Made by a program: the position numbers and the translations under genes. Below, piece by piece: positions 1-57,955 of a DNA stretch of 57,955 bases (position 1 is the stretch's first letter; each line of letters opens with the position of its first letter). The notes below the pieces were generated by a model. The model saw only the letters and a list, made by a program, of their open reading frames with translations. It did not search any database and was not told where the DNA came from. Source of the stretch: a virus; the IMG/VR virus record IMGVR_UViG_3300027733_000003, positions 1-57,955 of that record, one strand, 5' to 3'.

Positions 1-127
1 ACAGAAAGCTTCATTGGCATTGCCCAAAGGGGAGCGTTACCGATTCTGCTGAACTACTGGGGAGCGCACACTGGTAGAGCAAGCGGTGGAGACAAGATGA
101 ATCTCCAGAACTTACCAAGAGGCGGCG
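1..127. repeat. Left copy of the 127-bp terminal direct repeat
   Basis: Bases 1-127 are identical to 57829-57955. A perfect end overlap of exactly 127 bases is what a de Bruijn assembler with k=127 leaves on a circular contig, so I read it as an assembly join and not as a biological terminal repeat. Joining the copies keeps the DNA polymerase frame open, since position 57829 is the first base of a codon and so is base 1. The unique genome is then 57,828 bp. Confidence 0.9.
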
Positions 128-972
128 CACTTCGTAGATCAATCATTGCACCCAAGGGACATGTGTTGGTGGCGTGTGACTCAGCGCAGATTGAAGCACG
201 TGTTGTCGCATGGCTTGCGGGGGAAGCTACTCTTCTAGAAGACTTTCGCAAGGGTGAAGACATCTACTCTAAGTTTGCCAGTAGTGTGTACAACAAGACC
301 GTGACCAAGGCTGACAAGATTGAACGATTCGTCGGTAAGACTTGTATTCTTGGCCTAGGTTACGGCATGGGGGCTGAGAAGTTTCAGAACACCTTGAAGA
401 TCGGCATGGGTGGTGTGTCGGCTGACATAAGTATTGAGGACGCCAAGCGAGTGGTCACGCTGTACAGAAACACCTATCATAGAATTTCTCAGCTATGGAA
501 TGAATGCACCAAGGCGCTGGACAGAATGGCAAGGGGGAATGAGTACTTCTTGGATGTAGGACTTCAGCTACGCTGTGACAGCAGTGGCGTTCTATTACCC
601 AACGGCACCATGATCAGATACCCCAACCTACGCAAGACTACCGATGGATATGAGTACGATGGTCGCTACGGCCCTGTCAAGCTGTACGGTGGTAAGTTGG
701 TTGAGAACATAGTTCAAGCTCTGGCCCGTATCGTCGTGTTTGATCAGATGGCAAAGATCGATCAACAGATGCGTCAGCGTGACCGTACCGACGGACGATA
801 CAGAACTGTCCTGACAGTACACGATGAGGTTGTTTGTATAGTCCCAGAGGCTCAGGAGCAGTGGTGCAAAGACCTGATGGTGCATGAGATGTCTATACCA
901 CCACGGTGGTGTGCTGACTTGCCTGTGTCGTGTGAATGTGAATCAGGAAATAATTATGCAGACGCCAAATAA
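1..972 (+). CDS. DNA polymerase I family A, C-terminal (polymerase) part
   Basis: This is the 3' part of the gene that starts at 56956; joined across the circle it encodes 614 residues. It extends the primer during phage genome replication. Numbered in the joined protein, motif A (DSAQIEAR) begins at D351. Motif B runs from about K400 to the tyrosine-glycine pair near 411. Motif C (HDEV) is H565-D566-E567, giving the two catalytic aspartates of the palm. The length suits a phage enzyme that keeps the 3'-5' exonuclease and lacks the 5'-nuclease domain. It heads a replication operon with nuclease and helicase genes downstream. The family call is firm; only the split is artificial. Confidence 0.96.
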   Translation, partial: TESFIGIAQRGALPILLNYWGAHTGRASGGDKMNLQNLPRGGALRRSIIAPKGHVLVACDSAQIEARVVAWLAGEATLLEDFRKGEDIYSKFASSVYNKTVTKADKIERFVGKTCILGLGYGMGAEKFQNTLKIGMGGVSADISIEDAKRVVTLYRNTYHRISQLWNECTKALDRMARGNEYFLDVGLQLRCDSSGVLLPNGTMIRYPNLRKTTDGYEYDGRYGPVKLYGGKLVENIVQALARIVVFDQMAKIDQQMRQRDRTDGRYRTVLTVHDEVVCIVPEAQEQWCKDLMVHEMSIPPRWCADLPVSCECESGNNYADAK

Positions 973-977
973 ACCCC

Positions 978-1005
978 TTGACTTTCTGTACAGGGAGCCT
1001 AACAT
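978..1005 (+). promoter_or_regulatory. Candidate promoter upstream of the nuclease/helicase operon
   Basis: A TTGACT box (978-983), a 16-base spacer and TAACAT (1000-1005) lie in the 75-bp gap after the polymerase gene. The sequence just downstream, ATACACACC, is nearly repeated in the leftward promoter candidates near 43.2 kb. This supports a shared promoter class. Assignment is by pattern only. Confidence 0.4.
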
Positions 1006-1047
1006 ACACACCTACTCCAACGAATTGTGTGTTGGGGATGGAGACCT

Positions 1048-1701
1048 ATGACTGTTCCTGCTTGGACGTATTCTCAGCTTGAGAAATTTGAAACCTGCCC
1101 TCGGCAGTTCTACCACGTGCGTGTCAAAAAAGACTGGGTGGAAGCACCCACAGACGCGACAAAGTGGGGCGAGAAAGTTCACACTGCGATGGAGCATCGT
1201 GTTCTCAATGGCACGGCATTGCCTGAGGGTATGGGTCAATGGGAAGGTATTGCTACCAAGATTGCATCCATGAAGGGGGAGATCAAATGCGAACAGAAGA
1301 TGGCAGTCGACAGTGGCTTCCAACCCGCTGATTGGGGTTCTGCTTGGTCACGTGGTATCGCTGACGTGGTCATTACACACAAGGGCACTGCGTTAATTCT
1401 GGACTACAAGACGGGAAAGCGTAAGCCTACTGAACAGTTGATGTTGTACGCTGGTTATGCGTTTGCTCACTACCCCCAAGTGCAGACAGTGACAACAGGG
1501 TTTGTCTGGCTCAAAGAAAAGAAGATCGACAAGACACCATTTCACAGGTCAGATGTGTCCACGATATGGCTTGAGTTTTTACCCAGAGTGCGTAAACTTG
1601 AGGTGGCATACGAGAAAGACAAATGGTTGGCTAGGCCAAGTGGTTTGTGTAATGGTTGGTGTCCTGTTAAGTCTTGTGAGTTTTACAAGGATAAGAAATG
1701 A
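1048..1701 (+). CDS. PD-(D/E)XK exonuclease, Cas4/RecB-like
   Basis: This 217-residue protein has the layout of the Cas4/RecB nuclease family. An N-terminal segment carries a cysteine (SQLEKFETCPRQFYH, C17). The core LILDYKTGK supplies the aspartate (D119) and lysine (K121) of the nuclease site. A C-terminal cluster (C201, C205, C210) completes the likely iron-sulfur set with C17. Such phage enzymes resect DNA ends in recombination-dependent replication. I chose ATG 1048 because a GGAG box lies five bases upstream; an in-frame ATG at 1027 lacks one. It sits between DNA polymerase and two more nuclease genes. Confidence 0.85.
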   Translation: MTVPAWTYSQLEKFETCPRQFYHVRVKKDWVEAPTDATKWGEKVHTAMEHRVLNGTALPEGMGQWEGIATKIASMKGEIKCEQKMAVDSGFQPADWGSAWSRGIADVVITHKGTALILDYKTGKRKPTEQLMLYAGYAFAHYPQVQTVTTGFVWLKEKKIDKTPFHRSDVSTIWLEFLPRVRKLEVAYEKDKWLARPSGLCNGWCPVKSCEFYKDKK

Positions 1702-1958
1702 CAACACAGTTTATGGGTCGGCACCAATTGGTTGACCGCTTAGCGGCGCAGGTTGGCAATCGTGAAGAAGCAATTAAGATTCTGATTGCACGTGGTCATA
1801 TGAAAGAAGATGGCAAGACACTTACTGCTGAAGGCAAACGACGAGACTCAATGACTGCGGAAGAACGCGCCAAAGATCGTGCGATGAAAGCCAGTGGCAA
1901 CAAGAACCCAAACGCATACACATACGATGCGCAAACGAATAGGGCAAAACTGAAATGA
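1698..1958 (+). CDS. Small charged protein of unknown function
   Basis: It encodes 86 residues and overlaps the nuclease genes on both sides by four bases (ATGA), so it is translationally coupled. The first half (about 1-40) is predicted helical and resembles a small DNA-binding fold; the second half is rich in Lys, Arg, Glu and Asn and probably disordered. I do not recognise the family. Its place between two nucleases suggests an accessory role in DNA processing, which is inference only. Confidence 0.75.
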   Translation: MTTQFMGRHQLVDRLAAQVGNREEAIKILIARGHMKEDGKTLTAEGKRRDSMTAEERAKDRAMKASGNKNPNAYTYDAQTNRAKLK

Positions 1959-2248
1959 CACCCGAAGGTAAAGTTAAGGACGCTGTAAAGAAAGTGTTGA
2001 AGAAACACGGCATCTGGTATTTCATGCCAATGCAGAATGGCTTTGGTGTGGTTGGTGTCCCTGACTTTATCTGTTGCTTTCATGGAATGTTTCTTGGTGT
2101 AGAGACCAAGGCCCCCGGAAAGCGTGAGCAAACAACTCCGAATCAAGATCGCGTGTTGCGTGAGATTGTGGAACACGGCGGGTACACCCTTGTGGTGGAT
2201 GATGCCAAACAACTTGAAGACTACATAATTTTTTTAAGGAGTGAGTGA
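1955..2248 (+). CDS. VRR-NUC domain nuclease
   Basis: The 97-residue protein matches the stand-alone VRR-NUC nucleases common in phages. The pattern GVPDF (D37) followed by GVETKAP (E50, K52) is the PD-(D/E)XK active site of this family, and the C-terminal VVDDAKQLEDYI is its usual last helix. Single-domain versions act as Holliday-junction or structure-selective endonucleases, so a role in resolving replication intermediates is likely. It is coupled by four-base overlaps within the operon. Confidence 0.9.
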   Translation: MTPEGKVKDAVKKVLKKHGIWYFMPMQNGFGVVGVPDFICCFHGMFLGVETKAPGKREQTTPNQDRVLREIVEHGGYTLVVDDAKQLEDYIIFLRSE

Positions 2249-2511
2249 TGAATAAAGGTGGCCCTACCAAAGCAGCGTATGACAAAAAATACGAATCATC
2301 CCCTGAGCAAGTCAAGAAGCGTGAGATGCGTAACCAAGCACGTGCGGAGTTGACAAAGGCTGGCAAAGTATCCAAGGGTGACGGCAAAGATGTCGATCAC
2401 AAGAACATGCTCGATGGCAACGGAACAAACGCCAAGAGTAATCTACGTGCAATTCCAAAAGAACAAAACAGAGGCTGGAGAAAAACGAATGGCGATAAAT
2501 ACGGTTCCTAA
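2248..2511 (+). CDS. HNH endonuclease-like protein
   Basis: This 87-residue protein carries DVDHKNMLDGNGTNAKSNLR followed by an asparagine-arginine pair, the short HNH fold seen in small phage homing or packaging nucleases: D-H in the first strand, then NL and a late N. The N-terminal half is basic. I use ATG 2248 because AAGGAG lies upstream with normal spacing; GTG 2245 is the alternative. The gene overlaps the VRR-NUC stop by one base. It lies far from the terminase genes, so a replication or homing role is more likely than a packaging role. Confidence 0.8.
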   Translation: MNKGGPTKAAYDKKYESSPEQVKKREMRNQARAELTKAGKVSKGDGKDVDHKNMLDGNGTNAKSNLRAIPKEQNRGWRKTNGDKYGS

Positions 2512-2725
2512 TGTTGTTATCCAAAACAGCCCAAGAATAATTTCTTTTTTTGGGCGAGAAGTTCCAAAGGGAGTTATCCATATTGATGTGATTAACAACT
2601 TCGTAAACGACAGCAAGCTCGCTTGTTGGACGACAAAAACAGGCAACCACACAATGCCTATTGACCTAGATAATTTAGATGACAGTTTAACAGCTGTGAT
2701 CGTAACTATGAGGATGACATGTTAG
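2489..2725 (+). CDS. Hypothetical protein
   Basis: It encodes 78 residues from ATG 2489, preceded by GGAG with eight-base spacing. It overlaps the HNH gene by 23 bases and the helicase gene by 7, so it belongs to the same operon. The sequence is a mix of beta-type hydrophobic stretches and ends in an acidic-to-hydrophobic segment. I do not recognise a family. Confidence 0.6.
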   Translation: MAINTVPNVVIQNSPRIISFFGREVPKGVIHIDVINNFVNDSKLACWTTKTGNHTMPIDLDNLDDSLTAVIVTMRMTC

Positions 2726-4284
2726 TTAGGACTGACAAACGAGCACTGATACTAAAACTTCGTAATCCCTCTAGGGTTACTGTTCCCATACCAACTTCCA
2801 AGCTGGTAACTCACAATGGGAATACGTATGTAGCTGTCCCTCACCGGCCAGACGAAGTCAAGGTACTACGTAACCTAGGGTTTAACGCACCAGACCCTAT
2901 GAAGTATTACTACAAATTTCCGGGGAGGTTTGCGCCGTTCGATGCACAAATTGAAACTGCAAATTTTCTTTCGATGCACGATAGAGCGTTCTGCTTAAAC
3001 AGTATGGGTTTAGGTAAAACGGTAACCGCCCTATGGACGTACGACTACATGCGAGATGCAAAGATGGTCAACAAAGTCTTGGTGGTCTGTCCTCTATCCA
3101 CGATGGAAAGAACATGGGCTGACGAAGTGTTCAAGACATTTCCACACCTTGATGCAGTTGTGTTGTATGGCTCACGTGAACGAAGAAAGAAACTTCTAAA
3201 TCAAGACGCACACATCTACATAATTAACACGGATGGTTTGAAAACTATTCATGAAGATTTGAAGAACAGACCAGACATAAACCTCATCATCGTGGATGAG
3301 ATCGCCATGTTTAGAAACTCAAGCACTGATCGTTGGAAGACGCTCAATGAGATTTGTAACAAGCAGTCGCAACGACGTATCTGGGCATTGACTGGTGCGC
3401 CAACTCCGCATGAACCAACAGACGCATGGGCACAGTGCCGCATCGTGTGTCCAACGAACCCTGACGTACCCAAGTACTTCGGTAAGTTCAGAGACATGGT
3501 GATGAAGCAGATCACATCGTTCAAGTGGGTGCCAAGACCAAACGCAGTAGACATCGTCAAGCAAGTGATGCAACCCGCTGTTAGGTTTGCGTTGGATGAC
3601 TGTGTTGATCTGCCCGAACAAATAATGATGTCGCACGATGTGGAGATGACACCTGAGCAGAAGAAGGCATACAAAGCCATGCTGGAAAAACTCATGATGG
3701 AGTATGAAGGCGGCGAAGTATTGGCAGTCAACGAAGCAGTCAAGGCCAACAAGCTTGTTCAGATCGCCTGTGGCGTTGCATATGGCAAAGACGGCGAGTA
3801 CATAAACATTCCAAGCAAGCCGCGTATAGATGTACTCAAGGAAATTATTGAGTCATCTGAAGGCAAGGTACTGGTGTTTGTCCCGCTGACTGGAGTGCTT
3901 GAACACGTGGTCAGAGAACTTGAAAACGATTGGGTAGTGGCATCAATCCATGGCGGCACACCCAAGGCTGAGCGTGATGAAATCTTTGGCAAGTTCCAGT
4001 CGACAAAAGAGCCACATGTAATTGTGGCAAACCCTGCCACGATGAGCCACGGTTTAACTTTAACTGCGGCTACTACTATTGTTTGGTACGCACCCATCCA
4101 CTCAAACGATGTGTACGAACAAGCATGCGCTCGGGTTAGAAGGCCGGGGCAGACTCGCACGACAGTGATTGCTCACATTGCCGCAAGCGAGATCGAAAGA
4201 CGTATTTATTTAAGACTACAAAAGAAACAGAAGCTGCAAGGCTCACTACTGGAATTGATGAAAGGATACGACCCCGACCAGTAA
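2719..4284 (+). CDS. SNF2/DEAD-like superfamily 2 helicase
   Basis: The 521-residue protein has both halves of a superfamily 2 helicase. Walker A is SMGLGKT (about 95-102) and motif II is VDEI (D193, E194). The motif around 215-225 reads LTGAPTPHEP, as in SNF2 proteins (LTGTPI). Motif V is GLTLTAATTIVWY and motif VI is QACARVRRPGQ (from Q468). SNF2-type enzymes translocate on DNA; in phages they are placed with replication and recombination genes, as here. No extra domains are visible. Confidence 0.93.
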   Translation: MLVRTDKRALILKLRNPSRVTVPIPTSKLVTHNGNTYVAVPHRPDEVKVLRNLGFNAPDPMKYYYKFPGRFAPFDAQIETANFLSMHDRAFCLNSMGLGKTVTALWTYDYMRDAKMVNKVLVVCPLSTMERTWADEVFKTFPHLDAVVLYGSRERRKKLLNQDAHIYIINTDGLKTIHEDLKNRPDINLIIVDEIAMFRNSSTDRWKTLNEICNKQSQRRIWALTGAPTPHEPTDAWAQCRIVCPTNPDVPKYFGKFRDMVMKQITSFKWVPRPNAVDIVKQVMQPAVRFALDDCVDLPEQIMMSHDVEMTPEQKKAYKAMLEKLMMEYEGGEVLAVNEAVKANKLVQIACGVAYGKDGEYINIPSKPRIDVLKEIIESSEGKVLVFVPLTGVLEHVVRELENDWVVASIHGGTPKAERDEIFGKFQSTKEPHVIVANPATMSHGLTLTAATTIVWYAPIHSNDVYEQACARVRRPGQTRTTVIAHIAASEIERRIYLRLQKKQKLQGSLLELMKGYDPDQ

Positions 4285-4341
4285 AAACCCCTATGCAGAC
4301 AGTATTGACATCTGGTAACCTCACACCCCCACGGAGATAGT

Positions 4342-4725
4342 ATGAAACTCTCAGAACTCATTGACAAGTACATAGAAATAAGAGACAAGAAGGCGCAACT
4401 CAAAGCTGAGTATGACGTCAAGAAGAACAAGATGGATGACGCTTTGGATAAAATCGAAGCTGTAATCCTCAAGACCTTTGATGCCAGCGGTATGGACTCA
4501 GCAAAGACTGAGAATGGCACTGCATACACTTCTAGGTTGATCACTGCAACAGTGGCTGACCCAGATATATTTATGCAGCATGTCATCGCAACCGAAGCAT
4601 GGCATATGATCGAAAAGCGTTGCTCAAAAGTTGGCGTAGAACAATATAGAGCAGAGCATGACGAAGTCCCCCCCGGCGTTAACTGGCGTGAAGAGCGCGT
4701 AGTTAATGTTCGCCGTTCATCTTAA
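4342..4725 (+). CDS. Conserved phage protein, helical N-terminus
   Basis: The 127-residue protein opens with a charged coiled-coil-like segment (about 1-50, rich in Lys, Asp, Glu), followed by a compact domain with DASGMDSAKTENGTAY and ending in VPPGVNWREER. Proteins with this ending occur next to single-stranded DNA-binding genes in many phages. The function is unknown to me. The next gene begins 16 bases downstream and encodes the putative ssDNA-binding protein, so a joint role is a reasonable inference. Confidence 0.8.
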   Translation: MKLSELIDKYIEIRDKKAQLKAEYDVKKNKMDDALDKIEAVILKTFDASGMDSAKTENGTAYTSRLITATVADPDIFMQHVIATEAWHMIEKRCSKVGVEQYRAEHDEVPPGVNWREERVVNVRRSS

Positions 4726-4741
4726 CCACTGGAGAAAATTG

Positions 4742-5632
4742 ATGTCAAACATCATCCCATTCGACTCGGGCAATCTGCCCTCCCACTTTAAATCTGGCGG
4801 TGCTGTGTCAGTTAACTCTGACTTGACTGCACACGCTGGAGGTGGGTTCCCTGTCATCAGCATCAAAGGTAAAGTATTCGCTATCGTCCGCGATGGTGAC
4901 CGCACAGTCCTGACCAACCCAAAAGACCCTGAAAGTCCTGCCACAAGCATTGAGGTAGTGATCATCAAGGCCAACAAGGGTCTGTCCAAGGTGTATTACA
5001 TCAAGGGCTACCAAGAAGGTGCAGAGGCTACCAAGCCTGACTGCTTTAGTAATGAAGGCGTTAAGCCTGACCCAAGCGTGGAAGAACCCCAGTCCCGCAC
5101 CTGTGCCGTCTGCCCACATAACCAATGGGGTAGCAAGATTGGTGAACATGGTGGTAAGGGTAAAGCCTGTCAAGACTCCAAGCGTCTGGCTATTGCACAG
5201 CCTGACATGCTGAATGACCCCTACCTGATTCGTGTTCCTCCTGCGTCTATCAAGCCGCTGAGCGAGTACGCTGTGGCGTTGGGCAAGCGTGGTGCAGAGT
5301 ACAACCAAGTACTTACCAAGATTTCCTTTGACATGGAAGCTCCAACCTCCAAATTGGTCTTTAAACCCATTGGTCTTTTGTCTGACGCTACGTACAATGA
5401 AGTCAAGGACGCAATCGACAGTGAAGTTGTTCAGAACATTCTGGGTGCTAAGCCGACTGAGCTTCCTATGCTTGAGAATCTGGAGCCAAAGGCTGAGTCA
5501 AAACCTGCACCTGTTGCAGAAAAACCTGCGGTGAAAGCAAAAGCGAAAGTTGAGCCAAAGGCTGAACCAAAGCCAGAGCCTATTGTTGAAGCAGGTGATT
5601 TGAATCTCGATGACTTGAACTTCGACGATTAA
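4742..5632 (+). CDS. Putative single-stranded DNA-binding protein
   Basis: The 296-residue protein has a beta-rich N-terminal half (about 1-180). This half contains a CxxC pair (C121, C124) and a later GKACQDSKR (C142), together a likely zinc site. A Lys/Pro/Glu/Ala-rich linker (about 235-280) follows. The last twelve residues are acidic with a terminal Asp-Asp pair. A flexible linker plus an acidic tip is typical of replication ssDNA-binding proteins, where the tail recruits partners. The call rests on this layout and on the neighbouring helicase and primase. Start ATG 4742 gives the usual N-terminus; an in-frame ATG at 4706 lies inside the previous gene. Confidence 0.65.
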   Translation: MSNIIPFDSGNLPSHFKSGGAVSVNSDLTAHAGGGFPVISIKGKVFAIVRDGDRTVLTNPKDPESPATSIEVVIIKANKGLSKVYYIKGYQEGAEATKPDCFSNEGVKPDPSVEEPQSRTCAVCPHNQWGSKIGEHGGKGKACQDSKRLAIAQPDMLNDPYLIRVPPASIKPLSEYAVALGKRGAEYNQVLTKISFDMEAPTSKLVFKPIGLLSDATYNEVKDAIDSEVVQNILGAKPTELPMLENLEPKAESKPAPVAEKPAVKAKAKVEPKAEPKPEPIVEAGDLNLDDLNFDD

Positions 5633-5712
5633 ATTTTGGGGGGAAAGCGGATGTTGGCGGCATAGCAGTTGCGTGTCGAAAGTCACTTCCAAACGCAGCG
5701 AGTACCCCACCC

Positions 5713-5730
5713 AGCCCTTCGGGGCTTTTT
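5713..5730 (+). terminator. Rho-independent terminator with TTCG loop
   Basis: AGCCC-TTCG-GGGCT is followed by five T's. The 5-bp stem is capped by a very stable UUCG tetraloop. It lies between the ssDNA-binding protein gene and the 83-residue gene, so it probably attenuates and does not end the operon. Confidence 0.75.
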
Positions 5731-5747
5731 GTTTCTGGAGAATACAA

Positions 5748-5999
5748 ATGTCATATGAAATTGATCAGCGCAAAGTTGTCGGAGTTGTCTTAGAAGCCAA
5801 TGGTGCTTTGGGCGACAAAGGTTTTAATCATGGTGAAATCATTCTTGGTCTCTCTGAATTGATAGGACGTGTAATTGTCGAAGCATCAGACACTTCAGTC
5901 CAAGCTGGAGAGTTGATGAAAGTTGCTATCGCACATATGGAGAAGACCATACGTGTGGGCGCTGAAGCTACAGGGAAACAACAAATCACAGCGGGTTGA
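5748..5999 (+). CDS. Hypothetical protein
   Basis: It encodes 83 residues from ATG 5748, with CTGGAG upstream. The sequence is amphipathic and mostly helical (ILGLSELIGRVIVEA, then MKVAIAHMEKTI), with no recognised motif. A longer reading from 5673 would run through the terminator and lacks a ribosome site, so I rejected it. The stop overlaps a possible TTG start of the primase-helicase gene, which implies co-translation. Confidence 0.7.
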   Translation: MSYEIDQRKVVGVVLEANGALGDKGFNHGEIILGLSELIGRVIVEASDTSVQAGELMKVAIAHMEKTIRVGAEATGKQQITAG

Positions 6000-6001
6000 G
6001 C

Positions 6002-8959
6002 ATGGACACACTAACATTTCTTAAAACTATTCTCCCTGAGGATGGCTTCAAGTTTGTTGGTTTAAGTAGGGCTGGGTCTAAGGGTATCGCTCACAAGGCG
6101 TACGACTCATTGGAGTTGATGGCGAAAGCTATTGAGTCTTATGATCGGCAACCGAACCTGACTATTTACCATGCTTGCTGTGCATACAAAGAACCCAGCT
6201 ATGAAGTTACCATAGATGGCGAGGTAAAGACCAAGTACCGTGGCGAACCGAATTGGCTGAAGGTCAAATCGTTCTGGGCTGACATCGACTGTGGCGAACA
6301 AAAAGCTGCTGAGGGGAAAGGCTATGCAACGAAAAATGATGCAGCTAAAGCGATTATTGGATTTTGCCGTGACAATCAATTTCCTGACCCTATGCTTATT
6401 GATAGTGGTGGTGGTCTCCATTGCTACTGGCCACTTACCCGAACAGTGGGGCCTAAATCATGGCGCACCATGGCCAATGGTTTCAAAGCTGCTCTTGCTG
6501 GCGCTGGTCTCATTGTTGACCCTACTAGAACTGCTGATCTGTCTTCGGTGCTACGCCCTGTCGGGAGCCACAATAGAAAGCCCGGACGAGACCCAAGAGA
6601 CGTCAAAGTAAAAACACAACCAAACCCAGTCAGTCCAGAAGATTTCAACAAAGCAGTAGAAGCTGCCGTAGCCAAGTATCAAGTTACGCCACAGAGAACA
6701 ATATCAACCAGCTTAAATGATGACTTGATCTCCGAGTACACAGGGCCGAAGTTTGAATCCTCTGCTCACATCATTGCAGAGAACTGCCAGCAGATGGCGG
6801 TGATGCGGGACACTCAAGGGGATATAGGCTACGAACCATGGCGTGGGTTGGTTGGCATCATCAAGCATTGTGTTGAGGGGCGAGAGATTGCCCATGCGTG
6901 GAGTGAGAGACGAGCAGAAACAGGCCATAGCAATACAGATACTGATGTACGTTATGACTCTTGGAGTACCGGCCCGACGTCCTGTGAGTTCTTTGAGAAG
7001 TCCAACCCTACCGGCTGCGATGGTTGCGTACACAGAGGAAACATCAAGACCCCCATAGTCCTTGGTCGTATTGAACCAACTCCCGAAGAAGCTATTATTG
7101 AAGTCGTTGCAGACGACGAGCTTGTTGAAACAGTTGTTCCAGCTTTCCCAGAGTCCTATGTCTACGATGCTGGACGGATGATTAGGTTTATTAAGGACAA
7201 GGACGGTATCCTTCAACCATATTCATTCTGCCAATCCCTGTTCTACCCAATCCAACGTATTAAAAAGGCAGACCAGACCTTTGCTTCCACGATCAGGATG
7301 CACTTACCCGACAAGCGGATTCGGGATTTTGAGATGGATACCGCAGTACTGGCGTCATCATCTGATCTGCTTAAAGCGTTGGCAAAGTACGAGTTGATGC
7401 CCACGAACAATAAGGATGCAACCATGCACATGACCGCATACATCAAGGACTCTATCCATAAGCTCATGGCTGAGCAACGTGAAACCGATACCCTGACTTC
7501 ATTTGGCTGGCGTGACAACATGAACGGCTTCCTACTGGGAGACAGGCTGTATCACACCGATGGCTCAGTCCGTAAGGTGTTCATTGGTGGCTACGCCGCT
7601 GAGCAGAAGAAAGCTTATCCTGTTCCACGTGGAACATTGAGTGCATACTCTGAAGCCGTCAACTTCGTCTACAACCGCCCAAGCAGTGAGGCCGCACAGT
7701 ATGCGTTCTGTAATGGATATGGGTCGCTGTTATCTCCATTTGCAGAGGACAGTTTTAACGGCGCACTTGTATCGCTTGTAAGTAATCAGTCAGGTAAAGG
7801 TAAAACCACGGTCTGCCGTGCTGCCCTTTATGGTTTGGGAGACGCCAACAACTTGATTTTTGCTGGCAAGCAAGGCGCAACTCGTAACGCTCGGTGGGCG
7901 CTGGTCGGAGTACACAAGAACATCCCCATCGTGTTTGATGAGATGACGGACACAGACCCCGGCGAGATGAGCGACATGTCCTACACGATCTCCCAAGGTA
8001 CGGACAGAGCAAGGCTTACATCCAGTGGCGGCAAGGTCGGGTTTGCAGAACAGCACACTTGGAAGATGAGTCCATGGCTGACGGCCAACGAGGATATGTA
8101 CACGAAGCTGGCGTCTCACAACGCCAACACTCAGGCCGAAGCTGTACGGATGATGCAGATTAACTTCGTCAAATACAACGTACCCATCATCAGCCCAACC
8201 ACCGATGTATCAGACGCTGTCGACCGCATGCGTGAGAACTGGGGCAACGCTGGCGATATGTTTATCAGGTATATCGTCGCACACCAGAAGGAAGTAGCTG
8301 ACTTGTTTTCCAAAGTTGAGAACAAGCTATCTGCATTATTGCCTGAGAGTGAGTACCGTTTCTTTCGCAGTCACGCAGCTTGTACATTGACCGCCGCACG
8401 AATCCTGATTGATCTGAACATCGTGGCTTTTGATTACGACGAACTGGTCAAGTTCACTGTAACCATGATCACAGACTTGGTGGACAACGTAGTGCTGAAC
8501 AACACTACAACCCCCGGAGATGGCTTGAACCGCATGATTCGGGAACTGTCCAGCCGTATCTTGGTCACCAACGAGTATCGTGATCTGCGCACTGACAGTC
8601 GTGGCCCTGAGGACTCAATGTCCAGAATTCAAGGCACAGTGGCTGGTCGTAGGATACTGGGTAGCCAGACATACAAGGACGTCAAGTACGTTGGCAAGAT
8701 GTTCTTGGCCAAGAAAGAAGTGTCGGACTGGTGTTCTAAGAATCGCCTTGAACCCAAGGACTTGATTGATCATGCAGCACTCAGCGGATGGCTTACGATT
8801 TGGCCAGACAAGTTCAACATGGGTAGGGGAACAATCCACTCAACAGGTAGCTGTGGATGCTACGTGTTCGATTACTCAGCGATGGAGGGGGCTGTAGAAA
8901 AAACCAGTGGCCCTGCTCTGGTCAAGACATCTGATTCTGCGGTAGCATCTCAGAGTTAG
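6002..8959 (+). CDS. Primase-helicase (AEP-type primase plus DUF927-like helicase)
   Basis: The 985-residue protein joins primer synthesis and DNA unwinding. The N-terminal part has FWADIDCG (about 90-97, the DxD pair of archaeo-eukaryotic primases) and SGGGLHCYW (about 135-143, the histidine motif). A cysteine group (CEFF...GCDGC) near 320-340 is probably zinc-binding. The C-terminal part has Walker A SNQSGKGKTT (about 594-603) and Walker B VFDEM (D646, E647), as in DUF927 superfamily 3-like helicases. ATG 6002 is used; a TTG at 5996 overlaps the previous stop and is possible. It is the last gene before the strong terminator. Confidence 0.88.
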   Translation: MDTLTFLKTILPEDGFKFVGLSRAGSKGIAHKAYDSLELMAKAIESYDRQPNLTIYHACCAYKEPSYEVTIDGEVKTKYRGEPNWLKVKSFWADIDCGEQKAAEGKGYATKNDAAKAIIGFCRDNQFPDPMLIDSGGGLHCYWPLTRTVGPKSWRTMANGFKAALAGAGLIVDPTRTADLSSVLRPVGSHNRKPGRDPRDVKVKTQPNPVSPEDFNKAVEAAVAKYQVTPQRTISTSLNDDLISEYTGPKFESSAHIIAENCQQMAVMRDTQGDIGYEPWRGLVGIIKHCVEGREIAHAWSERRAETGHSNTDTDVRYDSWSTGPTSCEFFEKSNPTGCDGCVHRGNIKTPIVLGRIEPTPEEAIIEVVADDELVETVVPAFPESYVYDAGRMIRFIKDKDGILQPYSFCQSLFYPIQRIKKADQTFASTIRMHLPDKRIRDFEMDTAVLASSSDLLKALAKYELMPTNNKDATMHMTAYIKDSIHKLMAEQRETDTLTSFGWRDNMNGFLLGDRLYHTDGSVRKVFIGGYAAEQKKAYPVPRGTLSAYSEAVNFVYNRPSSEAAQYAFCNGYGSLLSPFAEDSFNGALVSLVSNQSGKGKTTVCRAALYGLGDANNLIFAGKQGATRNARWALVGVHKNIPIVFDEMTDTDPGEMSDMSYTISQGTDRARLTSSGGKVGFAEQHTWKMSPWLTANEDMYTKLASHNANTQAEAVRMMQINFVKYNVPIISPTTDVSDAVDRMRENWGNAGDMFIRYIVAHQKEVADLFSKVENKLSALLPESEYRFFRSHAACTLTAARILIDLNIVAFDYDELVKFTVTMITDLVDNVVLNNTTTPGDGLNRMIRELSSRILVTNEYRDLRTDSRGPEDSMSRIQGTVAGRRILGSQTYKDVKYVGKMFLAKKEVSDWCSKNRLEPKDLIDHAALSGWLTIWPDKFNMGRGTIHSTGSCGCYVFDYSAMEGAVEKTSGPALVKTSDSAVASQS

Positions 8960-8993
8960 CAGTTGCCCTAGCTAACGTCTCCAGTGAGTCTTT

Positions 8994-9024
8994 CCCCCCA
9001 GCCTAAACAACTGGGGGGTTTTTT
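8994..9024 (+). terminator. Strong terminator ending the rightward transcript
   Basis: CCCCCCAG and CTGGGGGG form a perfect 8-bp stem around a 9-base loop, followed by six T's (9019-9024). It lies in the gap between converging genes. The other strand has no U-run after the stem, so it terminates only the rightward message. Confidence 0.92.
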
Positions 9025-9268
9025 ATTTACCGGATACGTAATGAGCCAACTGAGTAAGGGCTGCACCTACTGTGCCACTGGCACCGCCGATCAACATCAG
9101 CATACGCCATCCACCCTTGGCTTCAGACAGCGTAGTTTGTATAGCTTGGAGCGTGGCTTTGATGTCGTTCATATCAGAAATTAACTTGTCCATGTCGTCT
9201 TGCAGATGTTTAATGTCTGCGGCATGGGTAGCCAATTCACGTGCGGTTTGTATATCTGGTTCGGCCAT
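9023..9268 (-). CDS. Coiled-coil protein with C-terminal membrane segment
   Basis: It encodes 81 residues. A heptad-like region (about 15-50) precedes one membrane span (about 56-78, MLMLIGGASGTVGAALTQLA). The layout is that of XhlA-like phage haemolysin/holin-accessory proteins, but it is last in the late operon, far from the lysis genes. ATG 9268 is preceded by GGAAG; an ATG at 9283 is in frame but has no ribosome site. Role unproven. Confidence 0.7.
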   Translation of the reverse strand: MAEPDIQTARELATHAADIKHLQDDMDKLISDMNDIKATLQAIQTTLSEAKGGWRMLMLIGGASGTVGAALTQLAHYVSGK

Positions 9269-9270
9269 GA

Positions 9271-9525
9271 TTAACACTTCCAAGCTCTAAGGCTTTTGTT
9301 GATACGAGAGTCAGGATCTTTGGCTGTCTTTTCAGAAGTCAGTTTCTTCTTCATACCTTCCATTCTTGCGCAGAATGAATCTTTACGTGAGCCGCCCTCA
9401 GGCTGGGGGGCTTTAAGTCCGGGTTTGCCGGGGTTTGCTTTGTTGTAGGAAGCACGACCCTTGGCGTTCAAACCGCCCTCTGGATTCTTCCCCTCTGCTC
9501 TTTGCCATGCAGGTGTTTTAGCCAT
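9271..9525 (-). CDS. DUF6321-like basic protein
   Basis: The 84-residue protein begins MAKTPAWQRAEGKNPEGGLN and continues with KGRASYNKANPG, the signature of a short basic family (DUF6321) seen in many aquatic phages. It has a lysine/arginine-rich middle and FCARMEGMKKK, consistent with nucleic-acid binding, but the function is unknown. It lies in the tail of the late operon. Confidence 0.8.
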   Translation of the reverse strand: MAKTPAWQRAEGKNPEGGLNAKGRASYNKANPGKPGLKAPQPEGGSRKDSFCARMEGMKKKLTSEKTAKDPDSRINKSLRAWKC

Positions 9526-9527
9526 GA

Positions 9528-9815
9528 TTATTTTCCGTAAAAAACTGTAATTTTTGCCGATGTAGACAAAGTTACATGCAAGTCAGTTTCAAACAAAATA
9601 CCAGCGCCGGGAATATTAACACCAGCAGAATTGTTTGTATTTGCAGGCACGTTAAATTGGCAAACCACAGCACCTGATGCCCCGCCGTCTCTGAGAATAA
9701 TGTCACCAGCTGTACCACCAGACAAAAAGATTAGACCTTTAAGGTAGTAACTACCAGTGACAAGAGTGCCAGTGGTTTCAAGATGGGCTGATTTAACTCC
9801 TACGGGATCACTCAT
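9528..9815 (-). CDS. Small beta-rich virion-type protein
   Basis: The 95-residue sequence is rich in Gly, Thr, Val and Ala with alternating hydrophobic residues. This is typical of small decoration or fibre proteins (LILRDGG-type strand, then FNVPANTNNSAGVNIPGAG). No catalytic residues are visible. It is transcribed just after the giant virion gene and may decorate the particle; this is inferred from composition and position. Confidence 0.6.
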   Translation of the reverse strand: MSDPVGVKSAHLETTGTLVTGSYYLKGLIFLSGGTAGDIILRDGGASGAVVCQFNVPANTNNSAGVNIPGAGILFETDLHVTLSTSAKITVFYGK

Positions 9816-9825
9816 GATTCACTCC

Positions 9826-12800
9826 TTAAATTTGACTTGCAAGTTGTACAAAACCTTTGTTTTGTTTGGTAGTTTCTACTCCGCCAATTACACCACGTTC
9901 CCGCTTCATTGCGGCCATTGGTGCTTTTAAAAGTTCGGACATAGGCAAACGTTTGTATCCATTTGACACACGGGATTCTTCCATACGTTGGAATTCTTCA
10001 CGTGCTTTAGCCATACCTTGGGCATCTCCTGCCCTGTACGCATTGACGTACTCACCCTTAATATCTGTCGACTTCTGGTGATAGAACTTGTCGTACTCAG
10101 CTTTTACGTTCTGAGTAAATTGACGATCAGTCACAGTATTCGTTGGCAAACCCACAGCTTGGAAGGCGGCATCCACCATGCCAAAGTCTTCTGGCTTAAG
10201 AACGAGGTCACCATTACGCATGGTGATACCCTCAGTAGCAAAACGACCAGCCTTCATCACATTGGCAACCCCATTGGGCATCGCCATCTCTAGGCCTTTG
10301 TAATAGTCGCCATGCAACAACATCCCAAACGCATCAGCAAACTTCATCCCCATACTTGCACTTGGCCCCATTGCTGCCACAATAATCTTCTCTGCACCAG
10401 AACGACTGGTCAAGTCACCTTGAGCAAATGGCAGGATAGAAGCCACACGACCCATACCCAGCTTGTCACTCACATCCACACCCAATGCAGCAGGCACACC
10501 TCTGAGCAGTAAGTCAGATACCACCTTGTTGTTTATCATGCGGCGCAGTTTGAACTCAAAGTCATCTGGCTCATCAGGGTCGCCAAGAATCTTGGACATC
10601 ATCCAAGCAATCTGACTCATGAATGGAACAGCCATTGCTCCACCAAGCACGGACATCTGAGCAACAATAAATCCAAGGGCTTTACGAGCCACCATCTTTT
10701 CTTCAGTCGATGCCCCCTTGAACGAGTTGTGCATTAGTCTTGCCAGCATGGACAACTGAATGATCTGGAAACGGCGGAACTGACCAACCACACGGCCTAT
10801 ACCGTTAGACAACGCACGTGGGGTGTTGAAGCCATCGTATGAACCATGAGTATCGGACACCACCTGAGCAGCGTATTGAGTGGCTGCTTCGGTATTGTTG
10901 TTGCCGTACTTCTCAAGGTATCCACGATACGCAGCAATGGCAGCTACAGAACGGTTGACCGATTCGATGCGGTTGTTCACGCCCTGCATCTTGTACATCA
11001 CCTTGGCAAAGACTCCCTTTTCATCAGCCGTGGCTCGTTCAGCAGAATCCATACTGATATCAATCTTGCCCATACCAACCAGCTTGTTGAGCATGTCACG
11101 CACATCAGCTGGGGCCTTGCTGAAGTCAATGTGTTCGTTGATACCCAGACCCTTAATCAACCCAGCGATCTCTTTGTACCCACGATTGACTTGGGATACA
11201 GCGTTGCCATACCCAATACGACCAGCCAAATATGGCACGGATATCACCGCAGTCTGAGTAATCTGTTGCAAGTAGAACGCAGGGCTGAACGTCAAGCTCC
11301 ACAGTGTGTTCATACGTGTGAGTGCAACTGACAACGGGCCGGGAGACTTGTACTCCATGCTGTTGGCTTGACGCTTTATCAACTCGTTGTAGATCGGCAT
11401 GGCTTCACGGCGATGATTTCTAGCCTCATTCCGCATACGTTCCATCGAATCTGTAATGGCGTCGTTGTGTTCCAGCGAAGACAGGAAGTGAGCATCAGCC
11501 CGACCACTTGTGGCCAAGTTACGCATCATGTTGTCATCAGCACCAGACACATTTTTACGCTGCATTTCTGATTTACGGGCGCTGGCTTCAGCCACGGTCA
11601 TCAAGTACAAGTCCCCAACCATCTTGTTCATGGAGTGGAAGTTCACAGATGACATGTCGCCATCACTGACTTGACGCTGTAGCAGATTACGCAGACGACC
11701 AACAGCCAGATGGATATCTCCGCCACCAGTGTAGGATTCTTCAGCTTCTTTCACACCAGCATCTTCTGGCATGATGTCGTACTTGCCTGTGGCGTGCAGC
11801 TTCTCAGCAATGTTGTCAGCTTCGGCTTGTGTTTCAGCGAACTGAACCACGTAGTGATCAGAGTTGGAAACATTGTCTTGCAGCCATTGCTTGGCTTGTT
11901 CTACATCCCAGTCACCCAGCTTGGCACGTTCTTCATAGTGCTTGAACTCGGCAGACTTGGCCACAACCACATGGTCACCATAGCGGCCAAGGTAGGCATA
12001 GGGGGACGAAACATCCACACCACGTACTTTGGCTTCACGGGCAAGTAACAGTTTCTTTTCCGCAGCCAGTTCTTTCATTTGCTCTGCGTCGCCCATAACG
12101 GCTTTTTCACGGTCAGCAAACTCACGGTCAATTGCAGCTTCCACAGCTTTCTTCTTGAGCATCAGGGCTTCATAGCCATGCTCAAACACTGCCTTGATTA
12201 CTTTCTGGGCTGACTCATCAAAGGCATCAAACCGCAGTTTCATGTCTGGGTCGACAGTAAACAAATCAGTGCCAACACGATGTTCGCCGGGGTAGTAGCC
12301 CCACTTGCCACTAACTGTGGAGTCCTTGATGAACTTGTTGACTGAGTTGGCTCCAGTGCCTTTGTACTCGCCAGACAGCTTGTCAAAGTCAGACAGAATT
12401 TTATTGATGCGCTGTTCAAACTGGATGCGTGTAGCTTGCCGTGCGTACTGTGCATTCAGATAGTCATTGGCAGACTTCATGTATTTGGAAGCCATCTTCA
12501 CCACATCTTCTGTGATGGCAGATGCGTAGATACCGTTCTTGGCTTGATGCAACAGGTTGGTTACCAGACTGCGCGTAGGAGTACGCACAAATGGCGGCAG
12601 TCGATTTATTGTTTCATCGACTGTAGCGGCAGGGTTGATACCAAACTTAACCTTTTCTTTTGATGCACTGACATTGGTTTGTAGGGTAACAATATTTTTG
12701 TCATTGAAAACTACGTAGTTAAAACTACCATCGTTTGCAACCGCATCAGCGTATTGAACACCCTTTATTCCGGCTTTATCGAGCATAGCCGCAAATTTTT

Positions 12801-15800
12801 TAGGGCCGTATGCTTTCTCTTGTTCTTTAAACCACTTAATGGATATATTTCCATTTTGGTCATACAACCCTAAACTTTCAAGCCCTTTGCGCACTACATC
12901 GCTTTGCGCATTCATGGGTTGTTTTGCCTTCAGCCACTCGTCAGATGCAACACCAAGACTGGTGCGATAAAGAACAGCTTTAGCCCCCACTGGGGAATCC
13001 CCGTCAATAGCAGCATACCCTTCAGCAGTTGGCTTAGCTTGGGCAAAATACGATCCCTGACCCCACAGCTGCCCTCCAACGCCAGTGCCTATTTTTGTAG
13101 TTGAAAATTGTCTAAACAATACGTTTGAACCATGCCATGTACCAGCAATTTCTAAACGGGCAGCACCGTAAGCCATGTTGACCACGTCTTGTGCAGTCAA
13201 AGATTCTGGTTTAAAGCCAAGTTTACGGACGGCGTTCTTAAAGCCAGCCCACAATGTACGGAACCAGCTACCAAAAGCTCCAGTCATCTTGGCAGCAGCA
13301 TTTGGATCAACACCCGCCAACATAGCTTCTTCAACAAAATATGCAATCAACTCAGACATCACGTCTTCATCAGCTACATTGGCGTTGCCAACACGTTCAA
13401 CGGCTTTACGTGCTAGCGTAGATTCTTTGGAATTGTCATTGAGGTCAGCCCACTTACTAATTTGGCCAGCCAAAGAAACAATATCTTTTTCTGCAAGCAT
13501 CCGGTCAAGTCCAAGGTGGCCACCTACTTCGTGCATAAACTTGGCACGTCCCTGACCTTCTTGGATACGGCTTGCAACTAGAATAGCTTTGCCACTTCGT
13601 GTCCAACCAAAGGCTTTATCGTTTGACCATCCAATAGCTTGGTCACGCATATCTTCAAGCTCAGCTACATCATCAACGATGATCACATTGCGGCCAAGAG
13701 TGTCAACACGCATGAATGCTTTGAGTTCAGCAATCAAGGACTTGGCAGTGTATGGTTTTGCAGGTGCGGTGCTTTTGCCAAACTGCGCTGATTCCAACCC
13801 CACAGGCATAGTTACACCCTTCATCATAGAAGAAGGGGCATACTTCAAAAGATTTGATGCTTGTTTTGTATTACCGTTTCGGTTTGCTACTGCATCTGTT
13901 AATACGTAAGAAGGAAAAGATCCTTCTGGGTCTATCGTGGCTTGAATAACTATTTGAAAGATAGACTGTCGAAGTGAAGTGCTTCTTTCATATAGACGCA
14001 ACGTGTCCATATCTTTATCAGCAACAGCTTGAAGCGCAAGTTTTTCATTTCTTGTGAGTGGGGCATATTCTGTATGTAGTAAACGTGCTTTTGTCAATTC
14101 CTGCTGCGCTTGCTGCCTTACTTCTTTGGGTTCTTTGTTCCGCAATAGGTTTTCTTGACCTTCTGGACGTCCTTTAAAAGCATCCCACAAACCTTGGCTT
14201 ACCAACTCAAAAGTTTTGGTTACTTTACCATTTACGATCAAGTCCAATGTTCTACCGTTTTCTTTTAGGTATGGTTCCTCATTGTGTGTTTCATTGTCTA
14301 TGTTCTTACCAAACTTAACATCTTCTTCCCGACCAACCACTGATACCTTAGAAGTTGTGGCTTGTCCGCCTTTTTGAGCAGGGGTGGTTGTTGTGACTGT
14401 CTCTGTCTTTGGCGTGAACGGTGTACGAGTCAACTCGTCTTTGTTGGCCTTGTTCTGGGCAGTCGCTCCAGTCAGAAACTCACCGACCAGTTCTTGTTTG
14501 TCAGGAACGATGAACAGCGCAGCGCCGTCCATCTGTTGGAGGTTGTTGGCTACCAGCGAACCGTACGTGGCTTTGTCGACGTTGATACAACCGAACGAGT
14601 AGCGGGAATCTGCTGCGCCTTCTTTCTGCAATGCAGCCAGCCGTTGCTGGGCATCTTTCTCTTTTGTCCACACAGAGTGGAACAGGGTTACGCTGTACTC
14701 GCCGTCAATCGCCTTGTCCAGAACGAACACCTTACCAAAATCATACCCACCAGCTGTATGAGCTTCACCGCCACCACGCTTAGCATCTCGCAAGCCCATA
14801 GTGAACAGGCCAGCAGGTGTGATGCGATTCTGAACTTTGTCAGTGTTGCCCTTGTAGTAATCCCCAACGGTCTTACCAATCAGGACTTTCTTTTGCAAGA
14901 ACAAAGAACCATCAGGGTTAAATATAAATACCCGTGCGTTTGGCTTGTCAGTCAGTACAAAGAACTTGTTCTCTGCTTTGAGCTTGGCAGCGATGCTTGG
15001 GTAGATCGTGCTGTAGGCTTCTTGCGCAGCCTTGGACATGTTGGCCTTAGCCACTGCTGGAACTTCTGCTTTGACTTCCCTCACTTGGGAAACAGTACGT
15101 GGAGCGATAACCACAACTTCACTGTTCTTCGTCATGAGCGATGGGTTAAAGACCATAGCCGTGGCCAACACGCCAGCGTGAATTGCCTTAATGATGTCGC
15201 GGATGGCGGCAGCAACTGCCTGAGCGCCCTTGGTAGCGTAAGCTGTTACATCTTCTTGCAGCTTGGTAAAGAACTCTGACGTTCCACGTGTTTCACCATA
15301 GTGGTTTTCCAGTCGCGCAATCTGTGCTTCTGGTAACGCAGCAATAGGTTCTTCCAGAATTGTCTGTTGCTCAGGGTTTATTTCAGCAGCCTCTGGGCTT
15401 TCCTCAATGATTTCTTCAGCGGTCAGTTCTTCTTCAGCTACTGGTTCAGTCTGTTCTTCAACTACAGGCTCAGTCTGTTCTTCAGCAACAACATCACTTA
15501 TTGTTTGTCGCTTTTCGGTGGCGATTTCGGTGGCAGGAGCCGTGACAATTTGGTTGACAACAGCTGCAAGGTTGGCTTTACCACGGTTTGCCAAGTCGTC
15601 AAAACGAATCCTTTGATCTTTGTTAAGGTCTGCGTAAGCAGGAAGTTCAGGCGCGAGAGTACGTAGTTCATTCCATTGCTCCTCTGGGGTTTTTACTTCT
15701 TCTGGGACGACTTCTGTTTTGGCTTGCTTAGTTTGTTTGGCAGGCTTTTCGGGTTTGGCGTTTCCTTCGCCCACCGTTTTGCCACTTCTGGCTGGTTTGC

Positions 15801-18800
15801 GAACATTTCCCTCATCTGCGCTTTCGACTTGAACGGCATTTGTTTTCTCCAATTTTGCTGATGCTACAGATAAAGTTTTTGTAAGTCCATTTTGGAATTT
15901 CACAGTAACAGTAGTTTCTGCGCCATCACCAGAAAAACTTTCAATAACACCAGTTCCCAGTTTGGGATTGACTACAGTGTTTCCAACCTCTAATCCTTTG
16001 CGGTCGGCCTTGCGTTTTGTACGAGTTTCGGCAACCAGCTTATCTCGCTTTGTTTGCTCAGCGACGTCAACTTCTGGTTTTGCTTCTGCTTCTACTTTTG
16101 TAGTTTCACCTGTTAAATCAACTTCTTCCTCTTCTTCATAGGCAACACTCTTTTCACCTTTGGCGGCTCTTTCTTTTTGCAACGCAGAATAAGTATTCCA
16201 AGCCTTGGCTAAGTCTGCCGCAGCTTTTGCGTCAGCTGGATTAGCATTTACTTTGGCTTGTAGTTTGTCAATACGGTTTAGTATGACTTTACCTTCAGAG
16301 TCAACAGCCCCTTGGCTTCCGCCCGCTTTTGCAATGGTGCCCATAGTGCGGTCTTCGCCGCCTTCACCACGGTTCATCTCCTCGGCCAATAATTTGCTAC
16401 GGTCGCCTTCTTGCTCACCAGCTTCAAGTTCTTCAGCCAATGTTTGAGATTTGTTGGTCTCATACTCTGAACGAGTGGCGTACAACCCAGCTAACTCACC
16501 CTCACCAATACCGTCAGGGAATTCCGCAGAACGGAAGTTGGCAGCTTCTGTCACCATCTGCAAAGCAATTGCAGGATCAGTCACAACATATTGACCAATT
16601 TTTCTGTCCATCTTGACGCCCATACGCTCAAGTTGTTTTTGAACAGCAGCTTCTGACATGCCCACCAAATCAGCAATGTCTTTTTCCTTGAACTGTTCCA
16701 ACAAAGACAACCGCAAAATTTCAGTGCGGGTCTCAGCATTAGCACCCTTTACGGAAGCCAGTATCTTTCCAAACAACTCACGAATGATCTCTATGCGGCG
16801 TTCGCTTGAGATGTGGGAGAGGTCTGAGGCGTAGTATCCGATGGTTGGGCTGTAGACTCTTGGGCCGTTTTGAACAGCTTGCTCACCCACAGCGCCTGTG
16901 GCGGTTTGTTGAGGTTGATTGGGTACTTGCCCTTCACCCAACCCACTTGTGGCTTGTTCATTTACTTGCCCCGGCTGCTGACTACCAGAAAGGTCGGTGG
17001 CGACACCGGTGCCAGTCCGTATTCCTTCTCCTGATGGCTGTCCAGTTTGCTGGCCAGTCTGTCCTTGAGGCTCACTTCCTGTAAGGAGGGATTGAACTCC
17101 GCTGGGTTGTACATCCCCAGTGTTTGCCCCGCTACCTTCTCCTGTTCCGCTTTGGATTGGTACTGTTCCCAGCCCGGAAGTTGTTTGCAATGTTTGTCCA
17201 TTTTTAGCTCCTTTGGTTTGTTGCGATGCGGTGTAGCCGCTGGTATCCTTGCCTGTCAAGGCTTGGTGGATGGCGTTAAGCTGCTCAAGCTGCGCACCCT
17301 TAGTGCTTTGAGACAACTGTTCTAAGATTTGTGCGGCTTCTTCCACAGAACCCACGTGGGCAATTTGGAATTTGGCAGCGACTTCAGCTACCTTTTCAAA
17401 AGTCTTACGGACAGAGTCCGTGGCTTTCAGTGGATTAAAATTTACGTTGACCAGCTTGCCGCCGGTCTGTTCATTGGCTACGTTTATAGCGCGGGTAATT
17501 TGGTTCTGAAAACCTTTTAACGACCCAACTAGATCAGCAGTGGCTTTGGCGGCTTCTTGAATTGCTGGGCCAAATACAGGCTTACCAAAGAAGTCCCAAC
17601 GTTGCCCCTCAGGTTTTGGCAAACCTACTCGGTCTGCCATGTAGCTTACACGTTCAGTTTCTTTTTGTTGTTGCTGTGTTGCAAAATCTGCTTGTGTTTG
17701 TTGTTGGTTTTGTTGTTGAGTAGCAGCTTGCGATTGAGCAATATCTGTAGTTCCGCCTGTTACAGCTGGAGCCGTGATAGGTGCAGCGGTTTGATCGACC
17801 AGTGAAGAACGACCAGCCAGTGGGTTAACTCTGTCAGCAGTGCCGCTCATCTGAGCAGCCATGTCAAACTCAGGAGTTGTACCTGCCTGAGTACCAACCA
17901 AAGAAGAACGGCCTGTCAGCGGATCAACCCTACCAGCAGTACCACTCATCTGAGCGGCCATGTCAAATCCGGGGGTTGTACCCACTGGGGTGATTGTTGG
18001 GTTCTGCTGGAACGCTTGTTCAACCTCATTGGTAGCTGTTTGGCCAGTCTGTGGATTGGCAGCTGTATTCGCTCCGGGAACAAAACTTTCACTACGTCTC
18101 CAACCACCTGCACCACCACCGATAAGCCCGCCAAGTGTGGCTCCACCGATAAACGATTCTTTGAACCGCTCGTTGGATTTCTCGTTGAAGAACTGTTCTG
18201 TGGGGTCGACCGCCATGCGGCCCGCTTGGTTTACAAATTCTTGTGATGTCTCTTGAGCGCCTTCTTTGACAGCCGCTGTTGTTCCAGTAGCAGCAGTTCG
18301 CGCCAATGCACCTTTGGCTCCTGATACGTTGTCAAGCAAGTTCAGTGGGTTACGGAAAAGCTGCCCACGGCCTAAAGCACCTTCAAGGCCCACCACATTC
18401 AAGGCAGCGTAGGGAACACCTAACGCAAACGCAGAAGCTGCATCAGTCGTGCCTGATTGTTCACGTTGGTTGGACAGCACATCGCCCACAGAGGATGGAT
18501 AAGACGCAGCGACTACACCAGCATCAGAACCAAGGGACAACGATTTTTGAGCAACCTCAGCTGCTTTTTTGGCTTTTGCTGCTGCAACTACATCACCTGA
18601 AGCTTGTGCTGCCCTATATGCAGTAGTGGCTTCTTCTAAAGCAAGGCGAGTACCGCCCATAGCCAATCGACCACCAATACCGCCAACCAAGGCTTCAGCA
18701 AGATATGGGGCAGACTGAATGGCTAAACCTTTTGCGTAGCTACCAAAATCCCCTACACCTTGAACATCCGCAAATGTATCAATAGCGCCCAGTTTTCTGG

Positions 18801-19110
18801 CTTTTTGCGCAGATATATCAGCACGTAGTTCATTCTCAGATCGCTGTTTAGCAAGCCAACTGCTTGTATCTTTTGCGCCAACCGCACCTGCAACTTCTTC
18901 GGCTACGCCATACAACCCAGCTTGATAGCGATCAACAGACGCAGATGCTTGTTGTCCTGTAATACCGCTATTGGAAGCACCAAACCGCAGTTTGGCAGCA
19001 ACTTCTTTTTCGTCCCAACCCAAAGTCTTTGAGACTTCTTGGACAATGTCGTAATCAGACATCTTGTCCCCACCGGGGATCAGGGCGCGGAACTGATTAA
19101 TCGTTGGCAT
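9826..19110 (-). CDS. Giant multidomain virion (polyvalent) protein with L,D-transpeptidase, metallopeptidase and ART-like domains
   Basis: This 3094-residue protein takes 16% of the genome. It is last of three large virion genes, the slot of ejected internal proteins in podoviruses. Segments in order: a Gly/Ala-rich N-terminus with hydrophobic stretches (about 120-330), a repeated 34-residue unit (about 380-440), and a Gln/Gly-rich linker. A sigma4-like helix-turn-helix (about 795-830) and a UvrD-Tudor-like segment (about 1037-1090) follow. The L,D-transpeptidase (YkuD) core is about 1370-1545, with LFHSVW and SFGCINV (catalytic C1508). A metallopeptidase-type HEVGGH lies at about 1860-1865. 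An ADP-ribosyltransferase-like domain spans about 1990-2155 (WHGSN, then GQLWGQGSYFA). The rest is helical, with hydrophobic stretches near 2600 and 2820. It probably enters the cell with DNA. No RNA polymerase motif is seen. Confidence 0.88.
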   Translation of the reverse strand: MPTINQFRALIPGGDKMSDYDIVQEVSKTLGWDEKEVAAKLRFGASNSGITGQQASASVDRYQAGLYGVAEEVAGAVGAKDTSSWLAKQRSENELRADISAQKARKLGAIDTFADVQGVGDFGSYAKGLAIQSAPYLAEALVGGIGGRLAMGGTRLALEEATTAYRAAQASGDVVAAAKAKKAAEVAQKSLSLGSDAGVVAASYPSSVGDVLSNQREQSGTTDAASAFALGVPYAALNVVGLEGALGRGQLFRNPLNLLDNVSGAKGALARTAATGTTAAVKEGAQETSQEFVNQAGRMAVDPTEQFFNEKSNERFKESFIGGATLGGLIGGGAGGWRRSESFVPGANTAANPQTGQTATNEVEQAFQQNPTITPVGTTPGFDMAAQMSGTAGRVDPLTGRSSLVGTQAGTTPEFDMAAQMSGTADRVNPLAGRSSLVDQTAAPITAPAVTGGTTDIAQSQAATQQQNQQQTQADFATQQQQKETERVSYMADRVGLPKPEGQRWDFFGKPVFGPAIQEAAKATADLVGSLKGFQNQITRAINVANEQTGGKLVNVNFNPLKATDSVRKTFEKVAEVAAKFQIAHVGSVEEAAQILEQLSQSTKGAQLEQLNAIHQALTGKDTSGYTASQQTKGAKNGQTLQTTSGLGTVPIQSGTGEGSGANTGDVQPSGVQSLLTGSEPQGQTGQQTGQPSGEGIRTGTGVATDLSGSQQPGQVNEQATSGLGEGQVPNQPQQTATGAVGEQAVQNGPRVYSPTIGYYASDLSHISSERRIEIIRELFGKILASVKGANAETRTEILRLSLLEQFKEKDIADLVGMSEAAVQKQLERMGVKMDRKIGQYVVTDPAIALQMVTEAANFRSAEFPDGIGEGELAGLYATRSEYETNKSQTLAEELEAGEQEGDRSKLLAEEMNRGEGGEDRTMGTIAKAGGSQGAVDSEGKVILNRIDKLQAKVNANPADAKAAADLAKAWNTYSALQKERAAKGEKSVAYEEEEEVDLTGETTKVEAEAKPEVDVAEQTKRDKLVAETRTKRKADRKGLEVGNTVVNPKLGTGVIESFSGDGAETTVTVKFQNGLTKTLSVASAKLEKTNAVQVESADEGNVRKPARSGKTVGEGNAKPEKPAKQTKQAKTEVVPEEVKTPEEQWNELRTLAPELPAYADLNKDQRIRFDDLANRGKANLAAVVNQIVTAPATEIATEKRQTISDVVAEEQTEPVVEEQTEPVAEEELTAEEIIEESPEAAEINPEQQTILEEPIAALPEAQIARLENHYGETRGTSEFFTKLQEDVTAYATKGAQAVAAAIRDIIKAIHAGVLATAMVFNPSLMTKNSEVVVIAPRTVSQVREVKAEVPAVAKANMSKAAQEAYSTIYPSIAAKLKAENKFFVLTDKPNARVFIFNPDGSLFLQKKVLIGKTVGDYYKGNTDKVQNRITPAGLFTMGLRDAKRGGGEAHTAGGYDFGKVFVLDKAIDGEYSVTLFHSVWTKEKDAQQRLAALQKEGAADSRYSFGCINVDKATYGSLVANNLQQMDGAALFIVPDKQELVGEFLTGATAQNKANKDELTRTPFTPKTETVTTTTPAQKGGQATTSKVSVVGREEDVKFGKNIDNETHNEEPYLKENGRTLDLIVNGKVTKTFELVSQGLWDAFKGRPEGQENLLRNKEPKEVRQQAQQELTKARLLHTEYAPLTRNEKLALQAVADKDMDTLRLYERSTSLRQSIFQIVIQATIDPEGSFPSYVLTDAVANRNGNTKQASNLLKYAPSSMMKGVTMPVGLESAQFGKSTAPAKPYTAKSLIAELKAFMRVDTLGRNVIIVDDVAELEDMRDQAIGWSNDKAFGWTRSGKAILVASRIQEGQGRAKFMHEVGGHLGLDRMLAEKDIVSLAGQISKWADLNDNSKESTLARKAVERVGNANVADEDVMSELIAYFVEEAMLAGVDPNAAAKMTGAFGSWFRTLWAGFKNAVRKLGFKPESLTAQDVVNMAYGAARLEIAGTWHGSNVLFRQFSTTKIGTGVGGQLWGQGSYFAQAKPTAEGYAAIDGDSPVGAKAVLYRTSLGVASDEWLKAKQPMNAQSDVVRKGLESLGLYDQNGNISIKWFKEQEKAYGPKKFAAMLDKAGIKGVQYADAVANDGSFNYVVFNDKNIVTLQTNVSASKEKVKFGINPAATVDETINRLPPFVRTPTRSLVTNLLHQAKNGIYASAITEDVVKMASKYMKSANDYLNAQYARQATRIQFEQRINKILSDFDKLSGEYKGTGANSVNKFIKDSTVSGKWGYYPGEHRVGTDLFTVDPDMKLRFDAFDESAQKVIKAVFEHGYEALMLKKKAVEAAIDREFADREKAVMGDAEQMKELAAEKKLLLAREAKVRGVDVSSPYAYLGRYGDHVVVAKSAEFKHYEERAKLGDWDVEQAKQWLQDNVSNSDHYVVQFAETQAEADNIAEKLHATGKYDIMPEDAGVKEAEESYTGGGDIHLAVGRLRNLLQRQVSDGDMSSVNFHSMNKMVGDLYLMTVAEASARKSEMQRKNVSGADDNMMRNLATSGRADAHFLSSLEHNDAITDSMERMRNEARNHRREAMPIYNELIKRQANSMEYKSPGPLSVALTRMNTLWSLTFSPAFYLQQITQTAVISVPYLAGRIGYGNAVSQVNRGYKEIAGLIKGLGINEHIDFSKAPADVRDMLNKLVGMGKIDISMDSAERATADEKGVFAKVMYKMQGVNNRIESVNRSVAAIAAYRGYLEKYGNNNTEAATQYAAQVVSDTHGSYDGFNTPRALSNGIGRVVGQFRRFQIIQLSMLARLMHNSFKGASTEEKMVARKALGFIVAQMSVLGGAMAVPFMSQIAWMMSKILGDPDEPDDFEFKLRRMINNKVVSDLLLRGVPAALGVDVSDKLGMGRVASILPFAQGDLTSRSGAEKIIVAAMGPSASMGMKFADAFGMLLHGDYYKGLEMAMPNGVANVMKAGRFATEGITMRNGDLVLKPEDFGMVDAAFQAVGLPTNTVTDRQFTQNVKAEYDKFYHQKSTDIKGEYVNAYRAGDAQGMAKAREEFQRMEESRVSNGYKRLPMSELLKAPMAAMKRERGVIGGVETTKQNKGFVQLASQI
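17780..17980 (-). repeat. Duplicated 34-residue unit inside the giant protein
   Basis: Two near-identical segments, with the shared core FDMAAQMSGTA followed by RV-P-L-GRSSLV, are encoded in tandem. They lie in a probably disordered region and look like a recent internal duplication. No function is suggested by the residues. Confidence 0.75.
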
Positions 19111-19122
19111 TACTTATCCTTA

Positions 19123-21417
19123 TTAATTTCTACCAGCTTTTCTATACATCCTGTCTTGTTCTTCATGAAGCTTTTTAGCATAGGCATCAGCAGCTTCAGT
19201 TGTTTTAAACTTACCAAGATGCTCACCAGTTTTTTTGTAATGAGCAATAGCTTCGTTGTCACTAACAATTTTTCCATTAACCACTGTTGGAATAAGAACT
19301 TCAACATTCTCGTTCATAGGTTTAAAAGATATAGAACGAACAGTGCTTATAGAACCATCTTTGTTTGTAACAACAGGACGTTTTGTAAGATTAATGTTAC
19401 CTGATTCTACAAGGCCAGCAGACTTAGCCCCACTAGAATCTGCGCTGGCAGGTATCGCACTTTTATTTTGTTTGGCTGCGCGGTCTGCTTTAATTCTTGC
19501 TGTTTCCGCATCCATATCAGCTTTGAATTTTGCTTCTTTTGCCACGGCTTCTTTGTCTGGATTACCTTTGTACGTTCCGCCGCCGCCAACCGCTGCTGCA
19601 TCTGTATTATCTGTAGTAGATATAGGAAGGGCTGACTTATTTTTTCCTGCATCAGTTTTATCAGTCTTGTCGTTGCCTTTAGCTTTCTTAAAAGCTGTGA
19701 CCATGGGGTCTTCCCCAAACACGTTTGGCCATTTTTCTTTGACGGCTTCAATTTGTTCTGGAGTAACTGCATTTTCAAGATCGCGGTATGCAGCAGTCCG
19801 TTCTTCCGAGCTTACTACGGAGCGATCAGGTTTTTTCAGGGCATTGATAAGTCCGGTGATGTCTCCACTTTTCTTAGCGGCAGCAGTAGCTGCTTTTAAT
19901 AACACGGCTTGACCTTCTGGGCCGTTTTGCTGTTCTGGTGTGAGTTTGGAGAATTCTTCCATATAAGGTTTCATCAAGGCCCCAGCTTCAGCATTTACTG
20001 TTGCCACTTTAGCTAACGCGTTATGCAAATTAGCATTGGCGTTAGAAGCCTTAGCCGCAGCGTTTGCTTGGTTAGCCGTTGCTGCAAAAGTACCTGCATC
20101 TTCTTTTGCTTTAAGTTCTTTAGCAGATGTGGCGGCATTAGCTGTGGCAGCAGCAGCTTGCGCAGTTTGAGCAGTTGCAGAAATTCCATGGGTTTTCAAT
20201 TCTTGTTCTTTTTGCAAGAACGTAACCAGTTCTTTTTCGTCCCTGAACAAACCTTCTTTCATCAGTTTGCTTTTTAAATTGTTCGCATATTCTGTCTGCG
20301 CCAATTCTTGCAACGCACCCTTGGCTTGGTCTAAATTTGTAATTGGTTGGCCAATAGGTTTACCTTGATCGTCCAAAACAACAATAGCGCCGTTTTTAAA
20401 TTGAACATCATGACCAAGAGCTTTTTTTAGTTCAGGGCCAAAAGTAGATACCAAGCCTTCCATGCCCTTACTTTTTGCAACTTCTGAAATTTGATCCAAG
20501 CGGGCTGCTGATGTTCTACGAACATCCTCCATGGCGGCATTGAACTTCTGGTCAAATTTTTCTGTTGTATCTGCTTGCCGAATTTTGTAACTATTCAGAG
20601 TCATAGTCTGATCGCCAACTTTTATTGTCTGTTGGTTGGCAAGCGTCTGTGTATATTTGGACTCCATGTCCATGGCTTTATCAAGGGCGTACGAATTCCC
20701 TGACTTCATCGCCAAGTCTTTCAACTTTTGAATTTTAAGAAGGTGCGGGTCGTTCGACAATGCGGCTGTTGCTGAAGTTTCCGCTGGTGTAGGTGCAGAT
20801 GCAGGTGCTGCTTTATTCGTTGCTATTGCTTGTGCAGGTGCTGCCGCTGCCGCTGGTGCTGTTTTTTCAAAAAGAGCAGTTGTTCTAGCCAAACTTTCTC
20901 TACTGAGAGGCTCTACCTCAGAATCAGGTGTTGGCGCAGCAGGTGTATTTTTTTGATTAACCCAATCTGTAAAATCTAACTTAGTTGTTTTGTCAGCTAT
21001 CCAAGCATTGTAATTTTCATTACTGCGGTCAAAAACAGGCGTACTACCTGAAGATTTAATTACTGACCCATCGGCGGGCGGCATAGCGGCTGTTTGCGCT
21101 GTTGTTGGTATCGCCGTAGGTGCCTTTGCAGCTGCCGCCGCAGAAGCAGCACTCATTTCATCACCACCGGCAAATCTTGCAGTAACATTACCCACTTTGT
21201 CAGGCGCATCCATGCCAAAGGCTTGCTTTAGCAGGTCGTTGAATTCTACTTTTTGCTTTTGTTCAGTTTCTTCCCAACCAAACTTTTTCTTTTGCATGCC
21301 AAGAGCTTCTTCACGCATCGCCATTTCTTTTTCACGAAACGCTTGTTCTTGATACGCAGATATGCCTTTGGCGACACCGCCAGCAAAATTACCTAAAGCA
21401 GCAATATTAAGCCCCAT
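19123..21417 (-). CDS. Internal virion protein candidate with conserved C-terminal domain
   Basis: The 764-residue protein is almost all helix and very rich in Ala, Lys, Glu and Gln, with a low-complexity Ala/Pro part (about 90-220). This is like the internal core proteins of podoviruses. The last 85 residues differ: [18 protein letters not shown], then [11 protein letters not shown] and [15 protein letters not shown]. This compact module recurs at the ends of phage virion proteins, often those with peptidoglycan hydrolases. No lytic glutamate motif is visible here. It precedes the giant protein by 12 bases, so the two are probably co-assembled. Confidence 0.75.
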
Positions 21418-22540
21418 GATTCAGTACCTTTCCATAATCAACCATTTTGTAGCCATTGCTACCAATAAGAACGGCGTCAGGAATAACTTTTTCAACATCA
21501 TGAGCCATAACACCAATTTGAAAACCATGCCCAGCTTCACCACGAAACTCTGGTTTGTATTGGAATGAATACAGCAAAAGCCCATTCCCCAACTGACCAA
21601 TCTTGGTGATATCTTGTTTGATGCGGATGTCTGAATATTTTGTAATAGCTGCTGATCCAGCTTGGCCAATCAGCGAACCAAACCCACTCATACCAGCGCC
21701 TTCAGCTTGTTGTTGTGCTTGATACGCGCCAACGTCGGCTTGGTATTTTTGAACACCCAGAGTACCAACTTGACCCCAGCCGCCCATAGCAGTCTGTGTA
21801 GCGGCGTTACTTACGCCACTTATAGCAGCGGCATTACCCACCATGTTTTGACCAGCAGCAGCACCTTGGCTATTAGCACCCAGACCAACATTGGTCTGAT
21901 TCAAAGACTGAGCAGGTAAGCCCGCGTACATGTTGTACACGTTAGCTTGTTTCTGAAGACCAACTTGTTTGGCGGCTTCCCGTGTCTGATTCATCGCAGC
22001 AGCAGTTGCCGCAGCTTGGGCAACTTGATTTGAGTTAGCTTGTCCTTGTGCTACACCAGATGTCGGGTCAATACCATAAGACCGTTGGCGCATGGCCGTC
22101 TGTTCACGTTGAACTTGTGCTGCTGTTCCAATATCGCCTGCGGCTTGTGAGGCCAGTTGTTCTTGATATGCCTCTTCGTTATATTTATTTGCGTCGTCCC
22201 GCAATTTCTCCATGGCAGGAATACCTGATTCCTTGTACATGGCATAAGACTCATCCGCCCGTGTTAAATTTTTCTTGGCAGCTTCTTGGGTAACATCATA
22301 AGTACCTTGAAGGCGTGCGTTTTGAGCTTCGGTCTGCTTTAGTAAGTCAGGATAAATTTTGGTTTTAAATTCAGCCCACTGCTCAGTAGCCAACTTGGAT
22401 AACTCGCGTTGAGCAATACCAATATTAGGGTCTGCATCTGGAGCAGAACTACCGCCTTTACCCCACAGAGTTGAAAGACGACCTTTGGCGGTTGGCTTAA
22501 ACGCCAACTCAGGCAACATCTCAAAATCGTGCATCTTCAT
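21407..22540 (-). CDS. Virion protein with C-terminal S74-type intramolecular chaperone domain
   Basis: The 377-residue protein has a helical, Ala/Gln-rich body (about 1-300). From residue 303 it has SDIRIKQDI, then [15 protein letters not shown] and YKMVDYGKV. This is the peptidase S74 (endosialidase-type) chaperone domain, whose Ser-Asp pair at SDxRxK performs self-cleavage after trimer folding. The body looks like a tail or internal core protein and not a beta-helical fibre, which is unusual. It overlaps the next virion gene by 11 bases and the acetyltransferase gene by four. Confidence 0.82.
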
Positions 22541-22956
22541 ACGTACCCCTTAATCCATCTGCATTCTTCACGCAGCATCCCATAGATAAACATATCGGAG
22601 CCATCAACATGGGCACGGCGCAAAAGACCTTCACGTTTGTACCCGATATCTTCTACAAATTTGTTTGACACGTTGTTGTCCACTTTCACAAGAGCCGTGA
22701 CTCGGTAACATCTCAGTTGAAGGAACGGATACGCAAACGAGCGAAACAAGAACTCACGGTTCAACCAGTTTTTTCCGGGAGCTGCAACAACATTCATACT
22801 GATTGAAGCACCAGTGTACATATTGAACACAACCCCCGCAATCAATTCTCCGTCTCGTTCAAGACCAATTGCTTCACCGCCGCTATCTTCTTCCCCCAGC
22901 TGTTCCCAGACCCATTTTGATATCTTTTCTTTCTGTCCATAAACAACTGTCTTCAT
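22537..22956 (-). CDS. GNAT-family N-acetyltransferase
   Basis: The 139-residue protein has the GNAT order of strands and helices. A middle strand (ELIAGVVFNMYTG) is followed by RCYRVTALVKVDNNVSNKFVEDIGYKREG, the acetyl-CoA-binding and substrate part of RimJ-like acetyltransferases. These enzymes move an acetyl group from acetyl-CoA to an amine. It sits among virion genes, so the target could be a phage structural protein or a host factor expressed late; this is not shown. Four-base overlap with the S74-domain gene. Confidence 0.85.
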   Translation of the reverse strand: MKTVVYGQKEKISKWVWEQLGEEDSGGEAIGLERDGELIAGVVFNMYTGASISMNVVAAPGKNWLNREFLFRSFAYPFLQLRCYRVTALVKVDNNVSNKFVEDIGYKREGLLRRAHVDGSDMFIYGMLREECRWIKGYV

Positions 22957-22967
22957 GGGGCTGTATC

Positions 22968-23171
22968 TTACCCACTTTGGTTGATTCTGGAAAGTATTTG
23001 GTTGACTTTTGTGATGACGTCTGATAACACAGCGTCTGACCCTAGAGGAGCCAGAGAAGTAGACCCCGGTCGTGCGCCAGTGATTAACTCCACATTGGTC
23101 TTCAGTGGTTCAAGAATTTGCGACAGTTCACGAGGTAGGCTCCCCGTTGCTGGGATCGCTGGCTTCTTCAT
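22968..23171 (-). CDS. Small virion-region protein
   Basis: It encodes 67 residues with a proline-rich start (KKPAIPATGSLPRELSQILE) and a C-terminal amphipathic helix (VLSDVITKVNQILSRINQSG). It overlaps the tail-tube-like gene by four bases. The position between tail and internal virion proteins fits a tail assembly or core accessory role, but no family is recognised. Confidence 0.65.
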   Translation of the reverse strand: MKKPAIPATGSLPRELSQILEPLKTNVELITGARPGSTSLAPLGSDAVLSDVITKVNQILSRINQSG

Positions 23172-25000
23172 ATCTGTTTCAACTCACCAATGGTGGAAGC
23201 CATACGGAACTGGCGAATTGGAGCATTGCCAGTCAACTTGACCTCATACACGTAGTTCTTGTTGGCCGCTGGCATACGCACAGGTTCTTGATCTGTAATA
23301 CCAGCAGAAAATATCTGAGCATCATCAGCATTTATAACAACTTGTACGTTTCGTACGTCAGCAGCATTAGGAATAGGAGTCAAAATACTTCCATTAATCG
23401 CAAAAATATTAACAGCCGCACCATCTACTCGTCCCCCCAACGGGGTTCCCGCTGCCCAAATTACTTGGTTTGCCGCAATAATTGCCGCCACATACGTGTT
23501 GTATGAAGACGTGTCTGCTATGTAAATCCAGTCAGCTTGCAGCTTCAGCGCCCCAAAATTAGTAGGGGATGGCATGACAAACTTCTTTGACTTCCATTCA
23601 AAAAACAAGTTGTTGATGGGGTCTGCGTCCAGCTGATAAATTTTGTTATCTGAAGAATCGACGGTGTATACGTTGGCTGTTGTGCGCTCAAGGAATATGG
23701 CATATCCCGGAACAGCTAAGGTAACCAGAGGGGGTGTGTCCCCGCGAGTAATGACAAGTGCAGCCTTGGTGTTTCCCGATTCATAGAACGCCAAGTACAT
23801 GTTCTGGTAAATCGCCCCCACTATAGAAGTCGGCAGGTATGCACTCCACTCATTTCGGGTAAACAACGCACGGGTAACAACATCTGTGCTGCCCGGAGCG
23901 ATGGCTACGATACCGTTGGGGCTGGCGTACAACACGCCATACTGGTCGCTGGCAATAGATTTCTTGGACACGCATGGCTCAAAAATACTGAGCTTTTCCT
24001 GAGTCATTGATCCGGGAGTAGAACCAGAGATCAGATATGTAGAGTACGTTGTACATACAACAAGGGTCTGGCCAAACACACCCATACCTATGATTGGAAA
24101 TCCAACCGTCATCATGTAGCTTGTTGGCCACGCATGCGGAAGGTACGGCTCACAGAACCAGACTTGGTTATCTACAAAACCCGCCACAATGCCGTTGGGC
24201 ATAGGTATTAACCCTTTAAGGGTCGCAGGAGGAGGTGCGTAGTACAAGGACGGAAGTGCTGTTCCAAGGTCGGCTGCAAGAATATTGTCAGCAAAAGAAC
24301 CGCTGGCCACGCCAGTTGCGGGAGTAACCGATACAGTACCCACATACAAATAAGACACTGAGGTTGCGCCCGTCACGGCTCGGTAAATCCGAATGGCTGT
24401 AATGTTGTATCCAGCTGCTGTGGTTGGCGCAGTGGCAAAAGCACTGACTGTTACAGTAGCCCCAGTCGCCCATGTTGCAATAGAAGCCGCAGGGCTTGGG
24501 CCAGATTCTTCAAGCACAGAACCAAACGTGCTGATGTACGTATACACATACGCCCTGTTTTCAGCAGTCGTACCAGCCGTTGTAGCAAGTGTGGGGGCAG
24601 CTGTAGGGTTTGGTACGCCCATCTGGTAGTAGGCATCTGGGAACGGCTTTGTGCCTGACCCACTTGTCGTGGCCAAGTTCCAGTTGGTTTTTTTGGGGCC
24701 AACACCATCGGTGTAGTAAACACGAAAATCAGTGGTATCTACCACAGGGCTTGGAACAACGTCTACATCACTCGTCCACTCAAGCCACGCTTTATCGCCT
24801 GTTGTTAGCTTTTCCAGCTGGTATATGGTTTTTACACCAGACTGACCAAGCGTGTACACAGCAACTGGTTTGCGCCACGGTCGGATTTCACCCGACTGCA
24901 ACTTTAAATTTGACGCAGTTTGTGCCTGCGTAGGCCCAAGCTCAGTTGGGCCAATACGGGGGGCGATCCCTGAGAACTGTTCTAACTTAATTACAGACAT
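23168..25000 (-). CDS. Tail tube/nozzle protein candidate (gp12-like)
   Basis: The 610-residue protein is beta-rich and starts with LEQFSGIAPRIGPTELGPTQ, a beginning common in podovirus tail proteins that form the central nozzle. A region about 160-260 (YVYTYISTFGSVLEESGPSP) looks like a fibronectin-type module. The remainder has repeated blade-like motifs (VNGSI-, IVAIAPGS-) as in beta-propeller nozzles. The length is within the range of T7 gp12-type proteins. It sits between lysis and internal virion genes. The call comes from length, fold type and position. Confidence 0.65.
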   Translation of the reverse strand: MSVIKLEQFSGIAPRIGPTELGPTQAQTASNLKLQSGEIRPWRKPVAVYTLGQSGVKTIYQLEKLTTGDKAWLEWTSDVDVVPSPVVDTTDFRVYYTDGVGPKKTNWNLATTSGSGTKPFPDAYYQMGVPNPTAAPTLATTAGTTAENRAYVYTYISTFGSVLEESGPSPAASIATWATGATVTVSAFATAPTTAAGYNITAIRIYRAVTGATSVSYLYVGTVSVTPATGVASGSFADNILAADLGTALPSLYYAPPPATLKGLIPMPNGIVAGFVDNQVWFCEPYLPHAWPTSYMMTVGFPIIGMGVFGQTLVVCTTYSTYLISGSTPGSMTQEKLSIFEPCVSKKSIASDQYGVLYASPNGIVAIAPGSTDVVTRALFTRNEWSAYLPTSIVGAIYQNMYLAFYESGNTKAALVITRGDTPPLVTLAVPGYAIFLERTTANVYTVDSSDNKIYQLDADPINNLFFEWKSKKFVMPSPTNFGALKLQADWIYIADTSSYNTYVAAIIAANQVIWAAGTPLGGRVDGAAVNIFAINGSILTPIPNAADVRNVQVVINADDAQIFSAGITDQEPVRMPAANKNYVYEVKLTGNAPIRQFRMASTIGELKQI

Positions 25001-25015
25001 GACCGCCCCTTAGAT

Positions 25016-25264
25016 TTACTCAGCTGCGGTGACAGCCACAGTATCAGTTACATCAACACTAGAGTCAGTCTTCTTACGGGTTTTCTTGACAGGGTTGTTC
25101 TGAATTTCTTCAGCCATTGTCTTGCCTTCATCCGTCAAACTGAACACACCATCTGTACCAAGCTCACCAACTTTACGTCGGTCGCTCATAACACCAATGA
25201 TGATATTGCCAGCGCAAATTTCTGCGCCTGTGGCTTCCATGAACTGCTCAAAACTGATTGCCAT
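25016..25264 (-). CDS. Small acidic-tailed phage protein
   Basis: It encodes 82 residues. The first 55 form a likely folded unit (FEQFMEATGAEICAGNIIIG, then GVFSLTDEGKTMAEEI). The end is a KKTRKK patch and a Val/Thr/Asp/Ala tail. It resembles small conserved virion-associated proteins, but I cannot name a family. It lies between endolysin and tail-tube genes. Confidence 0.65.
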   Translation of the reverse strand: MAISFEQFMEATGAEICAGNIIIGVMSDRRKVGELGTDGVFSLTDEGKTMAEEIQNNPVKKTRKKTDSSVDVTDTVAVTAAE

Positions 25265-25273
25265 AAATTCTCC

Positions 25274-25702
25274 TTATGCGTAGGCACGAGTGCCTGCTTT
25301 ATCAATGATCAAAGCCATATTCCGTGGATCATGACCTTCTTCATTCGGAATTGAGACATGTGTCCAGCGGTCAAATTCCCGAATAACCTGATCATAGGGC
25401 AAACCGGATGCCATGATTGCAGAAACAACTTCATCAGGGGTCATGCCGGGAACACGAATGTCCGCTGCGCAACCACGCCGATGCTGTGATTTGTCGGACG
25501 ATCCTACTGCTTTATTGACTTCAGCGCAACGAAAAGCTGAGTTCACGATGATTGGTTTGCCACCAATAACTTCTTTGACTTGTTCCAAAAACTCGGCAAG
25601 ACGAACCAAGTTGGCCATCTCTTCGTCGTTTGGTGTGTTGTCAAATTCGCGGTGGTCTGTGTGGGTCAGTTCGTCAAGGGTGAAGCTGGGGCTGAGGTTC
25701 AT
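25274..25702 (-). CDS. Endolysin, M15-type peptidoglycan peptidase
   Basis: The 142-residue protein is a single-domain M15A (D-Ala-D-Ala carboxypeptidase-like) peptidase. The zinc ligands are visible as SQHRRGCAADI (H74, D81) and WTHVSI (H115), with a preceding SAFRC loop. It cuts peptide cross-links in the host wall at the end of infection. There is no signal peptide, so it needs the holin for export. The gene overlaps Rz by four bases, placing it in the lysis operon. Confidence 0.93.
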   Translation of the reverse strand: MNLSPSFTLDELTHTDHREFDNTPNDEEMANLVRLAEFLEQVKEVIGGKPIIVNSAFRCAEVNKAVGSSDKSQHRRGCAADIRVPGMTPDEVVSAIMASGLPYDQVIREFDRWTHVSIPNEEGHDPRNMALIIDKAGTRAYA

Positions 25703-26181
25703 GGTTTACTCCTTAAGGTTTGGAAGGCTGAGTTGTAGGCGTCGATACAGGCGTTGAGTTGCCTGATGGCTTTGTCTCCGTCGTCGGTGATGGCGATAAG
25801 ACGTCGAGCAACCTCTGGGTCAAGCTCGGCTGTTGCTTGAACGCTATTTCCGGCGGCAGGGGTGGAATCTCCGGCGGTTGATACGGGGCACTCGGGGGCT
25901 TTGATAGCGACCCGCAGCTTGAGATTGCCAGAGGCAATAGCAGCATCACGCTCTTTTGAAATAGACTTTGCTTTCTCATTTGACATCCTCAAGGAATTTG
26001 CGGTAGTGGTAACAGCAGCAGATAAAGCCTGTTCTTTCTGTCTGGCTTCGCCGTTCAGTCGGGCAATCTCCAACTGTTGTCGGGTTGTCTCGTCACGCTT
26101 GCCTTTGTAGTACCCACTTCCAAAACTACCAAGAATAGCCAGCAAGACACCCAATAAAACATATGGGTTAAATATGCTCAT
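25699..26181 (-). CDS. Inner-membrane spanin (Rz)
   Basis: The 160-residue protein has an N-terminal membrane anchor (about 6-22, VLLGVLLAILGSFGSGYY). A long charged helix (about 25-85) follows, then a periplasmic C-terminus with LIAITDDGDKAIRQLNACIDAYN. This is the usual i-spanin plan. It bridges to the outer-membrane lipoprotein encoded within it and fuses the two membranes at lysis. Four-base overlaps link it to the holin candidate and the endolysin. Confidence 0.88.
   Translation of the reverse strand: MSIFNPYVLLGVLLAILGSFGSGYYKGKRDETTRQQLEIARLNGEARQKEQALSAAVTTTANSLRMSNEKAKSISKERDAAIASGNLKLRVAIKAPECPVSTAGDSTPAAGNSVQATAELDPEVARRLIAITDDGDKAIRQLNACIDAYNSAFQTLRSKP
25713..25979 (-). CDS. Outer-membrane spanin lipoprotein (Rz1), nested in Rz
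   Basis: The 88-residue protein lies wholly inside Rz in another frame. It has a basic start, a hydrophobic stretch and a lipobox LAISSC with C22 as the lipidated residue, then a proline-rich body (PPSAPYQPPEIPPLPPE). This nested, Pro-rich lipoprotein is the hallmark of Rz1. It should sit in the outer membrane and pair with Rz across the periplasm. Confidence 0.9.
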   Translation of the reverse strand: MRKQSLFQKSVMLLLPLAISSCGSLSKPPSAPYQPPEIPPLPPEIAFKQQPSLTQRLLDVLSPSPTTETKPSGNSTPVSTPTTQPSKP

Positions 26182-26537
26182 GGAACTTCCGTGTTGCTAT
26201 TTGGCGGTAGATTGGCGCTCAAAGGTTTGACCATTGGTTTTGGCGGCTCATCATTGTCGGTGGCTTCTGCTTTGGCAACAGCCTTGGCAACCGCTTTGAC
26301 CCCGGATCTACCGGCAACACCGCCCAGTACGCCTGAGACAAACACCATGATGGTGCTGATTTGCTGGGTGTATATCTTGTCGATAGGCGCAAGGCCACTC
26401 ATTGGCTGGGTCACAAAGCTTACCGAATAGAGAAACATCGCCATTGACCCCAAAAGGATCAGCACCAAAGAAACAATCACAAAGGCCCATACACGGGCTT
26501 CAATCTCATCAGGGGTAAGACGGGTGTGGAACGCCAT
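26178..26537 (-). CDS. Holin candidate, two membrane spans
   Basis: The 119-residue protein has a short charged N-terminus, one membrane span (about 16-39, VWAFVIVSLVLILLGSMAMF), a polar loop, and a second span (about 60-77, ISTIMVFVSGVLGGVAG). It ends in a long Lys/Pro/Ala-rich tail. Two spans and a charged tail, directly before Rz/Rz1 and endolysin, make it the best holin in the genome. No family motif confirms it. Confidence 0.7.
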   Translation of the reverse strand: MAFHTRLTPDEIEARVWAFVIVSLVLILLGSMAMFLYSVSFVTQPMSGLAPIDKIYTQQISTIMVFVSGVLGGVAGRSGVKAVAKAVAKAEATDNDEPPKPMVKPLSANLPPNSNTEVP

Positions 26538-26722
26538 TATTTCTTCTCCTGTTCGGGTTTAACAAGCATTTCAGGGCAAGTGCTTGTAGCGGTGCAGATA
26601 GGGGGCTTGCACTCAGCATTTTGCCAGTTCTTAGGGTCTTGGCAAGGGTATCTAAAATGATCTTCGCAGCCTGTCAGCAGCACCAACAAGATTGACAGCC
26701 CCCAAATACAGTAGATGTTCAT
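26537..26722 (-). CDS. Small cysteine-rich lipoprotein of the lysis region
   Basis: The 61-residue protein has a signal sequence and lipobox (VLLTGC, C19). The rest is a short cysteine-rich peptide with RYPCQDPKNWQNAECKPPIC. The PCQDP-NW-C-P-C spacing recurs in small phage lipoproteins near spanin genes; its exact job is unknown to me. It could act at the outer membrane during lysis or block superinfection. Start and stop overlap the neighbours. Confidence 0.75.
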   Translation of the reverse strand: MNIYCIWGLSILLVLLTGCEDHFRYPCQDPKNWQNAECKPPICTATSTCPEMLVKPEQEKK

Positions 26723-27006
26723 TTATCTTTCTCCCTTTCTTTTTGCTCAATCTTCTGCCGCATCTTCTCAACTTTTTCAACTTGAGACTTAACCTCATTC
26801 TTAGCGTCCAAGATGTCAAGATAAAGAAACCCCATCAGTGGCAACAACAAGGCAATCAGCAAGCAAGCAGCGATCCATCCCACTATGTCTTCCTCCACTG
26901 GCTTACGAATATCAGCCACATCCATATATACAGAAGGAATATTCCTGTTACGACTAGGTACGCCGACTTTGCTTGGAAGTTTCTTTGCCTTTCCTTGCGT
27001 AGCCAT
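26719..27006 (-). CDS. Single-span membrane protein with coiled-coil tail
   Basis: It encodes 95 residues: a basic N-terminus with VYMDVADIRKPVEED, one membrane span (about 42-64, IVGWIAACLLIALLLPLMGFLYL), and a Lys/Glu coiled coil to the end. Its first 124 bases overlap, in a different frame, the 3' end of the next upstream gene. Both frames look coding. It probably belongs to the lysis or membrane-remodelling set, next to the small lipoprotein. Confidence 0.72.
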   Translation of the reverse strand: MATQGKAKKLPSKVGVPSRNRNIPSVYMDVADIRKPVEEDIVGWIAACLLIALLLPLMGFLYLDILDAKNEVKSQVEKVEKMRQKIEQKEREKDK

Positions 27007-27500
27007 TCCTTGTACCTTTCCTTTGCTTCCTGCTTCAGTCTGGCTTGTTCTTGCTCCTCTTGTATGATTTCTCGCATCTCAAACACTTCAGAGTACAAAG
27101 CACCCATCTCTGGGGGACTCTGATACACCATACATTCACGAATCTGAACCACCAACTCAGCCATCTGCTGTTGAGCCATAACCCTGTTCAGGGCGGCTTC
27201 CATGTGATTCTGGTCAGGATCGTAAACGCTTCTAGACTTTTCTTCTTCTTCCCTTATGTGAGCGGCAAGTTGTTCTTGAATCTTGAAGAATTCAGTAAGT
27301 TGTTTGACAATATTGACTTTGACTTGAGTTTCATCAACAGCGACAAACTTTTCTTTCTTTTTCGCCAGAGGCTTGGGCGGGGTGGCGGCAACTGCTGCTG
27401 GCTTGTTCTTAGGCTTGAAGAAGTTACTAAAGTTACTCCAAAATCCAGTAACTTCCTTATATACCTTGGCGGCTTCGTCAACAGTAGACTTGACTTCCAT
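26883..27500 (-). CDS. Helical membrane-anchored protein; true start probably upstream at 27593
   Basis: The first ATG gives 205 residues: a helical N-terminus, an Ala/Pro/Lys linker, a long charged coiled coil (about 60-170) and a C-terminal membrane span (about 183-200, YLVVTGIFLLYIWMWLIFV). In frame upstream there are 31 more codons that read like protein (IDPISLLFAANACVAAIKEG). They resemble the start of this type of phage protein but hold no ATG, GTG or TTG before an in-frame stop at 27597. An ATT codon at 27591-27593 with AAGG seven bases upstream is a candidate start. The product is about 237 residues if it is used. Confidence 0.72.
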   Translation of the reverse strand: MEVKSTVDEAAKVYKEVTGFWSNFSNFFKPKNKPAAVAATPPKPLAKKKEKFVAVDETQVKVNIVKQLTEFFKIQEQLAAHIREEEEKSRSVYDPDQNHMEAALNRVMAQQQMAELVVQIRECMVYQSPPEMGALYSEVFEMREIIQEEQEQARLKQEAKERYKEWLRKERQRNFQAKSAYLVVTGIFLLYIWMWLIFVSQWRKT

Positions 27501-27596
27501 AAAGGAAGTCTTGACCTGCTTGTAAAGCTCACAGCCTTCTTTGATTGCTGCAACACAAGCATTGGCGGCAAAGAGTAGACTGATCGGATCAATTTT

Positions 27597-27764
27597 TTAG
27601 CCTTGCGCTGGAGGCTGTGCTTCCAGTCGTGCTGCTTCTTCTGCTGCGGCTTGTTCTGCTGCTTGCTGTGCTACTGCCGCATCGTATGCGGCTTGTTCTT
27701 CAGCGGTGTACTCAACTTGAGTGGTTACGCCTGTTTCTACGTTTACTTCAATTCTGTGTGTCAT
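27597..27764 (-). CDS. Small tail-fibre-accessory type peptide
   Basis: It encodes 55 residues: a beta strand start (HRIEVNVETGVTTQVEYT) then an Ala/Glu/Gln helix. The pattern of 'V-VETG' followed by 'TAEE' and an Ala-rich helix is common in small proteins encoded after phage tail-fibre genes, thought to help fibre assembly. ATG 27764 lies six bases downstream of the previous stop. Confidence 0.65.
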   Translation of the reverse strand: MTHRIEVNVETGVTTQVEYTAEEQAAYDAAVAQQAAEQAAAEEAARLEAQPPAQG

Positions 27765-27769
27765 GATGT

Positions 27770-28315
27770 TTACTCGTAAAGAATATTGATTGAACCTGCG
27801 TCAAAAGTGTCAGTGCCGTTGGTGGTGGTGATGCGTAATCGGTCAAGAGCGCCAGATGTTGTTTTAGTGCCGCTAAAAAAATTAATTGCGGGGGTTGTGC
27901 CACTACTTCTAAAAGTATTCCCTGTTAATGTCCAAATATTTGACCCTGCCAAGCTAAGAATTGCAGTGCCGCTTAAGGTATCAGTATTTACGTTAAGCCC
28001 ACCTATTTGAAACATAGTCGTAAGAACACTATCCCATGCTGCTGCTGGCGTATTGGTAATTCGTGCAGAACTACCTACATAACCTGTTGCTTCTACTGAG
28101 CCAGAACCAATTTGTAAACTTACGTTGGGTACGTTAGTGCTGGTACTTACCCCAATAAGCATCACAGTAATACGCTTTACCCATGACGGTATAGATGTAA
28201 AGTCAATGCTTGTACCGCTGGTAGATGCAACAGCAGTGCCAGAGGTAATGCCAAGAATTGCGCCAGAGTTGATCGTGACGCTTGCTGAACCATCAATAGT
28301 AGTTGTCATGCCCAT
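27770..28315 (-). CDS. Beta-rich adhesin/fibre-type protein
   Basis: The 181-residue sequence is nearly all Ser, Thr, Gly, Ile and Val in alternating strands. WVKRITVMLIGVST-type and FFSGTKTTSGALDRLRI-type motifs mark jelly-roll C-terminal domains of phage fibres. It probably binds the host surface or decorates the tail. It overlaps its neighbour by ten bases. Names are by composition and neighbours only. Confidence 0.65.
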   Translation of the reverse strand: MGMTTTIDGSASVTINSGAILGITSGTAVASTSGTSIDFTSIPSWVKRITVMLIGVSTSTNVPNVSLQIGSGSVEATGYVGSSARITNTPAAAWDSVLTTMFQIGGLNVNTDTLSGTAILSLAGSNIWTLTGNTFRSSGTTPAINFFSGTKTTSGALDRLRITTTNGTDTFDAGSINILYE

Positions 28316-28929
28316 GTCCCCACGTTAGTTGCTGCGCCAGATGCGGAAAGCGGATTGATTCGGATGTAGCTACCAATGGCTGTTGAGTAAGCCCCGCCCG
28401 GTGCGGCTGACAGCGTGTATTGCGGAATGAATGTACCGCCAGCGTTTATTGATACTGTGCCTTTTACCATAAACACATACGATCTAAATGCTGAGGTTGA
28501 TGCGTTAGTAATTACGCTGCTTGACGCTGTTTGTATAAAACTTGCTGTAACAGTTTGTCCCGTAGAAGAAAATACCGCGCCATCAGTATGGAAGGTGACG
28601 TCATGAGCAATGTTATTAACTGTTGCCGTTCCACCAAACCCTAGCGCGGTTGTGTGCGATGTTGTGCCAGCGGTTTTGCTTATTGCGACTACCAATTCAA
28701 ACTCGTATACAGTGCTTGCTGATAGCGTTACACCAACACCAAACAAACTTTGTGCGCCTGTAGCGTTTGACCCTACATAAGCAGAATCCAATCTGTAATA
28801 CTGTTGAGTCGGAACAATGCCTCGCTGTGTGCCGATAGGTGTAGCCGCAAAGATAGGGCTTGTGTATTCAATCTGCCCAGCGGCGGCTGGACTTGATAGC
28901 GTGTCAGAAGTTAAAACAAGTATTGACAT
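28306..28929 (-). CDS. Beta-rich fibre-type protein
   Basis: The 207-residue protein starts with VLTSDTLSSPAAAGQIEY, as in tail-fibre heads that carry small 'LTSDTLSSP' caps, and continues as beta strands with a core YEFELVVAISKTAG. No enzymatic motif is visible. It sits in the adhesin cassette and is likely a receptor-contact or fibre-tip module, encoded separately from the trunk. Confidence 0.65.
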   Translation of the reverse strand: MSILVLTSDTLSSPAAAGQIEYTSPIFAATPIGTQRGIVPTQQYYRLDSAYVGSNATGAQSLFGVGVTLSASTVYEFELVVAISKTAGTTSHTTALGFGGTATVNNIAHDVTFHTDGAVFSSTGQTVTASFIQTASSSVITNASTSAFRSYVFMVKGTVSINAGGTFIPQYTLSAAPGGAYSTAIGSYIRINPLSASGAATNVGTWA

Positions 28930-28931
28930 GA

Positions 28932-29198
28932 TTAAGCCTTTGGATATTTATCTTTGACTGCTTGAATTGCGGCTTTCCATGCGTCCATGCCGCCGTGATA
29001 AAGCAAATCAAACTGGTCTGTAATTGATGGGTATTCATCGGCACGTTTCTGTGTGTAAGGCCGTGCCGCTTGTTGTTCGGCACGAATGTCTTCAGCTTCA
29101 GCATCAGTGATTGATATTTTGTCGCCAATCAAATCGTCCTGTGAGCCATCAAGCTCATAAGCAAAAATGTTGTTGCTAGCATCTTTAAATAATTTCAT
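28932..29198 (-). CDS. Tail-fibre assembly type protein
   Basis: The 88-residue protein begins with a short beta part (FKDASNNIFAYELDG) and ends with RADEYPSITDQFDLLYHGG, then MDAWKAAIQAVKDKYPKA. The 'YPS-DQ-D-LYH-G-DAWK' ending is typical of small XkdW-like proteins encoded next to phage fibre genes. It probably assists fibre folding or attachment. It is followed by another fibre-type gene. Confidence 0.75.
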   Translation of the reverse strand: MKLFKDASNNIFAYELDGSQDDLIGDKISITDAEAEDIRAEQQAARPYTQKRADEYPSITDQFDLLYHGGMDAWKAAIQAVKDKYPKA

Positions 29199-29207
29199 GA
29201 TTTATCC

Positions 29208-29585
29208 TTATCTCAACTCAAGCCAGAATACACCACTGTTTACGCTTGCAATTCTGTATGTGTCACCGTTTGGAACTATAAAAGTTACAGGGACAAATGC
29301 CGCAAATGTTTGCGTAGTTAACCCGCCGATAATTACGCTATTACTTGCAGAACTACCACCCATAATAAACACAGTAATCGGCCTGCCTGAACTATTTGTG
29401 TACGTTGTTGCAGCGGCTCTACTTGCGCTTAAGTTTTGCCATGTTTGACCAATGCCAATTACATCTGCTTGCAATGCCACCGTGCCTGTAACCGCTTGCA
29501 AAGTCAGCGTGTTTGTACCCGCAACGGCTGGCGCGGCAACAGTGATCGTGCCGCTGGTGTCGCCTGTTAAAACAAGTGAACTCAT
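29208..29585 (-). CDS. Short fibre protein
   Basis: The 125-residue protein starts LVLTGDTSGTITVAAPAVAG, a tail-fibre 'cap' unit, and ends in a compact beta module (VPVTFIVPNGDTYRIASVNSG). The first unit repeats the design of the neighbouring fibre genes, suggesting shared attachment with different tips. Confidence 0.65.
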   Translation of the reverse strand: MSSLVLTGDTSGTITVAAPAVAGTNTLTLQAVTGTVALQADVIGIGQTWQNLSASRAAATTYTNSSGRPITVFIMGGSSASNSVIIGGLTTQTFAAFVPVTFIVPNGDTYRIASVNSGVFWLELR

Positions 29586-29594
29586 ATTATTCCT

Positions 29595-30524
29595 TTACAA
29601 AACAACGTAACGGCTACCAGTGGGTACGGTCAACGTCACACCAGTTCCAAGAATTATAGGGCCAACAGAATGGGCATTTTTGTTGGTTGTAATGGCGTAA
29701 CTTGCCGATATGGTGAGAAAGTTTTCAAAGATTACACCGCCAGCCACTGCGCCAGTACCAGTAGCAACACCACTGGTTAGTTGAAATTGAGTGCCATCAT
29801 AGATAATCTGTACGGCAGCACCAATAAGTATGTCGTTAGATGCAAGAGCAGTGCTACCAAACTTGGTAATAGCTTTAGCACCTAGACCGTTTAGGTTAAT
29901 TGTTACCGCCCCAATATTAGAAGCAGCAGCAACAAACCTAAATGTTTGACCAGTTGCGTAAGACGCAATTGAAGGAGTTACAGTACCTGTAATAGTACTA
30001 GTACCAGCAACACTTCCAATTAATATCTCAGTACCATTCTGACCAACAGCAGCTAAATTGGTACGAGCGCCGCTAGCTGTAGTAGAACCTGTACCACCAC
30101 TTGCTACGGGCAAAGCGCCACCAGCAAAAGTAGGAACGTTTGTGAAAGATACAGCAGGCCCAGTAAAACTGTTTGTACCTGAAAATGTATTCGCCGCAGA
30201 AAATGTATTGGGGCCGTCTTGAGTAGCAAAGTTGGTAAGGGCCGCAGCGGTTACACGAAGTTCAAGTTTGTCAGCTGCTGCATATGCACGGGCTGTGGTG
30301 CCTTCTTGCGCACGAGTAGCAGTCAAAGTATCTCCCGAACGGGCTGTAATTTTGACAATCTCAATATTGTTACTGGAGTCCACCAATGTGGCGTAGAAAT
30401 AATCTCCAGCACCCAAAGTTGGAAACAAAGCTCCTTGGCTAGTTGTTACAGTCAAGCTGGTCGACGAAGTTGTTATAGACGCTGCAAGCGTTGCTGTTGC
30501 GTTGTTTGTAAATTTGATACTCAT
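29595..30524 (-). CDS. Tail fibre protein
   Basis: The 309-residue protein has an N-terminal module FTNNATATLAASITTSSTSL (a domain found at the head of phage fibres), then TATRAQEGTTARAYAAADKLELR. A beta-repeat trunk follows (NTFSAANTFSGTNSFTG, three FxG steps), then a compact C-terminal beta domain ending VTLTVPTGSRYVVL. The ending is shared in style with the 581-residue fibre, so the two may use one tip fold. Likely trimeric and receptor-binding. Confidence 0.78.
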   Translation of the reverse strand: MSIKFTNNATATLAASITTSSTSLTVTTSQGALFPTLGAGDYFYATLVDSSNNIEIVKITARSGDTLTATRAQEGTTARAYAAADKLELRVTAAALTNFATQDGPNTFSAANTFSGTNSFTGPAVSFTNVPTFAGGALPVASGGTGSTTASGARTNLAAVGQNGTEILIGSVAGTSTITGTVTPSIASYATGQTFRFVAAASNIGAVTINLNGLGAKAITKFGSTALASNDILIGAAVQIIYDGTQFQLTSGVATGTGAVAGGVIFENFLTISASYAITTNKNAHSVGPIILGTGVTLTVPTGSRYVVL

Positions 30525-30535
30525 TTAGCTACCTT

Positions 30536-30907
30536 TTATTTCAGGTTACGCAGCTTGTACAGCGTGCTCAAGTACAACGCCACAGCTTCGTCAATCAAGT
30601 TTTGAATGGCAGTTTCTGTGCGCTCAACAGCGGTGTACCGAAGTTTTTCAATGGCCGCAAGCTGCTGTTCCAGAACCACGTCAATTGAGCCAGTCATATC
30701 ATTATCCAAAAGGGGTATTTTGTCAATGATTCCGTTCCGTCCTTGGTAGGCTTCAGCAATTGAGTCGGCAATCTCTACGACTTCATTGTAAAACGTGCTT
30801 AGCGCCATGTGTTGGGAAAAGCTTTTTGTACGCAGATGTTCCCGGTGGGCAATTTCCCGTCCTAGGAACAACATGGCAATAAGCTGCCCAATCTTGGTTG
30901 AGTCCAT
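30536..30907 (-). CDS. DUF5856-like helical-bundle protein
   Basis: The 123-residue protein is all helical. It opens with KIGQLIAMLFLGREIAHREH, then SFSQHMALSTFYNEVVEIAD and SIAEAYQGRNGIID, a pattern of Dps/ferritin-like four-helix bundles grouped as DUF5856. Some histidine and glutamate positions fit a metal-site-like layout, but I cannot confirm a ferroxidase centre. It lies between two fibre genes, which is a common location for this family in aquatic phages. Function unknown. Confidence 0.75.
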   Translation of the reverse strand: MDSTKIGQLIAMLFLGREIAHREHLRTKSFSQHMALSTFYNEVVEIADSIAEAYQGRNGIIDKIPLLDNDMTGSIDVVLEQQLAAIEKLRYTAVERTETAIQNLIDEAVALYLSTLYKLRNLK

Positions 30908-30919
30908 TATGTGTTTCCT

Positions 30920-32665
30920 TTATAAAATAACCCAACGGCTACCGCTGGAAACTGTAACTGACTGACCAGATGCAATTGTCATTTTTCCAACTGACATCGC
31001 TGAATTGCCCGTTGCAATCGTGTAACTTGTAGCTACAGTTTGGCTATTAACATGAATTCCGTTGGTTGCATTGACAATAGATGACTGCAATTCACCTGTG
31101 GATGGCTTGTAAAGGTATTTTGCATTGCTTGTGTAAACAGTTAATGCTGTACCAGTCGTAGCAGACGCAAATAATGGGTAGACATTGGTTGCCGTAGTGG
31201 TGTCGTTGCTGATTGCCGCGCCGCCTACTGATGCCCATGTAGTGCCGTTATGCCCTTCAAATTGCGTTGTAGTGGTGTTGAAACGCAAATAACCAGCAAC
31301 TCCTGTTGGCTGCTGTGCTGTTGTTCCTTTAGGGATTAGTACGGCATCTGTTGCGCTGATAGCCAAGGTAACGGCTGGAGATGCTGTGCCAAGTCCGACT
31401 TTACCGGTTGCATCTTTGTAAATCTGATTTGTGCCGATAGCAATAATGCCCGTGCCGCCTGTCAGTGTGGTCGTGTAAGCAAGCGCAGTAAATGAACCTG
31501 CCGCAGATGCTGTTCCACCAATAGCTGGAGGACTGGCCAAATAAGTGCTGAAACCTGTACCGCTGACAGTACTGGACGCAGACAACGTAGTGAACGCGCC
31601 TGCCGCTGCCGCTGTACCGCCAATTGCTGGGGGTGACGCTAAGTATGTAGAGAATCCAGTGCCACTGACGGTACTTGATGCAGATAAGGTGGTAAACGCC
31701 CCGGCAGCTGCTGCGGTACCGCCAATAGCTGGAGGGCTGGCCAAATACGTAGAGAACCCAGTGCCGCTAACAGTACTGGACGCAGCCAACGTTGTGAATG
31801 CGCCTGTTGATGCTGTTGTTGCCCCAACCGTTCCGTTAATGTTGAAGTTGGTGGCAGTACCTGTAATGTTTGTACCAACCAATGCAGACGGTGTGCCAAG
31901 GGCCGGAGTCACTAATGTAGGCGATGTAGCAAGAACAACTACAGTTCCTGTACCTGTTGTCGAATAGGATGTACCCCAAGCTGAGCCTGTACTGTTAGCA
32001 ATACCTGTTGCTGGATATGTAAATAAATATGGCGCAGCAAATTGAGTAAACGTAATAGCTGTAGTTCCAACAGTAATTGGGAGTGGTGTTTGCTGCACCC
32101 ATGAGCTATTGGATAAGCTGCCACCAGACAATACAAGGATAAAGTCGCCAGCGTCAATTTCGTTTGTACCAGACCCGCTGGTATCGTAATCAGTTGCACG
32201 GGTCAGGATATAAGGCAGTACCGCTGTACCCGCTTGAGTCAGCGTGTATACCCCATTGTTAGCGCCAGCTACTTCATTCTTTATTAAAAGCCGTTTACCA
32301 ACATCGCCAATAACCAATGTATAGCCATCAATGGTTAGCGTACCAACTGCTACAGCAGTTAAGGTAGCCCCCACCCCGCTTGAACCGTTGTTATAGGTGT
32401 TTGCTGCTAGGGCTGCTATTGTTGCGTAGTTACAAGCCGAGTGAAAATTAAGGCCAGAAGCAATTCCATCAACATATAACTTATTTGCAATATCAGTATT
32501 TGCAGATGGCGCTGTAGAGATTGTTCCTGTCGTCAAAGCAACGGAAGTAATATCCGTGTTTGCGCCTACCGCTGCTTTACCGGTGTTTAAGTTGGTAAAG
32601 TTGGCATCAACTTCCGTATTGGTTAACGGAGAACCTTTACCGGCCCGAGTGACAATCGTTACCAT
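30920..32665 (-). CDS. Large tail fibre with tandem repeats
   Basis: The 581-residue protein has an N-terminal head (TRAGKGSPLTNTEVDANFTN, a standard fibre attachment segment). A carbohydrate-type beta domain (about 60-230) and a repeat trunk follow. Between about 285 and 400 a 34-residue unit (FTTLSASSTVSGTGFSTYLA, then SPPAIGGTA) occurs three times nearly unchanged. The C-terminus has a compact tip ending QSVTVSSGSRWVIL, similar to the 309-residue fibre. It is the main host-recognition candidate. Recombination between repeats could change trunk length. Confidence 0.82.
   Translation of the reverse strand: MVTIVTRAGKGSPLTNTEVDANFTNLNTGKAAVGANTDITSVALTTGTISTAPSANTDIANKLYVDGIASGLNFHSACNYATIAALAANTYNNGSSGVGATLTAVAVGTLTIDGYTLVIGDVGKRLLIKNEVAGANNGVYTLTQAGTAVLPYILTRATDYDTSGSGTNEIDAGDFILVLSGGSLSNSSWVQQTPLPITVGTTAITFTQFAAPYLFTYPATGIANSTGSAWGTSYSTTGTGTVVVLATSPTLVTPALGTPSALVGTNITGTATNFNINGTVGATTASTGAFTTLAASSTVSGTGFSTYLASPPAIGGTAAAAGAFTTLSASSTVSGTGFSTYLASPPAIGGTAAAAGAFTTLSASSTVSGTGFSTYLASPPAIGGTASAAGSFTALAYTTTLTGGTGIIAIGTNQIYKDATGKVGLGTASPAVTLAISATDAVLIPKGTTAQQPTGVAGYLRFNTTTTQFEGHNGTTWASVGGAAISNDTTTATNVYPLFASATTGTALTVYTSNAKYLYKPSTGELQSSIVNATNGIHVNSQTVATSYTIATGNSAMSVGKMTIASGQSVTVSSGSRWVIL
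31530..31820 (-). repeat. Three tandem 102-bp repeats in the tail fibre gene
   Basis: Units of 102 bases (34 codons) follow one another, marked by the recurring TACTTRGCCA-like stretch every 102 bases, with several synonymous differences between copies. The differences imply purifying selection on the protein and not recent copying. They build the fibre trunk. Confidence 0.85.
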
Positions 32666-32676
32666 CTACTCTCCAA

Positions 32677-33123
32677 TCAGGAGACTGTAATAGTCCAAGT
32701 GATGCTCATTGCATCAGCAGCACCTTTATTGACAACAGAAAATACTGTGCGGCAAAGCATTGTTCCTGCGGAAGCCGCATTAAAAATACCTGCTTCAGTA
32801 ACTGCACCAGTACCAGTTCCGGCCGGAAAACTTGCTATGTATTCAATAGCATTTGTAGTCACAGTAGTCGAGGTCAGAGTTACCCGAGAACCAGAAATTA
32901 CGGTTTGTAAAGTTGTATCGCCTACTGCGGCTGCTGTAGTTCCAGTGCCTAACTCCATGTGTGTCATGGCAGTAGCAGTCGCATCTTTCATACGTGACGC
33001 TATGTAGTTTTTGCCTACAGTGACTACCAAATTTTTAATTTCGCGGGTGTCTTTAACCATGCCGCTTTCATCAAAAAGGTCAATTCGGACATCACCGGTA
33101 ATTTTGATACTGTCGTTAATCAT
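32677..33123 (-). CDS. Beta-rich tail/receptor-region protein
   Basis: The 148-residue protein begins INDSIKITGDVRIDLFDESG and continues NLVVTVGKNYIASRMKDAT, the opening of a family of small phage tail proteins placed next to fibre genes. Later strands (VTEAGIFNAASAGTMLCRTV) fit the same fold. The family is structural, without enzymatic motif. Confidence 0.72.
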   Translation of the reverse strand: MINDSIKITGDVRIDLFDESGMVKDTREIKNLVVTVGKNYIASRMKDATATAMTHMELGTGTTAAAVGDTTLQTVISGSRVTLTSTTVTTNAIEYIASFPAGTGTGAVTEAGIFNAASAGTMLCRTVFSVVNKGAADAMSITWTITVS

Positions 33124-33135
33124 GGTTGCTCCTGC

Positions 33136-33864
33136 TTAGAAAGTTCTGGACTCGCCAACATAATCCGCAGCAAAGTATGTAATGTCGCAATAATTCTGCG
33201 CAACTACCAGCCCGCTGTCTGATGTAGACATTGTCTCTGAAAAAAGTTTACTTGTCGCTAATCTTGTAACATCTGGTGAAGAAACAGTATCACTGTATGC
33301 CGGTGAATAAACAACAGCTGTAAAGTCGCTTAACGAAAAAGAATCTGCTTTTGTGATACCAACCGCAATTACTTTTGTGTCTGATGTAGAAACTGTTTCA
33401 ACGTAAGCTGGGCTAATTAACTTAGCTGCACTATCAACTAAAGAAATTGTTTCTGCAAAGTCCCGAATAAATATCAAAACAGTAACAACGTTATCTGACA
33501 TAGCCACGCTGTCTGAAGTTGCTTGATCAAAAGCAATAGTAGTTGCGTCGTCAAGATAAAAAGAATCTGCATCAGCAATTTTTGAAACAACAAATGCTGT
33601 GTTTTCAACAACAGTGACTAAGTCTGTAGTGTATTTAAACAAGCCTGTTGTATCTAAGTAAGCAGCAGATGCGAGAAGAATATATGAAATATCCGATACT
33701 GGGTACACATGAGCAACAGTGGCTGCGGCAATTTGCGCAGAGGTAGCAACTACAGGGTACTGATTACTTTCAGAAACTACCGGCGAGACAACTACAACAC
33801 CTGCTCTCAGTTTGACTGATGTGACGCTAGATGTTGGGTTGGCAAGGGTAATTTTTGCGGGCAT
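33136..33864 (-). CDS. Repetitive beta protein of the tail-fibre cassette
   Basis: The 242-residue protein contains repeated short units built around 'D-s-v-s-l-S-D' (DSFSLSDFTAVVYSPAYSD, DSVAMSDNVVTV and similar), spaced about 30-40 residues. The repeats suggest a solenoid or stalk. The first 60 residues look like a separate attachment unit. It overlaps the next gene by one base. No known family is recognised. Confidence 0.65.
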   Translation of the reverse strand: MPAKITLANPTSSVTSVKLRAGVVVVSPVVSESNQYPVVATSAQIAAATVAHVYPVSDISYILLASAAYLDTTGLFKYTTDLVTVVENTAFVVSKIADADSFYLDDATTIAFDQATSDSVAMSDNVVTVLIFIRDFAETISLVDSAAKLISPAYVETVSTSDTKVIAVGITKADSFSLSDFTAVVYSPAYSDTVSSPDVTRLATSKLFSETMSTSDSGLVVAQNYCDITYFAADYVGESRTF

Positions 33865-34196
33865 TAGAAATCAGCCCTTACTTTAAATTTCAACACGTCA
33901 TACACTGTTTGAATAGTACCGTCGGCAAATGTAATTTCTATCTCACCTTCATAGTCTCCTGCGTCTCCTGTCAACATGGCAGGATTAGACGATGGATAGA
34001 AAGTAACTTCTCCATTGGGGCCATTAGTAATTGAGCCAGTCACTGTAGCTTGTAAAGTAGACGAACCAAGTGCACGAAATTTTAATAGAACTGTTGCACC
34101 AGTAATAGGAATTACAGCACCAGTTGTGTCGTCTGTGATATTACACACCAACGCAGGGCGGGTATCATCTTTAACCAGTTTAATTTTGTCAGTCAT
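33864..34196 (-). CDS. BppU-like N-terminal domain protein
   Basis: The 110-residue protein resembles the N-terminal domain of BppU-type baseplate or tail proteins. The pattern is DDTRPALVCNITDDTTG, then PITGATVLLKFR, an N-G-P-N-G-E turn and GDYEGEIEITFADG with VYDVLKFKV. In siphophages this domain anchors receptor-binding proteins. Here the stand-alone copy probably links fibres to the tail. It overlaps both neighbours by 1-4 bases. Confidence 0.75.
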   Translation of the reverse strand: MTDKIKLVKDDTRPALVCNITDDTTGAVIPITGATVLLKFRALGSSTLQATVTGSITNGPNGEVTFYPSSNPAMLTGDAGDYEGEIEITFADGTIQTVYDVLKFKVRADF

Positions 34197-34843
34197 ACAA
34201 GCCTCTGAAATTCAATTTGAACTGACGCACGAGTCAAGCCCTTATTCACTTGGGTACGAACATCAGCCATAACATCATTGAAACGCTTCAGGTATTCCAT
34301 TGATGTTTTGAGATCGTAGTATGGTTGGTTTGGTGTGTTGTACAACCTTGCTCGTGCACCATACGCAATGTCTTCAAGAAACCGTTCAAAGATTTCTTCT
34401 TGTATGGTTGTAGATGCACGACTTGGCTTCAACGCAGCCAACACACGAATTTTGTTTGCCTCAGTTACTTTAGGGTAAGGCACTAAACGAATCTCTTGTG
34501 AAGACGGGCGGTAGTAGTAATAGGGATTTCCATCTAACGTATTCCAGTTAGTTGTGCGGTAAATCTGTGTCAACTGCTCAATTGACTTTGGCACAAGAAA
34601 CTGTTCGCCGTACCAGCACTCAATAATGTCAGCAATTTTGTATGTGCCTTCATTAGCTTCAAGGTCATATGTGCCAATTGTTGCAACACCAGCCATTGGG
34701 TCAAGGTGCTGTTGAATGTACCGAGTCTCTTGGCAGAATTCTACGCAAGCATTCCGAATTGCGTTAAACGCAACAACCTCAGGCACGTCCTTAACAAACT
34801 GCATAACTTCTGGCAAAAACAAGTCGTATGCAACTTCGCTCAT
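34193..34843 (-). CDS. Tail adaptor/tubular protein candidate (gp11-like)
   Basis: The 216-residue, mainly helical protein has LPEVMQFVKDVPEVVAFNAI and FCQETRYIQQHLDPM, a start shared by podovirus head-tail adaptors. It ends in a helical region (FERFLEDIAYGARARLYN). It follows the other adaptor gene with a four-base overlap. By position between capsid and fibre genes it should sit below the portal. Confidence 0.7.
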   Translation of the reverse strand: MSEVAYDLFLPEVMQFVKDVPEVVAFNAIRNACVEFCQETRYIQQHLDPMAGVATIGTYDLEANEGTYKIADIIECWYGEQFLVPKSIEQLTQIYRTTNWNTLDGNPYYYYRPSSQEIRLVPYPKVTEANKIRVLAALKPSRASTTIQEEIFERFLEDIAYGARARLYNTPNQPYYDLKTSMEYLKRFNDVMADVRTQVNKGLTRASVQIEFQRLV

Positions 34844-35526
34844 GATATTGATCCGGGCATAGTGGGGTTACGAGGCAACAAGCCCAATTCAGGTGAACCT
34901 GTTGTTTCAGACTGACCTTTAACGCTTGTAGAGGCTGAAAATGTAGTCAGATACATCTGACCCAAAGTGACACCTGCTGCGTACTCAGCATCTTTGGTAC
35001 AGGCACGGAACATGATGTAGTCCAGCAAAGGGCCTTGGTACACATCAAAGATTGGAATAACTTGAGCCTCAGAAGTTAAATCAACAGGCTGCAATGAATA
35101 GTTGATCTCAATATAGTTTGTGCCCGTGCTTGGCGGATATACGTAATACGCCGTCTGGTCTTGCAAGTCGTAAATATAATTTTTAGTAATCGCACTAGCA
35201 GTGGTTGTGTGCCAGTCTGGATTAAACGCATCCAACAACTCTCGAGAAATGATGCGAACAGCACGACCCGGAGTTGTGCCTGTAGTACCCATATTCCGGT
35301 AAATGCCTAAAAGCATCCACCCGCCCGTAGGCAAAGTTTGTCTTGTTCCCGCTACAAGCTGCACCGCAACGGGTGTATTTGTAGCATTTGGCTGCATGAG
35401 CACAATTTGACGTAAGCCGTCATTGAGCCATTTTAATAGCTCCGCCCTTGTCCAGCGAACGCCAGAAATGTCGATAAGCTGTATTACAGCTTTATCAATA
35501 ATAGCCCCAGCGGTAACTGTACCCAT
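34840..35526 (-). CDS. Head-tail connector candidate (DUF6682/gp4-like)
   Basis: The 228-residue protein starts TVTAGAIIDKAVIQLIDISG followed by VRWTRAELLKWLNDGLRQIV, the N-terminal layout of short connector proteins that bind beneath the portal in podoviruses. It is followed by a beta-rich part with YYVYPPSTGTNYIEINYS and a helical end. The position directly after capsid genes supports the call. Confidence 0.75.
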   Translation of the reverse strand: MGTVTAGAIIDKAVIQLIDISGVRWTRAELLKWLNDGLRQIVLMQPNATNTPVAVQLVAGTRQTLPTGGWMLLGIYRNMGTTGTTPGRAVRIISRELLDAFNPDWHTTTASAITKNYIYDLQDQTAYYVYPPSTGTNYIEINYSLQPVDLTSEAQVIPIFDVYQGPLLDYIMFRACTKDAEYAAGVTLGQMYLTTFSASTSVKGQSETTGSPELGLLPRNPTMPGSIS

Positions 35527-35543
35527 GCAACTTCCTTCAATTA

Positions 35544-35563
35544 ATAGGGGCCGAAGCCCCTAT
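35544..35563 (-). terminator. Hairpin with TTCG loop after the decoration-type gene
   Basis: Read leftward, ATAGGGGC-TTCG-GCCCCTAT forms a perfect 8-bp stem, but only weak U's follow (TAATTG). The stable UUCG loop on the leftward strand shows that it works in the late mRNA, as a weak terminator or a 3'-end processing or protection hairpin for the upstream capsid genes. Confidence 0.65.
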
Positions 35564-35567
35564 TTTA

Positions 35568-35957
35568 TCAAGCACCTTTAATGGCGATCCAAGTTGCAGC
35601 TGTGTCATCCACTTTAATAAATTGAGCAACTGTAACAGTTGATAGCGAATAGGCTGCACCTGCCGTGCCTCCATTTATAACGCCTGTCGATGCTGTTGCA
35701 GAACCATAAACTTTTAAAGTAGCAGCTGAAGTGTTTGCCACCACAACTGTATCACCAGCTACACGGTTTGTAGGAAGAGTTACCCCATCTGTTGTACTAG
35801 CGACAACTGTCGATACCACGTTTATATCAGCAGTCAAAGCCGTACCAGTTGTAATGGTAGTACCAGCAGCAGCAATACCAGTTGCCACAGTACCAACAAC
35901 ACCGAGGGCTTGAGTGCCGTATAAACCGCTAATTATCAAGTCATTTTTCGTAGTCAT
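35568..35957 (-). CDS. Capsid decoration-type protein candidate
   Basis: It encodes 129 residues from ATG 35957, which has AAAGGA upstream; a longer in-frame start at 35990 lies in the terminator stem and is rejected. The sequence is Thr/Ala/Gly/Val rich and beta-like (DLIISGLYGTQALGVVGTV; later TVAQFIKVDDTAATWIAIKG). Directly after the major capsid gene, such small beta proteins often decorate or stabilise the shell, and the terminators on both sides suggest separate dosing. Confidence 0.6.
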   Translation of the reverse strand: MTTKNDLIISGLYGTQALGVVGTVATGIAAAGTTITTGTALTADINVVSTVVASTTDGVTLPTNRVAGDTVVVANTSAATLKVYGSATASTGVINGGTAGAAYSLSTVTVAQFIKVDDTAATWIAIKGA

Positions 35958-35974
35958 GTTTTTTCCTTTAGGTA

Positions 35975-35998
35975 AGAAAAGCGGGGCCAAAGCCCCGC
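35975..35998 (-). terminator. Terminator after the major capsid gene
   Basis: Read leftward, GCGGGGC and GCCCCGC form a 7-bp stem around TTTG, followed by TTTTCTT. It lies between the capsid stop and the next gene's ribosome site. It probably lowers read-through and so raises capsid mRNA relative to tail genes. Confidence 0.8.
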
Positions 35999-36006
35999 CT
36001 TATTCT

Positions 36007-37029
36007 TTAGCCTGCGACTTGCAACAGGGCCAAACCGTTTGTCTGAGCGACTTGGGTGCCGTACACATTCAAACCGCGAACCAATGTACCGAAGTCATTG
36101 GGGTTTTGCAGTGACTCAACCTTGGCGATTTGAGATGCAAAAGTGATTGCTGACTTGTGGCCTGCGATCACAGCATGACGCTTCAATGCGCTGGTCAGAG
36201 TTGCGTCTGTACCAGTGTTAGGGTTCATGTAAGTCTTACCAACAGCGCCACGTGGAACGAGGTTAGAGACATACACTGTGAAGCGGTCGATCATACCGAT
36301 CTTGCCGTTGCGCAAAACGCTGGCAGAGTCACCCATAAACTGGGCTTGTGCCAAGTTTGATTGCATCAGGATTTGACGCTCTGTAGGGGTGATGATCAAC
36401 CAACGGTCAGTCTCAGGGACGTTGTTCTCATCCAGCACGCTTGACAAAGCAGTGATGCTTGACAAGATGTTGGAAGCGGTCAAAGTCACAGGAGCCAGAT
36501 CGGTGCCCAGATTGAAAGAACCAGAGATTGCACCAGCGGTAGCGCCTTGGTTGGCAGCTGCGCCTTGGTTGAAGTTGGTATACAGAACGTCTTTGTCGAT
36601 CTGAATCTTCATCTGCATAGCAGCATCATTGGTGAACATGTCCATCAATTTAGGCTTAGCTTGCAACTCCAACACGTTGTTCACGTTGACGCCGAAGTAT
36701 TTACCCTTGTTGATGACCAGAGTGATGGTGCTGGGAGCAGGCACTTCATAAGCCAGATTCTGGCCAACAGAGTAGCTGTTGATGGTGATGGTAGGGATTG
36801 TATTGATGATCACGGTGTCGCCCATACCAGTAATGTCACCTTGCCAGTCAGTGTTGGCAATCTCACCGAAAACGGTGGCGGCATAGAATTTCTGTGCCAG
36901 TTTGCCAGACCAAAGGGCTGGGATGAAAGAACCAGAGTAGGCGGTGCCGGAATAGGCAACTTGACCTCCGGGGGTATTAAAACCGCCGGAGTTAATGGGA
37001 TAGGCTGCTGCTGCGGTGATCGTGGACAT
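36007..37029 (-). CDS. Major capsid protein
   Basis: The 340-residue protein has the pattern of podovirus coat proteins. An N-arm (TITAAAAYPINSGGFNTPGG) is followed by FIPALWSGKLAQKFYAATVF, GDTVIINTIPTITI and INKGKYFGVNVNN, then a helical spine (AMQMKIQIDKDVLYTNF). TDRWLIITPTERQILMQ near the middle and KRHAVIAGHKSAITFASQI near the end complete it. This set is shared with HK97-fold coat proteins. Scaffold is directly upstream and a terminator directly downstream. Confidence 0.93.
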   Translation of the reverse strand: MSTITAAAAYPINSGGFNTPGGQVAYSGTAYSGSFIPALWSGKLAQKFYAATVFGEIANTDWQGDITGMGDTVIINTIPTITINSYSVGQNLAYEVPAPSTITLVINKGKYFGVNVNNVLELQAKPKLMDMFTNDAAMQMKIQIDKDVLYTNFNQGAAANQGATAGAISGSFNLGTDLAPVTLTASNILSSITALSSVLDENNVPETDRWLIITPTERQILMQSNLAQAQFMGDSASVLRNGKIGMIDRFTVYVSNLVPRGAVGKTYMNPNTGTDATLTSALKRHAVIAGHKSAITFASQIAKVESLQNPNDFGTLVRGLNVYGTQVAQTNGLALLQVAG

Positions 37030-37084
37030 GGTATTTCCTTTTTATGAAACGGTTTTGGTTTTCACCGCCATGTCCGGGGAATCT

Positions 37085-38035
37085 TTATCGGATTCGGCCT
37101 TCGGCATAGGCGGCATTGATATCTTTTTCAATTCGCTCCGCTTCTGCTTGGTCTAAATGCCCCTTGATCCACTCGTTATAGAAATTAGCAATTTGATCTT
37201 GTGACCAAACTGTTTTATCCCCAGCAGAAGTAGCAGGCGCAGGCGACGCACGTGAGCGGGTCGGTGCAACTTGACTCTGTAGCTGTTGGCTCGGCTTCTG
37301 TTGCATGGGGGCTACCTTACCTTGATACTGATTGAAAATGATTGCGGTGCGGTTTGCGTCAAGCGACTCATATGCGTTTGTCAACGCAACTTGTCTAGGC
37401 AATCCATACACAGGATCAACTTCAGCCAGCCAAGCTAGAAATCCTTGATCTATGTTCAAAGTTTCCCAGTTCGGTACTTGAGCGGACAGGTTGGCCAAGA
37501 ATTTGTCTTTATCAGACACAACTTGACGTTCAGTCACATTCCCAAGTTTGCCCTGTAGCTCCTCAATCCTCGACACCAAATGAGCGTTTTGACTACGAAA
37601 CTCCGCAACCTTTTGCTCAGATGCACGGTCAATAAGATCAAGCAGATCAGAACCAAATGCTTCTTTGTCTTGTTCAGTGATAAGAGTCTTCGCCGTAGAC
37701 GGTTGGGTCACAGTTTGCTGTACTCGGGCTGTTGCGTTTTCCGCAATGAGTTGCTGGACTTGTCCATTCATCTCACGCATCTGCGCGTGCAACCTTGGTA
37801 CTTCTGCGTCATACATTCCTTTAAGCGTCAGGTACTTGCGTTCCCACGTCTCTTCTGGAATTGTCGGCTTCGGTTCTGGCTCTTGCGAGATCGGTAGCTG
37901 TGGGGGTTCAGGGGCTGAGGCCGGGTTTGGTGCTAGGTTTGGGTCAGTCTCCGTGTTATCGGTCTGTCCTGTCATCTGGGCTACAAACGCATCTGCGTCA
38001 TCAACTTGTTTCTGAATCGCCTTTGGCAATGCCAT
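37085..38035 (-). CDS. Capsid scaffolding protein
   Basis: The 316-residue protein is acidic and helical with a Pro/Glu-rich region (about 30-60, PASAPEPPQLPISQEPEPKP). A coiled-coil centre (about 70-190) carries heptads, and a helical C-terminus (IANFYNEWIKGHLDQAEAER) probably binds coat subunits. Position directly before the major capsid gene and the low-complexity helical build are typical of scaffolds. Confidence 0.82.
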   Translation of the reverse strand: MALPKAIQKQVDDADAFVAQMTGQTDNTETDPNLAPNPASAPEPPQLPISQEPEPKPTIPEETWERKYLTLKGMYDAEVPRLHAQMREMNGQVQQLIAENATARVQQTVTQPSTAKTLITEQDKEAFGSDLLDLIDRASEQKVAEFRSQNAHLVSRIEELQGKLGNVTERQVVSDKDKFLANLSAQVPNWETLNIDQGFLAWLAEVDPVYGLPRQVALTNAYESLDANRTAIIFNQYQGKVAPMQQKPSQQLQSQVAPTRSRASPAPATSAGDKTVWSQDQIANFYNEWIKGHLDQAEAERIEKDINAAYAEGRIR

Positions 38036-38155
38036 ATCTCTATCTCCTTCGCTCCGACTACGCTTGGGACTCCGACTTTACGGTCAGTCCGGGTACGCTT
38101 ACGGTCTGCTACTTGGTTTAAAAATTTAACTGTAAGCTCCGACTTAACGGTCTGC
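38036..38155 (-). repeat. Short direct repeats upstream of the scaffold gene
   Basis: CTCCGACTTTACGGTC (38070-38085) recurs as CTCCGACTTAACGGTC (38137-38152), and shorter matches start at 38052 and near 38098 (TACGGTCTGC). The 120-bp gap has no good gene. The repeats could be a regulator-binding site or a control for capsid mRNA; nothing more is visible. Confidence 0.55.
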
Positions 38156-38389
38156 CTACTGTCTTCGGGTTTTGGCAATCAAGGCAGAACCTTGATCCAC
38201 CAACTCAAGAATTTCCTTGAGTTCGACAGCACGCCCTTGCAGGCGAACCATCTGATCTGTACTTTGCGCGTCTACAAGTCTATCGAGAGTCTCTTGTTGC
38301 CGCGCTTGCAAAAATTCTAACAGCGGTTTGAATTCGGCGGATTGCAACTGCAATAAGCAGCGGGCAACCCTTTCATCGACTCTAACCAA
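38156..38389 (-). CDS. Small helical protein of the capsid operon
   Basis: The 77-residue protein is a predicted long helix with heptads (VARCLLQLQSAEFKPLLEF through ELKEILELVDQGSALIAKTR). Such small coiled-coil proteins occur between portal and scaffold genes in many podoviruses. It may assist assembly. No family is recognised. Confidence 0.7.
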   Translation of the reverse strand: MVRVDERVARCLLQLQSAEFKPLLEFLQARQQETLDRLVDAQSTDQMVRLQGRAVELKEILELVDQGSALIAKTRRQ

Positions 38390-38581
38390 TTACTTGCACA
38401 TGCCGTCAGTTTTGGCAGTCATAGCAGTGTATTCAGCACCGCCACGTTTGCCCAAATTGATGATGTCGCCATCAGAACCACCAGCGCCTTGCGTTGCGGG
38501 GCCTTTAGACATGCCGTCAGTTTTGGCTGATTCTTGTTTGTACTCAGCTGAACGCTTTTCCACTGGATTTACTGCTTGCAT
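38390..38581 (-). CDS. Small duplicated-motif protein
   Basis: The 63-residue protein contains the unit 'AEY---(S/T)AKTDGM' twice (residues about 12-24 and 49-62) around a Gly-rich centre (KGPATQGAGGSDGDIINLG). The duplication is intragenic and clean. It stands between the portal gene and the 77-residue gene; function unknown. Confidence 0.65.
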   Translation of the reverse strand: MQAVNPVEKRSAEYKQESAKTDGMSKGPATQGAGGSDGDIINLGKRGGAEYTAMTAKTDGMCK

Positions 38582-38631
38582 AAGAAACTCCTTTTGCGAT
38601 GTTGCGTATTATCACTTGTTGCTGACACTTG

Positions 38632-40779
38632 TCAACTACTTACACCAACCATTGGTGCAAAATTGTTTGTAACGGGTGCTCCGTCTTGCAATTGTGCTCC
38701 CGGCTGAGGGGCTGGAGGAGAACCTCCGGCTTGGGCTTGACCATTCTGCTGCTGAGCCATGGCTTGTTGCTGCATCATAGCTTGCTGTTGTTGCATGGCC
38801 ATACGCTGCTTGATGATCTCAATCGGTGGCACGATGTGGTCAGGGTTGAGATCAAGTGTCTTGGCCGACTGGCGCAGGAGTTCTGCGATGCCTTCCATGC
38901 CGATGACTTGCTGAACAACGGGACTCTGCAAGGCAATCTGAAGGAACTGGTTCTGACGAACCTGAGCTTGTTCTTTGACCACCAACGACGTGGCACCACG
39001 GGCAATGATATTGATGTCACCCTTCAAGTCGGGGTCGTCACCATAGCGCATGTTGTAGTAGTACAACCGCTCAATGATCGGAGCAATGACGCTCTCGTCG
39101 ATATTGGCAATCACCTGCTTGATAGACTTGCCAGCGTTGCTCATCAGCATAGACATACCGGACGCTGTACGGCCAGCGCCACCTGCTGGGCTGTCACCCG
39201 ACATATATCGGGGAATACCCGTGTATTCATCGGCCAACGTAGCAAACTTCTCATACACCGCCATAAGCTCAGCAGCAAGCGAATTAGGCTGGTAGAACTG
39301 CATTGGAGGGGCAGAGCCTGCAAGTGGGTCAGAAGTGACCTGCCAGACCTTCCAAGGGTACATTTGAGTGATATTTTCGCCTTGTGGAAGCCTGTCAATG
39401 TTGTAAACCACCTGTGGGCCAGATGAAATTGACATGTTATTGACCAAAGAACGGGCTGCTGCGTTGCAAATATCCTGCGTATCGCGGCACAAATCAGAGA
39501 CAGAATTGCCCCAAAATGCCCCCGGAACCTCTTCATATGAGGCTTTAAAGTACGGTTTACGCCCCAATGGGTCGGGATTTACCACTGCTTTGATGACCCA
39601 ATGGCCTACAACCCACCCCTCAATGGGGTAATCTATCAACGGATCGGGTACATCTTCCTCAGACATACCCCAGTCTCGCAGTAATTGACCCTGTACGCTG
39701 CCCCAATACTGGAGTGCATCGATCAATTGAGACGGGTTTTGCTGCACGCCCATGGTAGATTTACCCTCGGCAGCAGCTTTATTCATGTCAACGTAGATCC
39801 AATCGCGCAAACCGCCCTTGCCATACTCCTCAAGCACCGCACGGATCGCGCCATCGCTGTAACCTTCAACGCCCATCATGGCCTGTAAGTCAGACCGATG
39901 CAATTTATGGCGTTCAATCATGTAGCCATCGTCAATATTCGTGGCATCCGCTGCGGGATAGATGTTAAACGGGTCGACTCGCTCCCACTCGAGAACCAGT
40001 GCGTCCTGCACATCCATGTTGTAGTGCCCATTCTGCCCCGGAACCCATTTCATTTTGGGTCGTTTACGGACAACTGGGCCTTTCATGATGGCCGAAGGGA
40101 ATGTAGTGATGTCGTCGAGGAAGTCAGCAAAGGCGTGTGTCCACTTACCTTCTTTCAGCTGGTCATCCATCTTCAATTCCATACGCTCAGCCGTGCGCTT
40201 GGCCATATCCTTCAGATGCGACATGGCAATGTCTTTCATCTCAAGTAAGCGCTCACGTACCTGCTGATCCGTTGGTGGCGTACCTGCCGCCCACAGCTGC
40301 TGCACTTCCTGCTGTGCCTGCTGCATGATTGACTCAACTTGATCGGGGGGTACTTCTGGCATCGGGCTTGGCTCAATAGTCCAAGGCTTATCTTCGGTAG
40401 CTGTTACAAGTGTGTCTTTTAACCAACTGGACGCTGCACGGCACTTGTTGCTGGTGAGCATCATATAAATCGTTGCACTGCCCTGTTCTCTCAGCTGCGC
40501 TAGCTTGTCGGGGTCATATTCGCCCCTGCGCGCGCGAACAGATTTCAACATTTTTATCTCTGAAGTCTGCTGCTTGGCCATCATTGCAGACATCCACTGT
40601 TTACGGATATACCCTGCAAGGGCTTGAACTACGGGCTGGGAATTGGCTTCCTGCGCTTTAGCTCTTGCCTCTTCCTGCATCGCCTTGAGGGATTTAATAG
40701 TGACAAGGCCGCCGCCCGCCGAGATTGTCCCCGGCGCATTGCTATTCGTAATGTTTAATCCAAGTTGCATATGCGTCAC
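38632..40779 (-). CDS. Portal protein
   Basis: The 715-residue protein has the length and layout of podovirus portals. After an N-terminal tail it has SATIYMMLTSNKCRAASSWLKD, a helical stem, a wing with VLEWERVDPFNIYPAADAT and a core SSGPQVVYNIDRLPQGE. A Gln/Met/Pro-rich C-terminus (QQQQAMMQQQAMAQQQ) fits a barrel or flexible end. It forms the ring through which DNA is pumped. It is followed by assembly genes and preceded by the terminase. Confidence 0.92.
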   Translation of the reverse strand: MTHMQLGLNITNSNAPGTISAGGGLVTIKSLKAMQEEARAKAQEANSQPVVQALAGYIRKQWMSAMMAKQQTSEIKMLKSVRARRGEYDPDKLAQLREQGSATIYMMLTSNKCRAASSWLKDTLVTATEDKPWTIEPSPMPEVPPDQVESIMQQAQQEVQQLWAAGTPPTDQQVRERLLEMKDIAMSHLKDMAKRTAERMELKMDDQLKEGKWTHAFADFLDDITTFPSAIMKGPVVRKRPKMKWVPGQNGHYNMDVQDALVLEWERVDPFNIYPAADATNIDDGYMIERHKLHRSDLQAMMGVEGYSDGAIRAVLEEYGKGGLRDWIYVDMNKAAAEGKSTMGVQQNPSQLIDALQYWGSVQGQLLRDWGMSEEDVPDPLIDYPIEGWVVGHWVIKAVVNPDPLGRKPYFKASYEEVPGAFWGNSVSDLCRDTQDICNAAARSLVNNMSISSGPQVVYNIDRLPQGENITQMYPWKVWQVTSDPLAGSAPPMQFYQPNSLAAELMAVYEKFATLADEYTGIPRYMSGDSPAGGAGRTASGMSMLMSNAGKSIKQVIANIDESVIAPIIERLYYYNMRYGDDPDLKGDINIIARGATSLVVKEQAQVRQNQFLQIALQSPVVQQVIGMEGIAELLRQSAKTLDLNPDHIVPPIEIIKQRMAMQQQQAMMQQQAMAQQQNGQAQAGGSPPAPQPGAQLQDGAPVTNNFAPMVGVSS

Positions 40780-40822
40780 ACTTTAAACATGTTTGGGGGT
40801 GTAACAGATCGCAATGACTGTG

Positions 40823-42223
40823 TCAAGACCAGACGTAGTCTATCTTCTTGACTTCCACTGCTTTCCTCTGCCACGTGTCTCCGGTCACATTACCGTCTGC
40901 ATGCAGGCACGCATATTGATGCGCATCAGCAATGTGGGAGTGGGAATTCTTCTCCGGCTTATCGTCCTTCTCGCCGTTTTGTCGGATTTTATACCTATAT
41001 CCGCCGCGAAGGGAAGTAATTAAATTTGTACAGCACGGATCAATTAGATGGGCAGGTTTCCCATCCACAACTCTAGTGAGCATCTTGTCAACTGCATTGA
41101 TACGTGCCACGACACTGTTTGACTTGGCCGAGATGACTCTAAACCCCTCGGCACGCAGGATATCAAACACTGACCGCTCGTCTGTCTGCGCGCGCTGCTG
41201 CCCCGCTGGGTCTCCGATGATCAACACATTCATACCCGGAAATCTGTTGGCCAGTAGAGGTTTCAACTTCTCTCGGCAGAACCGCAATGTGCCCATGCCG
41301 TCAGACACAAGGTCAGCAAAAGTCAACAACCGCCCCTGCATGTCGATCTGGTTTATAGTGCATGCCGGTGTAAGCCCGAAGTCCATCCCGATGATGAGCG
41401 GGTGTGTGGACAGCTTGATGTAGTTCAGTGTCTGCTTGGACACGTGGGTGTCTCGATCAAACGCTCTAAACACTGGCTGGCCAGACAGCGACTTACCAAA
41501 GTCCCCGTGCACATACACATCGACCCAGTCCTCAGACTTACCCTCACACAAGTTCTCATAGTACCCATCGGGTAGGAACTGCACCCAGTCCGCTTCTTGG
41601 CTCAGACCACTGGGCTGTATGGTGACGTGCGTGTTCTTTGGAGGTTCGGTAAGTATCTTCTCCCAAAACGTATCCATGTCCGGCGGGTTAGTTGCCCCCC
41701 AAACTTTGTGTATCTGTCTGCCGTGGTCATCACACGCACCAACCCCGTTCATCGTCCTGTCTGGGTAGCGCCCCAGTCGACCAGTCAGCGCGTTGTAAAT
41801 GTCTGGGTTAATCTCGCGGAACTCATCCATAACGCCAAATGTCAACTGCAACGAGAGTAGACGACGTACGTCATTGGCATCATCCAGTCCACGAAACAGT
41901 ACTTCACACTCGACGTCATCAAACTTCAACTGAAACTTACTGTTCGTCTTCTCCAGTATCCCCGCTTCCCCATCTGGGTACCACTTGATGAAGTCCGGTA
42001 TGGTCGTGTCCCACAGCATCTGGCGGGTGTTACGAATGACGGCCACCCTGCTACGACGTATGCCGTCCGGTGACGGTGCAATACGCTGAGCCTCATAACC
42101 AATCTTGATGAGCGCCGCCGTGGTCTTTGTCGAACCCACTGGCCCCACAATGAAATTGGCAAACTTGTCTGCGGTAAGGAATGGAACTACCGACGCTGGC
42201 GGTGTGTAGACTAGGTTAGCCAT
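40823..42223 (-). CDS. Terminase large subunit
   Basis: The 466-residue protein packages DNA. The ATPase half has Walker A GPVGSTKTT (27-35) and Walker B TFGVMDEF (D133, E134). The nuclease half has IIGMDFG (D281), LIIGDPAG (D338) and ADAHQYA (D433), the acid triad of the RNase H-fold nuclease. The type is closest to phage terminases of podovirus relatives. It overlaps the small-terminase candidate by eight bases. Confidence 0.95.
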   Translation of the reverse strand: MANLVYTPPASVVPFLTADKFANFIVGPVGSTKTTAALIKIGYEAQRIAPSPDGIRRSRVAVIRNTRQMLWDTTIPDFIKWYPDGEAGILEKTNSKFQLKFDDVECEVLFRGLDDANDVRRLLSLQLTFGVMDEFREINPDIYNALTGRLGRYPDRTMNGVGACDDHGRQIHKVWGATNPPDMDTFWEKILTEPPKNTHVTIQPSGLSQEADWVQFLPDGYYENLCEGKSEDWVDVYVHGDFGKSLSGQPVFRAFDRDTHVSKQTLNYIKLSTHPLIIGMDFGLTPACTINQIDMQGRLLTFADLVSDGMGTLRFCREKLKPLLANRFPGMNVLIIGDPAGQQRAQTDERSVFDILRAEGFRVISAKSNSVVARINAVDKMLTRVVDGKPAHLIDPCCTNLITSLRGGYRYKIRQNGEKDDKPEKNSHSHIADAHQYACLHADGNVTGDTWQRKAVEVKKIDYVWS

Positions 42224-42692
42224 CTATTGTCATCGGTTGTGTGGTCTGCGGAAGGTTAATCGTAATGCTGAACTTCGGTGCCGTGTTCACATTGCTTGTG
42301 TCATTCTTTGGCGCTTTAAGCCCAGCGACGTCTGTCAGTGCTTGAAACACCGAGAGCTTCTGGAGAATGGTGCTGTCGTTACTTACTGCCTGCTTGAACA
42401 TCATGGCCATCATCTCCTCAGCCATAAGACCGGCCTTGAGTCTGAAAGTCATCCCGTTTCGTTCAAACTCCGCACGCTGAGTCTGTACTGCACTGATGAA
42501 CGGTGGCCACTGCGCCAGTCGTTCCCACTTGTCACCTTCAAACCCAAACCGCTGGGCTATGGCCGCAGGGTCTTCCAAGCCAGCCGCACACTCCCATATC
42601 AACTGGGGCGGAATATCCAACGTGACATGCGCTTCTGACGCAGTCGGTGACAACGCAAATTCTGTGTGGTCGTCTATCAGGTCTTCATTCAT
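42216..42692 (-). CDS. Terminase small subunit candidate
   Basis: The 158-residue protein lies directly before the large terminase. It has an acidic start and a helical region with LEDPAAIAQRFGFEGDKWER, which looks like a helix-turn-helix for DNA recognition. An oligomerisation-type helix set (LMAEEMMAMMFKQAV) follows, with a beta tail. Small terminases recognise phage DNA and load the large subunit. Position and domain order carry the call. Confidence 0.72.
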   Translation of the reverse strand: MNEDLIDDHTEFALSPTASEAHVTLDIPPQLIWECAAGLEDPAAIAQRFGFEGDKWERLAQWPPFISAVQTQRAEFERNGMTFRLKAGLMAEEMMAMMFKQAVSNDSTILQKLSVFQALTDVAGLKAPKNDTSNVNTAPKFSITINLPQTTQPMTIDG

Positions 42693-42886
42693 GCTATGCG
42701 GTATCCATGCTGCGCCAAAATAGCAACCACTCTTCTACCTTGCCGCTCAGCAAGGGCTATAGCTTTGAGGTCATGCCCAGATACGCCGCCCAATGCTTCC
42801 CACTCACGGCTAACTCTAGCGGAGTCTTTTTCAAGTTTTGCGTCTAAGGTTTCCATAGCTGCCACTCGTTTTTCAAACTCATTCAT
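42689..42886 (-). CDS. Small helical protein
   Basis: The 65-residue protein is a charged helix (MNEFEKRVAAMETLDAKLEK) with a second half including HDLKAIALAERQGRRVVAIL. It overlaps the small-terminase gene by four bases and the ribbon-helix-helix gene by eight. It could be an accessory of terminase or of the regulator upstream. Unrecognised. Confidence 0.62.
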   Translation of the reverse strand: MNEFEKRVAAMETLDAKLEKDSARVSREWEALGGVSGHDLKAIALAERQGRRVVAILAQHGYRIA

Positions 42887-43022
42887 GCTCAGCGACAGTC
42901 TGTTTTATAAAGTCCGACAAGGCCCGGCGGATTAATTCCGACACAGTCAGCCCCGTCGCTTCCGACATATCGCGCAGTTCATCCATGATCTGCTCTGGCA
43001 GATGGAAGTTATACCGCTTCAA
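42879..43022 (-). CDS. Ribbon-helix-helix (CopG/Arc-like) DNA-binding protein
   Basis: It encodes 47 residues from TTG 43022, with AAGGG six bases upstream; the start overlaps the previous stop (TTGA). KRYNFHLPEQIMDELRDMS then GLTVSELIRRALSDFIK is a complete ribbon-helix-helix fold: the first strand contacts DNA and the two helices dimerise. As the second gene of the late leftward operon it may act on its own promoter or on the divergent rightward promoter, as Arc and Mnt do. This is inferred from fold and position. Confidence 0.82.
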   Translation of the reverse strand: MKRYNFHLPEQIMDELRDMSEATGLTVSELIRRALSDFIKQTVAEHE

Positions 43023-43186
43023 TATTTACCCTTAGTAACAGGCTTACCAGCTTTTTTCATTGCGGCTTCTTCTTTCTTCTCGCCTTTTTTATACATGGCG
43101 GCTGGCATTTTTTTCTCAGTCTTTTCTTCTTTGGTGGATTCATTGCCTTTAAATGCGGCAAAAGGGTTGGGTTTTTTGGTGGCCAT
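43019..43186 (-). CDS. First gene of the leftward operon, Lys/Glu-rich
   Basis: It encodes 55 residues from ATG 43184-43186 with GGAG seven bases upstream. The sequence is highly charged (TKEEKTEKKMPAAMYKKGEK), probably disordered, with a basic end (KKAGKPVTKGKY). It precedes and is coupled to the ribbon-helix-helix gene. Such short Lys-rich peptides open many phage late operons; function unknown. Confidence 0.65.
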   Translation of the reverse strand: MATKKPNPFAAFKGNESTKEEKTEKKMPAAMYKKGEKKEEAAMKKAGKPVTKGKY

Positions 43187-43217
43187 GAAAGTACTCCGTT
43201 GGGTTGCTGACGTGTGT

Positions 43218-43245
43218 ATGGTAGCTATATGGGCGCTGTTGTCAA
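43218..43245 (-). promoter_or_regulatory. Candidate leftward late promoter, proximal
   Basis: Read leftward, TTGACA (43240-43245), a 16-base spacer and TACCAT (43218-43223) lie just upstream of the first late gene. The -35 box is perfect. The sequence downstream, ATACACACG, matches the candidate at 978-1005 and the distal one here. It should drive the terminase-to-capsid transcript. Confidence 0.55.
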
Positions 43246-43268
43246 GTGGGTGAGGTGTGGCAAACGTG

Positions 43269-43297
43269 TGTATATTGGGGATTTTTGGCCTTGTTAA
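43269..43297 (-). promoter_or_regulatory. Candidate leftward late promoter, distal
   Basis: Read leftward, TTAACA (43292-43297), 17 bases, and TATACA (43269-43274) lie about 50 bases above the proximal candidate, with the same ATACACACG block. Tandem promoters would give steady or two-stage late transcription. Confidence 0.45.
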
Positions 43298-43321
43298 GTG
43301 AGCAACAGGTAAACAGACGCA

Positions 43322-43359
43322 CCCCCTCGCCGTGTCCGTGTCCCTCCCCCCTACCCCCC
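43322..43359 (-). other. G-rich tract on the leftward strand
   Basis: The top strand has runs of 5, 3, 6 and 6 cytosines in 38 bases, so the leftward strand carries G5, G3, G6 and G6. Three runs are closely spaced (A and TA loops); the fourth is 15 bases away. A G-quadruplex is possible but not certain. It lies between the divergent promoters. Confidence 0.5.
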
Positions 43360-43523
43360 TAAGGGTTTACCCTATGGTTGTCGGGTCAAAACCATTAGTG
43401 TAGGGCATCGTATCCCTCGGCTTTCGTGATCTTTAACAATCGACATTGTCCATCTTATGCTGTGCTTCGCAGTTCAAGGCGTAATGCTTTCGGATTCAAG
43501 CATGGGTAAACATAAGTTGTACT

Positions 43524-43552
43524 TTGTGAAAGCAGTTCATTAAAAATTTAAT
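43524..43552 (+). promoter_or_regulatory. Candidate rightward early promoter
   Basis: TTGTGA (43524-43529), a 17-base spacer and TTTAAT (43547-43552) in an AT-rich stretch give a sigma70-like promoter. Transcription would begin near 43559, directly at the start of the structured leader. It would drive gene 43722 and, if the terminator at 44139 is leaky, the rest. Confidence 0.55.
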
Positions 43553-43560
43553 AGCGTTTT

Positions 43561-43710
43561 GCGTGTTTGGGTGAAGTAACACGCCGGTGATGTCCGACTC
43601 TATTGCCTAACCCGTAAGGCATGGCATAAACACGCATGGCAAGCGTGGGAGTCGGTTTCAAGATGTACATTGCATGGTGTAGTGTGCATCTTCCAAACCT
43701 AACTTACTTA
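43561..43710 (+). ncRNA. Structured 5' leader with alternative pairings
   Basis: Three elements follow one another. First is a hairpin GCGTGT/ACACGC (43561-43566 with 43579-43584). Second is a three-way junction closed by CCGACTC/GAGTCGG (43594-43600 with 43649-43655), with inner hairpins TGCCT/AGGCA and CACGC/GCGTG (43631-43635 with 43643-43647). Third is a 10-bp hairpin with one G-U pair (near 43660-43690) ending before the ribosome site. The first hairpin's GCGTGT could also pair with ACACGC at 43630-43635, so two folds exclude each other. It resembles a riboswitch or attenuator layout, and no known class is recognised. Confidence 0.5.
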
Positions 43711-43721
43711 AGGATTTCATC

Positions 43722-44120
43722 ATGAATCTCGTAAACATCATCGACAATGGCACTTCTATCGTTTTGTCTTCTAAGACCGGCAAAACTGGTTCGTTTGCAC
43801 GGGCTGTGGCTTTCGCTGATCGCCAAACCCGCATGGACATGGGTCACGCCATGTACGCCAAATGGCTTGCAAATGGTCAGTATCGCCCCTTGGTGAATGA
43901 CATTCTCGATACGCTTGTGCCAAAGTCAGCCGCGCCTTTTATCGGTGGTTTAGTTCCACAGTATGGTTCCGTGTCAAAAGAGCAACTGATCGGCTTGTGC
44001 TTGGCTGTCAATAATGCAGTCGTGACCAAGGGCAAAGAACTCAAGGGTCAAAAGGGTTTCGTGTACGGCATCGTTCAGCGTATCGCCGAGCAGGGTGCGC
44101 CAGAAATTGTCGAAGCCTAA
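43722..44120 (+). CDS. First rightward gene, unknown function
   Basis: The 132-residue protein has AAGGA ten bases before the ATG. It has an N-terminal beta part (NLVNIIDNGTSIVLSSKTGK), a helical centre (FARAVAFADRQTRMDMGHAM), and a basic helical end (GFVYGIVQRIAEQG). It is cleanly isolated, with its own promoter and a terminator immediately downstream, so it is probably made at a high level just after entry. This layout is common for host-takeover proteins, but nothing in the sequence names a target. Confidence 0.75.
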   Translation: MNLVNIIDNGTSIVLSSKTGKTGSFARAVAFADRQTRMDMGHAMYAKWLANGQYRPLVNDILDTLVPKSAAPFIGGLVPQYGSVSKEQLIGLCLAVNNAVVTKGKELKGQKGFVYGIVQRIAEQGAPEIVEA

Positions 44121-44138
44121 GCAGTCTCACTTCTGAAG

Positions 44139-44158
44139 CCCACAACATTGTGGGTTTT
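44139..44158 (+). terminator. Terminator after the first rightward gene
   Basis: CCCACA-ACAT-TGTGGG forms a perfect 6-bp stem with a four-base loop, followed by TTTT. It begins about 20 bases after the stop of gene 43722 and probably uncouples its expression from downstream genes. Confidence 0.75.
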
Positions 44159-44160
44159 GG

Positions 44161-44260
44161 TAGGTAGATTCAAATGCTAAAGCGTTGGGTGTTGGGGTGA
44201 GAATCCCCATTGGATGCCCAAGTGTGTAGGCGGAGACCTTGTCACACCATATTGAATGAC
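44161..44260 (+). ncRNA. Possible structured RNA downstream of the terminator
   Basis: TTGGG and CCCAA close a stem with an inner hairpin TGGGG-tgagaat-CCCCA, and a second small stem GTGTG/CACAC with inner AGG/CCT follows. No ORF of note crosses it. It could be a small RNA, part of the leader of the next gene, or chance. It is not like any class I know. Confidence 0.35.
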
Positions 44261-44323
44261 CACAACAATTCCTGAGCATGAATCAAACTGCTCACCCTCA
44301 TTCACTTAATCACGGAGTAACTC

Positions 44324-44560
44324 ATGCGTATTCATTCTGTCCCACGCGGTTCGATGTATCCCATGCCATCGCTTGCAACAGGCGATAAAGATAAAGTATT
44401 ACCCGGCGGTCTGCCACCAGTACCTAACCGGAATATATATTCCAAGCTGACTGGTCACCACAAAACCACGCACAAACACACACAACAATGGCGTGACAAT
44501 CGTAGTCACGGAAACGTGGCGACATACGTGGGTGCATGGGCGCAAGCCAAGCTGTCTTGA
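44324..44560 (+). CDS. Small Lys/Pro/His-rich protein
   Basis: The 78-residue protein has GGAG seven bases upstream of the ATG. It is rich in Pro, Gly, His, Asn and Thr (PSLATGDKDKVLPGGLPPVP; HHKTTHKHTQQWRD) and looks disordered, without a family. The gene holds a 14-bp palindrome (GGAATATATATTCC at 44430-44443), and its stop codon overlaps the first GAATATTC box of the next region. It could help initiate replication or regulate it, but this is guesswork. Confidence 0.6.
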   Translation: MRIHSVPRGSMYPMPSLATGDKDKVLPGGLPPVPNRNIYSKLTGHHKTTHKHTQQWRDNRSHGNVATYVGAWAQAKLS

Positions 44561-44619
44561 ATATTCTCAGGGTTTGCCACAAGAATATTCACCGGAATAT
44601 TCAGTACTACAAAAAATAT

Positions 44620-44642
44620 AGTTGGCTTATCAACGACTTACG
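44620..44642. repeat. Outer inverted repeat, left arm
   Basis: It pairs with 44832-44854 (22 of 23 positions). The single mismatch would be a G-U pair in RNA. The arms are 190 bases apart. Confidence 0.9.
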
Positions 44643-44658
44643 TTAAAACTAATACTTT

Positions 44659-44675
44659 GAATATTCCAATATTCC
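44659..44675. repeat. Inner inverted repeat, left arm
   Basis: It is perfectly complementary to 44791-44807 over 17 bases and is made of the GAATATTCC and AATATTCC units. Confidence 0.9.
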
Positions 44676-44790
44676 AATATTCCATATAAATATAGGCTGC
44701 TACACGTAGCCATGTTTCCGAACAGTCACGCGCTGATGCGACCACATAATCCGCATCATTCACAAACCCGCCTGACCCTTTCCAAAACAC

Positions 44791-44807
44791 GGAATATTGG
44801 AATATTC
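44791..44807. repeat. Inner inverted repeat, right arm
   Basis: It is the perfect complement of 44659-44675, ending with GAATATTC. Confidence 0.9.
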
Positions 44808-44831
44808 ACGTTAGTGCCCACTAACTACGCT

Positions 44832-44854
44832 CGTAAGTCGTTGATAAGCTAACT
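44832..44854. repeat. Outer inverted repeat, right arm
   Basis: It is the complement of 44620-44642 with one mismatch, read inward from the origin candidate's right side. Confidence 0.9.
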
Positions 44855-44934
44855 GTTTTTTTGTTAGTACTCACTCACGTAAATATTCTCTTATCAATCC
44901 TATCGCGGAATATTCACCCGCAAAAGTGCGCCAG

Positions 44935-44944
44935 CACCTATCAC
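44935..44944 (+). repeat. CACCTATCAC word, copy 1
   Basis: First of six exact plus-strand copies of this 10-base word in the rightward operon. It lies in the gap just after the origin candidate, followed by GCCCC. Confidence 0.85.
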
Positions 44945-45031
44945 GCCCCGAAATCCCCAGCCAAGCAGTCAGGCATCGTTGACTGCATTTCACCCACCAA
45001 CTTACCTTTAACTCACTTACTTGGACAACCT

Positions 45032-45211
45032 ATGAAAACCCAACTGATGTACTTGACCATCCCAACCGACTTGGACCACCTCATTGTCGACCCCAACTTC
45101 GCCAGTAATGACCACGAGTTCGTGTTTGAGTGCGACATGAACGACAACCCTATGGATGCCGATGACCCTGAGTTCTATCTGCGCCAGTACTACAAATCTG
45201 TGGGGGTATGA
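45032..45211 (+). CDS. Small acidic protein
   Basis: It encodes 59 residues from ATG 45032; a longer in-frame start at 44861 would run through the repeat region and is rejected. The sequence is acidic (DLDHLIVDPNFASNDHEFVF) with a likely small beta-alpha fold. It is the first gene after the origin candidate. Its stop overlaps the next start. Confidence 0.65.
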   Translation: MKTQLMYLTIPTDLDHLIVDPNFASNDHEFVFECDMNDNPMDADDPEFYLRQYYKSVGV

Positions 45212-45378
45212 TGAATCCTATTTACTACATTGGCGGGACAATCATGTCCTGCGGCTTTATCTTCGTTGGATGGGGTAGCGAAGGCTATCTGTCCAACCTT
45301 TGTCTTATTCTCGGTGGCTTGTATTTCGGTCACCTTGTCACTGATGCACTCAACAGTCCAACCAAGGAATCCTTATGA
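45208..45378 (+). CDS. Small membrane protein
   Basis: It encodes 56 residues with two hydrophobic stretches (about 5-22, IYYIGGTIMSCGFIFVGW, and 29-46, NLCLILGGLYFGHLV), a probable hairpin in the inner membrane. Four-base overlaps on both sides (ATGA) show coupling. Its function is unknown; phage proteins of this size often alter the host envelope. Confidence 0.65.
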   Translation: MMNPIYYIGGTIMSCGFIFVGWGSEGYLSNLCLILGGLYFGHLVTDALNSPTKESL

Positions 45379-45656
45379 AAGTTGTAATCAATGATTGTCA
45401 TGGTGGTTTCGGTTTGACCGATGCCGCATTGGAAGAATACAAAAACCGTAAAAACATCACAAGCCCTAATTTCTACTGTTTCGACATTCCTCGGGAGTGC
45501 CCAGTGTTGGTTGCAATGGTTGAAGAACAAGGAACCGCAATCAATGCCGACTATTCTGATTTGAAAGTTGTGGAAATACCCGATGATGTAAATTGGTATA
45601 TCAAAGACTACGACGGCCTTGAACACGTGGCCGAACGTCACAGGACTTGGGGTTAA
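45375..45656 (+). CDS. Conserved phage protein, MKVVINDCHGGFGL family
   Basis: The 93-residue protein begins KVVINDCHGGFGLTDAALEE and ends LKVVEIPDDVNWYIKDYDGL, with EHVAERHRTWG at the tip. This is a widespread small phage family, often encoded among early or middle genes. It has an alpha/beta fold without visible catalytic site. Function unknown. Confidence 0.82.
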   Translation: MKVVINDCHGGFGLTDAALEEYKNRKNITSPNFYCFDIPRECPVLVAMVEEQGTAINADYSDLKVVEIPDDVNWYIKDYDGLEHVAERHRTWG

Positions 45657-45658
45657 AA

Positions 45659-45868
45659 ATGACAATCAAATCCATCACAGTCGAAGTCCGTAATGTATAC
45701 GGCAACACGCTGGTCTATCCGATCTGCGACACAGCCAAACTCTTTGCACGCATCGCCAACAAGACCACACTGAACGCATCTATCCTCAACGATGTAGTAC
45801 AGCTTGGATTCCAAGTCAACACAACCAGCAGCGTGCTGCCCTTCAAACTCGATACACCCAAGGAGTAA
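45659..45868 (+). CDS. Small conserved phage protein
   Basis: It encodes 69 residues from ATG 45659, which has GGGG six bases upstream. It reads as a compact fold (IKSITVEVRNVYGNTLVYP, ICDTAKLFARIANKTTLNAS, VVQLGFQVNTTSS). It occurs in several phages after the previous family. Function unknown. Confidence 0.7.
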   Translation: MTIKSITVEVRNVYGNTLVYPICDTAKLFARIANKTTLNASILNDVVQLGFQVNTTSSVLPFKLDTPKE

Positions 45869-45870
45869 CC

Positions 45871-45984
45871 ATGTTTCGTGTATTTATCCCCAACCTCAAT
45901 CGCTGGATTGAAAACGTCCCTGCCACCGAAGCCCTTGTCTACAAGGAAGAAGGCTATCAAGTAGAACGCATGGAGGCAACATGA
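45871..45984 (+). CDS. 37-residue phage peptide
   Basis: It starts after GGAG and encodes FRVFIPNLNRWIENVPATEA and a Glu/Arg-rich end. Its stop overlaps the next start (ATGA). It is too short to classify, but has the spacing of a real gene in a packed operon. Confidence 0.55.
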   Translation: MFRVFIPNLNRWIENVPATEALVYKEEGYQVERMEAT

Positions 45985-46130
45985 GGACATACAAAGTTCG
46001 AGAATTTCACGCAGGACTCCATTGGTATCACGTGGTGGAGTTGTTTGTCGATGGTGAATGTATTGGCGAAATGAATCTCACCAATGTATCTGAACGCGAT
46101 GCTTTCATCAAAGAATGGATTGCCTCATGA
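45981..46130 (+). CDS. 49-residue phage peptide
   Basis: It encodes RTYKVREFHAGLHWYHVVEL and then FVDGECIGEMNLTNVSERD, a likely small alpha/beta unit. It overlaps the genes on both sides by four bases. No family is recognised. Confidence 0.6.
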   Translation: MRTYKVREFHAGLHWYHVVELFVDGECIGEMNLTNVSERDAFIKEWIAS

Positions 46131-46342
46131 GCGAAGACTACCACCTACCTATATGCACTCACTGTTATGCAGTGCGTGTCGAGCCACAACGTAAACACCT
46201 ATCACGCCCGACCTGTGCGTCATGTGGTGACAAGATCGCCAAAGAACGTAAGTTCACTGTGGTGTGTAACAACAAGCAGGGGTATGAACTTATCACGAAC
46301 CCTGACTACCTTAAACAACTCAACCCCAAGAGGACAACATGA
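46127..46342 (+). CDS. Zinc-ribbon protein
   Basis: It encodes 71 residues from ATG 46127. Two CxxC pairs (C10/C13 and C30/C33) bracket a basic segment (RVEPQRKHLSRPT), giving a small zinc ribbon. The end (NPDYLKQLNPKRTT) is basic. Such proteins may bind RNA polymerase or nucleic acid. It contains the second CACCTATCAC word in its coding part. Confidence 0.75.
   Translation: MSEDYHLPICTHCYAVRVEPQRKHLSRPTCASCGDKIAKERKFTVVCNNKQGYELITNPDYLKQLNPKRTT
46196..46205 (+). repeat. CACCTATCAC word, copy 2
   Basis: It lies inside the zinc-ribbon gene and is followed by GCCCG, similar to copy 1. Confidence 0.85.
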
Positions 46343-46536
46343 TTAGCGACGAAGAATGGGAAAGGCGCAAGCCTGAGTTTGCCCAGTGGTATGCCAAGCA
46401 CATGATCGAGGTATTCGGCCCTTGCATGGCTAGAGGTATTGCCAACCGAGAAGTGCTTGTCGACAAAATAATAAAGCTTGACCCGAACAGCTTTTGGGAA
46501 CTGGTACTCGAAATCATAAACAAGGAGACAACATGA
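46339..46536 (+). CDS. Small helical protein
   Basis: The 65-residue protein is helical and acidic (SDEEWERRKPEFAQWYAKHM; later VLVDKIIKLDPNSFWELVLE). Four-base overlaps link it to both neighbours. Unrecognised. Confidence 0.65.
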   Translation: MISDEEWERRKPEFAQWYAKHMIEVFGPCMARGIANREVLVDKIIKLDPNSFWELVLEIINKETT

Positions 46537-46715
46537 TGGGCAAAAGATTCAAAGAACTTGCTGAGCAAGCGGGACTGTACGACTTTGTATTTGAAGCAAT
46601 GGGTGTCGACGAGGAGTTAACAAACTTTGCCGAGTCAATTGTGCGGGAATGTGCCACGGTTGCTGGTAGAGATGTTGCGCATTTTGTATTAAAACACTTT
46701 GAACTGGAGAATTGA
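46533..46715 (+). CDS. Small conserved phage protein, RFKELAEQAG family
   Basis: It encodes 60 residues from ATG 46533. KRFKELAEQAGLYDFVFEAM followed by LTNFAESIVRECATVAGRD is a common pattern of tiny phage proteins in early/middle regions. It is entirely helical. Function unknown. Confidence 0.75.
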   Translation: MMGKRFKELAEQAGLYDFVFEAMGVDEELTNFAESIVRECATVAGRDVAHFVLKHFELEN

Positions 46716-46716
46716 T

Positions 46717-46944
46717 ATGACAATCAAAACGATATACACAGAAGTCGAGGTAGACGTGGACTTGAGCGACTTCGACACTGCTGACTTGGTCGAGGAACTG
46801 AATGATCGTGGCTCACATGGCTTGAGCTTTGACGACACTGAGACGCTGACCAAAGCGTGGCAACACGACCGAGAGGGGCGCAGAGATGAGGCATACGCCA
46901 TCCTGCGTGAGTACATGTTATGGAAACTGGGGAGAGTTATATGA
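46717..46944 (+). CDS. Small acidic protein
   Basis: It encodes 75 residues from ATG 46717, with GGAG upstream. It opens with alternating beta residues (IKTIYTEVEVDVDLSDFDTA) and ends with a helical WQHDREGRRDEAYAILREYM. The start is acidic, which suggests a partner-binding surface. Overlaps the next gene by four bases. Confidence 0.62.
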   Translation: MTIKTIYTEVEVDVDLSDFDTADLVEELNDRGSHGLSFDDTETLTKAWQHDREGRRDEAYAILREYMLWKLGRVI

Positions 46945-47405
46945 GTGCATTTCCAAGCCCAGAACACAAAATCATTCTGCTGACCCAACTGAGAACCCTT
47001 GGAGTCAAGACGGTCGAGGTCACCTTCTCTGGTGGGGGCGACTCAGGCAGTATCGACGACGTTAACGTCTACGATAACGACAATGATGACGTCAACCTGA
47101 CGATACACCACCTCGACTGGCCTGAGGAAAGTTCTATACATGACCCTGATACCAACGCATGGATAACTGAGGTCAAGGTGGTAACCATACCCTTGGACGA
47201 AGTACTTAAACGTGTAACCATTGATGCGCTGGCGGAATCAGGGCTTGACTGGTACAACAACGATGGCGGTCAAGGTAGCTTGCTCATCGACTTCAACAAG
47301 TCGCCGCCTGAAATCAGCCTAGATGTAGGCATCAACTACACAACTACCGAAGACCATACGATTGACCTAAACGAGGAGGACGAAGATGCACCCATGTCAC
47401 CATAG
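46941..47405 (+). CDS. DUF6878-like acidic protein
   Basis: It encodes 154 residues from ATG 46941. The order is TVEVTFSGGGDSGSIDDV, a loop, then SGLDWYNNDGGQGSLLIDF, NKSPPEISLDVGINY and TEDHTIDLNEEDED. The 'GSGDSG' and 'GGQG-L-ID' pair with the Glu-rich tail match DUF6878, known from phages and mobile elements, often next to DUF6915. Its partner is present here as the next gene. Function unknown. Confidence 0.78.
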   Translation: MSAFPSPEHKIILLTQLRTLGVKTVEVTFSGGGDSGSIDDVNVYDNDNDDVNLTIHHLDWPEESSIHDPDTNAWITEVKVVTIPLDEVLKRVTIDALAESGLDWYNNDGGQGSLLIDFNKSPPEISLDVGINYTTTEDHTIDLNEEDEDAPMSP

Positions 47406-47718
47406 TATGACCAGCGTGAAGGTGTGGGGAGGTAAGTTAGAAGACTACCAAGCCATACACGACTGGTTTGATGCGACCAAAGAACTGTGGGCAGATGCCA
47501 GACATCGTGCCCTGCGACACCATAGCCAAGGGATATTTGAGGCTGAGCGTGTGTTTGGACATGCCATAACAAACAGTGACGGCAGACTTGTGCCTGTACG
47601 TTACATCGGCGAGCAGCATGTCAAAGAGGACTGCGGTGGACGTATCCCGACCATCGTGGATTGGCTAGGCAAGATACCCATGGAAGTATGGATGAACCGA
47701 AGTTATAAGGTGGAATGA
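47386..47718 (+). CDS. DUF6915-like protein
   Basis: The 110-residue protein starts HPCHHSMTSVKVWGGKLEDY, then QAIHDWFDATKELWADARHR and ALRHHSQGIFEAERVFG, and ends with NSDGRLVPVRYIGEQHVKED. These are the hallmark segments of DUF6915, a family rich in histidine and arginine. It overlaps the DUF6878-like gene by 20 bases. The histidines (HH and RHRALRHH) could bind metal or nucleotide, but no reaction is known. Confidence 0.82.
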   Translation: MHPCHHSMTSVKVWGGKLEDYQAIHDWFDATKELWADARHRALRHHSQGIFEAERVFGHAITNSDGRLVPVRYIGEQHVKEDCGGRIPTIVDWLGKIPMEVWMNRSYKVE

Positions 47719-47719
47719 C

Positions 47720-47980
47720 ATGATGCACCGCAAATTCTATGCACGAAAGAACCCATGGGCGGCACATGGTGGACGCATGACCATACAGAAAGCATTCAGA
47801 CATTGGGTGCAACCACATAAAGCTGAGAAAGCATCCAGTATGTCGGCATGGCGGTATGAGCGTGAGCTTGCTTCATTCGATATGAACAAAGATCGCAATC
47901 GTTCAGCAGTTGGATTGGTGCGAGCATTCGGCTCACCAACATTCTTTAATGGTGCATACCGCAACGCAGAGAACGACTAG
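47720..47980 (+). CDS. Small basic protein
   Basis: The 86-residue protein is basic and aromatic (HRKFYARKNPWAAHGGRMTI; MSAWRYERELASFDMNKDRN). Basic residues and two helices suggest nucleic-acid contact. An in-frame ATG at 47723 is an alternative start. Family unknown. Confidence 0.6.
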   Translation: MMHRKFYARKNPWAAHGGRMTIQKAFRHWVQPHKAEKASSMSAWRYERELASFDMNKDRNRSAVGLVRAFGSPTFFNGAYRNAEND

Positions 47981-48140
47981 CGCAGCAGGTGAGCTACCAG
48001 ACTACACAATCAAATCAAACACAAGCGTAGAACTTGTGACAACAGCAGTGGGCTAGGAAAAACACCTATCACAACTGCATATCACACGGCGATCCAAACG
48101 GCGTCGACTTCAAATCAAACTGTAACTTACTGAGGGACTT
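47981..48140 (+). other. 160-bp gap before the MoxR gene
   Basis: No gene is seen. It holds CACCTATCAC (48063-48072) and two copies of CAAATCAAAC (near 48015 and 48110). There is no clear promoter. It is one of the few gaps in this dense operon, so it may carry control signals. Confidence 0.55.
48063..48072 (+). repeat. CACCTATCAC word, copy 3
   Basis: It sits in the gap upstream of the MoxR-type gene, about 78 bases before its start, and is followed by AACTG. Confidence 0.85.
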
Positions 48141-49145
48141 ATGAAATACTCCGACATCAAAAGCTCTGTACTGAGCAACTTCTCCATTGGCAACAAGCTT
48201 GTGCCCTTCATCAAGGGTAGGCCCGGCGGCGGTAAGAGTGCACTTGCACGTGATATCGTCAACTCTCTAGGTATTAACCCTGAGCGTGTGACCGAGTTCA
48301 ACCCAAGTCTGCGTGACCCTGTGGACATCATGGGTGTGCCACGCACGGACAACGACGTAGCCAAGTGGATACCAATGCCTGAGTTCTGGCGTATTCGTGA
48401 CGACGGCACTGACCAACCATGTGCCTTGATCGTGGAGGAATTGAGCGATGCGCCTGTCCCCATGCAGAACCCAATGTGCCGAGTCATCCTTGACCGGTAC
48501 GCGGGCGAACTTGGACTTCACAAAAAGCTGGTCATTATCGCCACAGGTAACCGAACCGAGGACAAGTCAGGTGCGAACCGCATGACTACCAAGCTGAGCA
48601 ATCGTATGCAGAACTTGGACTACGACGAGAACCTTGATGACTGGGTTAACTGGGCGCTAGATAAGGGGATACGCCTTGACCTGATTCAGTTTCTACGCTT
48701 CCGGCCCAACCTGTTGTCTGACTTCCAACCCAACCGAGAACTTAACCCGACTCCCCGTACATGGGAATTCGTGAATGAGGTCAACGCTAGCTTGCCAAGT
48801 GATCTGTACTTCGGCAACATCGCTGGTCTCGTCGGTGAGGGTGCGGCGGCTGAGTACACAGGCTTCAAGCGTATCTTTGAGAACTTGCCCAACATCGACG
48901 GCATCATCATGAACCCTGCCAAGGCTGAAGTCCCCAAGGACATGGCTGTGCTGTATGCCTTAACTGGTGCGCTAGCACACCGAGTGTCAGTGGACAACAT
49001 CGACCGAGTAGCTGAGTACATCAATCGTATGCCGCAGGACTTCCAAGTCATGTGCATGCTGGATGCTCAGACACTTGCCCCCAAGATTCGCAATACCAAG
49101 GCATATGTGCAGTGGACTGTGAAGAACGCCAACGTCTTAATGTAA
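48141..49145 (+). CDS. MoxR-type AAA+ ATPase
   Basis: The 334-residue protein has Walker A GRPGGGKS (26-33) and Walker B LIVEELSD (about 97-104). The sensor-1 region is TGNRTEDKSG (about 135-144) with an arginine-rich part after it. These are MoxR/CobS features. The ATPase acts as a remodeller with a VWA partner, which is the third gene downstream. In bacteria, MoxR-VWA pairs insert metals or mature protein complexes. Here the target could be a host or phage complex. Confidence 0.9.
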   Translation: MKYSDIKSSVLSNFSIGNKLVPFIKGRPGGGKSALARDIVNSLGINPERVTEFNPSLRDPVDIMGVPRTDNDVAKWIPMPEFWRIRDDGTDQPCALIVEELSDAPVPMQNPMCRVILDRYAGELGLHKKLVIIATGNRTEDKSGANRMTTKLSNRMQNLDYDENLDDWVNWALDKGIRLDLIQFLRFRPNLLSDFQPNRELNPTPRTWEFVNEVNASLPSDLYFGNIAGLVGEGAAAEYTGFKRIFENLPNIDGIIMNPAKAEVPKDMAVLYALTGALAHRVSVDNIDRVAEYINRMPQDFQVMCMLDAQTLAPKIRNTKAYVQWTVKNANVLM

Positions 49146-49155
49146 GGAGAACTTA

Positions 49156-50052
49156 ATGAAACTGACGACACTTGCTGAGAAAGCCGTACTGGTCAAGCTG
49201 ACCACACGCCGAGCCAACCTGACCAAGCGAGACACTATCGCAGAGGAATTTGTGCAGGAGGAACTGGGCGACACGTCGCTCATCGTTAACAAGAAGTTGT
49301 TTAGGGACGCAATGAACCCTGTCAACATACTGGTTAGCAAGATGAGTGAACCATACACCTATCACAAAACGCACACACTGCCATACGTTGACAAGGGGCC
49401 AAGGCTTCTACCAACTACACAGTATCTTGATTACACAGCGAACATGAGGCGTATCAATCAAGAGGTGGACACGATGAAGGCCAACGTCATGCCCAAGTAT
49501 GACCAGTATGTACAGCTTGACATCCAATCTCGCATCGCACGGGATGCAGGCAAAGCTAAGCCGCCAAAGTACATCGCCCCAAGCTTGGAAGACTACCCAA
49601 CGTCTGAACAGTTTGAGCAAGCGATAAGCACGACACTGGTGTTCTCACCATTGCCTGATGCACGACACTTCCTGTTTGATATCAGTGAAGAAGACATGGG
49701 ACAGTTCAACGATCAGATGGACGCAGTCTCACAACGCGCAAGGTCGGAGGTCATTAAACGCATGATGGAGCCGCTGAAGCACTTGGTGGACAAGCTCAAC
49801 AAGCCTATCGGTACTGAGGGACATATCTTCCGTGACTCTGCGGTTGAGAATGTGATCGAGGGTATCGACATGGCGAAGAAGCTCAACGTCAATGATGACC
49901 CTGACATCGTGGACATGGCGAACACCATCGGTGAGGCCATATCTAAGTACTCCACTAACGTGGACGTGTTGCGTGAGTCTCCTATTGTCCGGGAGCAGGC
50001 TGCGGCGAAGCTGGACTATATTGCACGACAGATGGGAGGTTTGTATCAATGA
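49156..50052 (+). CDS. Hypothetical protein of the MoxR-VWA module
   Basis: The 298-residue protein lies between the ATPase and VWA genes. It has a helical N-terminus (TTRRANLTKRDTIAEEFVQE), a beta-like centre, and a helical C-terminal half with charged heptads (VIKRMMEPLKHLVDKLNKPI). I cannot name a family. Its place suggests an adaptor or substrate-recognition subunit of the module. Copy 4 of the CACCTATCAC word is in its coding part. Confidence 0.75.
   Translation: MKLTTLAEKAVLVKLTTRRANLTKRDTIAEEFVQEELGDTSLIVNKKLFRDAMNPVNILVSKMSEPYTYHKTHTLPYVDKGPRLLPTTQYLDYTANMRRINQEVDTMKANVMPKYDQYVQLDIQSRIARDAGKAKPPKYIAPSLEDYPTSEQFEQAISTTLVFSPLPDARHFLFDISEEDMGQFNDQMDAVSQRARSEVIKRMMEPLKHLVDKLNKPIGTEGHIFRDSAVENVIEGIDMAKKLNVNDDPDIVDMANTIGEAISKYSTNVDVLRESPIVREQAAAKLDYIARQMGGLYQ
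49356..49365 (+). repeat. CACCTATCAC word, copy 4
   Basis: It lies inside the gene between the ATPase and VWA genes, followed by AAAAC. Confidence 0.85.
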
Positions 50053-50252
50053 TCACATTCACGGAACTTGAGGTAGTACTCATCATCGGATGGGTGGTAA
50101 CAGTCTTTGCGTTCATGAACTTGAGCAAGAGGTTGACTATCAGCCGCAACAGAATGGGTGCAATGGACAGGCTTCTCCAAGAGATAGCCGACAAGAAGGT
50201 GCATATCGAGCGAGATAGCGACAACAACATCAACATAATAACACTGGAGTGA
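50049..50252 (+). CDS. Small single-span membrane protein of the module
   Basis: The 67-residue protein has one membrane span (about 7-26, LEVVLIIGWVVTVFAFMNLS). A charged helix (DRLLQEIADKKVHIERDSDN) should lie in the cytoplasm. It sits between two module genes with a four-base overlap upstream, so it may anchor the MoxR-VWA machine to the membrane. This is inference. Confidence 0.68.
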   Translation: MITFTELEVVLIIGWVVTVFAFMNLSKRLTISRNRMGAMDRLLQEIADKKVHIERDSDNNINIITLE

Positions 50253-50255
50253 CAC

Positions 50256-51404
50256 ATGGCAACTAAACTGGAGAAAGCCAAGGCGCAGATCATTCTCGAT
50301 CATGCGTTCTTTGCATCAATACTACTCAAGCGTAAGCTGGTAGAGACACGCAAGATACCAACGCTAGCGGTAGATCAGAAGTCAACGATCTACTACAACC
50401 CTGACTTCATTGAAGGGCTACCTGTGCCACAGATAGTGTGGGGCTTGTGTCATGAGGTCGGTCACGTTATCGGTCAGCATGCTAGCCGCAAGGGTACACG
50501 ACAACACAAGAAGTGGAACTATGCTGGTGACGCATGGATTAACGACATGCTTGACTCATGCAAGATCGGTCAGCGTATTCCCAACTGTGTGGACATGGCA
50601 GGGTCTAAGGACTTGACTGTCGAGACTATCTACGACAACTTGCCTGATAACGGGGGCGGCGGTGGAGGTGGAGGTGGAGGTGGAGGTGGTCAGGGCGGAG
50701 GAGGTGACTTCGATATGGGTGACATCGGTGAAGACATCATCCAAGGTGATGGCGGTAAGCCTATGACTCAGGACGAGATCAACGAACACAACGCTGAGAT
50801 CAAGGTGCAGATCGCTGAAGCTGCGCAGGCAGCCAAGACACGTGGTGCATTAAGCGGTACGCTAGCTGGTATTGTGGCTGAGATTCTGGACGTCAAGACG
50901 CCTTGGTATGAAATCCTTGAGAAGCATTGTGTCAGTCGTGTCAATCAGGGTCAGACATGGCGCAGACCGAATCGTCGCTTTGAGGATGTGTACTTGCCAA
51001 GCGTAGACAAGCTGCCACAGATGGGAGAACTTGTCGTGCAGATCGACGTATCTGGATCGATCTCTAAGCAGGAGTTAGATCACTACTCAGGTCACCTATC
51101 ACGCATTGCTGAGCAGTGCAGACCGGAGAAAGTTCATGTCTTGTACACAGACACAGACGTCGTCAAGCACGTTGAGTTTGAATGTGGTGAGGAAGTCACC
51201 CTTGAGTTCTACTCAGGCGGTGGTACAGACATGCCAGCAGGATTTACCTACTGTGATGAGCATGGCATCAACCCCGACGTGTTCGTGTGTCTTACCGATG
51301 GTTATACAGACTTCGGTGAAGCGCAGAACTACCCAATCGTGTGGTGTATCAGCAGTGACATTGAAGCCCCTCACGGCGAGAATGTTCACTTCGAAATGGT
51401 GTGA
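50256..51404 (+). CDS. VWA-like protein with metallopeptidase-type motif (DUF2201-like)
   Basis: The 382-residue protein joins two units. The N-terminal part has CHEVGHVIGQHASR (H66, E67, H70, H75), as in putative metallopeptidase domains of DUF2201. The C-terminal part has QIDVSGSIS (about 262-270), the MIDAS start of a VWA fold, with GGGTDMPAG and CLTDGYTD as later MIDAS parts. A glycine-rich linker (about 132-146) joins them. Such proteins pair with MoxR ATPases in CobS/CobT-like modules. The role here is unknown, but a phage-made remodelling machine is plausible. Confidence 0.88.
   Translation: MATKLEKAKAQIILDHAFFASILLKRKLVETRKIPTLAVDQKSTIYYNPDFIEGLPVPQIVWGLCHEVGHVIGQHASRKGTRQHKKWNYAGDAWINDMLDSCKIGQRIPNCVDMAGSKDLTVETIYDNLPDNGGGGGGGGGGGGGQGGGGDFDMGDIGEDIIQGDGGKPMTQDEINEHNAEIKVQIAEAAQAAKTRGALSGTLAGIVAEILDVKTPWYEILEKHCVSRVNQGQTWRRPNRRFEDVYLPSVDKLPQMGELVVQIDVSGSISKQELDHYSGHLSRIAEQCRPEKVHVLYTDTDVVKHVEFECGEEVTLEFYSGGGTDMPAGFTYCDEHGINPDVFVCLTDGYTDFGEAQNYPIVWCISSDIEAPHGENVHFEMV
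50655..50706 (+). repeat. GGTGGA hexamer repeat coding for poly-glycine
   Basis: GGTGGA-type hexamers repeat here and encode the glycine linker of the VWA protein. The tract can slip during copying, so linker length may vary among relatives, and its G runs could also stall polymerases. Confidence 0.8.
51093..51102 (+). repeat. CACCTATCAC word, copy 5
   Basis: It lies inside the VWA gene, followed by GCATT. Confidence 0.85.
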
Positions 51405-51604
51405 TTACCTTTAAAGAAAGCGTGGCATGGGGCTGGATTATGAAAGACTCGACCAGACCCCATACCGTCGCCAGAATATACGCGTACTGGGAAAAAGGTA
51501 AACCACAGAAGCTATATCGTGCTGAAGTACTCGATTGCGAAATCATGGTGTTCGACACACTTGAAGAAGCAAAAGCGTGGGCGGCGATGGCGCTCAGAAT
51601 TTAA
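51401..51604 (+). CDS. Small hypothetical protein
   Basis: It encodes 67 residues if read from GTG 51401, which overlaps the VWA stop (GTGA); an in-frame ATG at 51440 is the alternative. The sequence is beta-alpha (VARIYAYWEKGKPQKLYRAE; MVFDTLEEAKAWAAMALRI). It closes the module by position. No family is recognised. Confidence 0.55.
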   Translation: MITFKESVAWGWIMKDSTRPHTVARIYAYWEKGKPQKLYRAEVLDCEIMVFDTLEEAKAWAAMALRI

Positions 51605-51616
51605 TCAGGAGGAGGT

Positions 51617-52015
51617 ATGAGACTTACTAAATACGCCATCATGATAATACGTGAGCGAACCAAAGAAATTGAAGCGTTAACCAAAGGCATGGCTCGCATG
51701 GGGGCGTTTGATGATCTTGTAAAACACAGGATGAAATATAAAACACCACCCCAACCTAAGTTCTCTGATATCAATTTAGATGATCTTAAAGGCGACGATG
51801 CCCGTATGGTTGTCATTGCTGGACTTCACAACGTGCCAACGCCGAACATGAGTTACTTCAAAGACGGCACATGGGAACAACGTACCGCAGAACAACAACG
51901 TAAAGTGTTGCTCAACACAGCAGTAGAGAAGGGATTGGATTTATTCAGAAAAGAATTACGTAAAAACATGGAGAATGGTTATGTCAAGATGCCAGCTAAA
52001 CCACGAAACACTTGA
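51617..52015 (+). CDS. Hypothetical helical protein
   Basis: The 132-residue protein has a strong ribosome site (AGGAGG). It is helical at both ends (ERTKEIEALTKGMARMGAFD; LLNTAVEKGLDLFRKELRKN) with a central Asp-rich loop (SDINLDDLKGDDAR). It overlaps the next gene by 35 bases. Unrecognised. Confidence 0.68.
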   Translation: MRLTKYAIMIIRERTKEIEALTKGMARMGAFDDLVKHRMKYKTPPQPKFSDINLDDLKGDDARMVVIAGLHNVPTPNMSYFKDGTWEQRTAEQQRKVLLNTAVEKGLDLFRKELRKNMENGYVKMPAKPRNT

Positions 52016-52550
52016 GAAGTATCGCTACGTTAACGTAGAGGATGTTGAATGGTGGGAATATATTTTTTCTGACTTTGAAGAAGACATGCGTAAGCATGGA
52101 GTCAAGGTTGACCAAATATACTTCAGCGGTTTTTGGAGCCAAGGTGATGGTGCATGTTTCGATGGGAGTGTCCAAGATTGGGGTTTGTATCTATTGCACC
52201 TAGGGTACGACGACCAGATACTCACATCCCTTGCGAACCAAACATGGTGGGGTAACTGGGAACGTAGAGGGCGCTACTCTCATGAGAACAGTGTATTGAT
52301 CGACAGTGATTTGCACATGGGTGAGAACCCATATTGTTCGACTTCAGATGGGCTTAGGCATGATGCGTGGCAACACAAGATTCACACCTATGACTTCCTT
52401 GCGATACATGAGGAGATTGAGAAGAACTTGAGGGGGCACATGAATGATTTGTACGACAAACTTAGAAAGGAGTATGACCACTTAATAACGGATGAAGCAG
52501 TAATTGAATGGCTTGAATTTAACAACAAATTAACTGAACTGGAGATTTAA
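51981..52550 (+). CDS. Conserved phage protein, FSGFWSQGDGACF family
   Basis: The 189-residue protein carries YVNVEDVEWWEYIFSDFEED followed by IYFSGFWSQGDGACFDGSV, which defines a common small phage family. The centre has tryptophans and histidines that may form a pocket; the end is helical. ATG 51981 is chosen because GGAG lies seven bases before; ATG 51975 is weaker. Some relatives are annotated near toxin-antitoxin genes, but this is not confirmed. Function unknown. Confidence 0.78.
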   Translation: MSRCQLNHETLEKYRYVNVEDVEWWEYIFSDFEEDMRKHGVKVDQIYFSGFWSQGDGACFDGSVQDWGLYLLHLGYDDQILTSLANQTWWGNWERRGRYSHENSVLIDSDLHMGENPYCSTSDGLRHDAWQHKIHTYDFLAIHEEIEKNLRGHMNDLYDKLRKEYDHLITDEAVIEWLEFNNKLTELEI

Positions 52551-52551
52551 C

Positions 52552-53208
52552 ATGGCATACGTAGCAATCAGCGGAAACTTAGTAGCATCAGTCAAGAACC
52601 ACATGGACATGATGCACGACAAAGACAAGAGATCGATTCCTGAGGTAGACGGCACACTTGATATCAATACAGTCCCGAACGATATCATGGACAAAGTGTG
52701 GGGGGAGCATATGCACCTTGCAAATCAAATGCCGCAAGAGTGGAAGAAATACAAAGACGAGGTAGAACTCAGAGTTGATATACCACGTGGAGATGGTACG
52801 TCTTACAAGATAGACCGCACTATGAGACTTGTTGGTGGCATCCATATGATGTGCCCACCGGATACGCCTAACTATGGGTTTCGTATCCAAGTACCCGCCG
52901 ACCATGAATTGATGGCAGAGTATGTTGCGTATCAAATTCAAGTCGACGAAGTCAAACAGCGATGGAACAAAGTTTCAACAGAGATAGTCAAGTTCTTAAA
53001 GAACTGCAAGTCACTCAATGAAGCGTTGAAGCTCTGGCCAGATGTTCGCATCTACATACCCAAAGAGTTCATTGATCGTGTGGAGCATAAGGCTGAACGT
53101 AGTGCGGCTACATCCACAGCGTTAGATGTACTGAAGTCCATAGACACAGACGGTGCAGTTGCGGCGGCAGTTGGTGCACGTTTGGCAGCAGCACGGAGTC
53201 AATCATGA
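52552..53208 (+). CDS. Conserved protein, weak Nmad5-like ending
   Basis: The 218-residue protein has a helical start (VASVKNHMDMMHDKDKRSIP), a beta centre, and an end with CKSLNEALKLWPDVRIYIP, then an Ala-rich helix. The 'LWPD...YIP' segment is similar to nucleotide-modification-associated domain 5 (Nmad5) of phages. The match is short, so the assignment is weak. If right, it would help modify phage DNA bases. Confidence 0.55.
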   Translation: MAYVAISGNLVASVKNHMDMMHDKDKRSIPEVDGTLDINTVPNDIMDKVWGEHMHLANQMPQEWKKYKDEVELRVDIPRGDGTSYKIDRTMRLVGGIHMMCPPDTPNYGFRIQVPADHELMAEYVAYQIQVDEVKQRWNKVSTEIVKFLKNCKSLNEALKLWPDVRIYIPKEFIDRVEHKAERSAATSTALDVLKSIDTDGAVAAAVGARLAAARSQS

Positions 53209-53351
53209 ATGAAGGCATCTTGGAATCTATTGAGAAACGCCTGATTCGTATTGAGTCACGACTTGTTCAGTTGATGCTCCACATGGGGCTTGACCCCTAT
53301 GCGCAATCGTACGAAACAGAACAACCCACCTATCACAAACGGAGTAGCTAA
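53205..53351 (+). CDS. 48-residue peptide
   Basis: It encodes NEGILESIEKRLIRIESRLV, a short coiled coil, and a polar end. The start overlaps the previous stop (ATGA) and the stop overlaps the next start (TAATG). Copy 6 of the CACCTATCAC word is in its last codons. Confidence 0.62.
   Translation: MNEGILESIEKRLIRIESRLVQLMLHMGLDPYAQSYETEQPTYHKRSS
53327..53336 (+). repeat. CACCTATCAC word, copy 6
   Basis: It lies at the 3' end of the 48-residue gene, about 15 bases before the next start, followed by AAACG. Confidence 0.85.
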
Positions 53352-53677
53352 TGGCAATTTCAAATTCTATATTTAATTCGGCACAACAATCCTCTGGATT
53401 TACTAATATACCTATTGGCAACGGCGGTATTGGTTCATCGATTGGCAACGGCGCTATTTCAAGTACTGCGATGCACCAAACCGCACATTATCAATCTGAA
53501 ATGACGGTCGACCATAACAAACAAACAAACATCCGAATCACCCACGTGGAGAACGGGTTCATTGTTGAGGTTGGTAGTGAAGCATTACTCATTAGGAAGT
53601 ACGTCGCCAAAGACATGGATGAGGTACGTGACCTAATCACAAGTGACATGGTCACACAACGTATGGAAGGAAAGTAA
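53351..53677 (+). CDS. Small hypothetical protein with Gly/Asn repeats
   Basis: The 108-residue protein has a Gly/Ser/Asn/Ile-rich N-terminus (IPIGNGGIGSSIGNGAISST), probably disordered or self-associating. A compact beta-alpha end follows (IRITHVENGFIVEVGSEALL; KDMDEVRDLITSDMV). The 'HVENGFIVEV' part is a common ending of small phage proteins. Function unknown. Confidence 0.65.
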   Translation: MAISNSIFNSAQQSSGFTNIPIGNGGIGSSIGNGAISSTAMHQTAHYQSEMTVDHNKQTNIRITHVENGFIVEVGSEALLIRKYVAKDMDEVRDLITSDMVTQRMEGK

Positions 53678-53679
53678 TC

Positions 53680-54180
53680 ATGCCAGACTTAAAGACTGAA
53701 CTTATGAAACTCGACAACCTAGTATTTGATGACGATGCACAGCCACAAGCTCAGGAAGTTATCGTGCATACAACAGACGACAAACCAACAAGCATGATGG
53801 AAGTTATTTGGAAACACATCAAGGCAAACCCTGCGGCTAACTATAGAGAAATCTGTAAAGCCCTTGGAAAGTCACAGTCCGATGTATCGACCCGTCTGAC
53901 TCAGATGTACCACAGTGGCAAGCTCACACGTAACGCCAAGGATGGGATATATCAATGGTACGTTACTGGGGACAACTACAACAAGCATGTGCGTGGGTTA
54001 AAAACAGATACTCGTAAGAGCAAGGTAGCAAAGAAAGTTAAGGCTGTAGTTAAGGCTGCGGCCCCCCGGGTAGAGACTAAGTACCCAACTAAGTACGACG
54101 TTAACGAGTTGCTTAGTACGATGTCTATCGTTGAGGCCCGTGCTCTATACGACAAGCTCAAAGCCTTGTTCGGAGGTTGA
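53680..54180 (+). CDS. Winged-helix DNA-binding protein
   Basis: The 166-residue protein has an acidic N-terminus (about 1-40), then a winged helix (about 45-95). The helix pair is IWKHIKANPAANYREICKAL and GKSQSDVSTRLTQMYHSGKL, with a wing at TRNAKDGIYQWY. A Lys-rich linker and helical end (DVNELLSTMSIVEARALYDK) follow. This is the layout of a transcription regulator. It could set the switch between early and late operons. Confidence 0.75.
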   Translation: MPDLKTELMKLDNLVFDDDAQPQAQEVIVHTTDDKPTSMMEVIWKHIKANPAANYREICKALGKSQSDVSTRLTQMYHSGKLTRNAKDGIYQWYVTGDNYNKHVRGLKTDTRKSKVAKKVKAVVKAAAPRVETKYPTKYDVNELLSTMSIVEARALYDKLKALFGG

Positions 54181-54182
54181 CC

Positions 54183-54302
54183 ATGTGGGACGTACTGGTA
54201 ACCTTACTGCTCATGTTCTTTGGCGCACTGGTTGTAGTTGTCGGCGGTGCAGTGTTTGTGTGGACAATCTTTCATTTGCAAAACGGAGGTGAGGATGATT
54301 AA
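54183..54302 (+). CDS. 39-residue single-span membrane peptide
   Basis: It encodes one long hydrophobic stretch (about 5-31, VLVTLLLMFFGALVVVVGGA) and a short polar end. The stop overlaps the next start. It is probably an inner-membrane peptide of unknown role. Confidence 0.62.
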   Translation: MWDVLVTLLLMFFGALVVVVGGAVFVWTIFHLQNGGEDD

Positions 54303-54525
54303 AGACCCAAGAATTCCTGATCAACAAGGGTTTATGGCAGTTTCGCCAAGTGACCCTAACCCCCGAGGTATGTTGTATTTCACAGAGGCGTCAGCACTTA
54401 ACCAGAAGGTAGCCATGGATGCCTTGCGGGAGAAGTATCCAGAAGGCTGGAACACTGAGTATTGGAAAGAAAAGCCTGAACCTTGGCAAGTTTTTAAATT
54501 AACAATCAGCGAAAGAATTGCATGA
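54295..54525 (+). CDS. Small hypothetical protein
   Basis: It encodes 76 residues from ATG 54295. The sequence has a proline-rich start (KDPRIPDQQGFMAVSPSDPN) and a tryptophan-rich end (GWNTEYWKEKPEPWQVFKLT). Overlaps both neighbours. No family is recognised. Confidence 0.62.
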   Translation: MIKDPRIPDQQGFMAVSPSDPNPRGMLYFTEASALNQKVAMDALREKYPEGWNTEYWKEKPEPWQVFKLTISERIA

Positions 54526-54689
54526 CTGAATTTAATAAACCAACAGAGCCGAAGACACAGCAACAGGTCTACGATGAGTTGCGCAATGGTGTGATTGAAG
54601 AAGTGGCAATGGCAATGGAGCGTATGAAAGGCTTTGGCACTGACACGATTGATTCGTTGACTGTTTACATCAGGGAGATGAAGAAATGA
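54522..54689 (+). CDS. 55-residue helical peptide
   Basis: A polar start (TEFNKPTEPKTQQQVYDELR) is followed by a Glu/Met-rich helix (IEEVAMAMERMKGFGTDTID). It overlaps both neighbours by four bases. Likely expressed, function unknown. Confidence 0.62.
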   Translation: MTEFNKPTEPKTQQQVYDELRNGVIEEVAMAMERMKGFGTDTIDSLTVYIREMKK

Positions 54690-54868
54690 AAATGAGGGTG
54701 AGGCGTATCAAGCAAACACGCCATTGTTTACAAGGCTGGTTTGAAGCAGGTTTTTTGGCTAGAGAAAAACGCAACAAAGAAAATCGTAGGTTACTGCGTG
54801 AGAGATACATGCGTGGTGACTATGTGGTTATCGACGGCGAAGCTTGGATGAAAGATTTAAAATTATGA
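54686..54868 (+). CDS. Basic small protein
   Basis: The 60-residue protein is very basic (RVRRIKQTRHCLQGWFEAGF; REKRNKENRRLLRERYMRGD), with a short acidic end. Such charge suggests RNA or DNA binding. It overlaps its neighbours by four bases. Confidence 0.62.
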   Translation: MKMRVRRIKQTRHCLQGWFEAGFLAREKRNKENRRLLRERYMRGDYVVIDGEAWMKDLKL

Positions 54869-55149
54869 ACATTGAAGACCAAAAATTCTTATCCGAGGTA
54901 GCGCATCGTTCCAAAGACCCAGTGATGATGCAAAGCATTGTCTTGTCTGCAATCAATGGTATGAAACGTGGCGCTGAAGAAGTTCGCTCTCATGCTGTTG
55001 ACATGGAAACAGTGGCAAGCATGGCATTAAACACACGCTTGTTCAAAGGCAATGAGACATTCATAGCTGACAAGCTGGAGAAGTGGAAACACATGAACAG
55101 CAATCGTTGGGATGCTCAAATAGAAAGACTGCGGGAGAAAGCAAAATGA
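54865..55149 (+). CDS. Small helical protein
   Basis: It encodes 94 residues from ATG 54865. The sequence is entirely helical (EDQKFLSEVAHRSKDPVMMQ; VSMALNTRLFKG-like centre) with a charged end (DAQIERLREKAK). Unrecognised. Confidence 0.65.
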   Translation: MNIEDQKFLSEVAHRSKDPVMMQSIVLSAINGMKRGAEEVRSHAVDMETVASMALNTRLFKGNETFIADKLEKWKHMNSNRWDAQIERLREKAK

Positions 55150-55370
55150 ATAACCCACCACTAGTTCCAGTGGAGCGACCTGACTTTGAGTTTCGCTGGC
55201 TGCTCAATGAGAAAGACTACGAACATACAAGACATGTGTTTGAGGAATACGTGAAGACACAGCTTGGTACGCCACCAGTGCGGGATGGGGACAAGTACCT
55301 ATTTGAAAAGCATGAAGTCTATTGGCGTGTGTGGCAAGCCGCTTATCGTTCAAAGGGGTTCTACGCATGA
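55146..55370 (+). CDS. Small hypothetical protein
   Basis: It encodes 74 residues from ATG 55146. The sequence is rich in charged and aromatic residues (DFEFRWLLNEKDYEHTRHVF; KYLFEKHEVYWRVWQAAYRS). Overlaps both neighbours by four bases. Unrecognised. Confidence 0.62.
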   Translation: MNNPPLVPVERPDFEFRWLLNEKDYEHTRHVFEEYVKTQLGTPPVRDGDKYLFEKHEVYWRVWQAAYRSKGFYA

Positions 55371-55621
55371 ACAAGAGATGTAAGCACATTGGGAAAGATG
55401 GATTCCACAGATGCGGAAGCTATGCTTTTAATTTAGAAAAAGATGACATTGACCAAGGTGACTTGTGCGATGTTCACTATTGGCAAAAGAGAGCGTTGGA
55501 AGCAGTGAACATTGAGCGTGAAGCCTGTGCTGTTGCTTGTGAACAAGAGCAAGAATATTGGGGTTGGGACAAGGTTTTTGATGCCGCAAAACTTATCAGA
55601 GCCAGAGGAGAACAAGCATGA
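55367..55621 (+). CDS. Small protein, EREACAxxC family, with Cys-His start
   Basis: It encodes 84 residues from ATG 55367. The start has cysteines (NKRCKHIGKDGFHRCGSYAF; LCDVHYW), likely a small zinc site. The end has NIEREACAVACEQEQEYWGW and a RARGE tip, shared with the next gene. This 'EREACA...RARGE' ending is a common mark of tiny phage proteins. Function unknown. Confidence 0.72.
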   Translation: MNKRCKHIGKDGFHRCGSYAFNLEKDDIDQGDLCDVHYWQKRALEAVNIEREACAVACEQEQEYWGWDKVFDAAKLIRARGEQA

Positions 55622-55911
55622 CACAAGATGAAATCATTGATTTGGCTACTGAGGCTGGATTGGCTTACAACCATGATGACTATCCAGACATTTGGGATAC
55701 CTACATGAATGTTGGGCGTGAAGAAATTATGGTTTTTGCCAAACTGGTAGTCGCTAAAGAACGTGAAGCCTGTGCAAAGCTAGCTGGAGAATTTGCTCAA
55801 AAGTGGTGGTCGATTCACTGTGACAGCAATAAGCACATGGAAACAACCCGCAAGGCGCATGATGATTTTTGTGCTTTACAAGTCGCCATCAGAGCCAGAG
55901 GTGAAGCATGA
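55618..55911 (+). CDS. Small protein, EREACAxxC family
   Basis: The 97-residue protein starts with a helical part (DEIIDLATEAGLAYNHDDYP) and shares VAKEREACAKLAGEFAQKWW and the IRARGEA ending with the gene before it. The two may be paralogs that keep one interaction. Function unknown. Confidence 0.72.
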   Translation: MTQDEIIDLATEAGLAYNHDDYPDIWDTYMNVGREEIMVFAKLVVAKEREACAKLAGEFAQKWWSIHCDSNKHMETTRKAHDDFCALQVAIRARGEA

Positions 55912-56135
55912 TTGAAGCAGAACAAATCATGAAACGGTGTCAGGCTGGCACACGCAATTACGAAGAAGCAAACAATCTTCATGCGGCATGTTATGGAATG
56001 ATTGGAAAGCTGTTGGCACAGCGCACGTGGGTTGACTTAACCCAACAAGAACTTGACGAATTAGATGAACAAAGCCCATCACTACATGATTTTGTTCAAA
56101 ATTTAATGTCCAAACTCAAGGAGAAGAACACATGA
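55908..56135 (+). CDS. Small protein with TWVDLT repeat module, copy 1
   Basis: The 75-residue protein is helical, with QRTWVDLTQQELDELDEQS near the middle and LMSKLKEKNT at the end. The next gene has the same module. Four-base overlaps connect it to both sides. Confidence 0.7.
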   Translation: MIEAEQIMKRCQAGTRNYEEANNLHAACYGMIGKLLAQRTWVDLTQQELDELDEQSPSLHDFVQNLMSKLKEKNT

Positions 56136-56359
56136 CAACAGCCTACAACCGTATTGACCGCTTTTTGCGGAAAAACCTCAATGACGATGACTATCCAGCA
56201 TATAAAGAAGAACTAGATGCGTTATGCCAAGCAAAGTTACAGCGCACATGGGTTGATCTGACACCACAGGACTACGCCGAGATATTTAGAACCGCCCGAA
56301 GCGTTGACTACGCCGCTCGACTTGCCGCCACCAAACTCAAGGAGAAGAACAATGCTTGA
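56132..56359 (+). CDS. Small protein with TWVDLT repeat module, copy 2
   Basis: The 75-residue protein contains QRTWVDLTPQDYAEIFRTA and ends with TKLKEKNNA, matching the gene just upstream in length and in the middle and end. The front differs (RIDRFLRKNLNDDDYPAYKE). They look like a tandem duplication. Function unknown. Confidence 0.7.
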   Translation: MTTAYNRIDRFLRKNLNDDDYPAYKEELDALCQAKLQRTWVDLTPQDYAEIFRTARSVDYAARLAATKLKEKNNA

Positions 56360-56513
56360 AATGATTAGAACATTCTGGGGTAAGGTGCGTGGACTACATG
56401 GTGAACGTAGAACAATCGTAGAGCAGGGGCTGGTGTACAGATGCACCAAGTGCCATTTAATTTTCATAACCAAAATAGCGGGGGAGCAACATGAGTGCCG
56501 TGAACGCATTTAA
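56352..56513 (+). CDS. Small zinc-finger-like protein
   Basis: It encodes 53 residues. After a basic helical start (LEMIRTFWGKVRGLHGERRT), a CTKCHLIFITKIAGEQHEC segment gives C-x2-C and H-x-C, a possible zinc finger. It overlaps the previous gene by eight bases and the next by 23. Confidence 0.62.
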   Translation: MLEMIRTFWGKVRGLHGERRTIVEQGLVYRCTKCHLIFITKIAGEQHECRERI

Positions 56514-56763
56514 CTGGAAAGAATACACAGATGAGGAACATGCAAAGAAGGGCGGGGCAAGACTGGGGTCTGGTAGGAAGATACCCAACGTAGATATGCG
56601 TAGAGCCATGGCTATGCTGAATGAAGGACTGACCAAAAAAGAAATTGCCAACAGGTTTGACATCCCGTACAAATCAATGCTGACGCTATTCAAGAACGTG
56701 GGTGCGCAAGAATCACGTGGCCCATACGAATGGACAGGTAAATACAAAGGAACAAAGAAATGA
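56491..56763 (+). CDS. Helix-turn-helix protein
   Basis: The 90-residue protein has a start with basic residues (KKGGARLGSGRKIPNVDMRR) and a clear helix-turn-helix (MAMLNEGLTKKEIANRFDIP, then YKSMLTLFKNVG). 'GLTKKEIANRFDIPYKSM' is close to small phage recombinase-like or regulator motifs. It precedes DUF3310 and DNA polymerase, so it could regulate replication genes. Confidence 0.78.
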   Translation: MSAVNAFNWKEYTDEEHAKKGGARLGSGRKIPNVDMRRAMAMLNEGLTKKEIANRFDIPYKSMLTLFKNVGAQESRGPYEWTGKYKGTKK

Positions 56764-56975
56764 CTGACTTAGTAAATCACCCCGACCACTACAAAGTTGG
56801 CGGCATTGAAACCATTGACTTCATTGAGGCCAAGAAGCTTAACTACAACATGGGCAACGCTGTGAAGTACATCAGTCGAGCCGAATATAAAGGCAACAAG
56901 CGGCAGGACTTGGAAAAAGCCATTTGGTATATCAACAGAGAACTGGGCAAACTTAATGAAAACAATAACGCTTGA
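56760..56975 (+). CDS. DUF3310 protein (SaV-like)
   Basis: The 71-residue protein is a full DUF3310 domain: NHPDHYKVGGIETIDFIEAK, then NYNMGNAVKYISRAEYKGNK and a last helix LEKAIWYINRELGKL. In T7, gp1.7 carries this region joined to nucleotide kinase activity, so a role in nucleotide supply is possible, but this short form has no visible active site. It overlaps the polymerase gene by 20 bases and lies directly upstream. Confidence 0.88.
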   Translation: MTDLVNHPDHYKVGGIETIDFIEAKKLNYNMGNAVKYISRAEYKGNKRQDLEKAIWYINRELGKLNENNNA

Positions 56976-57955
56976 CTTTGAGACGTACTACTCCAAGGAG
57001 TTCAGCCTATCCAAGATGACAACTGAGGAATACATACGGGACTTGCAGTTCCAAGTCATCGGGTTTGGTTACAAGATAGATGATGGTGAAGTCCACTGGG
57101 TTACCGGGGAAACTGAAGATATCAAACAAGCCCTACACGACCTTGACATCCCTAATGCGTACCTTATATGCCACCACTCAGCCTTTGATGGAGCCATACT
57201 TGCATGGAGGTTTGGCATCATAGCGAAGTACTATATAGATACGTTGTCAATGGCAAGACCTATCACCGGTCAAACTGTTGGGGGTAGTCTGGCTAAGCTA
57301 GCCAAGAAGTTCATGCTTGGTGAGAAAGGTACTGAGGTTGTCAACGCGATGGGTAAACGTAGAGATGACTTCACCCCACAAGAGTTGGCGGCATACGGCG
57401 AGTACTGCAAGAACGACGTGCAGCTTACGTACGACCTGTACCATGTACTGCGTCAGTGGAATCCCCCAAAGGAATTGTTCATACAAGACTTGATGGTGCG
57501 GATGTTCGTTGACCCCATACTTGAGTTGGACAGTGACGTGTTGCATGCACACTTGAAGTCAGTGCAGACTAAGAAGGCTGAGTTGATGCGCCGTATCGAC
57601 GCTACTATCGGCAGAGATGAATTGATGTCCAACCCCAAGTTTGCTGCGGTGTTGCAGAAGTTAGGTGTCACCCCTCCGACCAAGATAAGTTTGAGAACAA
57701 AAAAGGAAACATATGCGTTCGGTAAAACTGATGCGGGGTTCAAAGCCCTACTTGAACACCCAAACCCAGCCGTCCAAGCTGTCGTTACCGCACGTCTCGG
57801 CATCAAGTCAACGCTTGAAGAAACCAGAACAGAAAGCTTCATTGGCATTGCCCAAAGGGGAGCGTTACCGATTCTGCTGAACTACTGGGGAGCGCACACT
57901 GGTAGAGCAAGCGGTGGAGACAAGATGAATCTCCAGAACTTACCAAGAGGCGGCG
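56956..57955 (+). CDS. DNA polymerase I family A, N-terminal (exonuclease) part
   Basis: This is the 5' part of the gene that continues at base 1 of the window. It has the 3'-5' proofreading exonuclease: exo I TLDFETYYS (D7, E9), exo II CHHSAFDGAI (near 73-82) and exo III YCKNDVQLTYDL (near 153-165). Start ATG 56956 gives the usual short start before exo I and overlaps the DUF3310 gene. The frame stays open through the end repeat into the polymerase motifs on the left. Total length 614 residues. Confidence 0.94.
   Translation, partial: MKTITLDFETYYSKEFSLSKMTTEEYIRDLQFQVIGFGYKIDDGEVHWVTGETEDIKQALHDLDIPNAYLICHHSAFDGAILAWRFGIIAKYYIDTLSMARPITGQTVGGSLAKLAKKFMLGEKGTEVVNAMGKRRDDFTPQELAAYGEYCKNDVQLTYDLYHVLRQWNPPKELFIQDLMVRMFVDPILELDSDVLHAHLKSVQTKKAELMRRIDATIGRDELMSNPKFAAVLQKLGVTPPTKISLRTKKETYAFGKTDAGFKALLEHPNPAVQAVVTARLGIKSTLEETRTESFIGIAQRGALPILLNYWGAHTGRASGGDKMNLQNLPRGG
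57829..57955. repeat. Right copy of the 127-bp terminal direct repeat
   Basis: Identical to bases 1-127. It should be counted once in the circular genome. Confidence 0.9.

Follow-up and report, generated by a model that had tools for sequence, protein, structure and literature searches.

A conserved intergenic box array of fixed geometry and changing sequence, a candidate replication origin in a group of tailed phages

What does a dense cluster of short palindromes do at the head of a phage's replication genes? The cluster in question lies in the virus record IMGVR_UViG_3300027733_000003, a single record of 57,955 bp which was analysed over its full length and is called the window here. The window represents a tailed phage, marked by an SU10-type portal, a major head protein, a tail fibre and internal virion proteins, and its TerL (40823-42223, minus strand) has Pseudomonas phage Rollin as closest isolate (43%). 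Structural genes occupy the minus strand, and the plus strand carries the early and replication genes between about 43 kb and, past the join, 8.96 kb. An earlier note, made from the sequence of the window, had placed the cluster at the start of an operon ending in the replication genes, and the array indeed stands first in a run of co-directional genes whose last members are DNA polymerase, exonuclease, SNF2 helicase and primase-helicase. Rfam and tRNA searches gave no match, and a literature search for the principal box, GAATATTC, returned unrelated papers only. The opening 127 bp of the window are repeated at the record end; this end-to-end direct repeat, which G001 and G021 share, resembles a k-mer overlap left by assembly and was rejected as a biological terminus.

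Several other loci of these genomes are recorded here in their own right. One ORF on the minus strand (9826-19110) encodes 3,094 aa and is poorly conserved among relatives except for about 930 residues. An ATPase, a 298-aa protein of unknown function and a DUF2201 metallopeptidase/VWA-like protein (48141-51404) form a block in nearly all relatives, which tblastn did not find in G018. The 166-aa product of 53680-54180, which matches winged-helix families weakly (Penicillinase_R, HTH_24), has a counterpart of 42% identity in G001 and of 26-29% in phages with CAAATTC boxes, and was not found in G002, G003 and G005. In two distant relatives, G043 and G040, TerL matches as two pieces separated by 0.9 kb within long open frames (827-843 aa), possibly reflecting an insertion within TerL.

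The array spans 357 bp (44559-44915) and holds ten AATATT cores, six of which belong to GAATATTC. Six of the seven GAATATTC copies in the 57,955-bp window fall inside it, where shuffled sequences gave a mean of 0.65 per whole window, and so do 10 of the 26 copies of AATATT (shuffle mean 12.8 per whole window, about 0.08 per 357 bp). These figures confirm the earlier count of six palindromes and four more AATATT cores where fewer than one was expected. The inverted repeat previously described as perfect over 17 bp proved one base longer (44658-44675 and 44791-44808; 18 nt, 100%), and the 23-bp pair with one mismatch turned out to be the inner part of a 40-nt repeat with 88% identity (44603-44642 and 44832-44871). 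The region is free of genes, as had been stated, except for two bases shared with the stop codon of the ORF at 44324-44560. A 14-bp palindrome at 44430, suggested as a leftward extension, is kept in near-identical contigs only and was not confirmed as part of the array. The parts of the array, together with two genes discussed below, are as follows.

44559-44566, no strand: outer-left box 1, GAATATTC; its equivalent in the relative L189 is GAATTTG, inverted with respect to the next two boxes
44583-44602, no strand: outer-left boxes 2 and 3 at 12-bp pitch, GAATATTCACCGGAATATTC
44603-44642, plus strand: left arm, 40-nt imperfect inverted repeat
44611-44640, plus strand: candidate IHF site of the left arm, an A6 run (44611-44616) and TATCAACGACTTA (44628-44640)
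44600-44700, no strand: AT-rich stretch round the inner-left triple, candidate unwinding region
44659-44682, plus strand: inner-left triple, head to tail at 8-bp pitch, GAATATTC CAATATTC CAATATTC
44772-44779, plus strand: single-copy motif CTGACCCT, about 15-20 bp ahead of the right inner pair, conserved
44791-44808, minus strand: inner-right pair, repeating the inner-left boxes in inverted orientation, GGAATATTGGAATATTCA
44810-44825, no strand: 16-bp dyad GTTAGTGCCCACTAAC, with motif GTNAGTNNNNACTNAC
44832-44871, minus strand: right arm of the 40-nt inverted repeat, with the second candidate IHF site
44834-44846, minus strand: candidate IHF site of the right arm, with a T7 run at 44856-44862
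44863-44878, no strand: second 16-bp dyad, GTTAGTACTCACTCAC
44881-44888, no strand: outer-right box, AAATATTC
44908-44915, no strand: outer-right box, GAATATTC
42216-42692, minus strand: probable TerS by its position next to TerL, which it overlaps, and without a family match of its own; the proposed box reader if the array serves packaging
5996-8959, plus strand: primase-helicase of 987 aa with a DUF927 domain, proposed initiator; its C-terminal part (8306-8956) is the proposed box reader

Relatives of the array were identified by scanning IMG/VR for GAATATTCCAATATTC; they share the paired inverted arrangement, and their neighbouring genes match. The array was found in 58 phage contigs, in each of them 2-4 kb from TerL, with the layout retained down to the arm modules: outer boxes, an arm module, the inner triple at 8-bp pitch, the centre, the inverted inner pair, the second arm and further outer boxes. 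The centre, of about 125 bp, varies in sequence and is nearly constant in length. All 39 aligned arrays of the GAATATTC type follow one common layout; measured start to start between AATATT cores, the triple and the inner-right pair are 132-135 bp apart in the majority, and one subgroup has 142-143 bp, so that the size classes differ by about one helical turn. A geometry detector, defined as three units at 8-bp pitch accompanied by an inverted one at a distance of 100-175 bp, marked the array as the sole place in the window. When groups of at least two overlapping hits were considered, it likewise marked one place per related array-holding genome and produced only single weak hits elsewhere, in both respects apart from one low-complexity group in G021. 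The array is thus a real, strongly conserved cis-element whose geometry is fixed while its sequence changes. The layout is absent from Rollin, the phage isolate with the nearest TerL. Seven copies of AAAAGGTAG were observed within the first ~500 bp of the Rollin record (L107, 1-500), a region without annotated genes.

The change in sequence concerns above all the boxes themselves. TerL relatives of 71-93% identity that lack GAATATTC carry other boxes at the same place, namely GAATTTGT and variants of it, AATTTTCC, or ATTATCC (L221). Distant relatives reached via the primase-helicase (32-44% identity) also bear arrays, with ATTATCC in G035, G036 and G041, CTAGACA in G040 and CTGGACA in G043. 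Most sister-phage boxes are non-palindromic, as in a directional array with three GAATTTGT and ACAAATTCACAAATTC, and the inner-left triple is present there with these other box sequences. Such arrays reveal the direction of each part: the outer box is inverted, the outer pair stands at 12-bp pitch, the inner triple at 8-bp pitch, and the inner pair points the opposite way. The 12-bp outer pitch is retained in most GAATATTC relatives, and L189 has it as GCAAATTCATCAGCAAATTC. Since the sister layouts use directional boxes, the palindrome is a trait of one box type and incidental to the system. This undermines the earlier view of a unit built for a symmetric DNA-binding protein, and it equally weakens the deduction of a ribbon-helix-helix reader from the 8-bp palindromes.

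Turnover extends to the arms. Both 40-nt arms of the window carry, beside an A-run, TATCAACGACTTA, which fits the IHF consensus WATCAANNNNTTR at every position. Within 200 bp on either side of the inner boxes this consensus occurs in 35 of 39 GAATATTC arrays, in all four ATTATCC arrays, in 2 of 10 CAAATTC arrays, in one of three AATTTTCC arrays and in the CTAGACA array (1/1; CTGGACA, 0/1), where about 0.05 per array would be expected, the counts including related phages and hence being non-independent. Judging from these matches, host IHF would bind at both arms. Arrays without the consensus often have CATGCGGG at the equivalent arm position; CATGCGGGTT, found in the arms of L186, L189, L190, L193, G002, G018 and G021, is nearly confined to arrays in the genomes checked. 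Mean AT content in 38 arrays peaks at 68-84% between positions -60 and +40; AT richness is moderate in the window and reaches 90-100% immediately left of the inner boxes in the distant relatives G040 and G043. The motif CTGACCCT precedes the right inner pair in most arrays, across several box types, with ACCCY at offset 114-128. The dyad motif GTNAGTNNNNACTNAC occurs at three places in the window, two of them in the array, and the 16-bp dyad was observed to be conserved beside the right arm in several subgroups.

Which protein reads the boxes? The earlier note had pointed to the small proteins beside the array, and these turned out to be poor candidates. The slot of 43722-44120, directly left of the array, is filled by proteins of five or more families, distinct or highly diverged (132, 163, 145, 174 and 166 aa), which are swapped between close phages; the 132-aa type accompanies GAATATTC in the window and CAAATTC in L189. 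Given this diversity and the lack of tracking of the box type, the gene in this slot is unlikely to encode the reader. An AF2 model of the 132-aa protein of the window (pLDDT 73) found no fold match in the PDB, and neither similar DNA nor proteins of this slot were found in phage isolates. The other two neighbours often escaped detection, 44324 in most relative groups and 45032 in the group of L006, L013, L030 and L070. Right of the array, L176 and L322 have a short ORF which, judged by eye, has an Arc/CopG ribbon-helix-helix look.

We consider it reasonably probable that the array is an iteron replication origin and that its boxes are bound by the C-terminal domain of the phage primase-helicase. 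This reading is supported by the occurrence of one non-coding layout beside one operon in 58 contigs, at one place per genome, and further by the nearly constant inner spacing round a variable centre, the position ahead of the replication genes, the matches to the IHF consensus and the AT-rich tract at the inner-left boxes. Of the two functions entertained in the earlier note, origin or partition site, the origin is the best supported, on grounds other than those given there, and nothing among the proteins scanned pointed to partition. GC skew, previously proposed as a check, does turn near the array: its minimum is at 45,942 and its maximum at 9,452 in the window, and in seven genomes the minimum lies 0.6-3.1 kb from the array. 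The minimum coincides with the switch in gene orientation, however, and the maximum with the convergent junction near 9.5 kb rather than with the point opposite the array, so that skew cannot separate an origin from transcription bias and was rejected as proof of an origin.

The case for the primase-helicase as initiator comes from its domains. A profile built from eight relatives of this DUF927 protein matches SCCmec Cch (5dgk) with E=2.9e-7. When the C-terminal 217 residues were modelled with AF2 (pLDDT 83, pTM 0.61), the top PDB hit of the model in Foldseek was SaPIbov1 Rep (8tch; E=5.9e-4, probability 1.00), with a low TM score (0.37). SaPI Rep recognises an iteron origin through its C-terminal domain, the DUF927 protein Cch is related to SaPIbov1 Rep, and binding of the C-terminal domain to direct repeats has been shown for Cch2, for which three iterons were reported (PMC7581432). 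DUF927 domains are also found fused to primases, and C-terminal winged-helix domains have been suggested to recognise origins (PMC5862659).

The likeness to these systems is partial. SaPI origins share with the window short iterons that act as origin, an initiator helicase related to DUF927 Cch, and a C-terminal domain to which origin recognition has been ascribed (PMC7581432), and in this model the array would work like a SaPI-type origin. Unlike in SaPI, where the initiator gene lies just upstream of the origin, primase and helicase are fused in the window phage and their gene (6.0-9.0 kb) is not directly next to the array (44.6 kb) but about 22 kb away on the circular map; the array further differs in its large inverted-repeat design, its candidate IHF sites and its carrier, a ~58-kb phage. 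SCCmec Cch and Cch2 resemble the window protein in the matched helicase domain but belong to a staphylococcal mobile cassette, Cch2 with only three reported iterons. The PrimPol-PV1 primases are likened by architecture, a primase fused to a DUF927-type ATPase, although no origins were mapped in that study (PMC5862659).

If the C-terminal domain reads the boxes, the two might be expected to vary together. Among 13 representatives, pairs with the same box showed a slight excess of likeness in the C-terminus over the rest of the protein, which was not significant (p 0.07-0.10), and one 80-residue stretch gave p=0.04, uncorrected. Covariation is mixed. The C-terminus of G021 and G023 shifts towards G018, which has the CAAATTC box family in common with them, with site counts of 7:8 versus 104:19 and 98:18 (Fisher p=0.002, uncorrected, the region boundaries having been picked after inspection of the alignment), and outside the C-terminus both are closer to the GAATATTC group. 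The C-terminus of G035 showed no shift towards G036 and G041 despite their common box (p=0.77).

We infer protein binding, IHF binding, melting and origin activity of the array. Two initiator assemblies would be held face to face, one at the inner triple and one at the inverted pair, whose distance is fixed. Host IHF in the window phage, and perhaps a CATGCGGGTT factor in relatives, would bend the arms and so join outer and inner boxes. The AT-rich side of the triple might then open and helicases load, and the fused primase would begin synthesis both ways.

Two other functions deserve weighing against a replication origin. As a pac or cos site at which packaging starts, the array would have TerS on its boxes, IHF bending its arms and TerL cutting its centre; we regard this as rather unlikely. 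In P1 pac, short boxes form two clusters spaced by about 150 bp and IHF is involved, and the opposed box clusters of the window with their candidate IHF sites recall it. The constant 2-4 kb distance to TerL in relatives also speaks for packaging. P1 pac, however, consists of hexanucleotide boxes inside pacA, whereas the array is intergenic and 1.9 kb from the probable TerS, with other genes between them. Similarity of TerS is slightly higher within a box type once TerL is allowed for (p=0.058), yet the TerS of G035, a phage with ATTATCC boxes, is 47% identical to that of the window with GAATATTC and 34-35% identical to those of G036 and G041, which share its box. Distance-based covariation was significant neither for TerS nor for the C-terminus of the primase-helicase. 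Contig ends show no spike at the array and spread smoothly round TerL. Fixed genome ends at the array were rejected on this ground, which leaves headful packaging from a pac site unaffected. A transcription control region, in which a phage repressor or activator on the boxes governs early-operon promoters, would fit an array that lies among the early genes and has co-directional genes downstream. MetJ-type ribbon-helix-helix proteins use tandem operators comparable to palindromic boxes at 8-bp pitch, and the Arc/CopG-looking ORF of L176 and L322 points the same way. We nevertheless judge this function improbable: three promoters were found where 5.8 were expected, no recognisable repressor was among the proteins scanned, the boxes of sister phages are non-palindromic, and at least ten boxes with a fixed centre of ~125 bp exceed the needs of an operator.

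Partition and integration are far less plausible. Partition sites can also contain clustered iterons with IHF-like sites, which speaks for a centromere-like function. Such a function is very unlikely, given that no ParA/ParM/TubZ-like protein or partition NTPase was recognised among the proteins scanned, that the ATPase at 48141 is without Pfam or PDB-sequence match and stands with a DUF2201 VWA-like protein, and that the scanned material holds no sign of lysogeny or plasmid life. Inverted repeats with IHF-like sites might also suggest an attP or a transposon end, which we consider most improbable of all: no integrase or transposase was recognised among the proteins scanned, the array keeps its position beside the same genes across the clade, and the bacterial genome collection contained neither a TerL relative nor a copy of the paired array.

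Returning to the iteron origin, the turnover described above suggests, tentatively, that it may be re-targetable: the geometry of the scaffold would stay fixed even between distant phages, with complete sets of boxes exchanged at once and the arms alternating between an IHF site and CATGCGGGTT. Satellites, superinfection or origin-targeting nucleases possibly drive this swapping of boxes and arms. The PLE of Vibrio cholerae retains its origin function although a phage nuclease presses its iterons to diversify in sequence; unlike the array, PLE origins belong to a satellite, use RepA and have semi-palindromic iterons of ~30 bp (PMC8263062). If the origin reading is true, it would define a replication origin for a widespread group of uncultivated phages and tie it to a fused primase-helicase related to the initiators of staphylococcal islands. 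The natural box types would then offer a comparison for studying how initiator and origin change specificity jointly, and they would bear on whether box turnover shields the phage from origin-borrowing parasites.
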